A DNA stretch of 39,057 bases from an uncultured Oscillospiraceae bacterium (GTDB lineage: Bacteria > Bacillota > Clostridia > Oscillospirales > Oscillospiraceae), in NCBI GenBank assembly GCA_947588955.1, contig CANPYX010000024.1, positions 1 through 39,057 of the forward strand, in the 5' to 3' direction. Positions 1 to 39,057 of the stretch are shown piece by piece. The translations under genes were made by a program, and so were the position numbers. Numbering within the stretch: position 1 is the stretch's first letter; each line of letters opens with the position of its first letter. Below the pieces are notes generated by a model. It did not search any database and was not told the DNA's origin. It worked only from the letters and a program-made list of their open reading frames with translations.

Positions 1-94
1 ACTGTGGTTTTTTCCGCAAAAAAGCGGGACTGCGAAAATTCACATCTCAGTCGGCGTGTATTTTCACAGCCCCCTATTAATAGGAAACGTGCGG

Positions 95-117
95 AAAAAG
101 GGCTTCGCCCTTTTTTA
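95..117 (-). terminator. Intrinsic terminator after the YhaM-like gene
   Basis: The stem AAAAAGGGC/GCCCTTTTT closes a four-base loop. It overlaps the TAA stop of the minus-strand gene that ends at 115. A and T runs on both sides would let it act in both directions. Confidence 0.75.
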
Positions 118-1062
118 ATTATGTCGATAAATTCTTTTCTCCAGCGCGAATATCCTCCCTGAGAAGCTGTCCGGGGCAACGTTGCGCAGGTTCTCCTCAT
201 ATATCTCCATCCGGGAGTCTATCATATCAATGAGGCTCAAAAGCTCCGCCTCGGCGCACATGGGCCTCACAGCGGCGCCCAGCTCCGGGTCGCCGTGGTG
301 TGAGAGCAGCATATGTGTGAGCAGGACCTCCTTCTTCTCCGGCACACCCAGCCGGCGGCAAACCTCCGCGACCTCCCCCGCGCCCATGACCAGGTGCCCC
401 AAGAGCTGACCCTTCACCGAATACTCAGTGACCAGCCCCAGCTCCGAAAATTCAAATTCCCACTCCTTGCCCATGTCGTGAAGGCAGGTCCCCGCCAAAA
501 GCAGGCTCCGGTCCACAGTCTCGGCGTACAGCTCCGCCAGGAAATCCGCCTGCCGCGCCATGTTCAGCGTGTGCATGAGCAGTCCGTTCAAAAAGCTGTG
601 GTGAACGCTCTTTCCGGCGGGTATCGTCCTCAGTTTGTCCCCATGCTTTGAATATATCTCCTCGCACACCCTCCGGTAGTCCACGTCCTCGATTGACGCC
701 ACGTATTCCATAAGCTCCTCATACGCCGCCTTCGCGTCTATGGGCGCCGTCGGCACAAGGTCTGATATGTCAAACTCCTCGTTCTCCCCCGCCGTCCTTA
801 TCCGCTCCACAGTCGCCTGAAGCGAGCCCCGGTACTCGGAGACAGAGCCCCGGACCTTCACCACCTTGCCCTCGTCCTTTTGTCCCACGGGACCGGAGTA
901 ATCCCAAACCTTGGCGTCTATATCCCCCGTGCAATCCGACAGCGTGGCGGTGAGATACGGCCTTCCGTTATTCGACGTCTTCCCCGCCGCGGCCTTGAGG
1001 ACGTAATACCCCTCAAACTCACTTCCCACAACCATCTCCGCCACACGCAAATCGCTGTACAT
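115..1062 (-). CDS. yhaM: YhaM-type 3'-5' exoribonuclease (OB fold + HD domain)
   Basis: This is a cytoplasmic 3'-5' exoribonuclease of the YhaM family, which trims RNA and DNA ends in Firmicutes. The 315 residues match the family length of about 314. An N-terminal OB-fold nucleic-acid-binding domain covers about residues 15-90 (SNNGRPYLTATLSDCTGDID, then KVWD). An HD phosphohydrolase domain follows, with the metal-binding histidines in HHSFLNGLLMHT (about 155-166) and CLHDMGK (about 193-199). The ATG at 1062 is preceded by AGAAAGGGG. The gene stands alone between two terminators and has a clear promoter at 1107-1135. The family assignment is firm; the physiological substrate cannot be read from the sequence. 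Confidence 0.93.
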   Translation of the reverse strand: MYSDLRVAEMVVGSEFEGYYVLKAAAGKTSNNGRPYLTATLSDCTGDIDAKVWDYSGPVGQKDEGKVVKVRGSVSEYRGSLQATVERIRTAGENEEFDISDLVPTAPIDAKAAYEELMEYVASIEDVDYRRVCEEIYSKHGDKLRTIPAGKSVHHSFLNGLLMHTLNMARQADFLAELYAETVDRSLLLAGTCLHDMGKEWEFEFSELGLVTEYSVKGQLLGHLVMGAGEVAEVCRRLGVPEKKEVLLTHMLLSHHGDPELGAAVRPMCAEAELLSLIDMIDSRMEIYEENLRNVAPDSFSGRIFALEKRIYRHN

Positions 1063-1106
1063 ATCCCTACCCCTTTCTGTAACGCGCTATTATTTGTCAT
1101 GTGCAT

Positions 1107-1135
1107 ATTATACCCCTCCCCCGCCATCATTTCAA
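1107..1135 (-). promoter_or_regulatory. SigA-type promoter of the YhaM-like gene
   Basis: On the minus strand a -35 TTGAAA (1130-1135) and a -10 TATAAT (1107-1112) are separated by 17 bp. The -10 lies 45 bp upstream of the start codon. Confidence 0.75.
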
Positions 1136-1150
1136 CCCAAATTTTCCGCA

Positions 1151-1196
1151 AAAAAACCGCCGCGCAGGGGAAAAGCTCCCGGCGCGGCGGTTTTTT
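1151..1196 (-). terminator. Terminator of the carbohydrate-uptake operon
   Basis: A perfect 15-bp stem (AAAAAACCGCCGCGC at 1151-1165 with its complement at 1182-1196) closes a 16-base loop. It begins 11 bp after the stop of the last operon gene. This marks the 3' end of the minus-strand operon that starts near 12847. Confidence 0.9.
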
Positions 1197-1206
1197 GAAA
1201 TTCCGG

Positions 1207-2286
1207 TTATTTTATAACCATTTCCGTCTCCCCGTCGAAGATGTATACCTCGCTCAGGGGTATGGAGAAGTCGATGGCGGAATCCACGGCGGGAGTGTCG
1301 TGGGGATCGACCTTCAAAATGGCCTTGTCCTCACCGGCGGTGATGTAGACGTTGGTGTTGTCTCCCAGCATCTCCGTGAGCTCCACATCGGCGCGGACAA
1401 CGTAGGCGTTGTCCTGCTTGCCAAGGACTATGGACTCTGGACGGAAGCCGAACACGATCTCCTTGCCCTCGTACTTCTTTGCCTTGTCGCCCAGCTTCTT
1501 TGTCACGTCAAGCTCGTTCTTGCCGAAGGCGAGCTTGCCGCCCTTGAGGGTGCCACGGACGAAGTTCATGGGCGGCTCGCCGATGAACCCGGCTACGAAC
1601 ACGTTCACCGGCTCATAGTAGAGGTCATAGGGCGTGCCCACCTGCTGGACATAGCCGTCCTTCATGACCACTATCCTGTCGGCAAGCGTCATGGCCTCGG
1701 TCTGGTCGTGGGTGACGTAAATTGTGGTGGCTCCCGTGTTCCGGTGGATCTGGGCGATCTCCGAGCGCATAGTCACGCGCTGCTTGGCGTCCAGGTTTGA
1801 AAGCGGCTCGTCCATGAGGAACACGCCCACCTTGCGGATTATGGCGCGGCCTATGGCGACACGCTGTCTCTGACCGCCTGAGAGAGCCCTGGGATAGCGG
1901 TCAAGGTAGTCCGTCAGTCCCAGTATCCTCGCGGTGTCCTTGACCTTCTGCTCGATGACGTCCTCGTCCACGCCCTGGAGGGTGAGTCCGAAGGCGATGT
2001 TGTCAAAGACCGTCATCTGCGGGTAGAGGGCGTAGCTCTGGAAGACCATCGCCACCTCCCGCTCCCTGGGTCCCAGCTCGTTGGCGCGCCTGCCGTTTAT
2101 GAGGAACTCACCGCTGGATATGTCCTCAAGTCCGGCGACCATGCGAAGCGTCGTGGACTTTCCGCAGCCGGAGGGTCCGACAAAGACGATAAACTCGCCC
2201 TTTTCAATGTCAAGATTGAAGTCGTGGACCGCGTGGAAGCCGTTGGGGTAGATCTTGTTGATATTTTTAAGGCTCAAGTATGACAT
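1207..2286 (-). CDS. ABC transporter ATPase, MsmK/UgpC/MalK family (copy 1)
   Basis: This is the nucleotide-binding subunit of a CUT1-type carbohydrate importer; it hydrolyses ATP on the cytoplasmic face of the permease pair. Visible motifs are Walker A GPSGCGKST (37-45), Q-loop VFQSYALYP (81-89), signature LSGGQ (135-139), Walker B VFLMDE (155-160) and the H-loop VTHDQTEA. A C-terminal MalK-type TOBE region follows from about residue 235. The length of 359 is normal. AAGGAG precedes the ATG. It is the last gene of the operon, 56 bp after the GH28 gene. A second ATPase of the same family lies at 5582-6655, so the operon encodes two. Whether they form a heterodimer or serve different permeases is unknown. 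Confidence 0.95.
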   Translation of the reverse strand: MSYLSLKNINKIYPNGFHAVHDFNLDIEKGEFIVFVGPSGCGKSTTLRMVAGLEDISSGEFLINGRRANELGPREREVAMVFQSYALYPQMTVFDNIAFGLTLQGVDEDVIEQKVKDTARILGLTDYLDRYPRALSGGQRQRVAIGRAIIRKVGVFLMDEPLSNLDAKQRVTMRSEIAQIHRNTGATTIYVTHDQTEAMTLADRIVVMKDGYVQQVGTPYDLYYEPVNVFVAGFIGEPPMNFVRGTLKGGKLAFGKNELDVTKKLGDKAKKYEGKEIVFGFRPESIVLGKQDNAYVVRADVELTEMLGDNTNVYITAGEDKAILKVDPHDTPAVDSAIDFSIPLSEVYIFDGETEMVIK

Positions 2287-2342
2287 AGATTTGTCTCCTT
2301 ACACATGATTTTTTCCGCGGGGTCAGGAAACAATGGTTTGAC

Positions 2343-3911
2343 TCAATCCTCATCAAATCCCTCTGTCTCGACACTGTCGCAGTGGGCGGCTATGAGCTTC
2401 TCGCCCTCCACCCCCCGGAGCTTCACGTTTTTAACGCTTATTCTCCTCACATTGTCGAGATACAGCCCCAGCCTGCACCTGTCGGGAGCAAACTCCTGCA
2501 TTGCGGGCTTGCCGGGCCTGGCGTCGGGGGAGAAGGAGACGCTTATGTTCTCCAACTCCACGCTCTCAATGGGACATTCCGTCAGCCCGTCTATGTAGCA
2601 GGCGGCGACCTCGGCGCCGGTGCACTCCATGTTGCGGAAGGCAAAGGAGCCCATGTGGGGCGTCCTGTCGTCAACGGGCAGCTTCTCCCTGCTCCAGACG
2701 TACTCGTCGTGAGCGTCCGGGTCACAGCAGTTGTACCACAGGTTGATGACTATCGGCGTCAGAACCCGGTCCATCTTGATGTTGTCAAAGAGGACGTTGT
2801 TTATGACGCTGTCCTTCCCCCTGCCCCTGCGGGACTTTATGCGAAGTCCCCTGTCGGTGGCGCGGAAGAGGCACTGGGTGACGGAAAGGTTGGTGACGCC
2901 GCCGGAGGCCTCGCTGCCCAGTGTCACGGCGCCGTGGCCGAACTCCATAAGGCAGTTGCGGATGGTGTATTTATCCGCCGGAGCCTTGTACTTGACGGCC
3001 ATCTCCAGCTTGCCGGATTTGATGGCGATACAGTCGTCACCGACCGAAAATTTACAGCCGATGATATTGACCGTGTCACAGCTCTCAGGATTGCACCCGT
3101 CTGTGTTGGGGCTGTCCTTTGGCGCCGTGACGCTACAGTCCAAAACGGAGACATCCTTGGAGAAGAACGGGTGGATGTGCCATGTGGGTCCGTTCTTCAC
3201 CGTGACCCCGTGGAGAGTTATGTGCTTGCACCTGTTCAGGAACAGGACCCTGGGACGCGCCGCGGGGAATTTGTCAAAGCCCTGCCACCAGTCGCCGTTC
3301 TGCCCGTTCCCGTCTATGGCTCCCGGTCCCACGATCGCCACATCCTCGCAAAAAGCGCCCTGGATAAGCGACTGGTACGCGGGCCTCTCAAGCCCCTCAA
3401 AGGAGGCGAGGGGTATCTCCCCGCCGGTTACGCCGTCGTGGGCGATACCGGTGATTATGGGGTATCTCTCCCTCTCCGTGGAGCCAAGGATCACCGCGCC
3501 ACGGGATATCTCCAGCGTGACGTGGCTTTTCAGCGACAGCGGGAGCGTGAGATACGTCCCCTCAGGGAAGTAAAGCCTCCCGCCCTCTGGGAGCATATTG
3601 ATCGCCGCCTGTATGGACGCCGTGTCCTCATGGACCCCGTCGCCCACCGCGCCGAAATCCCGGACGCTGAGACAGCAGGTCTCCACCGCCGTCGTGAGCT
3701 CCGCGCTCTCGCTCGCGCCGGAGGCGAACCGCAGCTCCACGCTGTATTTTGTCTCAGGCGTGAGCCCGTATAGGGAAAAGACATTGGTGGCGGACCGGCA
3801 GCGTTCCTCGCCGTTTACAAGTACCTCAAACTCCTCCGTAGAGAAGTGCGGCGCCGTGCCCTGAAGCTCAAAGCAGGCGGAGGTGCTGCCGCGGTAAAGG
3901 ATCTTGATCAT
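2343..3911 (-). CDS. Glycoside hydrolase family 28 (polygalacturonase-like), cytoplasmic
   Basis: This protein probably hydrolyses alpha-galacturonide linkages in imported pectin oligosaccharides. The parallel beta-helix carries the GH28 signatures: NTDGCNPES (catalytic Asp about 271), SVGDDCIAIKSG, EFGHGAVTLGSE (His about 325) and LRIKSRRGRGKD. An N-terminal fibronectin-III-like domain covers about 1-80, then the pectate-lyase-3-like opening VRDFGAVGDGVHEDTASIQA. There is no signal peptide, so it acts inside the cell, as expected for an exo-acting enzyme downstream of an importer. I chose the ATG at 3911 (522 residues): GAGGA lies 10 bases upstream and overlaps the previous stop codon, whereas an in-frame GTG at 3950 has no Shine-Dalgarno and would overlap the preceding gene. 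The family is clear; exo mode and exact substrate are inference. Confidence 0.9.
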   Translation of the reverse strand: MIKILYRGSTSACFELQGTAPHFSTEEFEVLVNGEERCRSATNVFSLYGLTPETKYSVELRFASGASESAELTTAVETCCLSVRDFGAVGDGVHEDTASIQAAINMLPEGGRLYFPEGTYLTLPLSLKSHVTLEISRGAVILGSTERERYPIITGIAHDGVTGGEIPLASFEGLERPAYQSLIQGAFCEDVAIVGPGAIDGNGQNGDWWQGFDKFPAARPRVLFLNRCKHITLHGVTVKNGPTWHIHPFFSKDVSVLDCSVTAPKDSPNTDGCNPESCDTVNIIGCKFSVGDDCIAIKSGKLEMAVKYKAPADKYTIRNCLMEFGHGAVTLGSEASGGVTNLSVTQCLFRATDRGLRIKSRRGRGKDSVINNVLFDNIKMDRVLTPIVINLWYNCCDPDAHDEYVWSREKLPVDDRTPHMGSFAFRNMECTGAEVAACYIDGLTECPIESVELENISVSFSPDARPGKPAMQEFAPDRCRLGLYLDNVRRISVKNVKLRGVEGEKLIAAHCDSVETEGFDED

Positions 3912-3924
3912 AATATCACGTTCC

Positions 3925-4563
3925 TCAATGGCTAGGCTTTCTGGCGTCACTGATGACGTTTTTCAGGGTGTTCCTCATCGCCACAAACAGCAGGTCCCAC
4001 CCCAGATAAAAAAGCCCGAACATTATGGGCTCAACGCCCAGCGGCAATACGTCTGTCAGGTTGCCTATCCTGATGATTGCGAAATTTATCACGTTGTACG
4101 TCATGAATACCAGGAACATCAGCACGATCGCGTAGAGGATATTCAGCGGGAAGGTGGCGAAGCTCTTGCGCTTTGAGCACATTATCCACTTATCCGCCGA
4201 TTTGTCGGACCGCTCGAAAAACCGAAGGGCGTTGTTGGTGAGAATGTCCGTCACCATCCCCAGCCCAATGGACGTTACAAACAGCAGATCCAGCTGGTCG
4301 GCGACGTAATTTCCCAGTCCCCACATGAAGAAGAAGCAGCACGCCGCGGCGAACCACCACTTTATGAAGCAGAAAATCACCCACTCCGCAAGCTTTATCT
4401 TGGGACCTGAGCGGTACTTCCGCAGCTCCTTCTCCGATACCGGCGGCGAATTTTCCTCGTTTGCGTTTACCAGGTCGTCCACGGCCTTGGTTTTAAGCTT
4501 GTAGTAGTCCGCCTGCTTGAGTATATCGTCGTGCGGGTCTTTCCTCTTGTTCTTTTTGCTCAT
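3925..4563 (-). CDS. Membrane protein of unknown function (operon protein D)
   Basis: I do not recognise this 212-residue protein. It has a charged, Lys-rich cytoplasmic N-terminus (about residues 1-58) and then about four hydrophobic segments: roughly 60-83, 88-108, 140-162 and 175-200. There is no signal peptide, no enzyme motif and no ABC permease EAA loop. AAAGAGGAA precedes the ATG at 4563. The gene follows a perfect intercistronic stem-loop at 4581-4610 and ends 13 bp before the GH28 start, so it belongs to the uptake operon. Its position between the two ATPase genes suggests a membrane accessory of the transporter, but nothing in the sequence proves this. Confidence 0.85.
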   Translation of the reverse strand: MSKKNKRKDPHDDILKQADYYKLKTKAVDDLVNANEENSPPVSEKELRKYRSGPKIKLAEWVIFCFIKWWFAAACCFFFMWGLGNYVADQLDLLFVTSIGLGMVTDILTNNALRFFERSDKSADKWIMCSKRKSFATFPLNILYAIVLMFLVFMTYNVINFAIIRIGNLTDVLPLGVEPIMFGLFYLGWDLLFVAMRNTLKNVISDARKPSH

Positions 4564-4580
4564 TGATGTTCCTCTTTGCT

Positions 4581-4610
4581 GATCGGGAGGCGCTTATGTA
4601 CCTCCCGATC
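4581..4610 (-). other. Intercistronic stem-loop without T tract
   Basis: A perfect 10-bp stem (GATCGGGAGG/CCTCCCGATC) closes a 10-base loop inside the 62-bp gap between two operon membrane genes. No T run follows on the minus strand. It is better read as an mRNA processing or stability element than as a terminator. Confidence 0.7.
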
Positions 4611-4625
4611 CACATCGGCGTAAGC

Positions 4626-5579
4626 TTATTCGCCCGAAATGTCGATGGCCTTCATGTCGCCGTTGCCCTCGACCTCAACGGAGGTCTTAACCTTCTTCAA
4701 AAGCTTTGAGTAAACGGGCAGCAGCACCGTCAGCACCACGCTCACAATAAGGAGCACCACGTGCGTCTGGAGCATATTGTATGCCACTATGATGGACGGG
4801 GTGTCCCTCAGCATTTTCGCGGCGTCCGGGCTGTTGTTGATTGCCTTGATCACAAGGTTGGAGTAGTATACGTCGGAGAATATCACTATCCCCGCCATGA
4901 CGAACAGAAGCACCACCATGGGGATATTGGGCTTTTTCCGGTACGGGAAGGCGTTGAGGCAGCACACCATGCTCAGAATCGACAGAAGCATGGTGGCAAA
5001 GCCCGCCAGCCCCATTCCGGTGGCCTGGATCTTTGCCGTGGTGTTGGAAACCGCGGTCAGATTCAGGGAGTAGAAGATGAAGGTCACCGCGAAGGCGCAC
5101 AGCGGTATGAGCTGGGGCCTGCGCTTTATGGAGACCATGAACTTGCGGCAGACCTCTTTCAGGTCCATCTTGCACAGCAGCAGGCACACAAACGTCGCCA
5201 AAGCGCCGGCAAATATGACCCAGAAGCCCACCAGAACGCCATTAGTACCCGTGAAGCTGCCCCTGCACGCGAGCATGACCACCGCCAGAACCAGCGCGCA
5301 AAGCCCGCTCACGTTCTGCAGGCCGCCCTTTCCGGTGATGAGGCCCGCCACAGCCAGCGCCAGCGCCGCTATGAGCACCAGCACCGCGATGGTGACGTAC
5401 ACGATGGGCACGGCGAAAAGTCCGCCTATGCTGTACTCCTGCACCGCCCACTGCATGAACTGCGCGGCGGACAGGTCAATACCCAGAAGTCCGGAGAAGG
5501 GCAGGAAAAGTCCCACAACACTGACGACAAGCAGCACTGCCATAACGATGCAGCCGATCTTAACCTTCTTGTTAGTCAT
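4626..5579 (-). CDS. Polytopic membrane protein of unknown function (operon protein C)
   Basis: I do not recognise this protein of about 317 residues. It shows about eight hydrophobic segments: near residues 7-29, 50-78, 84-102, 109-131, 150-170, 182-205, 215-235 and 267-293. The N-terminal segment could be an uncleaved signal anchor. There are no catalytic or ABC permease motifs. I start it at the ATG at 5579: GGAGG lies 9 bases upstream, while the in-frame GTG at 5585 is too close to that site. The start falls 2 bp after the stop of the ATPase gene, which implies translational coupling. Its place between the first ATPase and the GH28 enzyme ties it to sugar uptake; its role is unknown. Confidence 0.85.
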   Translation of the reverse strand: MTNKKVKIGCIVMAVLLVVSVVGLFLPFSGLLGIDLSAAQFMQWAVQEYSIGGLFAVPIVYVTIAVLVLIAALALAVAGLITGKGGLQNVSGLCALVLAVVMLACRGSFTGTNGVLVGFWVIFAGALATFVCLLLCKMDLKEVCRKFMVSIKRRPQLIPLCAFAVTFIFYSLNLTAVSNTTAKIQATGMGLAGFATMLLSILSMVCCLNAFPYRKKPNIPMVVLLFVMAGIVIFSDVYYSNLVIKAINNSPDAAKMLRDTPSIIVAYNMLQTHVVLLIVSVVLTVLLPVYSKLLKKVKTSVEVEGNGDMKAIDISGE

Positions 5580-5581
5580 GA

Positions 5582-6655
5582 TCACTTACCTCCCCTTATG
5601 GCGTTGGTGGTCTCCTTGTCGAAGAAGTGCTTTCTCGTGACGGAGAAGGACGCGGTGTCCCCCACCTTGTAGTTTTTCCACCCCTTGAGCTTGGCGGTGA
5701 CCTTCACGCCCGTGTTGCCGACGGAGCCGTAAACCAGGGTGTTCATTCCCAGGTTCTCGTTGTTGGTGACCGTCACCTTGATGTCGCTGCCCTCGGTGAA
5801 GTTCTCCGGGCGGACGCCCAGGGTGATCTCCTTGCCCTCGTATCCGGCAAGCGTCGCCTTCTCCTCGGCGGTGAGCGATACCTTGAAGCCGTTGCCCTGG
5901 AGCTCGCCACCCACCACCTTCACGTCGTAGAAGTTCATGGGCGGGAGCCCGATGAAGCTCGCCACGAACACGTTGTTGGGCGTATCGTAAAGCTCAAGCG
6001 GCGTGCCCACCTGCTGTACGTGTCCCATGGACATGCACACGATCCTGTCGGCAAGCGTCAGCGCCTCGGTCTGGTCGTGGGTGACGTAAAGCATGGTCGC
6101 CTGGAGCCTCTTGTGCAGGAGCAGTATCTCGCGCCGCGTCGCTCCGCGCAGCTTGGCGTCCAGGTTCGAGAGGGGCTCGTCGAAAAGGAACACCTTGGGG
6201 TTCCTGACGATGGACCGCCCCATCGCCACGCGCTGCCGCTGTCCGCCGGAGAGCTGCGCGGGCTTTTTATTGAGCTGGCTCGTAAGTCCCAGGACCTCGG
6301 CGGCGGCCAGCACCTTCTTGTGGATAACGTTGGGATTCTCCTTGCGGAGAGTCAGCGAGAACGCCATGTTCTCATAAATTGTCATGTGCCCGTACAGGGC
6401 GTAGCTTTGGAAGACCATCGCCATGTCCCTGTCCTTGGCAGGCGTCTGGGTGATGTCCTTTCCGTCCAGGAAAAGGTGGCCGTTGGAGATGTCCTCAAGC
6501 CCTGCCACCATGCGGAGCGTGGTGGATTTTCCGCAGCCGGAGGGACCGACCAGAACTATGAGCTCGCCATCCTTTACATCCAGATTGAAGTCAAAGACGG
6601 CTTGCACGTTGTTGTCATATATCTTGTCGATATGCTGTAAGCTCAGCGTAGCCAT
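5582..6655 (-). CDS. ABC transporter ATPase, MsmK/UgpC/MalK family (copy 2)
   Basis: This 357-residue nucleotide-binding subunit has Walker A GPSGCGKST (37-45), VFQSYALYG at the Q-loop, LSGGQRQRVAMGR, Walker B VFLFDE and LYVTHDQTEALTLADR, then a MalK-type C-terminal regulatory and TOBE domain. It closely resembles the ATPase at 1207-2286 over the core but differs clearly in the C-terminal third. It is therefore a diverged paralogue rather than a recent duplicate. TAAGGAG lies 9 bases before the ATG. It sits 12 bp after membrane protein B and 2 bp before membrane protein C. CUT1 importers usually use one ATPase as a homodimer, so two in one operon is notable. Confidence 0.95.
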   Translation of the reverse strand: MATLSLQHIDKIYDNNVQAVFDFNLDVKDGELIVLVGPSGCGKSTTLRMVAGLEDISNGHLFLDGKDITQTPAKDRDMAMVFQSYALYGHMTIYENMAFSLTLRKENPNVIHKKVLAAAEVLGLTSQLNKKPAQLSGGQRQRVAMGRSIVRNPKVFLFDEPLSNLDAKLRGATRREILLLHKRLQATMLYVTHDQTEALTLADRIVCMSMGHVQQVGTPLELYDTPNNVFVASFIGLPPMNFYDVKVVGGELQGNGFKVSLTAEEKATLAGYEGKEITLGVRPENFTEGSDIKVTVTNNENLGMNTLVYGSVGNTGVKVTAKLKGWKNYKVGDTASFSVTRKHFFDKETTNAIRGGK

Positions 6656-6667
6656 GTCTTCATCTCC

Positions 6668-7165
6668 TTACGCGTTCTGGTTTTCAAGGGTCTTCATATG
6701 AGCGGCAAGCTCATTACACTTGATGTAGTTAATTACGCCCGATGCTATGAGGCACACGCCCGAGGCTATGAGGCACACCACGCACAGCGTAAACTGCGCC
6801 GAGTGCATGACCTGAATGGTCACATCCCCCACGGTGAGCGTGGCGTTGTGGGCGGGTACCGGGAGAATAAATATCCTGACAAACTGTATAACTCCCAGCG
6901 CCAGCTCGATGTAGGTGTAATTCTTCTGATAATTCTTCACGCCCTCGGAGCTCAAAAACGCCGCCAGCATGAATATCAGGTTGTAAACTATGGAGACGCC
7001 GATTATCCACCTGTAATACCAGGTCTCCACGTCGGACTGGTAGATGCTCACAAAGTAGATGACGTCCAAAAGTATGGCAAGGTAGGCAAGATTGGCTGAG
7101 GGCTTATTTTTGATGTACCTCATCCTGTCTCTTTTGATGAGACGGTCCTCGTTGGACATGCTCAT
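6668..7165 (-). CDS. Small four-TM membrane protein of unknown function (operon protein B)
   Basis: I do not recognise this 165-residue protein. It has a basic N-terminus (KRDRMRYIKNK) followed by hydrophobic segments near residues 26-43, 51-72, 84-104 and 121-147. The last segment contains an exact seven-residue tandem repeat, CLIASGVCLIASGV, encoded by a 21-bp DNA tandem repeat. I chose the ATG at 7165, which overlaps the stop of the preceding gene as ATGA and has AAGGGGG seven bases upstream. A longer open frame to 7225 lies wholly inside the upstream gene and is unlikely. It is translationally coupled to protein A, so the two probably work as a pair in the membrane. Confidence 0.85.
   Translation of the reverse strand: MSMSNEDRLIKRDRMRYIKNKPSANLAYLAILLDVIYFVSIYQSDVETWYYRWIIGVSIVYNLIFMLAAFLSSEGVKNYQKNYTYIELALGVIQFVRIFILPVPAHNATLTVGDVTIQVMHSAQFTLCVVCLIASGVCLIASGVINYIKCNELAAHMKTLENQNA
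6735..6776. repeat. 21-bp tandem duplication inside membrane protein B
   Basis: Two adjacent 21-bp units (6735-6755 and 6756-6776) differ at a single base. They lie in frame and add seven residues to the last transmembrane segment. This looks like a recent replication-slippage event. Confidence 0.85.
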
Positions 7166-7773
7166 GCTTTGGCCCCCTTTCCGGCAAGGAGAGCCTTCTC
7201 CTCGCTCATGAGCTTCAGCTTCCACACCACATTGGCGATGAGGGCGGCAATAACCAGCACCAACAGCCCGAACACCAGATAGTGGATGTCAAAGGCAAAT
7301 GTTGACTCGGTGTACAGCGTGCCCCACATGTCCGAAAACTCCTTCAACCCCTCAAAATCCACGGTGGTGAGGAACTGCGTCCTGAACGCCTGGATCTGAA
7401 TGTGGCTGTATACCGTCAGGGCCAGCCCCACGACGGAGTAGAGCCCAATGGCGATGTAGTTTGTGATGTAGTAGCGCCTGCGGGTGCTTGTATTGGTGAC
7501 AAAGAGGAACGCGCCCAGAACTATCATCACAATGCTCCCTATGAGAAGCTTTTGGTTGAAGCCCTGCATATCCATGTAAATGGTGGCGCCCCCCACCTTC
7601 TCGCCGGAGGCGTATTTGTTGCCCGTACCCGTCTCGGTCTTGATGGTCACCGCCTGGTAAAGGCTGTCATAGATGTCTGTCATGATTCCCAGCGCGTAGA
7701 CGAACACCAGCGCGCTGATAATGATAGCCGCCAGACAGGTGAATTTTTGGATTTTTAACTGAGTTTTGTACAT
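7162..7773 (-). CDS. Four-TM membrane protein of unknown function (operon protein A)
   Basis: I do not recognise this 203-residue protein. It has hydrophobic segments near residues 12-34, 74-93, 103-122 and 163-187. A polar loop of about 40 residues lies between segments 1 and 2 and another between 3 and 4, which would place two extracytoplasmic loops beside the lipoprotein receptor. The C-terminus is basic. GAGAGGAGG lies five bases before the ATG. It is the first gene after the solute-binding protein (138-bp gap) and overlaps the next membrane gene by 4 bp. A role as a transporter accessory is inferred only from its place in the operon. Confidence 0.85.
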   Translation of the reverse strand: MYKTQLKIQKFTCLAAIIISALVFVYALGIMTDIYDSLYQAVTIKTETGTGNKYASGEKVGGATIYMDMQGFNQKLLIGSIVMIVLGAFLFVTNTSTRRRYYITNYIAIGLYSVVGLALTVYSHIQIQAFRTQFLTTVDFEGLKEFSDMWGTLYTESTFAFDIHYLVFGLLVLVIAALIANVVWKLKLMSEEKALLAGKGAKA

Positions 7774-7911
7774 GACGACCTCCTCTCAAGGATGCCGCCG
7801 CCCCGGGAGCCGGAGCTTCCGGGAATGTGCGGCGCATCCGTTTTGACTTCCCCAAAGCTTTCGCCGGGGGTCGTCTCAAAAATTTCGCGTGGGGTCAATC
7901 GAGTGGTTAAA

Positions 7912-10164
7912 TTACTTAATGCTGTTGTAATACTCCAGGGCCCTCTCCCAGCCGGTCTGCTGGATGCTGAGCCACTGCTTGCCGCTCCAGGCGTTCAGGA
8001 CGGTATCAACAGTCGCATCGGCGCTGGTGCGGGTGGAATCGGTGTAGCCGGAAACGATCTGCTGGATGAGGATGTTGTCCTCGCCCTTCTTCTGGCTGAA
8101 GTTGTCGTTGAGCTCGGTGTAGCTCTTGGCGAGGGAGTTCTCCTGCTCGGTCAGAGGCAGCAGGGTGGGAACGTTGGTGTACCAGGGGTTATCCGTAATG
8201 GCGTTCTCGGGGTGCTTGATGGTGCCGAGGGCAATGGCCCTGGAGATGTACCCGGCGCCCTCCTTGCCCACCTCATGCGTGCACTGATACTCAAAGGACT
8301 GGCTCTTGAGGAAGCTCAGGGTGGAGCCGATGTACTTACGGGCGTAGTCGGTGTAGTTGCCGTTGGTGAACTCCCACAGGTCCTCGGCGGAGGCGTCGGA
8401 GATGACGGGCCACTGCTCGCCGTTGAAGTCGAACATCTCATAGTGGTTCTCGTCGGCCATCTTCACGAAGGCGTCGGGGCCGTAGGAGAGAAGGATCTGT
8501 CCGTCCATGGTGTAGGCGTAGTCGATGAGCGCGAGGCAGGCGTTCAGCTTATCCTGGTCGCCGTTGATGCCCTCAACGGAGATGCCCCAGCCGTCGGTCT
8601 TGACGGAGCGCCAGGACTCGGTGAACCGCATGAGCTTCTCGCCGGTGCCGTCGTCCCAACGGGCCACGGGGACCATGACCGCCATGTACTTCTCGCCCTC
8701 GTCAAGAACGGTGGCGTTGTAAATGGTCTGGGTCTGGTTGTAGTCATAGTGCATGAAGGCGGCGTCCTTGTCAAGCAGGTCTTTGACCTGGGGATCGGCC
8801 TTGTTCACGAAGTCCTCACCGACGAGCCCCTCCTGGACAAGGGTGTTCATCCTCTCCATCGCCTTGTAGGTGTCTACCTCAAGGCGGGCGTCGTGCATGG
8901 CGCCGTCGCTGCCCACATAGAGGTAATCCTTGCGGGACTCAAGTCCGCGGACGCCCAGAAGGGTGCCTGCAAAGCGGAACATATCGATGCGGCGCTGGTT
9001 GTTAGCGTTCTCACGGCAGACTATGCCGCCCACGCTGTCGGTGCCGTTGAGGGTCTGGGCGTTGGCGACGACGCAGCGCAGGAGCGCCACCAGCTCGTCG
9101 GCGTCCCAGGCGGCGTTCTGACCGATAAAGAGGTTGGAACGGGTGTCGCCGTAATATCTGTTGTACGCGGTATCGATGTAGTCGCGGAGCATGTTCACGG
9201 CGTCAACGCCGCTCATGGAGCCGGCGGCGTTCATCTTCTCGATGATGTTGCCGGCGGCGTCGTAGTCCTTGGTTACCTGCTCAACGCCGGAGCCGTCGGG
9301 CTTCACAACGTCGATGGGGTACTTGCCGGATGTGGGCATGTAGGGCGTCCACGCGGGAGTGGCGGTGGTGCCGCAGGCGTCGGCGGTGAAGGCGTCGGGA
9401 CCGTCAAGAAGCTTCTGTACCCAGTCAACGCGCATAAGGGGCATACGCTCGATGTCGCTGACACCGTCGAAGTAGGGGCTGACGTAGATGGCGCCGGTGT
9501 CGGTATCGCTGACGATGGCCATGCGGACGATGGGGTTGGCGTCAAGATACGCCTTGAAGTTGGGCATCTTATCCAGGTACTCGCCGATGTTCACGAGCTT
9601 GCCCGCGACGCCGTTCTCGGAGAGGAGCTCGACAGTACCGGAGACCATGTCCACCTTCCCAAGCTCATTTACCCAGTTTTTGAACTCTTTCTCCGCGCTC
9701 TGACCGGAGTACATGGAGCCGTCGATCTTGAAGTGGAGGCGGTTCTGGATCTCCACCCAGGTGGGCTTCAGGTCGCCGGTGTGATAGGTCACGCCGTCAG
9801 CCAGGGTGATGCCCTCTCCCGCCACGTCAGCGTCGAAGAGAAGACCGGTCTGCTTGCTGTTGTAGCCGACAGCCATGCGGATCTCGGTGCCCTCCGCGTA
9901 GGGAAGGTCGGGGTTCTCATAGACGTGGTTGATGGCGGTGGGGTCGACCTCAGCGCCGCCGTTTCCGTCGTCGCCGGAGGTCTGGTTGTCGTTGGTTTGG
10001 TTGTTGTTCTGATTGTTGTTCTGGTTGTTGTTGGTGTTGGTGTTCGTGTTGTCCTGATCGCCCTGATTATTGTCGGGGATCTCGATCTTGTTGCAGGACG
10101 CGGCTACCGCGACCACAAGCACGAGAGCGAGCACAACGGCGATTATGGCTCTGAACTTTTTCAT
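7912..10164 (-). CDS. Large extracellular solute-binding lipoprotein (LplA/YtcQ-like, CUT1)
   Basis: This 750-residue receptor should capture oligosaccharides outside the cell for the importer encoded beside it. The N-terminus is a lipoprotein signal: KKFR, a hydrophobic stretch, then the lipobox AAS-Cys24. A disordered linker rich in Asn, Gln, Asp and Thr (about residues 30-70) tethers the domain to the membrane. The mature part has the acidic, aromatic-rich make-up of type-1 extracellular solute-binding proteins and is about 200-300 residues longer than monosaccharide receptors, as in the LplA/YtcQ group. AGGAGG precedes the ATG at 10164. A 140-bp structured gap separates it from the permease gene upstream. 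The ligand is not visible in the sequence; oligogalacturonide is inferred from the GH28 gene. Confidence 0.92.
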   Translation of the reverse strand: MKKFRAIIAVVLALVLVVAVAASCNKIEIPDNNQGDQDNTNTNTNNNQNNNQNNNQTNDNQTSGDDGNGGAEVDPTAINHVYENPDLPYAEGTEIRMAVGYNSKQTGLLFDADVAGEGITLADGVTYHTGDLKPTWVEIQNRLHFKIDGSMYSGQSAEKEFKNWVNELGKVDMVSGTVELLSENGVAGKLVNIGEYLDKMPNFKAYLDANPIVRMAIVSDTDTGAIYVSPYFDGVSDIERMPLMRVDWVQKLLDGPDAFTADACGTTATPAWTPYMPTSGKYPIDVVKPDGSGVEQVTKDYDAAGNIIEKMNAAGSMSGVDAVNMLRDYIDTAYNRYYGDTRSNLFIGQNAAWDADELVALLRCVVANAQTLNGTDSVGGIVCRENANNQRRIDMFRFAGTLLGVRGLESRKDYLYVGSDGAMHDARLEVDTYKAMERMNTLVQEGLVGEDFVNKADPQVKDLLDKDAAFMHYDYNQTQTIYNATVLDEGEKYMAVMVPVARWDDGTGEKLMRFTESWRSVKTDGWGISVEGINGDQDKLNACLALIDYAYTMDGQILLSYGPDAFVKMADENHYEMFDFNGEQWPVISDASAEDLWEFTNGNYTDYARKYIGSTLSFLKSQSFEYQCTHEVGKEGAGYISRAIALGTIKHPENAITDNPWYTNVPTLLPLTEQENSLAKSYTELNDNFSQKKGEDNILIQQIVSGYTDSTRTSADATVDTVLNAWSGKQWLSIQQTGWERALEYYNSIK

Positions 10165-10238
10165 AAAGATCCTCCTAAAATTTTTATATTCCTCCGGCGT
10201 CCGCCGGACGGATCACAAATAATTAAAGGCTTTTCCGT

Positions 10239-10291
10239 GGTCGGTTTACACTCGACCGGCTTACGCAGCCGGCCTCTGCTCTCGACCGACC
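10239..10291 (-). other. Nested stem-loops between permease and receptor genes
   Basis: An outer stem (GGTCGGT at 10239-10245 with ACCGACC at 10285-10291) encloses an inner stem (CCGGCT at 10256-10261 with AGCCGG at 10267-10272). A further small hairpin lies at 10194-10207. None has a T tract. Such structures between a receptor gene and its permeases often set differential mRNA stability. That role is inference here. Confidence 0.55.
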
Positions 10292-10304
10292 GCCACGCCA
10301 GAAA

Positions 10305-11195
10305 TCACTCCTTGACGCCGCCGACGTTCACGCCCTTGGCGAAGTATTTCTGGATGAAGGGATAGATTATAAGTATGGGGACTATGGAGCAAACCACCAG
10401 CGCGTAGATGACAGAGTCCGCGGCGTAGGGCCTGTTCCAGGAAGTGAGGAACTCAGACTCCGTGTACTGCTCCAGCGTCAGGCGGATAAACACCTGAAGG
10501 GGCTGCTCGTACTGGTTCCTTATCATCTGGCGCGCCCAGAAGTAGCCGTTCCAGCGGGAGATTGCGAAGAACAGCGCAACCGTCGCGATGGTGGACTTGC
10601 TCATGGGAAGGTAGACGTTGGTGAGCACCTGCATCTCCGTGGCGCCGTCGACTATCGCCGCCTCCTCGATCTCGGAGGGGACTCCCTCGAAGGCGTTCCT
10701 CAGAAGGATGATGTTCATCGCCGCCATGCCCATGGCTATGACCACAAGCCACTTGTCGTCCACGATTCCCACGGCGTTGAAGACCGTCCTCGTGGCTATG
10801 TAGTTCAAATACTGGGGCACGACGCCGGCGGAGAACCACATGGTGAACACCAGGAAGAAGTTGAAGGTCTTCCTGAAGAGGAGCCTCTTCTTCGACAGGG
10901 CGTAGGCGCCCAGAATGGCGGTGAACATCGCGAAGAGCGTACCGTAGAGGGTGATGAACAGCGTGTTGGAGTAGGCGTTCCAGAACATGTTGTTGTTGAA
11001 CATCTGGGAGAACGCCTGGAACTGTATCCCCTTCGGGAACAGTACGATCTCGCCGTACTCCACCGCCTCGCGCCCGGATATGGCGGAGGATATGGCGAAG
11101 ACGAAGGGATAGAGGCACGCCAGCGCGAACACGGTCAGCAGGGTGTAGCTTATGATTTTGAAGATCAGCTCAGTGATTTCAAGCTTTCTTTTCAT
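10305..11195 (-). CDS. Carbohydrate ABC permease, YtcP/LplC (MalG-like) family
   Basis: This inner-membrane permease subunit of a CUT1 importer has 296 residues and about six transmembrane segments. It carries the cytoplasmic coupling loop EGVPSEIEEAAIVDGATEM (EAA motif) that contacts the ATPase, about residues 172-190. The start KRKLEITELIFKIISYTLLT and the ending YPFIQKYFAKGVNVGGVKE are typical of the LplC/YtcP group, including the terminal GxVKG/E. The gene lies 12 bp after its partner permease and pairs with it as the transmembrane heterodimer. ABC import of an oligosaccharide is firm; the sugar is not visible. Confidence 0.94.
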   Translation of the reverse strand: MKRKLEITELIFKIISYTLLTVFALACLYPFVFAISSAISGREAVEYGEIVLFPKGIQFQAFSQMFNNNMFWNAYSNTLFITLYGTLFAMFTAILGAYALSKKRLLFRKTFNFFLVFTMWFSAGVVPQYLNYIATRTVFNAVGIVDDKWLVVIAMGMAAMNIILLRNAFEGVPSEIEEAAIVDGATEMQVLTNVYLPMSKSTIATVALFFAISRWNGYFWARQMIRNQYEQPLQVFIRLTLEQYTESEFLTSWNRPYAADSVIYALVVCSIVPILIIYPFIQKYFAKGVNVGGVKE

Positions 11196-11207
11196 GGCAC
11201 CCTCCTA

Positions 11208-12266
11208 TTAATAGAGCGACGTGTTGGACGCCTTGCGGGCTATGGTGTTGGCTCCTATGACCAGCAGCATCCCCACCACGTTGTTCATCATCTCGGCTGC
11301 CGACGCTATGCCCTGCGTCGTCTGCGAGCCCAACATTCCCAGCCTGTAGGACAGGGTGGAGACCACGTCGGCGGTCACATAGGTGTCGGTGTTGTAAAGG
11401 AGCAATACCTTTTCATAACCCACGTTCAGCAGGGAGCCGATACGGGTTATGAGCATGATGACCACGGTGGAGAGTATGCTGGGGATGACCACGTAGCGCA
11501 TCTGCGCCCACTTGTTTGCGCCGTCGATCTGCGCGGCCTCATAGCTGGTGGGAGAGATGGCGATGATAGCCGCGAAGAACACTATGCTGTCATAGCCCGC
11601 GCCCTCCCAGATGCCGCTGATCTGGTAAATTGAACGGAAGAAGGATGGGTTGTTGAGAAGTCCCGCGTTTCCGGTCTCCGTTGAGATGAGCTTCAGCCCC
11701 ACGAGCGCGCGGCTGATAACGCCCATACCGGCGATGGAGGACCCCTGCTTCACAAGCATGGTCACCAGAGAGGTCATGATAACGGTGGACATGAACTTGG
11801 GAAGGTAGGTGAGGACCTGGAAGACGCTCCTGGCGGCGTTTGACCTGACCTCGTTGAAGAACAAAGCCAAAATGATCGGCATGGGGAAGCCGAAGCACAG
11901 GCCGTAGAAGCTGAGGATAAAGGTGTTCCTCATGGCTCTCCAGAAGTCCGTCGAAAGCTGTGTCCCGCCCACAAGCAGCTGCTTGAAGTATGAAAATCCG
12001 GAGAAAAGCTGCTTTGACACCGGCAGAACGCCGTCGTAGACCTTGAAGCAGCTCAGGAGCTCATACATCGGGAAGTAGCGCCAGAACAGGAAGACCAGGA
12101 GCATGGGGACCAGCATCAGGTAGAGGCGCCAGTCCTTAGCCACCGTCCTGACAACGTGGAGCCAGTAGTGCTTTTCCACATCGTCCCGGACGACTTGTTC
12201 CGGATCTTCTCTGTATACGCCCGTTTCCTGGTCGTATACGAGGAAATCCGCTGCCCTAACTTTCAT
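11208..12266 (-). CDS. Carbohydrate ABC permease, LplB/YteP (MalF-like) family
   Basis: This is the second permease subunit of the importer. The 352-residue protein begins with a cytoplasmic tail of about 50 residues and then about six transmembrane segments. The first carries the typical LplB sequence YLMLVPMLLVFLFWRYFPMY. The EAA loop is SYEAAQIDGANKWAQMRYVV. It ends near ANTIARKASNTSLY, the usual LplB C-terminus. I chose the ATG at 12266, where AAAGGAGG lies six bases upstream. The open frame runs further to 12359, but that extension lies inside the upstream gene and has no matching site. It starts 2 bp after the stop of the preceding gene, so the two are coupled. Confidence 0.94.
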   Translation of the reverse strand: MKVRAADFLVYDQETGVYREDPEQVVRDDVEKHYWLHVVRTVAKDWRLYLMLVPMLLVFLFWRYFPMYELLSCFKVYDGVLPVSKQLFSGFSYFKQLLVGGTQLSTDFWRAMRNTFILSFYGLCFGFPMPIILALFFNEVRSNAARSVFQVLTYLPKFMSTVIMTSLVTMLVKQGSSIAGMGVISRALVGLKLISTETGNAGLLNNPSFFRSIYQISGIWEGAGYDSIVFFAAIIAISPTSYEAAQIDGANKWAQMRYVVIPSILSTVVIMLITRIGSLLNVGYEKVLLLYNTDTYVTADVVSTLSYRLGMLGSQTTQGIASAAEMMNNVVGMLLVIGANTIARKASNTSLY

Positions 12267-12268
12267 TT

Positions 12269-12847
12269 TTAACCTCCTTTTTTCTCCTTTTCCGCCTGGA
12301 GGCGGAGAAGGTAATGTTTTTGATCCTCGTAGACGCCATCCAGCCTTCTGACGATCCACGCGATCACAAGGGTAAATAGGTAAGACAGGCTGTCAGTTAG
12401 GAAGAAGCCTGCCGCCACCGCCGGCGGCTCGCCGAAAAGCATAGCCGTCAGCGCCCTTCCGCCGTGCATGAGCGCCTGCACGAGAAGAGGAAACGCGAAC
12501 GGGAGGAACTGTCCCGTCCTCACCTTCTCCTTGCCCACCCCAAAGAGCAGTATCAGGGAGAGCATCGAAAAGAGGTTTCCCACGCAGTATATAACGTACT
12601 GTTCTCCCGCGGCGCCGGAAAACAGGCAGAAGATAAATCCGGAGAGGGCGGCGTGTATCCCGCCCCAGGCGCCCCAGCGCATGTATACCACCGAGGCGAT
12701 TATCGCCGCCGGCGAGACGGTGTAGAGCTGGTCCGGGAACCAGACCCTCGCGGCGACTGTTGTGAGGTACTCAACTACGGCTGTGATTATGGCGAAGATT
12801 ATAAGGTCGATGGCCTTGTACTCGCCCAGGCTTCTTTGTCTTTCCAT
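12269..12847 (-). CDS. Small integral membrane protein, first gene of the operon (ECF S-component-like topology)
   Basis: This 192-residue protein has five to six hydrophobic segments from about residue 12 to 180 and a short charged C-terminus (DQKHYLLRLQAEKEKKGG). The small size, dense helices and Gly/Ala-rich segments (YMRWGAWGGIHAALSG) recall substrate-binding S components of ECF transporters. I cannot confirm that family by eye, and no ECF T or A subunit lies nearby. I chose the ATG at 12847, preceded by GAAGGGGAA; an open frame to 12967 would run through leader hairpins. Its stop lies 2 bp before the LplB-type permease, so it is part of the uptake operon. Function unknown. Confidence 0.8.
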   Translation of the reverse strand: MERQRSLGEYKAIDLIIFAIITAVVEYLTTVAARVWFPDQLYTVSPAAIIASVVYMRWGAWGGIHAALSGFIFCLFSGAAGEQYVIYCVGNLFSMLSLILLFGVGKEKVRTGQFLPFAFPLLVQALMHGGRALTAMLFGEPPAVAAGFFLTDSLSYLFTLVIAWIVRRLDGVYEDQKHYLLRLQAEKEKKGG

Positions 12848-12870
12848 AGGTTCCCCTTCGGCAAGGAATA

Positions 12871-12910
12871 TTTTGTTTTGCGTGGCAAAACAAAAAACGC
12901 GTACGCGTTT
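12871..12910 (-). promoter_or_regulatory. Operon leader: palindrome and overlapping terminator-like hairpin
   Basis: An 11-bp perfect inverted repeat (TTTTGTTTTGC at 12871-12881, GCAAAACAAAA at 12885-12895, 3-bp spacer) lies just upstream of the first operon gene. On the minus-strand RNA, AAACGC-GTAC-GCGTTT (12895-12910) followed by a T-rich run forms a terminator-like hairpin. That T run is one arm of the palindrome, so the two RNA structures compete. This fits a repressor site, an attenuator, or both. Confidence 0.55.
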
Positions 12911-12968
12911 GCCCGTCTGCGGTCGTCCCGCGGGGCGCGGCTTATCCTTTTTTACGTCAAAACGCACT

Positions 12969-13015
12969 TAAAACAACCCTAAATCCCCTCTTTTTAGGGT
13001 GTTTTGGGTTGGCGG
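12969..13015 (-). promoter_or_regulatory. Second hairpin in the operon leader
   Basis: AAAACAACCCTAAA (12969-12982) pairs with TTTAGGGTGTTTT (13003-13015), with one bulged base and a loop of about 20 bases. On the minus strand the second arm ends in TTGTTTTAA, so it resembles an intrinsic terminator. It sits between the probable promoter region and the first gene. Confidence 0.45.
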
Positions 13016-13051
13016 CTGTATTTTTTGCCCAAAGGCTTTCGATGTTTTTGT

Positions 13052-13148
13052 GCAAAACGCCTACAAAACGGGCTCTTATTTGTCTAATATTATATATGAT
13101 GTCGGTTTTTATGTATATGGACAAAACACGCATATTTATGAACAAAAC
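13052..13148. repeat. Repeated (A/G)CAAAAC motifs in the AT-rich intergenic region
   Basis: The seven-base motif occurs at 13052-13058 (GCAAAAC) and at 13063-13069, 13121-13127 and 13142-13148 (ACAAAAC), all in the same orientation. The core also forms the palindrome at 12871-12895. The spacings are 11, 58 and 21 bp. A TATAAT on the minus strand at 13089-13094 lies among them, with no good -35. This would fit an activator-dependent promoter for the uptake operon. The evidence is suggestive only. Confidence 0.4.
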
Positions 13149-13221
13149 AGATATTTTAACAAATTTTTATTTCTCCGTAACAATTTCCCCGCCCGCAAAC
13201 GGCGCGGGGCAAAAAATATGC

Positions 13222-13251
13222 TTGAATCCCGACGCGTTTGTGTGATATAAT
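13222..13251 (+). promoter_or_regulatory. Promoter of the [FeFe] hydrogenase gene
   Basis: A -35 TTGAAT (13222-13227) and a -10 TATAAT (13246-13251) are separated by 18 bp. TGA directly before the -10 makes it an extended -10. The start codon is 60 bp downstream. Confidence 0.8.
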
Positions 13252-13267
13252 GGATTTGACCTATATT

Positions 13268-13288
13268 TTTGCCGTGGTAAACGGCAAA
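13268..13288 (+). other. Stem-loop in the hydrogenase 5' UTR
   Basis: TTTGCCG (13268-13274) pairs with CGGCAAA (13282-13288) around a 7-base loop. It lies between the promoter and the ribosome-binding site. It is probably a 5' stabilising hairpin or a regulator target; no known riboswitch is recognised. Confidence 0.5.
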
Positions 13289-13310
13289 TTACACATTGAG
13301 GAGGCGTGTC

Positions 13311-14831
13311 ATGAGAGGACTTGAGTCGAACAAAACGAAGATCCGCCACAAGATATTCACCGAGATAGCCCGCACCGCCTACGAGGGTTCGGACATCTCA
13401 AAGGAGATACTCCGCCTGCCCTACAAGATAATCCCCGGCGAGGTGGCTACATACCGGGACAGCATCTTTTTGGAGCGCGCCATAGTGGGCGAGCGGCTCA
13501 GGCTCGCCATGGGGCTTCCCATACGCAACGTGGCGGAGCAGGTGGAGCTCAACGAGGGCGTTGACGAGAGCGCCATCGCGGAGAAATACTACACCCCTCC
13601 CCTGATAAACGTTATAAAATTCGCCTGCAACAAGTGCCCGGAGAAGCGCGTGGCGGTCACGGACGCCTGCCAGGGCTGCTTTGAGCACCCCTGCCTTGAG
13701 GTCTGCCCAAGAAAGGCGATCTCCATGGTGAACGGCAAAAGCGTCATCGACGAGCACCTGTGCGTCAAGTGCGGCAGGTGCGTGGACGCCTGCTCCTACC
13801 ACGCCATAGTCAAGCAGGAGCGCCCCTGCGCCGCCGTCTGCGGCATGGGAGCCATAAAGACCGACTCCTACGGCAGGGCGGAGATCGACCAGACAAAGTG
13901 CGTCTCCTGCGGGCAGTGCCTCGTCTCCTGCCCCTTCGCCGCAATAGCCGACAAGGGACAGATTTACCAGACGATAATGGCGATAAAGAGCGGCACGCCC
14001 GTCTACGCCGCCATCGCCCCCGCCTTCTGCGGGCAGTTCGGCACGCACATGACATACGACAAGATGCGCCCCGCCTTTAAAGCCCTGGGCTTTACCGACC
14101 TTGTGGAGGTCTCCATCGGCGCGGACATCTGCACCCTCCAGGAGGCCCAGGACTTCCTGCGTGAGGTGCCGGAGGAAAAGCCCTTTATGGCCACCTCCTG
14201 CTGCCCGGCGTGGACGATGATGGCAAAGAAGCTCTTCCCCACCCTGGCGGACAACATATCCATGGCGCTGACGCCCATGGTGCTCACCGGGCGGATGATT
14301 AAGAAGGACCATCCCGGCTGTAAGGTCTGCTTCATAGGGCCCTGCGCCGCAAAGAAGCTGGAGGCGAGCCGCAAGGAGATACGCTCCGACGTGGACTTTG
14401 TGCTCACCTTCGAGGAGGTCCTGGGGATGTTCGAGGCAAAGGAGCTTGACCCCGCTGAGCTGCCCTCCGATCCCATGAACGAGGCCACCGCCGACGGGCG
14501 GGGCTTCGCCGTGGCCGGAGGCGTGGCGCAGGCGGTGGTGAACGCCGCCGCGAGGCTCGCCCCGGACAGGGAGATAAAGGTCGCCCACGCCAACGGGCTT
14601 GCGGAGTGCAAGAAGATGCTGACCCTGGCAAAGGCGGGCAAATACAACGGCTACCTCTTAGAGGGCATGGGCTGTCCCGGCGGCTGTGTCGCCGGCGCCG
14701 GCACCATCGCGGCGGTGCAATACTCCGCCTCCGAGGTGAAAAAGGCCCAGGACAGCACCGACGCCAAGTGCATTTTGGAGAGCAAATACCTCCACTACCT
14801 GCCCCTCATTGAGGAGAGAGATCCTCAGTAA
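13311..14831 (+). CDS. Monomeric [FeFe] hydrogenase with N-terminal 4Fe-4S clusters
   Basis: This 506-residue cytoplasmic enzyme catalyses reversible H2 formation from reduced ferredoxin or a similar carrier. The H-cluster motifs are L1 TSCCPAW (295-301; Cys297 for proton transfer, Cys298 a ligand), L2 GPCAAKKLEA (Cys345) and L3 EGMGCPGGCVAGAG (Cys455, Cys459). The N-terminal half holds a Cys-rich block (FACNKCP, ACQGCFEHPCLEVCP) and two further ferredoxin-type motifs (CVKCGRCVDACS, CVSCGQCLVSCP). L2 has GPC where the classic clostridial CpI type has MPC, and L3 has EGMGCPGG rather than EFMACPGG. I infer the group B branch. There is no HydB/HydC partner or maturase nearby. I start at the ATG at 13311 with GAGGAGG upstream, not the in-frame TTG at 13296. 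Confidence 0.93.
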   Translation: MRGLESNKTKIRHKIFTEIARTAYEGSDISKEILRLPYKIIPGEVATYRDSIFLERAIVGERLRLAMGLPIRNVAEQVELNEGVDESAIAEKYYTPPLINVIKFACNKCPEKRVAVTDACQGCFEHPCLEVCPRKAISMVNGKSVIDEHLCVKCGRCVDACSYHAIVKQERPCAAVCGMGAIKTDSYGRAEIDQTKCVSCGQCLVSCPFAAIADKGQIYQTIMAIKSGTPVYAAIAPAFCGQFGTHMTYDKMRPAFKALGFTDLVEVSIGADICTLQEAQDFLREVPEEKPFMATSCCPAWTMMAKKLFPTLADNISMALTPMVLTGRMIKKDHPGCKVCFIGPCAAKKLEASRKEIRSDVDFVLTFEEVLGMFEAKELDPAELPSDPMNEATADGRGFAVAGGVAQAVVNAAARLAPDREIKVAHANGLAECKKMLTLAKAGKYNGYLLEGMGCPGGCVAGAGTIAAVQYSASEVKKAQDSTDAKCILESKYLHYLPLIEERDPQ

Positions 14832-14846
14832 CCTGCGTTCTTACCT

Positions 14847-14876
14847 CCCCTCCGGTTTTCCCGGAGGGGGGTTTTT
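14847..14876 (+). terminator. Terminator of the hydrogenase gene
   Basis: CCCCTCCGG (14847-14855) pairs with CCGGAGGGG (14861-14869) around a 5-base loop, followed by GG and TTTTT. It starts 16 bp after the stop codon. Confidence 0.85.
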
Positions 14877-15019
14877 GTGGGTATGCTTCGCAAAGGCGGC
14901 GGGTTTACGCCGTCTTTGTGCCGTCTTTGCTTTGTTTACAGTTGCATTATACTGCAAAAGCTTTGTAAAGTCAAGTAAAATATTTCTGAATACTTATATT
15001 TTGTAGGGTTGCACAAAAT

Positions 15020-15045
15020 AAAGCGGTGGTTTGGACCACCGCTTT
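15020..15045 (-). terminator. Terminator of the phospholipase C-like gene
   Basis: A perfect 11-bp stem (AAAGCGGTGGT/ACCACCGCTTT) closes a 4-base loop 18 bp beyond the minus-strand stop at 15064, followed by ATTTTG on that strand. Confidence 0.75.
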
Positions 15046-15063
15046 GATTATTTTTACTATATT

Positions 15064-15873
15064 TTATTTCGCTTTTTGAGAGAGGTAATTGAGCTCCAGG
15101 TGGCGGTCGGGCTCAAGGCGGCCCTCCGACACATCGTCGAACTCCTTTATGAGCTTCATGGCGAGGGGTACGGCGAGCTTGTAAAGCTCCATAAGGCGCC
15201 TGCTGCTCTCCCGGCACACGGGATTTGGCTCCAGGCTCATGACGAGGCCCGACAGGTCCTTATAATACCTCCCGGTGGCGCGAAGCGCCGTCAAAAGCAC
15301 CTTTCTGGCGCGCATATCCGGCGCCAAAAGGGTGTGGAGGCAGACTGGCATGGTCCTGAGGCTCCGCTCCACGTCATGAAGGGAGATGCCGGGGTAAAAG
15401 GCGGCTATGACGGCGCAATTTCTGCGGGAGGCGACGATGTGGGCGGCGGTGTCATGGCGCAGAGGGTCGAGGCCGTCGGTGACCTCAAGCATACGGTCAA
15501 ACTCCATCTCAATCTCGTTGTGGCTCACTCCCCGCTCCTTGGCAAAGCGGTTGACGTAGCCGTGGCACATGCAGTCCAGGGCGAAGTGGCACAGGCAGCC
15601 GTAAACATACGCCTTGTACATTGGGTTGTCCCTGTGCTCCCGCAGTACCTCCGCGGCGTGGGTGAACACCTGCGCGCCGGTGAGGTCGTGGGTGGCGTGA
15701 CCCAGCTTTGTCACCCGGTCGGGGATCACGGGGGAGTGGTAAAAGAATATGTCGGGTCCGTGAAGTCCTATGTCAAAAAGCTCCCTGAATGGAGAGATGA
15801 CACCCAGCATATCTCCCGGCAGGGCTCCGAAAACCTGCCTGCCGAGTCTAAAGTGGGCGTAAGCGCAGGGCAT
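15064..15873 (-). CDS. Zinc-dependent phospholipase C-like protein
   Basis: This 269-residue protein belongs to the zinc-dependent phospholipase C/S1-P1 nuclease-like fold common in Clostridia. His and Asp residues typical of the trinuclear metal site are visible in AYAHFRLG (N-terminus), DIGLHGPDIFFYHSP (about 37-51), GCLCHFALDCMCHGYVN (about 97-113) and VSHNEIEMEFDR (about 122-133). No signal peptide is visible, unlike secreted alpha-toxins, so it is likely a cytoplasmic housekeeping member of unknown substrate. I start at the ATG at 15873: AAAGGAGG lies seven bases upstream, and the longer GTG start at 15891 would place that site inside the gene. It is monocistronic, with its own promoter and terminator. 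Confidence 0.85.
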   Translation of the reverse strand: MPCAYAHFRLGRQVFGALPGDMLGVISPFRELFDIGLHGPDIFFYHSPVIPDRVTKLGHATHDLTGAQVFTHAAEVLREHRDNPMYKAYVYGCLCHFALDCMCHGYVNRFAKERGVSHNEIEMEFDRMLEVTDGLDPLRHDTAAHIVASRRNCAVIAAFYPGISLHDVERSLRTMPVCLHTLLAPDMRARKVLLTALRATGRYYKDLSGLVMSLEPNPVCRESSRRLMELYKLAVPLAMKLIKEFDDVSEGRLEPDRHLELNYLSQKAK

Positions 15874-15903
15874 ACAGCCGCCTCCTTTCACGTTTTTACC
15901 GCG

Positions 15904-15932
15904 AATTTACGGGTATTTTGAGGATTTGTCAA
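15904..15932 (-). promoter_or_regulatory. Promoter of the phospholipase C-like gene
   Basis: On the minus strand TTGACA (15927-15932) and TAAATT (15904-15909) are separated by 17 bp, 30 bp upstream of the start codon. Confidence 0.7.
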
Positions 15933-15966
15933 GCCGGTTTACAAAAATCAGGCTTACGCCGGCGCG

Positions 15967-16848
15967 TCACTTCATAAGAAGGCTCACGGCGCCGGGGATA
16001 ACGCGGATGTCCGCCTCGCCCGGCCAGTCGGCGCGCTCGCCGTCCAGGGTCCAGGGCTGGCTGTCGGCGGAGGTTATCTTCACCGAGGGCACGGAGACGA
16101 AGGTCATGCCCTCGGCGTTGAGCTCGGCGGTGCGGAGGGCGTGGATATAGCCGTGGAGCTGTATGGGGGTCTTCTCCCTCTCCACCAGCAAAAGCTCAAA
16201 GAGCCCGTCGCTGAGGCTGACCCTGTCGCCGCTCAAATCCACCACGCCGCCCAGCTTTTTGGAGTTGCTCACCACGCACGCCAGGTACTCGCCCTCGTAG
16301 GTCTTATCCCCCGCCTCCACCTTCAGCGGTATGGGGTGGACGGTGGGGACCTCGCGTATTCCCTCCAGGACGTACGCCAAAAAGCCCAGGGTGTTCTTCA
16401 TGTCCTGGGGAGTCTCGTAGCAGGTGCGGGAGAATATACCCAAAAGACCCACGTCCATGAATATGCGCCCGTTGAAGCTTCCCACGTCCACGGGGTGGGG
16501 CGTGCCCTCAAGTATGCCGTCAATGGCGGCGTTTATGTCCGAGGGGATGCCCAGGGAGCCCGCGAAGTCGTTGGTGGAGCCCAGGGGGATATAGCCGATG
16601 GGAGTTTTCAGCTTTGCCGCTATGACGCCGCTTATAACCTCGTTGAGGGTGCCGTCGCCGCCGGTGCAGACGAGCAGGTCGTAATCACCCGCGCCGGTGG
16701 CGAGCTCAGTGGCATGTCCCCGGTGGGCCGTCAGCGCCACGGTGGGGGTGTAGCCCGCCGAGGTGAGGCGGTCAACGACGGTGAAAAGCTCCGTCTGTAT
16801 CCTCTGCTTCCCGGACTTTGGGTTGGCTATCAAAAGGGCTTTTTTCAT
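15967..16848 (-). CDS. Diacylglycerol kinase family lipid kinase (YegS/DgkB type)
   Basis: This 293-residue cytoplasmic or membrane-associated kinase phosphorylates diacylglycerol or a related lipid. The family signatures are ALLIANPKSGKQRI (residues 3-16), the nucleotide-binding loop CTGGDGTLNEVISG (about 61-74) and PLGSTNDFAGSLGIP (about 87-101). The C-terminal beta-sandwich contains LSGDRVSLSDGLFELLLV. The length is normal. GGAGA precedes the ATG at 16848, which overlaps the stop of the upstream acetyltransferase gene as ATGA, so the two are coupled. The exact lipid cannot be told from the sequence; the family includes diacylglycerol, sphingoid and phosphatidylglycerol kinases. Confidence 0.93.
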   Translation of the reverse strand: MKKALLIANPKSGKQRIQTELFTVVDRLTSAGYTPTVALTAHRGHATELATGAGDYDLLVCTGGDGTLNEVISGVIAAKLKTPIGYIPLGSTNDFAGSLGIPSDINAAIDGILEGTPHPVDVGSFNGRIFMDVGLLGIFSRTCYETPQDMKNTLGFLAYVLEGIREVPTVHPIPLKVEAGDKTYEGEYLACVVSNSKKLGGVVDLSGDRVSLSDGLFELLLVEREKTPIQLHGYIHALRTAELNAEGMTFVSVPSVKITSADSQPWTLDGERADWPGEADIRVIPGAVSLLMK

Positions 16849-17312
16849 AATATCGTCTCCATTCCAAGCTTATACGGCTTCATTCCCATTTTTTCGTAGA
16901 ACGCCACGGCGCCGGGGTTGCAGGTCCAGGCGTTGAGGGTCACGTTGTAGCAGCCTATGGAGCGGGCGTAATCCAGGACGTAATTGTATATAGCCCTGCC
17001 CACACCGGAGCCGCGGGAGCCCTCAAGGACGCATATGTCGTCGATGTACAATGTCTTTATGGGGGTCATCACGTTCTCCCCCGCGTGGTCCTCCAGGACG
17101 CAGAAGGCGTAGCCGACGACGCCCTCGCCGCTGTCGTATACAAATATGGGGCGGGCGCTGTCCTTCATTATCCGGCGAAGCTCGCCGTCATAATATTTCC
17201 TGCCGCCGTTTTTGAAAAGGTCGGGTCTTCCCCGGTGGTGGACCAGCTCCACCTGCTCCAAAAGCCGTCCGATGGCGGGAAGGTCCCGCTCCTCGGCTCT
17301 GCGAATCTCCAT
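16845..17312 (-). CDS. GNAT family N-acetyltransferase
   Basis: This 155-residue protein transfers an acetyl group from acetyl-CoA to an unidentified amine. The GNAT fold is shown by EIRRAEERDLPAIGRLL at the start (beta1-alpha1), TLYIDDICVLEGSRGSGVGR (about 88-107) with the CoA pyrophosphate loop R-G-S-G-V-G-R, and WTCNPGAVAFYEKMGMKPYK near the end. GGAGG lies before the ATG at 17312 and a good promoter lies 61 bp further upstream. The gene overlaps the lipid kinase gene by 4 bp, forming a two-gene operon. A link between the acetyltransferase and lipid metabolism is possible but not shown. Confidence 0.92.
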   Translation of the reverse strand: MEIRRAEERDLPAIGRLLEQVELVHHRGRPDLFKNGGRKYYDGELRRIMKDSARPIFVYDSGEGVVGYAFCVLEDHAGENVMTPIKTLYIDDICVLEGSRGSGVGRAIYNYVLDYARSIGCYNVTLNAWTCNPGAVAFYEKMGMKPYKLGMETIL

Positions 17313-17372
17313 CTCGCGCCTCCGAAATTATGTGCTGAAAATTTAAGGGCCGAAATTATGACCCCGGCAGGT

Positions 17373-17401
17373 ATTATAGCACCTTCTCAGGCAAATGGCA
17401 A
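17373..17401 (-). promoter_or_regulatory. Promoter of the acetyltransferase-lipid kinase operon
   Basis: On the minus strand TTGCCA (17396-17401) and TATAAT (17373-17378) are separated by 17 bp, with TG at the extended -10 region (GGTGCTATAAT). Confidence 0.75.
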
Positions 17402-17433
17402 CAATTTAACGTACACAAGTTGTTGGAGACAGT

Positions 17434-17463
17434 GCCGCCCCGAGGCGGATGCCTCGGGGCGGC
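17434..17463 (-). terminator. GC-rich hairpin after the BlaR1-like gene
   Basis: A 13-bp perfect stem (GCCGCCCCGAGGC/GCCTCGGGGCGGC) closes a 4-base loop 22 bp beyond the stop. No T run follows on the minus strand, so termination may be partial. It also separates this operon from the promoter at 17373-17401. Confidence 0.6.
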
Positions 17464-17485
17464 GGGTTTCCGGGGGTAAAATTGG

Positions 17486-18718
17486 TTACTTGGCCTCGTA
17501 GTTGATGACGATGGTGCCGGGATCAATTTCCTGGAAATTGCCTTCGTCCAGGTCGACGAAGCCGACGCTGACCTTCAGGTCGCCGCCGCTGATGATGTCG
17601 GCGATGCAGCCATTATTGATCTCGTATGTCACGGTTTCGACCTGCTCGCCGGTGACGGTGTCGTACCAGACGGCGCCGGTCTTGCCGTCAACTGTGGCGA
17701 CCTTGACGTCGGCTATCTCGCCGGTAATGACCGCCTCGGTGTCGGTGCAGTCGATGACCTTGACCTCAACCGGCTCGGAGCCGGCGGCAAGCGCCGTGGT
17801 AGCGACGCATCCCACCGCGAGGATCAGGGCAAGCAAGAGCCCGAATATCACGTGGGACCTCTTTTTTGATTCCATCATTGTTTCAATTCTCCTTTCAAGC
17901 TTTTCACGGCAGGAGGCGAAGGATACAAATGCCCCCTCCCGCCGCGTCGCGGGAGCGCAGTCGATGAGAAGATACCCGTACTCGCGCCGCCCGTCCCTGT
18001 CAAGCCCGCTGACTACCCGCTCGTCGCAGGACGTCTCCATGAGCGCGGACATATCCCGGCACATGAGGTACGCCGCCGGATTGAACCAGTGTACGGAGCG
18101 TATGACGCCGAACGCCAGCTTCCTCCAAAGGTCCAGCCGCCGGAAGTGGATAAGCTCGTGGGTGATGATGAGCCTCAGCTCGCCCTGGGAGAGCTCACGC
18201 TCGGGCAGGAGTATCACCGGCGTGAAAAATCCCACCAGCATGGGGCTGAGGACCACCGGCGAGACGTAGATACGCGCCCTTTGGCGCACGCCCGCCATAT
18301 TCGCGGCGTCCTCCGCCGCCATACGCTCCCGCTCCCCGGCCTCTTTGGCGCCGGTCATCAGGAGCCTCCGGCAGCGCATCGCCTTGACGATATCCGTCAA
18401 CGTGAGGACCGCCGCCACCGCAAGCCACACCGCCGCCGCAAGGTCGATATACCGCCCGTATACCGCCGCGGGGACAGCCGGACGGGGCGCGGATAGCGCG
18501 CCCGAGGGGATAAGTACCACGACCCGCGGTCTTCCCGGCAGAGCGAACCACAGCCTGTGAATCGGCAGTAAATAGAGCGCCGCAACAAGTGCCGTGGCGG
18601 TATAGCGCCATCGCTGGGTGAGCCTGTCCCCTCCCAGGTGTGAGAGGAGCTTTAAAAGCAGATATGCCGCGCCTCCCGCCAGACTCATGGAGAGGACGGA
18701 AAGAAACAGCTCCCTCAT
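17486..18718 (-). CDS. BlaR1/MecR1-like M56 membrane metallopeptidase, non-beta-lactam sensor
   Basis: This is a signal-transducing membrane protease of the M56 family, expected to control the BlaI-like repressor encoded just upstream. The 410-residue protein has N-terminal transmembrane segments (about 1-18, 35-57 and 93-113) and a cytoplasmic zinc protease domain with HELIH (His187-His191) and a downstream ALMETSCDERVVSG Glu/Asp ligand region. A fourth membrane segment follows near 288-308. The extracytoplasmic tail is only about 100 residues, mostly beta-like (VEVKVIDCTDTEAVITGEI), and lacks the SxxK/SxN/KTG penicillin-binding sensor of BlaR1. The signal is therefore probably not a beta-lactam. 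I start at the ATG at 18718: AAGGAG lies seven bases upstream and spans the repressor's stop codon. Confidence 0.88.
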   Translation of the reverse strand: MRELFLSVLSMSLAGGAAYLLLKLLSHLGGDRLTQRWRYTATALVAALYLLPIHRLWFALPGRPRVVVLIPSGALSAPRPAVPAAVYGRYIDLAAAVWLAVAAVLTLTDIVKAMRCRRLLMTGAKEAGERERMAAEDAANMAGVRQRARIYVSPVVLSPMLVGFFTPVILLPERELSQGELRLIITHELIHFRRLDLWRKLAFGVIRSVHWFNPAAYLMCRDMSALMETSCDERVVSGLDRDGRREYGYLLIDCAPATRREGAFVSFASCREKLERRIETMMESKKRSHVIFGLLLALILAVGCVATTALAAGSEPVEVKVIDCTDTEAVITGEIADVKVATVDGKTGAVWYDTVTGEQVETVTYEINNGCIADIISGGDLKVSVGFVDLDEGNFQEIDPGTIVINYEAK

Positions 18719-18722
18719 GTCC

Positions 18723-19103
18723 TCACTCCTTCCTGTCAAGCCACGCCCTCAGCTCACGGCGGTCCTCGTCGGACAGGGGCGTGTCGCCGCACAGCGCCGC
18801 GAAGAACCTGGCGACGGAGCCCTGGTACATTGTGTCCAGCAGCTCCCGCGCCATGTCGCCGGAGTATTCCGCCCGTGTCCTGGCGGGGCGGTAATAGGGC
18901 ACCCTGCCGCTCCGCTCCGAGACGACGAGCCCCTTTTGGGCAAGGCGGGAGAGGAACGTGGCGAGGGTCGGCGCCTTCCATACCTTTTTCCGGTGCTCGG
19001 CAAAGTAGTCAATGAGCTCCGAGGCAGACATGGGCGTTTCGGAGTCCCAGAGGACCTCCATGATCTCCGCTTCCGTCTCGGACATTTTTTTGGATCGATC
19101 CAT
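18723..19103 (-). CDS. BlaI/MecI/CopY family transcriptional repressor
   Basis: This 126-residue winged-helix repressor (SETEAEIMEVLWDSETPMSA, then WKAPTLATFLSRLAQKGLVV and a wing at RSGRVPYYRPA) should bind TACA/TGTA dyads as a dimer and be inactivated by proteolysis through the adjacent M56 protease. The C-terminal part is the family's dimerisation and protease-sensitive region. I start at the ATG at 19103, with CAGGAGG upstream. A longer frame to 19175 would run through the promoter and operator. Two operators overlap the promoter, so the operon is autorepressed. There is no resistance gene beside it, so its target beyond its own operon is not visible. Confidence 0.9.
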   Translation of the reverse strand: MDRSKKMSETEAEIMEVLWDSETPMSASELIDYFAEHRKKVWKAPTLATFLSRLAQKGLVVSERSGRVPYYRPARTRAEYSGDMARELLDTMYQGSVARFFAALCGDTPLSDEDRRELRAWLDRKE

Positions 19104-19146
19104 ATTTTTATCCTCCTGTCCCAGTGCGTCCACTGTGGATATTGCA

Positions 19147-19198
19147 ATATTACTACATGAGTGTAGAAATGTCAAGAGGTATTTTTACATTTGTGTAG
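19147..19198 (-). promoter_or_regulatory. Promoter with two BlaI-type operators
   Basis: On the minus strand TTGACA (19170-19175) and TAATAT (19147-19152) are 17 bp apart. The spacer holds the dyad CTACA-N4-TGTAG (19153-19166). A second dyad, TTACA-N4-TGTAG, lies at 19185-19198. The centres are 32 bp apart, about three helical turns. TACA/TGTA dyads are the known BlaI/MecI/CopY target. Confidence 0.85.
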
Positions 19199-19215
19199 AA
19201 ATATTTTTATACTAA

Positions 19216-19339
19216 TCCCTATTTAAAAGCTCCAACCGAGCGGCGAGGATTTTTTGGTCCAGACAAGGAAGGCGGCGCAGGTGAGCTGTGCCGCCATTAA
19301 AGTGCCACGATTATTCGGAAAGGAACCTTTCGCTCGAAG
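19216..19339. other. Intergenic segment with one hairpin, no gene seen
   Basis: The only structure is GGCGGCGCA paired with TGTGCCGCC (19272-19297, one G-U pair, 7-base loop). It lies downstream of the cytidylate-kinase-like gene on the minus strand and could be its terminator, but it lacks a T run. The flanks look like a dispersed intergenic repeat, which needs a genome search to test. Confidence 0.35.
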
Positions 19340-19963
19340 CTATTCCATTCTTCCTGCCATTTTCAGGTATTGGAGGATGAGGTCTACCGCGCCCTCGGCG
19401 CCTATTTTGGTGACGTTTATGGACAGGTCGTGTGACATGGCCTCGCCCCAGTTTTCGCCGGTGAAGTTCTTGTAGTAGTTGGAGCGGCTGCGGTCCAGCT
19501 TTTTGAGCTGCTGTTCCGCCGCCCTGTCGTCCAGCTTGTACTCCGCCTTGCACTGCTCCAGCCTGTCCTGCGCCTCGGCGTAGAGGAACACTCTCACGCA
19601 GTCCGGGTCGTCCCTGAGGAGGTAGTCGGAGCACCTGCCGATTATGACGGCGCTGCCCTTTTTGGCTATCTCCTGAATGACGTTGGCCTGGGCGGAGAAG
19701 GCGGTGTAGCTCATGGGCACGTCGTAGCTGCGGTGGAAGCCGTGCATATTGTAGGAGCTTGCCGCCAGATTGAAGAGGAAGGAGCCGGTGACGTTCTCCT
19801 CAAGCTTGCCTATGTAATCCGGGGAGAGGCCGCTCTTTTCACTGGCCAGGTCTATGATCTTCCTGTCAAACATGGGTATTCCCAGCTTCGCCGCCAGCCG
19901 GCTGCCCACAACGGTGCCGTGGGCGCCGTAGGCGCGGCTTATGGCAATGATGGTCTTCTTCAT
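19340..19963 (-). CDS. Cytidylate kinase-like family protein
   Basis: This 207-residue P-loop protein belongs to the cytidylate kinase-like group widespread in Clostridia. The N-terminus KKTIIAISRAYGAHGTVVGSRLA carries a Walker-A-like loop (SRAYGAHGTVVG, about residues 9-20) in which a Lys or Arg is not in the usual GxxGxGKS position, so nucleotide handling may differ from true CMP kinase. FDRKIIDLASEKSGLS, then SAVIIGRCSDYLLRDDPDCVRVFLYA (core strand and NMP-kinase-like Arg), match the family. The real CMP kinase gene is usually elsewhere. GGTGAG precedes the ATG. It has its own promoter at 20030-20058. Its substrate is unknown. Confidence 0.87.
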   Translation of the reverse strand: MKKTIIAISRAYGAHGTVVGSRLAAKLGIPMFDRKIIDLASEKSGLSPDYIGKLEENVTGSFLFNLAASSYNMHGFHRSYDVPMSYTAFSAQANVIQEIAKKGSAVIIGRCSDYLLRDDPDCVRVFLYAEAQDRLEQCKAEYKLDDRAAEQQLKKLDRSRSNYYKNFTGENWGEAMSHDLSINVTKIGAEGAVDLILQYLKMAGRME

Positions 19964-20029
19964 AAATGCTCACCGCCTTTTGGCAAAATAGACAAGATAT
20001 TCGGATATTGCTCCATATATCTTTATATA

Positions 20030-20058
20030 AATATACCACGCATTTCCGTTTTTTGCAA
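20030..20058 (-). promoter_or_regulatory. Promoter of the cytidylate-kinase-like gene
   Basis: On the minus strand TTGCAA (20053-20058) and TATATT (20030-20035) are separated by 17 bp, 66 bp upstream of the start codon. Confidence 0.65.
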
Positions 20059-20105
20059 CCTGTATGAGGGAAAAAATTCATTTTATTTTCGTTGGCGTTT
20101 TGGCT

Positions 20106-20134
20106 TTGACTTTTTCCGCCGGCGGTGGTAAAAT
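20106..20134 (+). promoter_or_regulatory. Promoter of the DUF1015 gene
   Basis: TTGACT (20106-20111) and TAAAAT (20129-20134) are separated by 17 bp, with TGG before the -10. The spacer contains the palindrome CCGCCGGCGG (20116-20125). Confidence 0.75.
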
Positions 20135-20171
20135 AGTAAAACTTATTTACCTACCCGAAAGGAAGATCAAA

Positions 20172-21389
20172 ATGTCCCAGCCAGCGTTTAAGACCGCGGA
20201 TATACTTGTTCCCGTCACGGGGGATATGGAGGATTGGAGCGTCATCGCCTGCGACCAGTTCACCTCCGAGAGGGAGTATTGGGACCGTGTGGAGGAGCGC
20301 TGCGCCGACAAGCTCTCCACACTGCACATGATATTGCCGGAGGCGTACCTGGGGTCCGTCTCGCCGCTTGATATGGCGGAGAGCGCCAACGCCGCAATGC
20401 GCGGGTGCCTTGACGCCGGGGTTTTTGAGACGCTGAAGGATTCCTACGTCTATGTGGAGCGGCACGTCAGCGCCGGGGTCCGCAGGGGGCTTGTGGGGGC
20501 GCTGGATTTGGAGGCATACGACTACTCGCCCCACTCCTCCTCCCCTGTCCGCGCAAGCGAGCGGACCGTGGCAGACAGACTGCCGCCCAGGATGAAGATA
20601 CGCGAGAACGCCCCGCTGGAGCTCCCGCACATAATGGTGCTCATCGACGACCCGGAGAAGTGCGTGGTGGAGCCGCTTCGCTCCCGCACACACGCCATGA
20701 GGAGGCTTTACGACTTTGACCTGATGGAAAACGGCGGGCACATCACCGGCTGGCAGGTGTCGGGTGAGGACGCGAAGCGCGTCTCGGAGGCATTCGCCAC
20801 AATGACTCTGCGCCCGGTGCAGATAGTTATCGGCGACGGCAACCACTCCCTTGCCGCGGCAAAGGAGCTGTGGAACAGGACAAAGGCGTCGCTCACGCCT
20901 GAGGAGGCGGAAAACCACCCGGCGCGGTACGCGCTGGTGGAGCTCAACAACGTTTACGATTCAGGCATCGAGTTTGAGCCGATACACCGCGTCGTCTTCG
21001 GCGTGGACCCGGATAAGCTTTTGGAATTCATGCGCCAAAAGCTGGAGATTCCCGACGGGCGGGAGATCGAATACTGCGTCGGCGGCGAGAGGCGGGGGAA
21101 AATGCGCGTGCGCGGCAGGAGCTTCGGCGGCATGATCGAGATGCTCCAGAGCTTCATCGAGGAGTACGTGGCCATGTCCGACGGGGGCGAGGTGGACTAC
21201 ATCCACGACGAGGAGTCGCTTTTGAGGCTCACCTGCCAGCCGGGGACCGTGGGCTTCCTGCTCCCCGGCATGGACAAATCAGAGCTTTTCTCCACCGTCA
21301 TCTCCGACGGAGTGTTCCCAAAAAAGTCCTTCTCCATCGGTCACGCCAGGGACAAGAGGTACTACCTGGAGTGCAGAAAAATCAAATAA
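20172..21389 (+). CDS. DUF1015 family protein
   Basis: This 405-residue protein has the DUF1015 hallmarks: the opening FKTADILVPVTGDMEDWSVIACDQ (in two parts, about residues 5-28), a central core, and the motif IGDGNHSLAAAKELWNRTK (about 219-237) that corresponds to the family's DGHHR-like motif. It is related in fold to ParB/sulfiredoxin-like proteins, some of which are free-serine kinases. Kinase activity is a guess here. I start at the ATG at 20172, with AAAGGAAG six bases upstream and the promoter 38 bp before it. An upstream in-frame start at 20064 would precede the promoter. The gene is monocistronic, with a terminator directly after it. Confidence 0.87.
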   Translation: MSQPAFKTADILVPVTGDMEDWSVIACDQFTSEREYWDRVEERCADKLSTLHMILPEAYLGSVSPLDMAESANAAMRGCLDAGVFETLKDSYVYVERHVSAGVRRGLVGALDLEAYDYSPHSSSPVRASERTVADRLPPRMKIRENAPLELPHIMVLIDDPEKCVVEPLRSRTHAMRRLYDFDLMENGGHITGWQVSGEDAKRVSEAFATMTLRPVQIVIGDGNHSLAAAKELWNRTKASLTPEEAENHPARYALVELNNVYDSGIEFEPIHRVVFGVDPDKLLEFMRQKLEIPDGREIEYCVGGERRGKMRVRGRSFGGMIEMLQSFIEEYVAMSDGGEVDYIHDEESLLRLTCQPGTVGFLLPGMDKSELFSTVISDGVFPKKSFSIGHARDKRYYLECRKIK

Positions 21390-21392
21390 AGT

Positions 21393-21428
21393 ATCCGCTC
21401 ACCGTGAAAAACGGTGGGCGGATTCTTT
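21393..21428 (+). terminator. Terminator of the DUF1015 gene
   Basis: ATCCGCTCACCGT (21393-21405) pairs with ACGGTGGGCGGAT (21411-21423) with one T-G pair, followed by TCTTTT. It begins 3 bp after the stop codon. The gene on the other strand ends 20 bp away, so it may serve both. Confidence 0.85.
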
Positions 21429-21442
21429 TGTCGGGCTGGCGG

Positions 21443-22096
21443 TCAATCCGTCTTGCCGTGCTTTTTGTAGTAGAGGTAGGAGTATATCACCGGGAGGAGG
21501 GCCATGATGATCGAGGCGGCTAAGAGGATGCAGAAGGTCCATTGGGTGGAGGGGATGAAGGCGGCGAGGATAACTATAATCCCGCCGGCCGCCCAGAGCT
21601 TTCCGGCGAATCGGTGGGTGGCGTTCCAGTTGGCCTCGTCCTCCAGCGCCCACATCACCTTTATGCCGACGGTGTAGTTGCGCCTGCATTTGGGGAGGTA
21701 GTTGCCAAGCGCCGTGTACAGGACGCCGCACATTCCCGTGACGACGGAGGCGACATTCAGCTCCGCCCCCAGCGCCGCGGCGTACATAACGGCGCACACA
21801 AGCACGGAGACGAAGGGGCATATCCAGAACACCAGCCACAGGACTTTCCTCGTCTGGTTTTTCACCTTGGGGTCAAGGCTTGTGCAGAGGACGCAGAAAA
21901 GGTGCGCCGCTGCCATGAAGCCGGGGATAGCGAATACGGCGAACGCCTTGCCCGCCCAGCCGTCCAGCTCGCCGGAGACGTTCCAGTGGATGGGCATTTT
22001 CTCCGGCAGTCTGCCCCAGAGTATGAGCCCCGCCAGCATGGGCAGGAGCGTCACCAGGGTGGTCAGGATTATAATACGCTTATTCTCTTTTATCAT
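21443..22096 (-). CDS. sdpI: SdpI/YhfL family membrane protein
   Basis: This 217-residue membrane protein belongs to the SdpI family. In Bacillus, SdpI gives immunity to the SdpC toxin and sequesters the repressor SdpR. The N-terminal DUF1648 region has the hallmark KMPIHWNVSGELDGWAGKAF (about 30-49). The C-terminal half has the SdpI signature YTVGIKVMWALEDEANWNAT, then HRFAGKLW. About six transmembrane segments are visible. Two start codons are possible: ATG at 22102 and ATG at 22096. The second has GGGAGG eight bases upstream and is preferred. It overlaps the end of the ArsR-type repressor gene by 17 bp. No sdpABC toxin gene lies nearby, so this is an orphan immunity or sensor pair. Confidence 0.9.
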   Translation of the reverse strand: MIKENKRIIILTTLVTLLPMLAGLILWGRLPEKMPIHWNVSGELDGWAGKAFAVFAIPGFMAAAHLFCVLCTSLDPKVKNQTRKVLWLVFWICPFVSVLVCAVMYAAALGAELNVASVVTGMCGVLYTALGNYLPKCRRNYTVGIKVMWALEDEANWNATHRFAGKLWAAGGIIVILAAFIPSTQWTFCILLAASIIMALLPVIYSYLYYKKHGKTD

Positions 22097-22364
22097 TTTC
22101 ATTTCCTCCCCTCAGATCGGTTATCCACAGCATTATCTCCTCCAGCACGGAGGCGTTGAGCTCGTAGTAGATGAATTTCCCCTCCCGGCTGTCGCGTATG
22201 AGCCCCGCGTCACGGAGCACCGACAGGTGGCGGGATATGCTGGCGCCGGTGACGGGGAACCTCTCGGCTATCTCCCCCGCCGCCATGCGGCCGGATTTGA
22301 GCATATTGAGTATCTCCCGCCGCGTGGGGTCCGCCAACGCCCGCATGGTATCCTGTAGGCCCAA
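22080..22364 (-). CDS. sdpR: SdpR/ArsR family winged-helix repressor
   Basis: This 94-residue repressor has the SdpR form of the ArsR fold: LQDTMRALADPTRREILNML at the start, then AAGEIAERFPVTGASISRHL (recognition helix) and LRDAGLIRDSREGKFIYYEL (wing). It has no metal-binding Cys pair, so it is not a metal sensor. I chose the TTG start at 22364. It gives the family-typical start (M)GLQDT and has AGAGGGGG nine bases upstream. An in-frame ATG at 22391 lies close to the palindromic operator and has no such site. It is the first gene of the sdpRI pair and should autorepress through the operator at 22395-22425. Confidence 0.88.
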   Translation of the reverse strand: MGLQDTMRALADPTRREILNMLKSGRMAAGEIAERFPVTGASISRHLSVLRDAGLIRDSREGKFIYYELNASVLEEIMLWITDLRGGNENDKRE

Positions 22365-22394
22365 ATGTATCAGCCCCCTCTCATTTAACATTCA

Positions 22395-22454
22395 ACATTT
22401 AACATTTAGCCTAAATGTTAAATGTATTGTAACACCGATCCCCTCGAATGTCAA
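22395..22454 (-). promoter_or_regulatory. sdpRI promoter and 31-bp palindromic operator
   Basis: On the minus strand TTGACA (22449-22454) and TACAAT (22426-22431) are 17 bp apart. Directly downstream lies a perfect 14-bp inverted repeat with a 3-bp spacer (ACATTTAACATTTA at 22395-22408, TAAATGTTAAATGT at 22412-22425), covering the expected transcription start. A further partial CATTTAACATT copy lies at 22382-22392. Confidence 0.88.
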
Positions 22455-22473
22455 GGGGTTTGTGAAAAATATT

Positions 22474-23187
22474 TTACCTCTTCATCAATCCCAGGTAGGA
22501 CGCGGAGTAGCGGCAGCGGGTTTCGGGGGCGTCGTGGAACACGCCGCGCTCGGCGACGGAGGAATAAAACTCCCCGGATACGCCGATATAGTCAAGCAGG
22601 ACCATGCCCAGTCCCGCGAGCCTCCTGCCCAACTCCTGGGCGCGGCGGATATCTCCCGGCGAAAGGGTGTGCATATCCCCCGGAAGCTCCCGCGCCAGCA
22701 AAACGGTCCGGGAGCCCGCGGCAACTGCCATTCGGCATATGTCCGCGTGGAGCTTTTCGCCCTCAGCCACAGGCAGGCAACGAATCGGGCGCTGCCTGTC
22801 GTCAAGGCAGAGGAGATACGCCGAGGGAGACGCGGAAAACCTGAATTTGGGAGAGACGTACCGGCGGGCGTCCTCGGGAGAGCGTATCTCAACGCCCCTG
22901 AGCCTCTCAGCCCCGGCGCGCCTTGACGCCTCGCCCACCAGCGCGAGGAGAGCGGCGGTGCCTGCGCCGACGCCGAAATTATCCTCCAGCTCCTCAGCGT
23001 TTTTGTCAAGGAGCGTCCCCACGTCGCCGTATTTGTCAAGGAGGCTCTTCGCCACGGGGCACACGTCACGGCGCCTCATGGCAAAGCACAAAAGGCCCTC
23101 CAGCACAAGGCTGTCAGGCGCGGTCCTCAAATTTTGTTCGGTCAGCAGCTTTCTTAACCTGCTCCTGTGTCCGTCGTGCTCGCCCAC
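22474..23187 (-). CDS. RadC-like protein with degenerate JAMM site
   Basis: This 237-residue RadC paralogue has the RadC-type N-terminus (GEHDGHRSRLRKLL), a helix-hairpin-helix-like region (about 45-90) and a JAB/MPN-like domain. The metal-binding motif is lost: where RadC has HNHP, this protein has RELP (166-169). The Ser and Asp of the motif remain (S176, D179 in LSPGD). It is therefore an MPN-minus protein, unlikely to be catalytic by itself. GTG start at 23187 with AAAGGAGGG nine bases upstream, 2 bp after the intact radC gene, so the two are co-translated. A structural partner role is inferred by analogy with MPN+/MPN- heterodimers. Confidence 0.85.
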   Translation of the reverse strand: MGEHDGHRSRLRKLLTEQNLRTAPDSLVLEGLLCFAMRRRDVCPVAKSLLDKYGDVGTLLDKNAEELEDNFGVGAGTAALLALVGEASRRAGAERLRGVEIRSPEDARRYVSPKFRFSASPSAYLLCLDDRQRPIRCLPVAEGEKLHADICRMAVAAGSRTVLLARELPGDMHTLSPGDIRRAQELGRRLAGLGMVLLDYIGVSGEFYSSVAERGVFHDAPETRCRYSASYLGLMKR

Positions 23188-23189
23188 GC

Positions 23190-23933
23190 TCAGCCGCCCT
23201 CCTTTGCCCTGCCGGAGGCGGGACAGTATTCAGCCCTGACGGGCTCGCCCTCGCCGTCAAAAAAGCCCATCTCCGCCAGGGACATGTACGTCCCGCCGGA
23301 CACAGTTATGTGGTCAAGCACCGGTACTGACAGGTCCCTCAAAGCGTCCATTACGCCTTTCGTCACCGCCATGTCCCCCTCCGAGGGCTCGGCGGAGCCC
23401 TCCGGGTGGTTGTGAGCCAAAATTACGGCGGAGGCGCCGGAGCTGAAGACCTGGCTCGCCACGTCATAGACATCCAGGTCCGCCGAGACAGCGTCGCCCT
23501 CGGCAAGGAGCTTGAAGCACAGGCACCGGAGATTTTCGTCAAGGCACAGCGCCGCCGTGACCTCATGGGCGCACCCGCCAAGCCTTTCCGTCAGGAGCTT
23601 CCCCGCGGCTTCCGGGGAGGCGACGGAAAGCGACCGCTCCCGGCTCTCCTCGGCGCGTCTTGCCAGCTCACCCACAAGGCGCAGGAAGCGCGCGGTGTCC
23701 GCGTCCATTCCTATGACCCTGCCCAGCTCATCCTCGGTGACATCAAGAAGCCCCGCAAAGCCTCCGAAGCCCTTCTTGAGCCTCAGCGCCAGGTTGCGCA
23801 GCTCCCATGCCCTGTCCTCCCTGAGGCAGAAGGAGAGCAGGGCGGTATATATCTCCTCGTCAAGCAGGGAATCGGCGCCGTTTTGCCTAAGTTCCGCGCC
23901 GAATTTCTCCCGAAGCTCTTTCAGGCTCCCCAT
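23190..23933 (-). CDS. radC: RadC family protein with intact JAMM motif
   Basis: This 247-residue JAB/MPN domain protein has the full zinc site: HNHPEGSAEPSEGD with His174, His176, Ser184 and Asp187. About 100 residues of helix-hairpin-helix-like sequence precede it (DEEIYTALLSFCLRED, GMDADTARFLRLVGELAR). RadC proteins were long called DNA repair proteins; the biochemical function is still unclear and several occur in mobile elements. GGAGGG is close to the ATG at 23933. It is the middle gene of an XRE-radC-radC' operon: 14 bp after the regulator and 2 bp before the degenerate paralogue. The end of the protein (after about residue 230) is variable. Confidence 0.9.
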   Translation of the reverse strand: MGSLKELREKFGAELRQNGADSLLDEEIYTALLSFCLREDRAWELRNLALRLKKGFGGFAGLLDVTEDELGRVIGMDADTARFLRLVGELARRAEESRERSLSVASPEAAGKLLTERLGGCAHEVTAALCLDENLRCLCFKLLAEGDAVSADLDVYDVASQVFSSGASAVILAHNHPEGSAEPSEGDMAVTKGVMDALRDLSVPVLDHITVSGGTYMSLAEMGFFDGEGEPVRAEYCPASGRAKEGG

Positions 23934-23947
23934 AAACCCTCCGTAAC

Positions 23948-24202
23948 CTATATGTTTTCGAAGCTTATCAGCCGGCTTGCCGGTACGTTCAGGGCGGCGG
24001 CAATTTCAAAAAGCGTGGACAGGGAGATGTTCGTCGCCATGTTGGGCGCCTCGATCTGCCCCAGAAATCCCGCGGAGATCCCCACCCTTTCCGCCAGCTG
24101 CTCCTGGGTGAGACCGCGCTTGCGGCGTATGTGCCCTATATTCAGCCCCGTCTCAATAAGCTCGTCCTTGTGCTTGTCGGATAACCCGTTTTTTACATTC
24201 AT
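23948..24202 (-). CDS. XRE family helix-turn-helix regulator
   Basis: This 84-residue protein is almost only a Cro/CI-type helix-turn-helix domain: IGHIRRKRGLTQEQLAERVG, then ISAGFLGQIEAPNMATNISL and STLFEIAAALNVPASRLISF. AAAGGAG lies nine bases before the ATG at 24202. It is the first gene of an operon with the two RadC-like genes and probably regulates them. The upstream AT-rich stretch contains TATAAT at 24279-24284 (minus strand) with a poor -35, and no clear operator dyad. Confidence 0.9.
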   Translation of the reverse strand: MNVKNGLSDKHKDELIETGLNIGHIRRKRGLTQEQLAERVGISAGFLGQIEAPNMATNISLSTLFEIAAALNVPASRLISFENI

Positions 24203-24340
24203 ACCGTCAATCTCCTTTTTTTAATTCTAATTGAGCCGGCGGTAAATATGTACTTTCTATAAAATGTTTTTATATTCTATTATACGCAAACACCTTTTAT
24301 CGGCAGTGACATTTAGTTGAAAGCCCCATAAACAGCATTC

Positions 24341-24371
24341 GCCCCGCAACCGTCCAACGCGATTGCGGGGC
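24341..24371 (-). other. GC-rich hairpin at the end of the small-ORF unit
   Basis: A 9-bp stem (GCCCCGCAA/TTGCGGGGC) closes a 13-base loop. It would end a transcript of about 250 bases from the promoter at 24603-24631. There is no T run, so it may be a stable 3' or structural RNA element rather than a true terminator. Confidence 0.45.
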
Positions 24372-24435
24372 TACGCCACTTGTTCAGTTATCAAGCTTGA
24401 AATGCTCCTTCCCATTTCCCTTGCTTCTCACTCTT

Positions 24436-24531
24436 TCACTCAGCCTGCCCAGCAATCTCTACTGCGGTAACCTCCGCCAACGGTGCTGCGGTCTGTGCTC
24501 CGGGATGATGACTTCGGGATGGCTTGTTCAT
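24436..24531 (-). CDS. Possible 31-residue small ORF (second of a coupled pair)
   Basis: This ORF starts with an ATG that overlaps the stop of the 15-residue ORF as ATGA. It encodes 31 residues with a basic start (NKPSRSHHPGAQ) and an Ala/Glu-rich end (EVTAVEIAGQAE). It has no Shine-Dalgarno of its own, so it would depend on coupling. I recognise no family. It could also be a decayed fragment of a longer gene, since stops occur in all frames. Confidence 0.3.
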   Translation of the reverse strand: MNKPSRSHHPGAQTAAPLAEVTAVEIAGQAE

Positions 24532-24575
24532 TCCGCCTTGATCTCAGCTTTGGCGGAATCCTTTGAACTGTACAT
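24528..24575 (-). CDS. Possible 15-residue leader peptide
   Basis: A strong promoter and a near-perfect ribosome-binding site (AAAGGAGGGG, six bases before the ATG) drive a 15-codon ORF, MYSSKDSAKAEIKAE. The translation signals are among the best in the window, yet the ORF is tiny. It may be a leader peptide, a small protein, or the preserved start of a decayed gene. Confidence 0.4.
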   Translation of the reverse strand: MYSSKDSAKAEIKAE

Positions 24576-24602
24576 CGGAATCCCCTCCTTTGCTGTGTCT
24601 AC

Positions 24603-24631
24603 AATATACCATATTGCACAAACGCAGTCAA
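24603..24631 (-). promoter_or_regulatory. Strong promoter of the small-ORF unit
   Basis: On the minus strand TTGACT (24626-24631) and TATATT (24603-24608) are 17 bp apart, 28 bp upstream of the ATG at 24575. Confidence 0.7.
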
Positions 24632-24716
24632 CCCCCTTATTCGTTTTTCAGCGTTTTGACGTGAGTTTTTCGTGTTGGGTTTTTAAGCCAATGGCGTCAG
24701 GTTTGAAAAAGCAGTT

Positions 24717-24752
24717 AAAAACCCCGTTTAAGTGCTCTTAAACGGGATTTTT
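24717..24752 (-). terminator. Terminator of the copper operon
   Basis: CCCGTTTAAG (24723-24732) pairs with CTTAAACGGG (24737-24746) around TGCT, flanked by A and T runs. It lies 55 bp beyond the copA stop. A second small hairpin (CGCCCT/AGGGCG, 24772-24787) precedes it. Confidence 0.85.
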
Positions 24753-24806
24753 GTTCGGTTTTCCTTCTGAGCGCCCTCTAAAGGGCGTCCAAAAGCTGCT
24801 GAAAGT

Positions 24807-25010
24807 TCAGCCGATGACCTCGTAGCCCTGGTCCTCAACGGCTTTTTTCAGCGCGGCGTCGTCCACGGGGCCGGAGAGGGTGACGACGGCGGTGCCGGAG
24901 GTGTGGCTGGCGGTGGCCTCGGAGACGCCGGGGACCGACTCAAGCGCCTTTTTGACGCGCATTTCGCAGTGCGGGCACATCATGCCCTGGATATGAAGTG
25001 TTTTTTCCAT
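24807..25010 (-). other. copZ: Possible internal copZ start within the copA frame
   Basis: In frame with copA, AAAAGGAG lies nine bases before an ATG at 25010. Translation from there gives a 67-residue protein with GMMCPHC and a ferredoxin-like fold, exactly the size of free CopZ copper chaperones. The same DNA may thus produce both a fused domain and a free chaperone. Alternatively this is simply a recent copA-copZ fusion in which the old ribosome-binding site survives as linker codons. Confidence 0.45.
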
Positions 25011-27308
25011 GGTTTTTTGCTCCTTTTCCTTGTGTTTTATTTTCTTATCGTGACGGGCGTCACGAATTTTGATGAGGTTCAGCCGCAGGGCGTTGGACAC
25101 CACGCAGAAGGACGAGAGGCTCATGGCGGCGGCACCGAACATGGGGCTCAGGGTGATCCCAATGCCCGTGAACACGCCGGCGGCCAGGGGTATGCCGATG
25201 GAGTTGTAGAAAAACGCCCAGAAAAGGTTCTGGTGGATGTTCCGAAGGGTGGCGCGGCTCAGGCGTATGGCGGCGGGGACGTCGGAAAGGCGGCTCTTCA
25301 TCAGCACCACGTCGGCGGCCTCTATCGCCACGTCCGTGCCGGCGCCAATGGCTATGCCCACGTCGGCGCGGGTGAGCGCGGGCGCGTCGTTTATCCCGTC
25401 GCCCACCATGGCGACCTTGCCCGTTTTTTTGAGGCGGCGGATGACCTCCTCCTTGCCCTCCGGCAGGACGCCGGCTATCACCTCATCCACGCCAGCCTGC
25501 GCGCCGATGGCCCGTGCCGTGCGCTCGTTGTCGCCGGTGAGGAGGCACACCCGGATACCCATGTTTTGTAGCTGCCGTATGGCATCGGGGCTGTCCTCCT
25601 TGATTGTGTCAGCCACGGCGATGATGCCCAGGAGGCTTCCGTCCCTCGCGAAGAGCAGCGGCGTCTTGCCCTGCTCCGAAAGGCGGGCGGCGGTTTCCTC
25701 AGTCTCCGGATCGAGCTCCATATTGGAGCTTATGAATTTGAGGCTCCCGCCGGTGAGCGCCGCGCCGTTTAGTGTGGCGGCGACGCCGTTTCCGGGTAGG
25801 GCGCGGAAGTCCGTTGTTGCGGGAATGTCTATCTCAAGCCCCTCGGCGTATGCCATAACCGCCTTTGCCAGGGGGTGTTCGCTGCCCCTCTCAAGACCCG
25901 CCGCGAGGGTTATGAGCGTGTCGCGGGTGGTGTCCTCAGAGGGCAGCACATCGGTCACGCGGGGCTCGCCGGAGGTGACCGTGCCGGTCTTGTCCAGGGC
26001 GACGATCTCCACCCTGCCCGTCTCCTCCAGGGACATGGCGGTCTTGAAAAGTATGCCGTTTTTGGCGCCCACGCCGTTGCCCACCATTATGGCGACGGGC
26101 GTGGCGAGCCCCAGGGCGCATGGGCAGGATATGACCAGCACCGATATTCCCCGCGCCAGGGCGTAGCCCACGGTTTGACCCATGAGCAGCCATACGGCGG
26201 CGGTGACGGCGGCTATCGTAATCACCGTGGGGACGAAGACGCCGGAGACCTTATCGGCGATCTTGGCTATCGGCGCTTTTGTGGCGGCGGCGTCGGAGAC
26301 CATTTTTATTATCTGCGAGAGGGTGGTATCCTCCCCCACCCTGGCGGCGCGGCACCTTAAAAGTCCCGCCTCGTTGACGGTGGCGGCGCTGACCCGGTCC
26401 CCCGGCTCCTTGTCCACGGGGATGCTCTCGCCGGTGAGGGCGGATTCGTTGACGGCGCTGTGTCCCTCCAGCACCTCTCCGTCCACGGGGATGCTCTCGC
26501 CGGGACGCACGAGGAAGATGTCGCCCACGCGCACGTCCTCAACGGGGACCGTCACCTCCGCCCCGTCCCGCTCCACGCTGGCGGTCTTGGGGGCAAGGCG
26601 CATGAGGGACTTCAGCGCGTCGGTGGTGCGGCCCTTGCTTCTCGCCTCCAGCATCTTCCCCACGGTTATGAGGGCGAGGATCATGGCGGCGGACTCAAAC
26701 CACAGATCCATCATGTAGTCCATTACCGCCTGGGCGTTCCCGTTGGCCTGGGCGCGTGTCATCATAAATAGGACGTATGTGCTCCAGCCGAAGGAGGCGG
26801 CGGAGCCCAAGGCCACCAGGGTGTCCATGTTCGGCGCCCGGTGGATGAGGCCCTTGAAGCCGCTGACAAAGAATTTCTGGTTTATCACCATTACGGCGGC
26901 GGCAAGGAGCAGCTGCGCAAGACCCATGGCCACGTGGTTGCCCTGAAAGAATTTCGGCACGGGCCAGCCCCACATCATGTGCCCCATGGAGAAGTACATC
27001 AGCACCAGCACAAAGCCCACGGACCATATGAGGCGGCGCCTCAGGACCGGAGTCTCCCGGTCCCGCAGCGCGTCCTCCTCGGCGGCGTGGGAGGTCCTTT
27101 CCCCTCCCCCACCCTTGCGGGAGGCGCCGTAGCCGGCGTCCTCAACAGCCTTGATTATTTCCGCCTCCGACGCCGTGCCCTCCACGCCCATGGAGTTGGT
27201 GAGAAGGCTCACGGAGCAGGAGGTGACGCCGGGGACCTTGGAGACAGCCTTCTCCACCCTCGCCTGACACGCGGCGCAGCTCATGCCTGTAACATTGTAT
27301 TGTACCAT
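24807..27308 (-). CDS. copA: Copper-exporting P1B-type ATPase with C-terminal CopZ-like domain
   Basis: This inner-membrane pump exports Cu(I) using ATP. An N-terminal heavy-metal-associated domain carries GMSCAAC (Cys11, Cys14). Eight transmembrane segments are expected, with the metal site CPC (Cys395-Pro-Cys397). The phosphorylation motif is [11 protein letters not shown] (Asp439), and [18 protein letters not shown] closes the ATP-binding part. After the last membrane helices a charged linker ([11 protein letters not shown]) leads to a second metal-binding domain with GMMCPHC, the size of free CopZ. I start at the ATG at 27308 (833 residues); a GTG at 27317 is too close to the Shine-Dalgarno. 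It follows csoR directly and is derepressed by copper. See the entry at 24807-25010 for a possible internal start. Confidence 0.95.
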
Positions 27309-27317
27309 CTTGATCAC

Positions 27318-27620
27318 CTACCTCATGAGCTTTTGAAGGAGCGCCACCAGCTCGTCCACGGTCCCGTCCCTGCCGGCGCGGATATCGTCGGCGACACAGG
27401 TCTTGATGTGGCTTGCCAGAAGCTCCTTTGTAAACGCGTTCAAAGCGGCGCTGGCGGCGGCGACCTGGGTGAGTATGTCCGCGCAGTAGGCGTCCTTCTC
27501 CACCATCCCCCGTATGCCCCTTATCTGCCCCTCTATGCGGGAGAGGCGGTTGATGAGAGAGCTGTACTCCTCCGGCGATCGCTGCTTTGTCTTGTGGCAG
27601 CAGTTACATTCCTGTTCCAT
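27318..27620 (-). CDS. csoR: CsoR family copper-sensing repressor
   Basis: This 100-residue all-helical repressor belongs to the CsoR/RcnR family. The Cu(I) ligands follow the C-H-C pattern: Cys46 (DAYCADIL), His71 and Cys75 (ASHIKTCV). The core LINRLSRIEGQIRGIRGMV is the family's DNA-binding helix pair. The N-terminus has extra cysteines and histidine (QECNCCHKTK), which may help sense copper. It is the first gene of the copper operon; its stop codon lies within the copA ribosome-binding region. Two operators overlap the promoter upstream, so it autoregulates. Confidence 0.94.
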   Translation of the reverse strand: MEQECNCCHKTKQRSPEEYSSLINRLSRIEGQIRGIRGMVEKDAYCADILTQVAAASAALNAFTKELLASHIKTCVADDIRAGRDGTVDELVALLQKLMR

Positions 27621-27629
27621 ATCTTTAAT

Positions 27630-27684
27630 ATACCCCCCTTGGGTATTTTTTATACAGTATATACCCCTATAGGGTATGTGTCAA
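27630..27684 (-). promoter_or_regulatory. csoR-copA promoter with two CsoR-type operators
   Basis: On the minus strand TTGACA (27679-27684) and TATACT (27656-27661) are 17 bp apart. Two 17-bp dyads of the form ATACCC-N5-GGGTAT lie at 27661-27677 (in the spacer) and 27630-27646 (downstream of the -10). Their centres are 31 bp apart. The dyad matches the known CsoR operator type of Firmicutes. Confidence 0.88.
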
Positions 27685-27688
27685 GAGC

Positions 27689-27715
27689 AAAAAAAGGAGC
27701 TGCGCTCCTTTTTTT
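27689..27715 (-). terminator. Terminator after the RNase J-ArsC-like operon
   Basis: A 12-bp stem (AAAAAAAGGAGC/GCTCCTTTTTTT) closes a 3-base loop, 50 bp beyond the stop at 27765. It insulates the copper promoter from the upstream operon. Confidence 0.88.
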
Positions 27716-27764
27716 ACGGTGATTTATTTGGGTTTGACGGTCGAAAACGGGTTCCTCTGGTTTT

Positions 27765-28097
27765 TTATTCCCAGTTTTTCCATATATCCGGGCAGTAGCC
27801 GACGGTGGCTTGTTTGCCGTTGCGGACTACGGGGGTTTTGATGAGGGATTGGTCCTCCAAGAGCTTTTCCGCTTTGGCGTCGTCGTATGCCAGGTATTTT
27901 AAAAGCTCCGCGCCCCTGGCTTTTTCGTCGATCATGTTCTCAAGGCCCACCGCGCGGCGGACAGAGTCGAACTCGCGGGGGCTCAATCCGTACTTGATTA
28001 TGTCAACTGACTGGAACTTTATACGGCGCTCCTTGAAATATCTCTCGGCCTTCTTTGTGTCAAAGCACTTGGACTTGCCGAATATCTGTATATTCAC
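27765..28097 (-). CDS. ArsC/Spx family thioredoxin-fold protein
   Basis: This 110-residue protein has the arsenate reductase/Spx fold: IQIFGKSKCFDTKKAERYFK at the start (single Cys11 in place of the CxxC of Spx), YGLSPREFDSVRRAVG in the middle and SLIKTPVVRNGKQATVGYCP near the end. These match the conserved Arg/Lys and cis-Pro region of the family. With one N-terminal Cys it could be a monothiol reductase or a divergent Spx-like RNA polymerase regulator. The start is GTG at 28097 with GGAGG six bases upstream, 1 bp after the RNase J stop, so the two are co-translated. The function is unknown. Confidence 0.88.
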   Translation of the reverse strand: MNIQIFGKSKCFDTKKAERYFKERRIKFQSVDIIKYGLSPREFDSVRRAVGLENMIDEKARGAELLKYLAYDDAKAEKLLEDQSLIKTPVVRNGKQATVGYCPDIWKNWE

Positions 28098-28098
28098 C

Positions 28099-29766
28099 TC
28101 AGACCTCCATGATGACGGGCAGGACCATGGGGCTGCGCTTTGTCTTTTTGTAGAGGTAGTCGGAAAGGCGCGTCTTCATAGCGCCCTTTATGCCCGCCCA
28201 GTCCTTTATGCGGCGTGAGCTGCAATACTCTATGGCGTCCAGCGCCACGTCCTTCATCTCCTGCATGAGCTCGTCCGCCTCCTTGACGTAGACAAAGCCG
28301 CGGGTGATGATGTCAGGTCCCGAAACCAGGGAGCCGTCATAGCTGGACAGGCTGACCACCACGACCAGCATTCCGTCCTGTGCCAGGTGCTTGCGGTCCC
28401 TGAGGACAACGCTCCCCACGTCGCCCACGCCGGTGCCGTCAACGAATATCTTTCCGGAGGGGACGACGCCCGCAAGCTTGATGGAGCGGGCGCCCACCTC
28501 GATTACCTTTCCCAGGTCAGAGATCACCACGTTTTTCGGCGGCACGCCCATCTGCTTGGCAAGGTCGGCGTGGATCTTCAGGTGCCTGTACTCGCCGTGG
28601 ACGGGAATGAAAAATTTGGGTTTGACCAGCGCCAGCATGAGCTTCAGCTCCTCACGGCAGGCGTGGCCTGAGGCGTGGAGGAGGGCGCTGCGCTCATATA
28701 CCACCGTGGCGCCCTTGCGGAAGAGCTCGTCAATCACCTCGGTGATGGAGTTCTCGTTTCCCGGTATGGCGGAGGCGGAGATGATTATTTTGTCGCCGGG
28801 CATGATCTCCACCTGCTTGTGCTCGGAGAAGGCTATGCGGTGAAGGGCGCTCATGGTCTCGCCTTGGCTGCCGGTGGAGATTATTACAACCTTGTCCTTG
28901 GGAAGCCCCTTTATCTGGGTTATGTCAACCAAAATCCCCTGGGGGATGTCCATATAGCCCAGCTCCGTTGCCACGCGCAGGACGTTCTCCATGCTCCTGC
29001 CGGTGACGGCGACCTTGCGCCCGTACTTTCTGGCGCAGTTGATAACCTGCTGGAGGCGGTGGACGTTGGAGGCGAAGGTGGTTACAATTATGCGTTCGTG
29101 GCAGTCCTTGAACTGGTTCTCAAAGTTGGCGGCGACCACGCTCTCCGAGAGGGAGTAGCCCTGATTTTCCACGTTGGTGGAATCGGACACCAGCGCCAAA
29201 ACGCCGCGCTTTCCCAGCTCGCCCAGGCGCGCAAGGTCGATCATGCCGCCGTCGATGGGTGTGGTGTCTATCTTGTAGTCGCCGGTGTGTATGACGACGC
29301 CCACGGGGGTCTTGATAGCCAGAGCCACGGAGTCGGGGATGGAGTGGTTGACGTGGATAAATTCCACCTTGAAGCAGCCTATCCTCACGCTCTCCCCCGC
29401 GTGGACGGTGTTGAGCTTCACCTTGTCGGCGGTGCCGTGCTCGGTGAGCTTGATGTTCACCAGGGCGTTGGTGAGGGGGGTGGCGTAGACGGGCACGTTC
29501 ATGAGCTCGTCCATGACGAAGGGCATTGCGCCGATGTGGTCCTCGTGTCCGTGGGTCAGGACTATGCCCCGGACACGGGTCTTGTTCTTCACAAGGTATG
29601 TGATGTCGGGTATGACGGAGTCGATACCGTACATCTCGTCGTCGGGGAAGCCGATGCCGCAGTCCACCACCATGATGTCCTGGCCGTACTCATAGACGTA
29701 CATATTCTTCCCGATCTCGTTGAGGCCGCCCAGGGCGACGATCTTCAGTTTTTCCTTTGTTGACAC
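28099..29766 (-). CDS. rnjA: Ribonuclease J
   Basis: This is the Firmicute 5'-3' exo- and endoribonuclease central to mRNA turnover and rRNA maturation. From the GTG at 29766 the protein is 555 residues, the same as Bacillus RNase J1. The metallo-beta-lactamase site is THGHEDHIG (His72, His74, Asp76, His77); a later Asp and His (HTGDYKID) complete it. A beta-CASP domain follows (TFASNVHRLQQVINCARKYG, ISTGSQGETMSALHRIA, HASGHACREELK), then the C-terminal region. AAAGGAG lies eight bases before the GTG; a longer open frame to 29811 has no such site. The promoter lies about 190 bp upstream, giving a long 5' UTR. Confidence 0.95.
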   Translation of the reverse strand: MSTKEKLKIVALGGLNEIGKNMYVYEYGQDIMVVDCGIGFPDDEMYGIDSVIPDITYLVKNKTRVRGIVLTHGHEDHIGAMPFVMDELMNVPVYATPLTNALVNIKLTEHGTADKVKLNTVHAGESVRIGCFKVEFIHVNHSIPDSVALAIKTPVGVVIHTGDYKIDTTPIDGGMIDLARLGELGKRGVLALVSDSTNVENQGYSLSESVVAANFENQFKDCHERIIVTTFASNVHRLQQVINCARKYGRKVAVTGRSMENVLRVATELGYMDIPQGILVDITQIKGLPKDKVVIISTGSQGETMSALHRIAFSEHKQVEIMPGDKIIISASAIPGNENSITEVIDELFRKGATVVYERSALLHASGHACREELKLMLALVKPKFFIPVHGEYRHLKIHADLAKQMGVPPKNVVISDLGKVIEVGARSIKLAGVVPSGKIFVDGTGVGDVGSVVLRDRKHLAQDGMLVVVVSLSSYDGSLVSGPDIITRGFVYVKEADELMQEMKDVALDAIEYCSSRRIKDWAGIKGAMKTRLSDYLYKKTKRSPMVLPVIMEV

Positions 29767-29948
29767 GCGAAAATCTCCTTTAAAATAATAAAAATACGCA
29801 GGCACACGCACATAAAGCCCAACAGGATACGCTTTTCCGGCCCTGAATCGCCGTAAAGCAAGCCTCCCGCTGAACCGAATATGTATGTATGTTTATAAAT
29901 TCAAGTGCCTTTTGGCACATAAATCCGTTTTTGGGAAAATCCCGGTTT
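29767..29948 (-). other. Long 5' UTR of the RNase J gene
   Basis: About 180 bases lie between the probable transcription start and the GTG. A small hairpin (GTGCC/GGCAC, 29905-29918) is the only clear structure near the 5' end. No riboswitch is recognised. A long leader fits autoregulation by RNA processing, but nothing proves it. Confidence 0.4.
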
Positions 29949-29954
29949 TTATGT

Positions 29955-29983
29955 ATTGTATCACAGATCCCGCGATTTGTCAA
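29955..29983 (-). promoter_or_regulatory. Promoter of the RNase J operon
   Basis: On the minus strand TTGACA (29978-29983) and TACAAT (29955-29960) are separated by 17 bp, with TG just before the -10 (TGTGATACAAT). Confidence 0.8.
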
Positions 29984-30005
29984 GTTTAAGCTTGGGCGGG
30001 TAAAA

Positions 30006-30046
30006 AAGCCTGAGGCGGCGGGGATATGGGGGGCCCGCCGCCTTGA
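30006..30046 (-). terminator. Terminator of the pnp-mtaD operon
   Basis: AGGCGGCGGG (30013-30022) pairs with CCCGCCGCCT (30034-30043), followed on the minus strand by CAGGCTTTTTTAC. It lies about 40 bp beyond the stop at 30085. Confidence 0.85.
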
Positions 30047-30084
30047 TTTTACCGCTTTATTCGCGCGAAAAAAGGGGAAAAGGG

Positions 30085-31380
30085 TTATTTGTAGAGCTCG
30101 GACAGGGCTTTTTCCACATCGGCGTATACGCGGTCGGGGTCCAGGGTGGTGAATTTGCCGTGGTCGTAGAGGATATTCCCGTCGACCACGGTCATGACCA
30201 CGTCGGAGCCCTGGGCGGAGTATGCCACAAGCGCCAGGGGGTCAAGGTTGGGGCGCATATGGGGCGCCGTCAGGTCCAGGGCGGCGAAATCCGCCTTTTT
30301 GCCAACACGAAGCTCGCCCGTGTCTCCCCTGCCCTGAAGCCTGGCGCCGTTGACGGTGGCCATTGCTATAGTATCCGCCGGCTTCATAATTGTGGGGTCG
30401 CCGGATACGCCGTTGTGTATGACGCTGGCAAGGTGAAGCTCCTCCAGCATGTTGAGGTTGTTGTTTGACGCCGCGCCGTCGGTGCCAAGGGCGACGTTTA
30501 TGCCCATATCCAGCATTTTTTGCACCGGAGCGACGCCGCTGCCAAGCTTTAGGTTGCTGGAGGGGCAGTGGACGGCGGAGACGCCGCGCCTTTTCATTAT
30601 TTCCATATCCTCCTCCGTCACCCAGACACAGTGGGCGGCGAAGGCGCGTGAGTCGAAGGCGCCCAGGCTGTCGAACCAGGCGGCGGGGGTGAGGCCGTAT
30701 TTTTGGACGCACCCGTCGTGCTCGCTTTTCGTCTCGGACATATGGATATGGAGGTTGCCGGCGTTTTCACGGACGAAGCCGGCGTAATATTTCACCACGG
30801 GGGCGGTGCAGGTGTACTCCGCGTGGACGCAGAAGTCGATTTTCAGCCTGCCATTACCGGCGTTGTTGTACGCCTTGAAGAGCTCCAGGGACTCCCTCAC
30901 CCTGAAATTGTCCTCCACGGGCTCTGAGGGGTCGAAGCACTGGACGGGGCGGCAGAGGTTCGCCTTTATCCCCGACGCCAGCACCGCCTCGGCGGTCTCG
31001 CGCGGCTCCATGTACATATCCGTGAAGCTCGTGGTGCCGGTGGAGAGCATTTCAAGCAGAGCAAGCTCCGTGCCGGTGCGAATGGCGGAGGGGGTGAGCC
31101 GGTCCTCGATGGGAAAGACGCTGTCAAAGAGCCAGCTTTGCAGCGGAAGGTCGCTCCCCACCCCGCGCAGAAGGGTCATGGGCGTGTGGGTGTGGGCGTT
31201 GACAAGGCCGGGGATGAGCATAGTGCCGGTCATGTCCCGTACCTCGTCGAAGTCCGTGGGCTTTTCGGCGCCGATGTAGTCTATCGTGTCGCCGTTGACG
31301 GAGAGGAAGCCGTTTTTTATATACTCAAAGCCGTTTTTGCCGGTGCTGAGAATATCGCAGTTGGCGTAAAGACGTTTCAT
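30085..31380 (-). CDS. mtaD: Amidohydrolase, MtaD/SahD-type adenosine-compound deaminase
   Basis: This 431-residue amidohydrolase probably deaminates S-adenosylhomocysteine, methylthioadenosine or related nucleosides. The metal site is NAHTHTP (His63, His65), then HIHMSETKSEHDG, AAHCVWVTEEDME and GTDGAASNNNLNMLEELHL (catalytic Asp). These match the MtaD/SsnA-like group; the NNNLNM stretch is typical of MtaD. I start at the ATG at 31380, with GAAGGGGG eight bases upstream. An ATG at 31398 overlaps the pnp stop but has that site inside the gene. It is co-transcribed with purine nucleoside phosphorylase and lies next to S-adenosylhomocysteinase, which supports a methyl-cycle role. Guanine deaminase-like alternatives are less likely. 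Confidence 0.88.
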   Translation of the reverse strand: MKRLYANCDILSTGKNGFEYIKNGFLSVNGDTIDYIGAEKPTDFDEVRDMTGTMLIPGLVNAHTHTPMTLLRGVGSDLPLQSWLFDSVFPIEDRLTPSAIRTGTELALLEMLSTGTTSFTDMYMEPRETAEAVLASGIKANLCRPVQCFDPSEPVEDNFRVRESLELFKAYNNAGNGRLKIDFCVHAEYTCTAPVVKYYAGFVRENAGNLHIHMSETKSEHDGCVQKYGLTPAAWFDSLGAFDSRAFAAHCVWVTEEDMEIMKRRGVSAVHCPSSNLKLGSGVAPVQKMLDMGINVALGTDGAASNNNLNMLEELHLASVIHNGVSGDPTIMKPADTIAMATVNGARLQGRGDTGELRVGKKADFAALDLTAPHMRPNLDPLALVAYSAQGSDVVMTVVDGNILYDHGKFTTLDPDRVYADVEKALSELYK

Positions 31381-31394
31381 GCCGTTTTCCCCCT

Positions 31395-32216
31395 TCATAT
31401 GTGGGCGATGATGTCCTTCACGTAGTCGGTGAAGGGCGCCTCGATGGAGTTGGCTGTCTCGATGACCTCCTCCGCCGTAAGGGGCTGAGGCAGGACGCCC
31501 GCCGCCATGTTCGTCATGACGGAGAGGGCCAGGAGCGGAAGCTTGCAGTGGGAGGCGGTCAGCGCCTCGGTGACGGTGGACATTCCCACAGCGTCGCCGC
31601 CAAGGGCGCGGATTGCGCGTATCTCCGCCGGTGTCTCGTACTGGGGGCCGGGGGTGAACCAGTAGACGCCCTCGTGGACGGTGAGGGGCGAGCCTTCGGC
31701 AAGCTCCAGGGCAAGCTTTCGGAGCTTTGGCGTGTATGCGGAGCCCATGTCAAAAAAGCGGGGCCCGAACTCGTCGATGTTGGGGCCGCGCATCGGGGAA
31801 GCGCCCATGAGCTTTATGTGGTCGGAGATGACCATGATGTCTCCGGGCTTGTAGCTTTTGTTCACGGCTCCGGCGGCGTTGGTTAGGATGAGCGCCCGGA
31901 TGCCCAAAAGCTTCAGCACACGCACGGGAATGGAGAGCTGCTCAAAATCATAGCCCTCGTAGTAGTGGAACCTGCCGGACATACAGACCACCTTTTTCCC
32001 GTTGACTGTGCCGAATATCATCTGCCCCGCGTGGCCGATGGCGGTGGAGCGGAGGAAGTTGGGTATTTCGGCGTAAGGTACCGTTATGGGGTCCTCTATG
32101 TGTCCGGCGAAGTGACCGAGGCCAGACCCCAGGACGAGCCCGATCTCAGGCGCGCCGCCGAATCGCTCCAGAAGATAATCCGCGGATTTTTTGTAATATT
32201 CGTAGGTGTAAGCCAT
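31395..32216 (-). CDS. punA: Purine nucleoside phosphorylase (trimeric, PunA type)
   Basis: This 273-residue enzyme cleaves inosine or guanosine (and related nucleosides) with phosphate to release the base and ribose-1-phosphate. The family signatures are GLVLGSGLGHFAGHIEDP (about 25-42), AIGHAGQMIFGTVNGKKVVCMSG (two parts, with RFHYYEGY) and ILTNAAGAVNKSYKPGDIM. VYWFTPGPQYETPAEIRAIR and GMSTVTEALTASHCKLPLLA complete the active site. The length is usual for the trimeric class. AAAGGAG lies seven bases before the ATG. It precedes mtaD with a gap of about 15 bp and faces ahcY across a 140-bp divergent promoter region. Confidence 0.94.
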   Translation of the reverse strand: MAYTYEYYKKSADYLLERFGGAPEIGLVLGSGLGHFAGHIEDPITVPYAEIPNFLRSTAIGHAGQMIFGTVNGKKVVCMSGRFHYYEGYDFEQLSIPVRVLKLLGIRALILTNAAGAVNKSYKPGDIMVISDHIKLMGASPMRGPNIDEFGPRFFDMGSAYTPKLRKLALELAEGSPLTVHEGVYWFTPGPQYETPAEIRAIRALGGDAVGMSTVTEALTASHCKLPLLALSVMTNMAAGVLPQPLTAEEVIETANSIEAPFTDYVKDIIAHI

Positions 32217-32258
32217 TTTTGCTCTCCTTTCAACCGCCGCGCGGTGCTTGATGGGGCT

Positions 32259-32287
32259 ATTTTACTACATCCGCGCCGTAAACACAA
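32259..32287 (-). promoter_or_regulatory. Possible promoter of the pnp-mtaD operon
   Basis: On the minus strand TTGTGT (32282-32287) and TAAAAT (32259-32264) are separated by 17 bp. The -35 is weak, the -10 fair. Confidence 0.5.
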
Positions 32288-32298
32288 CAAAAATCCTC

Positions 32299-32327
32299 TT
32301 TACTTCCCGGCGCGGCGGTGATAAAAT
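32299..32327 (+). promoter_or_regulatory. Promoter of ahcY
   Basis: TTTACT (32299-32304) and TAAAAT (32322-32327) are separated by 17 bp, with TGA before the -10 (extended -10). The 5' UTR would be about 25 bases, too short for a SAM or SAH riboswitch. Confidence 0.7.
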
Positions 32328-32356
32328 CAACCTATAATTCATTTACGGAGGATATT

Positions 32357-33604
32357 ATGAGCGAGATAAGAGATATTTCACTGGCGCCCGCAGGGGAAAA
32401 GAAGATAGCCTGGGCAGCCAGGTACATGCCACTTCTGCGGGACATCGAGGAGGAATTCAAGCGAAAAAAGCCCTTCAAGGGGCTGAAAATGGCGGCGTCG
32501 CTCCACCTTGAGGCGAAGTCCGCTGTGCTCTGCCGCGTGCTCATGGAGGGCGGCGCGGACCTGAGGATAACCGGGTGCAATCCCCTTTCCACACAGGACG
32601 ACGTGGTGGCGGCGCTGGCGGACCGGGGCGCGGAGGTGTTTTCCTGGTACGACTGCACGCCTGAGGAGTACGACAGGCACCTGGCGAAGGCGCTGGAATT
32701 CGGGCCCAACATCATAATCGACGACGGCGGGGACCTGGTTTCCATGCTCCACAGGAGCATGCGGGAGCTCCTTCCCGGCGTAATAGGCGGGTGCGAGGAG
32801 ACCACCACCGGTATTATACGCCTTCACGCGATGGAGCGGGAGGGGGCGCTTAAATTCCCCATGCTCACCGTCAACGACGCCAGGTGCAAGCACTTCTTCG
32901 ACAACCGCTACGGCACGGGTCAGTCTGTCTGGGACGGAATAAACAGGGCGACCAACCTGGTGGTGGCGGGCAAGAACGTGGTCGTCGCCGGCTACGGCTG
33001 GTGCGGCAGGGGCATAGCCATGAGAGCGAAGGGTCTTGGCGCCAGGGTGACCGTCACGGAGGTGGACCCCGTGAAGGCGCTTGAGGCGATGATGGACGGC
33101 TATGAGGTCAGGACCATGGACGACGCCGCGGAGTACGGGGACCTGTTCGTATCCTCCACCGGCTGCTGTAAGGTCATAACGGAGCGCCATTTTGAAAAGA
33201 TGCGCGACGGCGCCATTTTGTGCAACGCGGGGCACTTCAATGTGGAGGTGGACGTGGACTGGCTTGAGGAAAACGCCGTCTCAACCTCGGAGGGGCGCAC
33301 CTCGGTGACCCGCGGCTACACCCTCAAAAACGGCAGGACGCTGTTTGTCCTCGCCGAGGGCAGGCTCGTTAATCTGGCGTCCGGTGACGGGCACCCGGTG
33401 GAGATAATGGACATGAGCTTCGCAATCCAGGCGCTTGCCGCGAAATATATCGCCGACCACAGGGACACCATCCCCTGCAAGGTCATCGAGATACCCGACG
33501 ACATCGACTACGACGTGGCGCGCCGCAAGCTTCGCTCCTGCGGCATGACCATAGACACCCTCACCGAGGAGCAGAAAAAATATCTCGACTCCTGGGCGCT
33601 TTGA
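32357..33604 (+). CDS. ahcY: Adenosylhomocysteinase (S-adenosylhomocysteine hydrolase)
   Basis: This 415-residue cytoplasmic enzyme splits S-adenosylhomocysteine into adenosine and homocysteine, using bound NAD. The NAD-binding loop is AGYGWCGRG (211-219). Substrate-binding parts include AARYMPLLRDIEEEF, CNPLSTQDDVVAALADRG and the C-terminal HPVEIMDMSFAIQALAAKYI. The protein lacks the insertion and the HYRY ending of the long bacterial and eukaryotic type, so it is the short Thermotoga-like form common in Clostridia. GGAGG lies five bases before the ATG at 32357; an upstream in-frame start at 32318 would overlap the promoter. It is divergent from the pnp-mtaD operon, with which it forms a methyl-cycle salvage group. 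Confidence 0.95.
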   Translation: MSEIRDISLAPAGEKKIAWAARYMPLLRDIEEEFKRKKPFKGLKMAASLHLEAKSAVLCRVLMEGGADLRITGCNPLSTQDDVVAALADRGAEVFSWYDCTPEEYDRHLAKALEFGPNIIIDDGGDLVSMLHRSMRELLPGVIGGCEETTTGIIRLHAMEREGALKFPMLTVNDARCKHFFDNRYGTGQSVWDGINRATNLVVAGKNVVVAGYGWCGRGIAMRAKGLGARVTVTEVDPVKALEAMMDGYEVRTMDDAAEYGDLFVSSTGCCKVITERHFEKMRDGAILCNAGHFNVEVDVDWLEENAVSTSEGRTSVTRGYTLKNGRTLFVLAEGRLVNLASGDGHPVEIMDMSFAIQALAAKYIADHRDTIPCKVIEIPDDIDYDVARRKLRSCGMTIDTLTEEQKKYLDSWAL

Positions 33605-33691
33605 TTTTAAAGTCACACGCCACGATAAAGCCATTGTAAGAGATATACAGGGATGTATTTGCCTCCCCGACGGTACCCATACGGTTTAACT

Positions 33692-33741
33692 AAAACAGCT
33701 TCACCTTCCCTTTTCATACCGGGGAGGTGAAGCTGCGGTTT
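33692..33741. terminator. Bidirectional terminator between ahcY and the Nudix gene
   Basis: CAGCTTCACCT (33696-33706) pairs with AGGTGAAGCTG (33725-33735), with the inner bases TCCC/GGGG adding to the stem. TAAAA precedes and CGGTTTTATT follows. It serves both convergent genes. Confidence 0.8.
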
Positions 33742-34202
33742 TATTGGCTCAGTTCGGGCAGTTTGGCGTAATCGGTGAGGGCGATTCGGTTGTGGCGGAG
33801 GAGGTTTTCCGGCAGGGCGTTCAGGGGGAACCAGCGCAGCTGGGTCACCTCCTCCGGCTGAAGGCGCGGCTCGCCCTCGAAGGCGTGGCAGTAATAGACG
33901 ATATCCACGACCATGACCTCGTCACCGTTGGGGTATACGTGGCGGAAGCCGGGACCGGAGTATACGCCCAGGAGCCGGGGCTCCACCGGGCGCACGCCAA
34001 GCTCCTCGCCTACCTCACGGTACAGCGCCTCCTCCACCGTCTCCCAAAGCTCGATGGCGCCGCCGTGGTTTGCCCACTGCCCGTCGTCGGCGCGCTTCTG
34101 GAGGAGGACGTTTCCCCTGCCGTCGCCGATGATGAGGCAGGCGCAGGGCATGATGAGCGGGCGGTGACCCACGGCTTTGCGAAGCTCGGAAATGTAGCCC
34201 AT
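33741..34202 (-). CDS. Nudix hydrolase
   Basis: This 153-residue protein hydrolyses a nucleoside diphosphate linked to another moiety; the substrate is not visible. The Nudix box is GGAIELWETVEEALYREVGEELG (in parts, about residues 47-69), with REVGEE matching REUXEE. The preceding QKRADDGQWANHG and following VYSGPGFRHVYPNGDEVMVV are normal for NUDIX domains that act on nucleotide or sugar-nucleotide compounds. I start at the ATG at 34202, with AAGGAGG seven bases upstream. The stop of trmB lies 1 bp before this start, so the two are co-translated. Confidence 0.92.
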   Translation of the reverse strand: MGYISELRKAVGHRPLIMPCACLIIGDGRGNVLLQKRADDGQWANHGGAIELWETVEEALYREVGEELGVRPVEPRLLGVYSGPGFRHVYPNGDEVMVVDIVYYCHAFEGEPRLQPEEVTQLRWFPLNALPENLLRHNRIALTDYAKLPELSQ

Positions 34203-34203
34203 A

Positions 34204-34842
34204 TCAGCGCCTCCTTGACGCGACAAGGCGGTTTATCGGCACGCCCTGCTCGCGGAATTTTGCCTCGTAGTCCGTCATACAGCCGCCCGCGCCGCCGGAG
34301 TGCAGGTCGTTGGTGACCTCCGAAAGCTCCCAGCCCTCCGCCTTGAACTGCTCCAGGGACCAGTCAAACAGGGGGAGGTTGTCGGTTTTGAACCATATCT
34401 CGCCGCCGGGCGTGAGGAGCTTGTCGTATATTTTCAAAAAGGCGGGAGCCGTGAGCCGCCGCTTGAACTGGCGCGATTTGCGCCAGGGGTCGGGGAAGTT
34501 GATGTAGATGCGCGAGACCTCGCCGGGGGCAAATATGTTTTCGCAGTTTACGGCGTCAAAGTCGAGAAAGCGTATGTTCTCAAGCTCCGCCTCCCTTGCC
34601 CGCTCCATGGCGACGACCATGGCGTCCAGGACGCGCTCCACGGCGCAAAAGAGAACATCGGGGTTTTCCCGCGCCATTCCCACGGTGAAGCGCCCCTTTC
34701 CACAGCCCAGCTCCAGATGCAGCGCCAAGTGTCCGGGGAAGCTCTCAAGCCAGCGCCCCTTGAATTGCTCCGGCTCACGCTCCAAAAGATCCGCGCACCG
34801 CTCCACCCTTGGGATAAGATTCGGTTTTTTCCTCATTCGCAT
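34204..34842 (-). CDS. trmB: tRNA (guanine-N7)-methyltransferase TrmB
   Basis: This SAM-dependent enzyme methylates G46 of tRNAs. It has about 212 residues. The SAM-binding motif is LHLELGCGKGRFTVGMA (about 57-73), then the family-specific INFPDPWRKSRQFKRRLTAP (about 132-151) and YEAKFREQGVPINRLVA near the end. The family start is MRMRKKP, found at the ATG at 34842. A promoter at 34871-34899 lies directly upstream and rules out the longer open frame to 34899. The Shine-Dalgarno (GGGTG) is weak. It forms an operon with the Nudix gene. Confidence 0.94.
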   Translation of the reverse strand: MRMRKKPNLIPRVERCADLLEREPEQFKGRWLESFPGHLALHLELGCGKGRFTVGMARENPDVLFCAVERVLDAMVVAMERAREAELENIRFLDFDAVNCENIFAPGEVSRIYINFPDPWRKSRQFKRRLTAPAFLKIYDKLLTPGGEIWFKTDNLPLFDWSLEQFKAEGWELSEVTNDLHSGGAGGCMTDYEAKFREQGVPINRLVASRRR

Positions 34843-34870
34843 AGTTATCACCCGCAAAAAAGTTTTCTCC

Positions 34871-34899
34871 ATTGTACCACACGCCGCCATAAATTCCAA
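34871..34899 (-). promoter_or_regulatory. Promoter of the trmB-nudix operon
   Basis: On the minus strand TTGGAA (34894-34899) and TACAAT (34871-34876) are separated by 17 bp, about 29 bp upstream of the chosen start codon. An alternative TTGACT lies further upstream. Confidence 0.6.
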
Positions 34900-34950
34900 C
34901 CCAATGTTTATAAATCTTTGATGATTTAGTCAAAAGCCTCCCCACGGCAC

Positions 34951-34979
34951 TTGAAATTTTGAGCGCGCCGTGCTACACT
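34951..34979 (+). promoter_or_regulatory. Promoter of the esterase-ATP-grasp operon
   Basis: TTGAAA (34951-34956) and TACACT (34974-34979) are separated by 17 bp. The spacer and flanks contain an imperfect CACGGC/GCCGTG dyad. Confidence 0.65.
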
Positions 34980-35023
34980 AACGGCAGGAAACGGAACGTA
35001 TTCCAAAGCGAGGAGTGATACGG

Positions 35024-35794
35024 TTGATCGTTAAATGGGAGGTGACCCTGCCGGGGCTCTCCGGCGATGAGGTCAGAAACGCCTACGTCTACCTTCCGCC
35101 AAAGGCGGAGACGCATCCCGGCACACGGTTCCCGGTGCTATATATGTTTGACGGGCATAACGTCTTTTTTGACGCCGACGCCACATACGGTAAAAGCTGG
35201 GGCATGAAGGAATACCTGGAGGAAACAGGCACGCCCCTTATCGTCGCCGCGGTGGAGTGCAGTCACGGCGCCAACGGCGAGAGGCTTTCGGAGTATTCCC
35301 CCTTTGATTTCCGGGCGCGGGAATTCGGGGAGCTGCCGGGACGCGGGCGGGAGACGATGGAGTGGTTCGTAAACTCCTTCAAGCCGCACATCGACAGCCG
35401 CTACCCCACCATGCCGGACCGGGAGCACACATTTATCGCGGGAAGCTCAATGGGCGGGCTCATGAGCCTTTACGCCGTCACGGAGTACAACAGCGTCTTT
35501 TCCAAAGCGGCGGCGCTGTCGCCCTCGGTGCTGGTGGCGCCATCGGAGCTGGACAGGCTGCTGCGCTCCGCGCCGCTTGAGCCGGGCACCGTGGTTTACA
35601 TGGACTACGGCTCCCAGGAGATGAAGCACCTGCCCGGCGCGGTCCTGGCGAGGCGTTTTGCAAAGGTCGCGTCAATACTCATTGAGCGCGGCGTGTTTGT
35701 CACCGCCCGTATCGTACCCGGCGGCGAGCACCGCGAGGCGAGCTGGGAGCGGCAGATTCCATTTTTTATAAATACACTTCTCTACGAAAAATAA
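35024..35794 (+). CDS. Alpha/beta hydrolase, putative esterase (esterase D/Fes type)
   Basis: This 256-residue serine hydrolase has the putative-esterase fold. The nucleophile elbow is AGSSMGGLMSLYA (about residues 142-154; Ser145 or nearby). An N-terminal RFPVLYMFDGHNVFFD is typical of the family, whose members include feruloyl, enterochelin and acyl esterases. DYGSQEMKHL and the His of GGEHREASWERQIPFFINTL complete a likely triad. No signal peptide, so it is cytoplasmic. I prefer the TTG at 35024: AGCGAGGAG lies eight bases upstream, whereas the GTG at 35015 sits within it. It is 11 bp upstream of an ATP-grasp gene, so both probably act on one pathway. Confidence 0.85.
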   Translation: MIVKWEVTLPGLSGDEVRNAYVYLPPKAETHPGTRFPVLYMFDGHNVFFDADATYGKSWGMKEYLEETGTPLIVAAVECSHGANGERLSEYSPFDFRAREFGELPGRGRETMEWFVNSFKPHIDSRYPTMPDREHTFIAGSSMGGLMSLYAVTEYNSVFSKAAALSPSVLVAPSELDRLLRSAPLEPGTVVYMDYGSQEMKHLPGAVLARRFAKVASILIERGVFVTARIVPGGEHREASWERQIPFFINTLLYEK

Positions 35795-35805
35795 AGAAGG
35801 AAACG

Positions 35806-37008
35806 ATGAGCACCATGAAAAACGTTATTTTTATCTCCCCCAACTTTCCCGCCAACTACTGGCTCTTTTGCCGTGAGCTGAAGGCGGACGGCATGAACGT
35901 GCTGGGCATAGGCGACGAGCCATACGAGAGGCTGAGCGCCGGGCTCAAGGAGAACCTGACCGAGTATTACAAGGTGGACAGCCTGGAGAACTACGACTCG
36001 GTCTACCGCGCCGTGGCGTTTCTCATATTCAAGCACGGTCCCATCGATTGGCTGGAATCCAACAACGAATACTGGCTTGAGAGAGACGCAAAGCTCCGGA
36101 CGGCCTTTCACATCACCTCCGGCTTCCAGGAGGCGGATATGCCATCCATCAAGCTCAAATCAAAGATGAAGGAATTCTACCGAAGGGCCGGCATACCCAC
36201 GGCGCGCTACCACATTGTGGACGGTTTGGAGGATTGCAGGGAGTTCATCGCCCAGGTGGGCTGGCCGGTGGTGGTCAAGCCCGACAACGGCGTCGGGGCC
36301 TCCGACACCCACGCGCTGAAAAGCGATGATGACCTTGCGAAATTTCTTGAAAAGCGCAAGCCGGGCGTAAGCTATATAATGGAGGAGTATGTCCACGCGG
36401 AGGTCAACTCCTACGACGCGATCTATGATTCCCACGGTGAGCCGATGTTTGAGACAGGCAACGTCACCCCCGTGTCCATAATGGACATCGTCAACGACGG
36501 GGACAACTCCATCTACTATATCCTCCGGGACCTGCCAGAGGACACGCGGGCGGCAGGCAGAGCCACCGCCAAGGCATTTGGCGTCAAGAGCCGCTTCATC
36601 CACTTTGAGTTTTTCCGCCTCTCCGAGGACCAGGAGGGGCTTGGCAAAAAGGGCGATCTGGTGGGACTTGAGGTCAATATGCGGCCCAGCGGCGGCTACA
36701 CGCCTGACATGATCGACTACGCCCACGGCACCAATGTATACAAGGTTTGGGCCGATATGGTCGCCTTTGACAAGACAAGTATACCCGAAGAGGATCGCTT
36801 CTTCTGCGCCTATCTCGGCAGGCGGGACGGCAAGAAATACGCCATGGGGCATGAGGACCTCATGCGAAAATACGGCGCCCGCATGAAGCTCGTCGGCCGC
36901 ATCCCGCAGGTGCTTGCGGGGGCAATGGGCGACCAGATGTATATCGCCGTCTTCCCCACACGGGAGGAAATGGATCAATTTTACCAGGACACGCTGGCAT
37001 GTCAGTGA
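35806..37008 (+). CDS. ATP-grasp domain ligase of unknown substrate
   Basis: This 400-residue protein joins a carboxylate to an amine or thiol, using ATP. The N-terminal part (KNVIFISPNFPANYWLFCREL) is a preATP-grasp domain. The ATP-grasp core has WPVVVKPDNGVGASDTHALK (about 152-171) for ATP binding, then SYIMEEYVHAEVNSYDAIYD. VGLEVNMRPSGGYTPDMIDY supplies the Mg-binding Glu/Asn. It ends with a domain containing IPQVLAGAMGDQMYIAVFP. AGAAGGAA precedes the ATG. It is in an operon with the esterase. Related ligases make peptide-like or amino-acid conjugates; the product is not known. Confidence 0.88.
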   Translation: MSTMKNVIFISPNFPANYWLFCRELKADGMNVLGIGDEPYERLSAGLKENLTEYYKVDSLENYDSVYRAVAFLIFKHGPIDWLESNNEYWLERDAKLRTAFHITSGFQEADMPSIKLKSKMKEFYRRAGIPTARYHIVDGLEDCREFIAQVGWPVVVKPDNGVGASDTHALKSDDDLAKFLEKRKPGVSYIMEEYVHAEVNSYDAIYDSHGEPMFETGNVTPVSIMDIVNDGDNSIYYILRDLPEDTRAAGRATAKAFGVKSRFIHFEFFRLSEDQEGLGKKGDLVGLEVNMRPSGGYTPDMIDYAHGTNVYKVWADMVAFDKTSIPEEDRFFCAYLGRRDGKKYAMGHEDLMRKYGARMKLVGRIPQVLAGAMGDQMYIAVFPTREEMDQFYQDTLACQ

Positions 37009-37010
37009 CC

Positions 37011-37032
37011 GCGGGACCGTCACCGGTCCCGC
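37011..37032 (+). terminator. Hairpin after the ATP-grasp gene
   Basis: GCGGGACCG (37011-37019) pairs with CGGTCCCGC (37024-37032) around a 4-base loop, 2 bp after the stop. The T run that follows is weak (CCGGTTGTTGTC), so it is only a likely terminator. Confidence 0.6.
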
Positions 37033-37080
37033 CCGGTTGTTGTCAGCATCGCACCCCGGCAAAAAATCCGCCCTCACCCC

Positions 37081-37109
37081 TTGCAAAAAGGGCGAAACTA
37101 TTATATAAT
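37081..37109 (+). promoter_or_regulatory. Promoter upstream of the tRNA region
   Basis: TTGCAA (37081-37086) and TATAAT (37104-37109) are separated by 17 bp. It probably once served, or still serves, the tRNA copies downstream. Confidence 0.65.
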
Positions 37110-37187
37110 TTTTCAGTGCTCGAAAACCTCCTCAATCGGTCACACCGAGCGCGAAGATACGGCGAGGTTGGCAAAGTGCGAGGCTTG

Positions 37188-37377
37188 CCTCTAAAAATCC
37201 GCACTGCTTTATGCGCTTTGCCGTTTCCCCCCCCCGCAAGGAGAGGCATGAAAGCCGAATATCCGGGTGTAGCCCAGTTGGTAGGGCGCGACATTTGGGA
37301 GCGGGTAACATCGGCGGAGGTCTGTTAAACGTCAACCTCTCAAAAGCCGCACGGCTCTAAGCGGTTTTCCGTTTCCC
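37188..37377. repeat. Imperfect 42-bp direct repeat flanking the truncated tRNA
   Basis: The 42-bp units at 37188-37229 and 37336-37377 match at 35 of 42 positions. Each precedes a tRNA-Pro copy (truncated and intact). The second unit can also fold into an AAAAGCCGC/GCGGTTTT hairpin. It shows that the segment including the tRNA was duplicated and then diverged. Confidence 0.65.
37263..37302 (+). pseudogene. Truncated tRNA-Pro (5' half only)
   Basis: The sequence follows a tRNA-Pro from the acceptor strand CCGGGTG through a paired D arm (GCCC/GGGC) to the anticodon loop TTTGGGA. It then breaks off: the 3' anticodon strand (TGTCG expected), T arm and CACCCGG acceptor strand are missing. The last shared bases with the intact tRNA are TTTGGGAGC (37294-37302). 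A decayed copy or an integration junction are both possible. Confidence 0.7.
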
Positions 37378-37453
37378 TTCCCCGCACAATCCCCCGTAAA
37401 AAGGGGCTTGACCACATAGTTGACCACAACTGTGAAAACCGAAAATTAAATAT

Positions 37454-37532
37454 CCGGGTGTAGCGAAGTTTGGTATCGCGCTTGCTTTGGGAGCAAGAGA
37501 TTTCGCAGGTTCAAATCCTGTCACCCGGACCA
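37454..37532 (+). tRNA. tRNA-Pro (anticodon UGG)
   Basis: The acceptor stem CCGGGTG/CACCCGG, D arm GCGA/TCGC, anticodon stem CTTGC/GCAAG with loop TTTGGGA (anticodon TGG), T arm GCAGG/CCTGT with loop TTCAAAT and a genome-encoded CCA are all present. The variable loop has seven bases (AGATTTC) where tRNA-Pro normally has about five. A strong terminator follows directly. Confidence 0.93.
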
Positions 37533-37534
37533 TT

Positions 37535-37582
37535 TCGAGTGTTCATAAGGTGTTTGACCTTGTGGACACTCGATTTGTTTTT
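37535..37582 (+). terminator. Terminator after tRNA-Pro
   Basis: A 17-bp stem with two G-U pairs (37535-37551 with 37557-37573) closes a 5-base loop and is followed by TTTGTTTTT. Confidence 0.88.
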
Positions 37583-37590
37583 CTATGTAT

Positions 37591-37616
37591 GAGCAGGCGG
37601 AGCCTGCTCGTTTTTT
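37591..37616. terminator. Terminator at the 3' end of the recombinase gene
   Basis: GAGCAGGC pairs with GCCTGCTC around GGA, followed on the plus strand by G and T7. It overlaps the recombinase stop. The T run faces plus-strand transcripts, so it also backs up the tRNA terminator. Confidence 0.7.
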
Positions 37617-39057
37617 ATGCGGGGATGTTGTCGGTGAGGTACTCCACCGCCACCCCCTTGCGGGTGTCGGCTTTGTAGTTGGCGCGTGGGCTGGGCCACT
37701 CGATGTAGCCTACGAAGCGGTAGTAGATCACGATGCGCTGGGTGCGATTTTTGCCGACGCCTTCCGTCTCGTAAACGTCAATGTGGTCGATGAGCTCCCT
37801 CAGGAGCGGGGAGGTCAGGTGGTCCATGCGCATGAATTGGCGGATAGCGTTGATGAAGCTGTCCCGCTCCCGCTGGTGCTGGCCGGATTCGGCCAGCTTT
37901 TTGCGGAGGGCGGAGATTTTCGCTTTCAGATCCATCCGCTCCACCTCATACTTGTGGCTGAGCTGCATGAACCATTCATCGCTTACCTTGCCTGTGGCGT
38001 TATCCTCGTAGAGCTTTTCATAGAGCTTAGAAACGGTGTCGTTGCGGACGAAAGCTTTCTGAAGCTCCTCCTCATCCCGCTTCCGCTCCTTTAGAAGCTC
38101 TTGGTCGGTTTTCCGGGCCAGCATCTCTGCAAAGGCTGCCTCGTCGTTCCGCAGCATCTCGGCCATCCGCCGGAGCTCCAGCGTCACCACCTGCTCAATG
38201 GCGTCCGCCCGGACGTAGTGACGCGTGGGACAGCTCCCTCGGTAGTCCGAGACGTAGTTGGAGCAGGAGAAAAAGTGGATTTCCTTGTTGTTGGAGAGGG
38301 TGTGGTAGTGCATCTTCTTGTGGCAGTCCCCGCAGTAGAGAAGGTCGAAGAAGATGCTCTTTCCGCCGTTCTCCGGCTTCGGAGCGCGGCGTTTTGTCCT
38401 GGCAGTCAGGGTCTGCACCCTCTCAAAATCTTCTCTGACGATGATGGGCTCGTGGACATTCTTGAAAATCGCCCAATTCTCCGGGTCGTTCTCCATCCTC
38501 CGCTTGTTCTTGAAGGACTTGGAGTAGGTCTTGAAGTTGATGACATCCCCGCAATATTCCTGCTGGGAGAGGATTTTCTGAACCGTCGTTTTGCACCACT
38601 TGTACGGGTTTGGCTGAGTGTTCTTCCCGCCCCGCGGGAGGCCCTTACTCTGCCAGTAGGCCATAGGGACCAGTACCTTCTGTTCCTGGAGTATTCCGGC
38701 AATGACCTCATTGCCTTTCCCCTCCAGACACATCTTAAAGATGCTCCTGACAACCTCCGCCGCCTCCGGGTCGATGATCCACTTTTTCTTGTTCTGAGGG
38801 TCTTTTCTGTACCCGTAGGGCGGCTGGGAGAGGGGTTCGCCGGCGTTCCCCCGCAGGCGGTGGGAGGAACGGATCTTCTTGGAAATATCCCGCGCGTACA
38901 TCTCGTTGAGGATATTCTTGAACGGCGCAATCTCGCTCTCCCCCTCCTCGCTGTCGATGCCGTCGTTGACAGCGATGAATCGTATGCCGTGGTCGGGGAA
39001 GTAGGTGTCCGTGTAGTTGCCGACAGAGACGTAATCTCTCCCCAAGCGTGACAAGTC
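37615..39057 (-). CDS. Large serine recombinase (TndX-like), 5' part outside the window
   Basis: This gene runs off the right edge; about 480 residues are visible and the N-terminal catalytic part with the nucleophilic serine is cut off. The visible start DLSRLGRDYVSVGNYTDTYF is the end of the resolvase domain. A recombinase domain follows (PYGYRKDPQNKKKW, IFKMCLEGKGNEVIAGILQ), then a zinc ribbon (LLYCGDCHKKMHYH, FSCSNYVSDYRGSCPTRHYV), a coiled coil of about 90 residues and a C-terminal DUF4368-like region. Such recombinases move conjugative and mobilisable elements of Clostridia (Tn4451-type). The gene's 3' end lies 83 bp from tRNA-Pro, so the element's end is probably in that gap or within the tRNA region. 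Confidence 0.93.
   Translation of the reverse strand, partial: DLSRLGRDYVSVGNYTDTYFPDHGIRFIAVNDGIDSEEGESEIAPFKNILNEMYARDISKKIRSSHRLRGNAGEPLSQPPYGYRKDPQNKKKWIIDPEAAEVVRSIFKMCLEGKGNEVIAGILQEQKVLVPMAYWQSKGLPRGGKNTQPNPYKWCKTTVQKILSQQEYCGDVINFKTYSKSFKNKRRMENDPENWAIFKNVHEPIIVREDFERVQTLTARTKRRAPKPENGGKSIFFDLLYCGDCHKKMHYHTLSNNKEIHFFSCSNYVSDYRGSCPTRHYVRADAIEQVVTLELRRMAEMLRNDEAAFAEMLARKTDQELLKERKRDEEELQKAFVRNDTVSKLYEKLYEDNATGKVSDEWFMQLSHKYEVERMDLKAKISALRKKLAESGQHQRERDSFINAIRQFMRMDHLTSPLLRELIDHIDVYETEGVGKNRTQRIVIYYRFVGYIEWPSPRANYKADTRKGVAVEYLTDNIPA

What the first reader, a model, noticed from the sequence alone, without database searches (positions are those of the whole stretch)
1207..12847. Oligogalacturonide-type importer operon with two ATPases and four orphan membrane proteins
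One operon carries a complete CUT1 importer (large lipoprotein, LplB- and YtcP-type permeases), a cytoplasmic GH28 hydrolase, two diverged MsmK/UgpC-type ATPases and four membrane proteins that match no transporter subunit I know. The four lie as two translationally coupled or adjacent pairs around one ATPase. Known CUT1 systems use one ATPase homodimer and no such extra subunits. The layout suggests either a second membrane complex driven by its own ATPase or accessory subunits that assist the receptor. The sequence shows the gene order and topology; the joint function is inference.
Basis: partly seen in the sequence, partly recalled or inferred. Interest (0 to 1): 0.75.

Follow-up and report, generated by a model that had tools for sequence, protein, structure and literature searches.

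The report
Pectin-sugar importer with extra membrane proteins
Gut bacteria carry a sugar importer, probably for pectin fragments, that comes with two motor proteins and five unexplained membrane proteins in a conserved gene order, which suggests that these proteins are extra parts of the transporter.

Summary

A genome scan seeded on memA gave 219 relatives; the best 80 loci were examined. Where the contig has room, memB is present in 79 of 79, ATPase 2 in 72 of 72, memC in 71 of 71, memD in 70 of 70 and LplB in 57 of 57, in one order. Among 295 order genomes, memA and close LplB orthologues occur in the same eight. Twenty non-member LplB loci match no mem profile. A diverged copy keeps the order beside heparinase-like genes.

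Best reading: a polyuronide-oligosaccharide CUT1 importer with obligate accessory membrane subunits. Co-occurrence is strong; assembly, substrate and mechanism are inferred. New variant of a known kind.

The parts
12269..12847 (-). mem0: membrane protein with predicted ECF S-component fold, first gene of the operon
11208..12266 (-). LplB-type CUT1 permease
   Evidence: PF00528 4e-9; EAA motif in 57 of 57
10305..11195 (-). YtcP-type CUT1 permease
   Evidence: PF00528 1.5e-8; EAA motif in 60 of 61
7912..10164 (-). large lipoprotein, presumed substrate-binding protein (750 aa)
   Evidence: signal and lipobox-like start seen in the sequence; no Pfam over cut-off, no PDB relative by phmmer at E 0.01; called receptor by its position and by weak matches (14-42 bits) of its profile to ORFs beside plain LplB/YtcP genes
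7162..7773 (-). memD: orphan 4-TM protein
   Evidence: no family over cut-off, nothing convincing for relatives or PDB; 70 of 70 loci with room
6668..7165 (-). memC: orphan 4-TM protein, overlaps memD by 4 bases
   Evidence: no family over cut-off, nothing convincing for relatives or PDB; 71 of 71 loci with room; fused to memD in L057
5582..6655 (-). ATPase 2 (UgpC/MsmX type), between memC and memB
   Evidence: 72 of 72 loci with room; nucleotide-binding motifs in 76 of 76, one of them with a signature variant
4626..5579 (-). memB: conserved 4-TM family (4626-5162) with a lineage-specific N-terminal membrane extension (5163-5579)
   Evidence: conserved part in 79 of 79 loci with room; no family
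3925..4563 (-). memA: 4-TM protein with a conserved N-terminal segment, presumed cytosolic
   Evidence: AlphaFold2 pLDDT 81.1, pTM 0.69, helices confident, residues 1-58 low; no PDB fold match over noise
2343..3911 (-). cytoplasmic GH28 (polygalacturonase-type); probable start at 3911
   Evidence: PF00295 3e-38; best PDB match exo-poly-alpha-D-galacturonosidase 3jur; the slot varies between loci
1207..2286 (-). ATPase 1 (UgpC/MsmX type), last gene
   Evidence: downstream of memA in 55 of 56 loci with room, motifs in 67 of 67

Best explanation
A dedicated CUT1 (type I) ABC importer for acidic pectin oligosaccharides, in which mem0 and memA-D are obligate accessory membrane subunits. Steps: oligogalacturonides released outside are captured by the lipoprotein; LplB/YtcP, coupled by their EAA helices to the UgpC-type ATPases, move them in; GH28 (elsewhere also GH105 and GH4) cuts them in the cytoplasm. 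The accessory proteins most likely form a membrane collar or scaffold beside the permease pair. The conserved tail of memA would hold or regulate the ATPases, and the S-component-like mem0 together with the four-helix proteins would dock the large lipoprotein or help the polyanionic substrate enter. Shown: gene content, order, co-occurrence, predicted folds of mem0 and memA. Inferred: physical assembly, the role of each subunit, the substrate, and whether the two ATPases pair as a heterodimer.
For: Seeded on memA alone, every examined locus with room carries LplB (57 of 57), YtcP (60 of 60), memB-D and ATPase 2. memA and LplB at 59% or more occur in the same 8 of 295 order genomes; memB and LplB occur together in 21 of 34 genus genomes and 10 have neither. 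memD and memC are one natural fusion in L057, with a rewritten junction. No EAA motif in any mem family. memA has nine invariant residues (Y21, L23, A27, L31, A34, N38, P40, E46, Y50; 68 sequences) in a segment poorly ordered in the isolated model, as expected of a partner-binding tail. Uronide enzymes lie in the variable slot: GH28, GH105, GH4 (one representative per cluster tested). A diverged copy keeps LplB-YtcP-SBP-memD-memC-ATPase-memB-memA beside heparinase-like, SDR and IclR genes, and three of its four mem proteins match best their own profile. mem0 has the predicted fold of a transport component. Twenty plain LplB loci have no mem match.
Against: Everything is genetic and predicted; no complex was modelled or measured. 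The mem proteins diverge faster (mean pairwise identity 0.54-0.58) than permeases and ATPases (0.83-0.85), which does not suggest tight burial in the core. Distance correlations do not single out mem-permease pairs. In the diverged copy the memB position has no sequence match, the memC match is weak (11.7 bits), and no mem0 lies next to it. G154 has another gene order. 22 of 80 loci have no GH28 in the fetched stretch, so the substrate is not certain for all. In the genus, G010 and G012 have memB but no LplB above the threshold anywhere in the assembly, and G027 the reverse; all three operons end at contig ends. Known pectin and GAG importers are described without such proteins (PMC11466899, PMC5430744, passages).
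Confidence: 0.6

Rival explanations
1. A second membrane complex: memA-D with ATPase 2 form a separate ABC machine, while LplB/YtcP use ATPase 1.
For: In the examined loci with room ATPase 2 lies between memC and memB. In a tree of 14 sequences each, ATPase 1 and 2 are separate groups (SH-aLRT 96 and 99), so two engines for two complexes are possible.
Against: ATPase 2 has the OB domain of CUT1 ATPases. No mem family has an EAA coupling motif. The diverged copy has one ATPase in the block, in the ATP2 position, with LplB/YtcP present, so that ATPase would serve the permeases unless another ATPase of the genome does. memA was not found without LplB/YtcP where contigs allow.
Confidence: 0.15
2. 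Sensory or regulatory module: mem0 is an S-fold receptor and memA-D relay substrate state to the ATPases (gating), without being parts of the transport path.
For: The S-component fold is shared with sensor histidine kinases (PMC11109136, abstract and passages). The EcfT-docking AxxxA motif is in only 24 of 49 mem0 sequences. memA has a conserved tail. The MalK-type TOBE domain is described as a hub for regulatory proteins (passage).
Against: No output domain or regulator is constant in the block: an AraC-type cluster has 12 members among the 80 loci (one representative tested). Five membrane proteins are many for a gate.
Confidence: 0.15
3. Passenger genes: the membrane proteins have a separate envelope function and are only inherited with the operon.
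For: Fast divergence. The operon appears to have passed between families, which carries passengers along.
Against: No loss of memB, memC or memD in 70-79 loci with room. The order is kept in a diverged copy with another enzyme set. Passengers would be expected to be lost from some copies.
Confidence: 0.1

Closest known systems
B. subtilis YtcQ-YtcP-YteP and YesOPQ importers energised by MsmX (PMC7658222 and PMC11466899, passages seen)
   Same: LplB/YtcP-type permease pair, receptor, MsmX/UgpC-type ATPase, galacturonan oligomers
   Different: One shared orphan ATPase, modelled as MsmX2, with no further membrane subunits listed, against two ATPase genes in the operon and five membrane proteins here. 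The receptor here is 750 aa; in the plain LplB loci where one was recognised it is 504-598 aa (nine loci, and one fragment)
Streptobacillus moniliformis Smon0120-0123 glycosaminoglycan importer (PMC5430744, abstract and passages seen)
   Same: Uronide-oligosaccharide importer with two permeases, a receptor and an ATPase; the diverged copy here also sits by a heparinase-like gene
   Different: Purified as a tetramer Smon0121-0122/(0120)2 whose ATPase responds to receptor and sugar in liposomes without accessory membrane proteins
ECF-transporter S-components (ThiT, RibU, FolT, PanT); fold family in PMC11109136 (abstract and passages seen)
   Different: No Pfam S-component hit, AxxxA motif in 24 of 49 only, located in a CUT1 operon
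MreD
   Different: Cell-shape protein (passage); weaker match than most S-components

Membership tests
CUT1 / type I ABC importer | Two BPD_transp_1 permeases with EAA loops | tested here: met
   PF00528 in both; EAA motif (pattern recalled) in LplB 57 of 57 and YtcP 60 of 61
CUT1 / type I ABC importer | ATPase with MalK-type OB domain and intact nucleotide-binding motifs | tested here: met
   OB_MalK over cut-off in both; TOBE_2 over cut-off in ATP1 only; motifs (patterns recalled) in 67 of 67 ATP1 and 76 of 76 ATP2, one signature variant
CUT1 / type I ABC importer | Extracytoplasmic lipoprotein receptor | tested here: inconclusive
   Lipobox-like start seen in the sequence, but no Pfam SBP family over cut-off and no PDB relative
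CUT1 / type I ABC importer | Uptake of di- or oligosaccharides | not testable with these tools
   only enzyme context
Known composition: receptor + two permeases + ATPase homodimer | One ATPase gene and no constant further subunits | tested here: not met
   Both ATPase genes and five membrane genes in nearly all loci with room
ECF S-component (mem0) | Six-helix S-component fold | tested here: met
   on a predicted model only; Foldseek E-values 0.04 and above
ECF S-component (mem0) | AxxxA EcfT-docking motif in helix 1 | tested here: not met
   in 24 of 49 sequences; at positions 20 and 24 Ala in 43 and 24 of 49
ECF S-component (mem0) | Sequence family of S-components (PF12822) | tested here: not met
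   not among the 14 families that any of 49 members matched at E up to 1
ECF S-component (mem0) | Works with an EcfAA'T module | not tested
   no search for EcfT was made
Common ancestry of mem0 and memA-D | Detectable profile similarity among them | tested here: not met
   hhalign probability at most 6.9% (memD-memA, 8 columns); reversed controls up to 2.9%; positive control LplB-YtcP 81%

The most novel reading that the evidence does not exclude
A new class of ABC importer for polyuronide oligosaccharides: a CUT1 translocator with a heterodimeric ATPase pair, surrounded by a constant membrane assembly of four four-helix subunits and one S-component-fold subunit that takes part in substrate hand-over or ATPase control, so that an ECF-type building block works inside a type I importer.
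Probability: 0.3. Interest if true: 0.88.

Novelty: new variant of a known kind. Interest (0 to 1): 0.7.

Why it matters
Sugar importers of this type are treated as complete with a receptor, two permeases and an ATPase dimer. A version that keeps five further membrane proteins and two ATPases across several gut and rumen families would mean that the parts list is incomplete for a lineage that lives on pectin. It would also place the S-component fold, known from vitamin importers and sensor kinases, inside a carbohydrate importer. The claim is directly testable: one genome that carries the block, Erysipelotrichaceae bacterium NK3D112 (L117), bears no MAG mark in its title and is apparently an isolate. 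It would also give five families without annotation a first function.
Full report
WHAT IS THERE. Its nearest named relative, L046 (99% in memA), is titled uncultured Oscillospiraceae bacterium, isolate 'Lapin'. On the minus strand lie, in order of transcription: mem0 (12847-12269), LplB (12266-11208), YtcP (11195-10305), a 750-aa lipoprotein (10164-7912), memD (7773-7162), memC (7165-6668), ATPase 2 (6655-5582), memB (5579-4626), memA (4563-3925), GH28 (3911-2343) and ATPase 1 (2286-1207). Pfam and NCBIfam confirm permeases, ATPases and GH28, and give nothing over a cut-off for mem0 and memA-D. A promoter-like site lies upstream at 13117-13089 (10 of 12 positions); the region has 14 such sites against 5.5 expected, so this is only suggestive.

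CONSERVATION IN THE GENUS. memB was sought in 60 relatives and is in 23, all among the 34 of the genus. LplB at 80% identity or more is in 22 of the same 34. Both are in 21 (in four of these, G009, G011, G018 and G020, on different contigs), neither in 10. The three with one only (G010, G012, G027) have the operon cut by a contig end, and the missing gene was not found elsewhere in the assembly at the threshold used. One further genome, G042, has an LplB at 40% whose locus has no mem gene. memB is full-length in six copies and matches only from about residue 138-141 on in the others, so the N-terminal part is a lineage-specific addition.

CONSERVATION BEYOND IT. One scan of the genome collection (one genome for each of 84,980 species by its description) with two memA peptide patterns found 219 relatives among 288 candidate stretches. 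The best 80 were kept by the tool and all 80 were examined; relatives without the two patterns, and the other 139, were not seen. Titles assign 41 to Oscillospiraceae, 10 to Lachnospiraceae, 6 to Erysipelotrichaceae, 22 to Clostridia or Eubacteriales without family, and 1 to Chloroflexota. Counting only loci whose contig reaches far enough, the component was found over 70% of its profile for memB 79 of 79, ATPase 2 72 of 72, memC 71 of 71, memD 70 of 70, SBP 61 of 62 (one split ORF), YtcP 60 of 60, LplB 57 of 57, mem0 55 of 56 (one at 59%), and ATPase 1 downstream 55 of 56 (missing in L119). Fifty-six loci hold all nine upstream components and none has another order. The scan was seeded on memA, so memA without the importer would have been seen among these 80.

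THE REVERSE TEST. In 295 genomes drawn from the order, memA is in 8. LplB at 59% identity or more is in the same 8; nine others match only at 38-40% (E up to 1e-60, at most seven candidates scored per genome). Both draws have 295 genomes and the matching handles agree. At family level memB is in 11 of 200. In the phylum sample memA is in 1 of 398, the window's own genome, so the system is rare and patchy. As a control I fetched 20 regions, chosen by hand among the higher-scoring non-member LplB matches (41-46% to the diverged copy's LplB) of a class search in which 104 of 371 genomes matched. All have LplB followed by YtcP; a receptor was recognised in ten (nine of 504-598 aa, one fragment). 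Same-strand ORFs showed no match to any mem profile, although L226, L229 and L232 hold small ORFs (169-268 aa) with four or five hydrophobic stretches, one of them (L226) right after the receptor. The window genome's other four UgpC-type ATPase loci have no mem match in the stretches fetched.

A DIVERGED COPY. G316 holds, besides the main block, a second locus (L173) with LplB (47%), YtcP, receptor, and then four small membrane proteins around one ATPase, in the same order. With profiles built without it, the proteins in the memD, memC and memA positions match their own family (22.1, 11.7 and 38.4 bits; E 5e-8, 6.5e-5 and 3e-13 for a set of eight sequences); other families and reversed controls reach at best E 0.02. 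The protein in the memB position matches nothing. Neighbours are a heparinase II/III-like protein, a DUF4962 protein, an SDR dehydrogenase and an IclR regulator, which points to another uronic-acid polysaccharide. The fetched stretch has one CUT1-type ATPase and no adjacent mem0. That ATPase groups with ATP2 (SH-aLRT 85) on a long branch, so its place is unsure. A further distant version, G154, has memB-memA-GH28-receptor on one contig and ATP1-mem0-LplB-YtcP on another, so the gene order is not absolutely fixed outside the 80.

SUBSTRATE. The slot between memA and ATPase 1 holds GH28 alone, GH28 with further genes, other genes, or nothing. One representative of each cluster was tested: the cluster of 51 is GH105/GH88 (PF07470), that of 12 an AraC regulator, that of 5 a GH4; the cluster of 25 matched no family; a singleton is a nucleoside-hydrolase-like protein. 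In all, 58 of 80 loci have a GH28 match somewhere in the fetched stretch and 22 do not. The window's GH28 is closest in the PDB to an exo-poly-alpha-D-galacturonosidase. Pectic oligosaccharides are therefore the likely cargo; this is inference from context.

HOW IT MIGHT WORK. Shown by sequence: a CUT1 core, two ATPases with intact motifs, EAA motifs in the permeases and in none of the mem families, and the constant company of five membrane proteins. Inferred: an assembly in which these proteins sit beside the core, with the memA tail as a candidate ATPase contact. ATP1 and ATP2 form separate groups in a tree of 14 sequences each and both persist, which fits a heterodimer but does not show it. 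The accessory proteins diverge faster than the core (mean pairwise identity 0.54-0.58 against 0.83-0.85 over 47 complete loci; receptor 0.68), which places them nearer the variable outside or the lipid than the conserved engine. The core tree needs at least three changes of label for Lachnospiraceae and four for Oscillospiraceae, and puts the Erysipelotrichaceae beside three of five Lachnospiraceae. Labels come from record titles, mostly of MAGs, so transfer between families is likely but not proven.

WHAT IS KNOWN. Importers of this type for pectin and GAG oligomers are described as receptor, two permeases and an ATPase dimer: MsmX2 with YtcQ-YtcP-YteP (PMC11466899 and PMC7658222, passages) and Smon0121-0122/(0120)2 (PMC5430744, passages). 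The passages seen on Butyrivibrio pectin transporters mention no extra subunits (PMC6344614). My eight paper searches listed no description of the module. I therefore call it a new variant of a known kind: a CUT1 importer by its core, with additions that no known member I could find has. That it is one functional machine is a strong hypothesis, not a result.

Noticed in passing
L173:7810-14966 (G316:C4): Diverged second copy of the importer block with one ATPase, beside heparinase II/III-like, DUF4962, SDR and IclR genes.
   Followed up: partly
window 5163-5579: N-terminal 139 residues of memB are an extra membrane domain found in six of 23 genus copies; origin unknown.
   Followed up: no
L057:6802-7905: Natural in-frame fusion of memD and memC.
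   Followed up: partly
L137 and L174 (G154): Distant version with the receptor after GH28 and ATPase 1 before mem0, on two contigs.
   Followed up: no
window 12871-12910, minus strand: Two terminator-like hairpins between the promoter-like site and mem0, a possible leader structure; 18 such sites in the region against 10.5 expected.
   Followed up: no
window 13296-14828: Divergent neighbour is an iron-only hydrogenase-like protein with ferredoxin domains.
   Followed up: no
window 17489-18739: BlaR1-type M56 peptidase.
   Followed up: no
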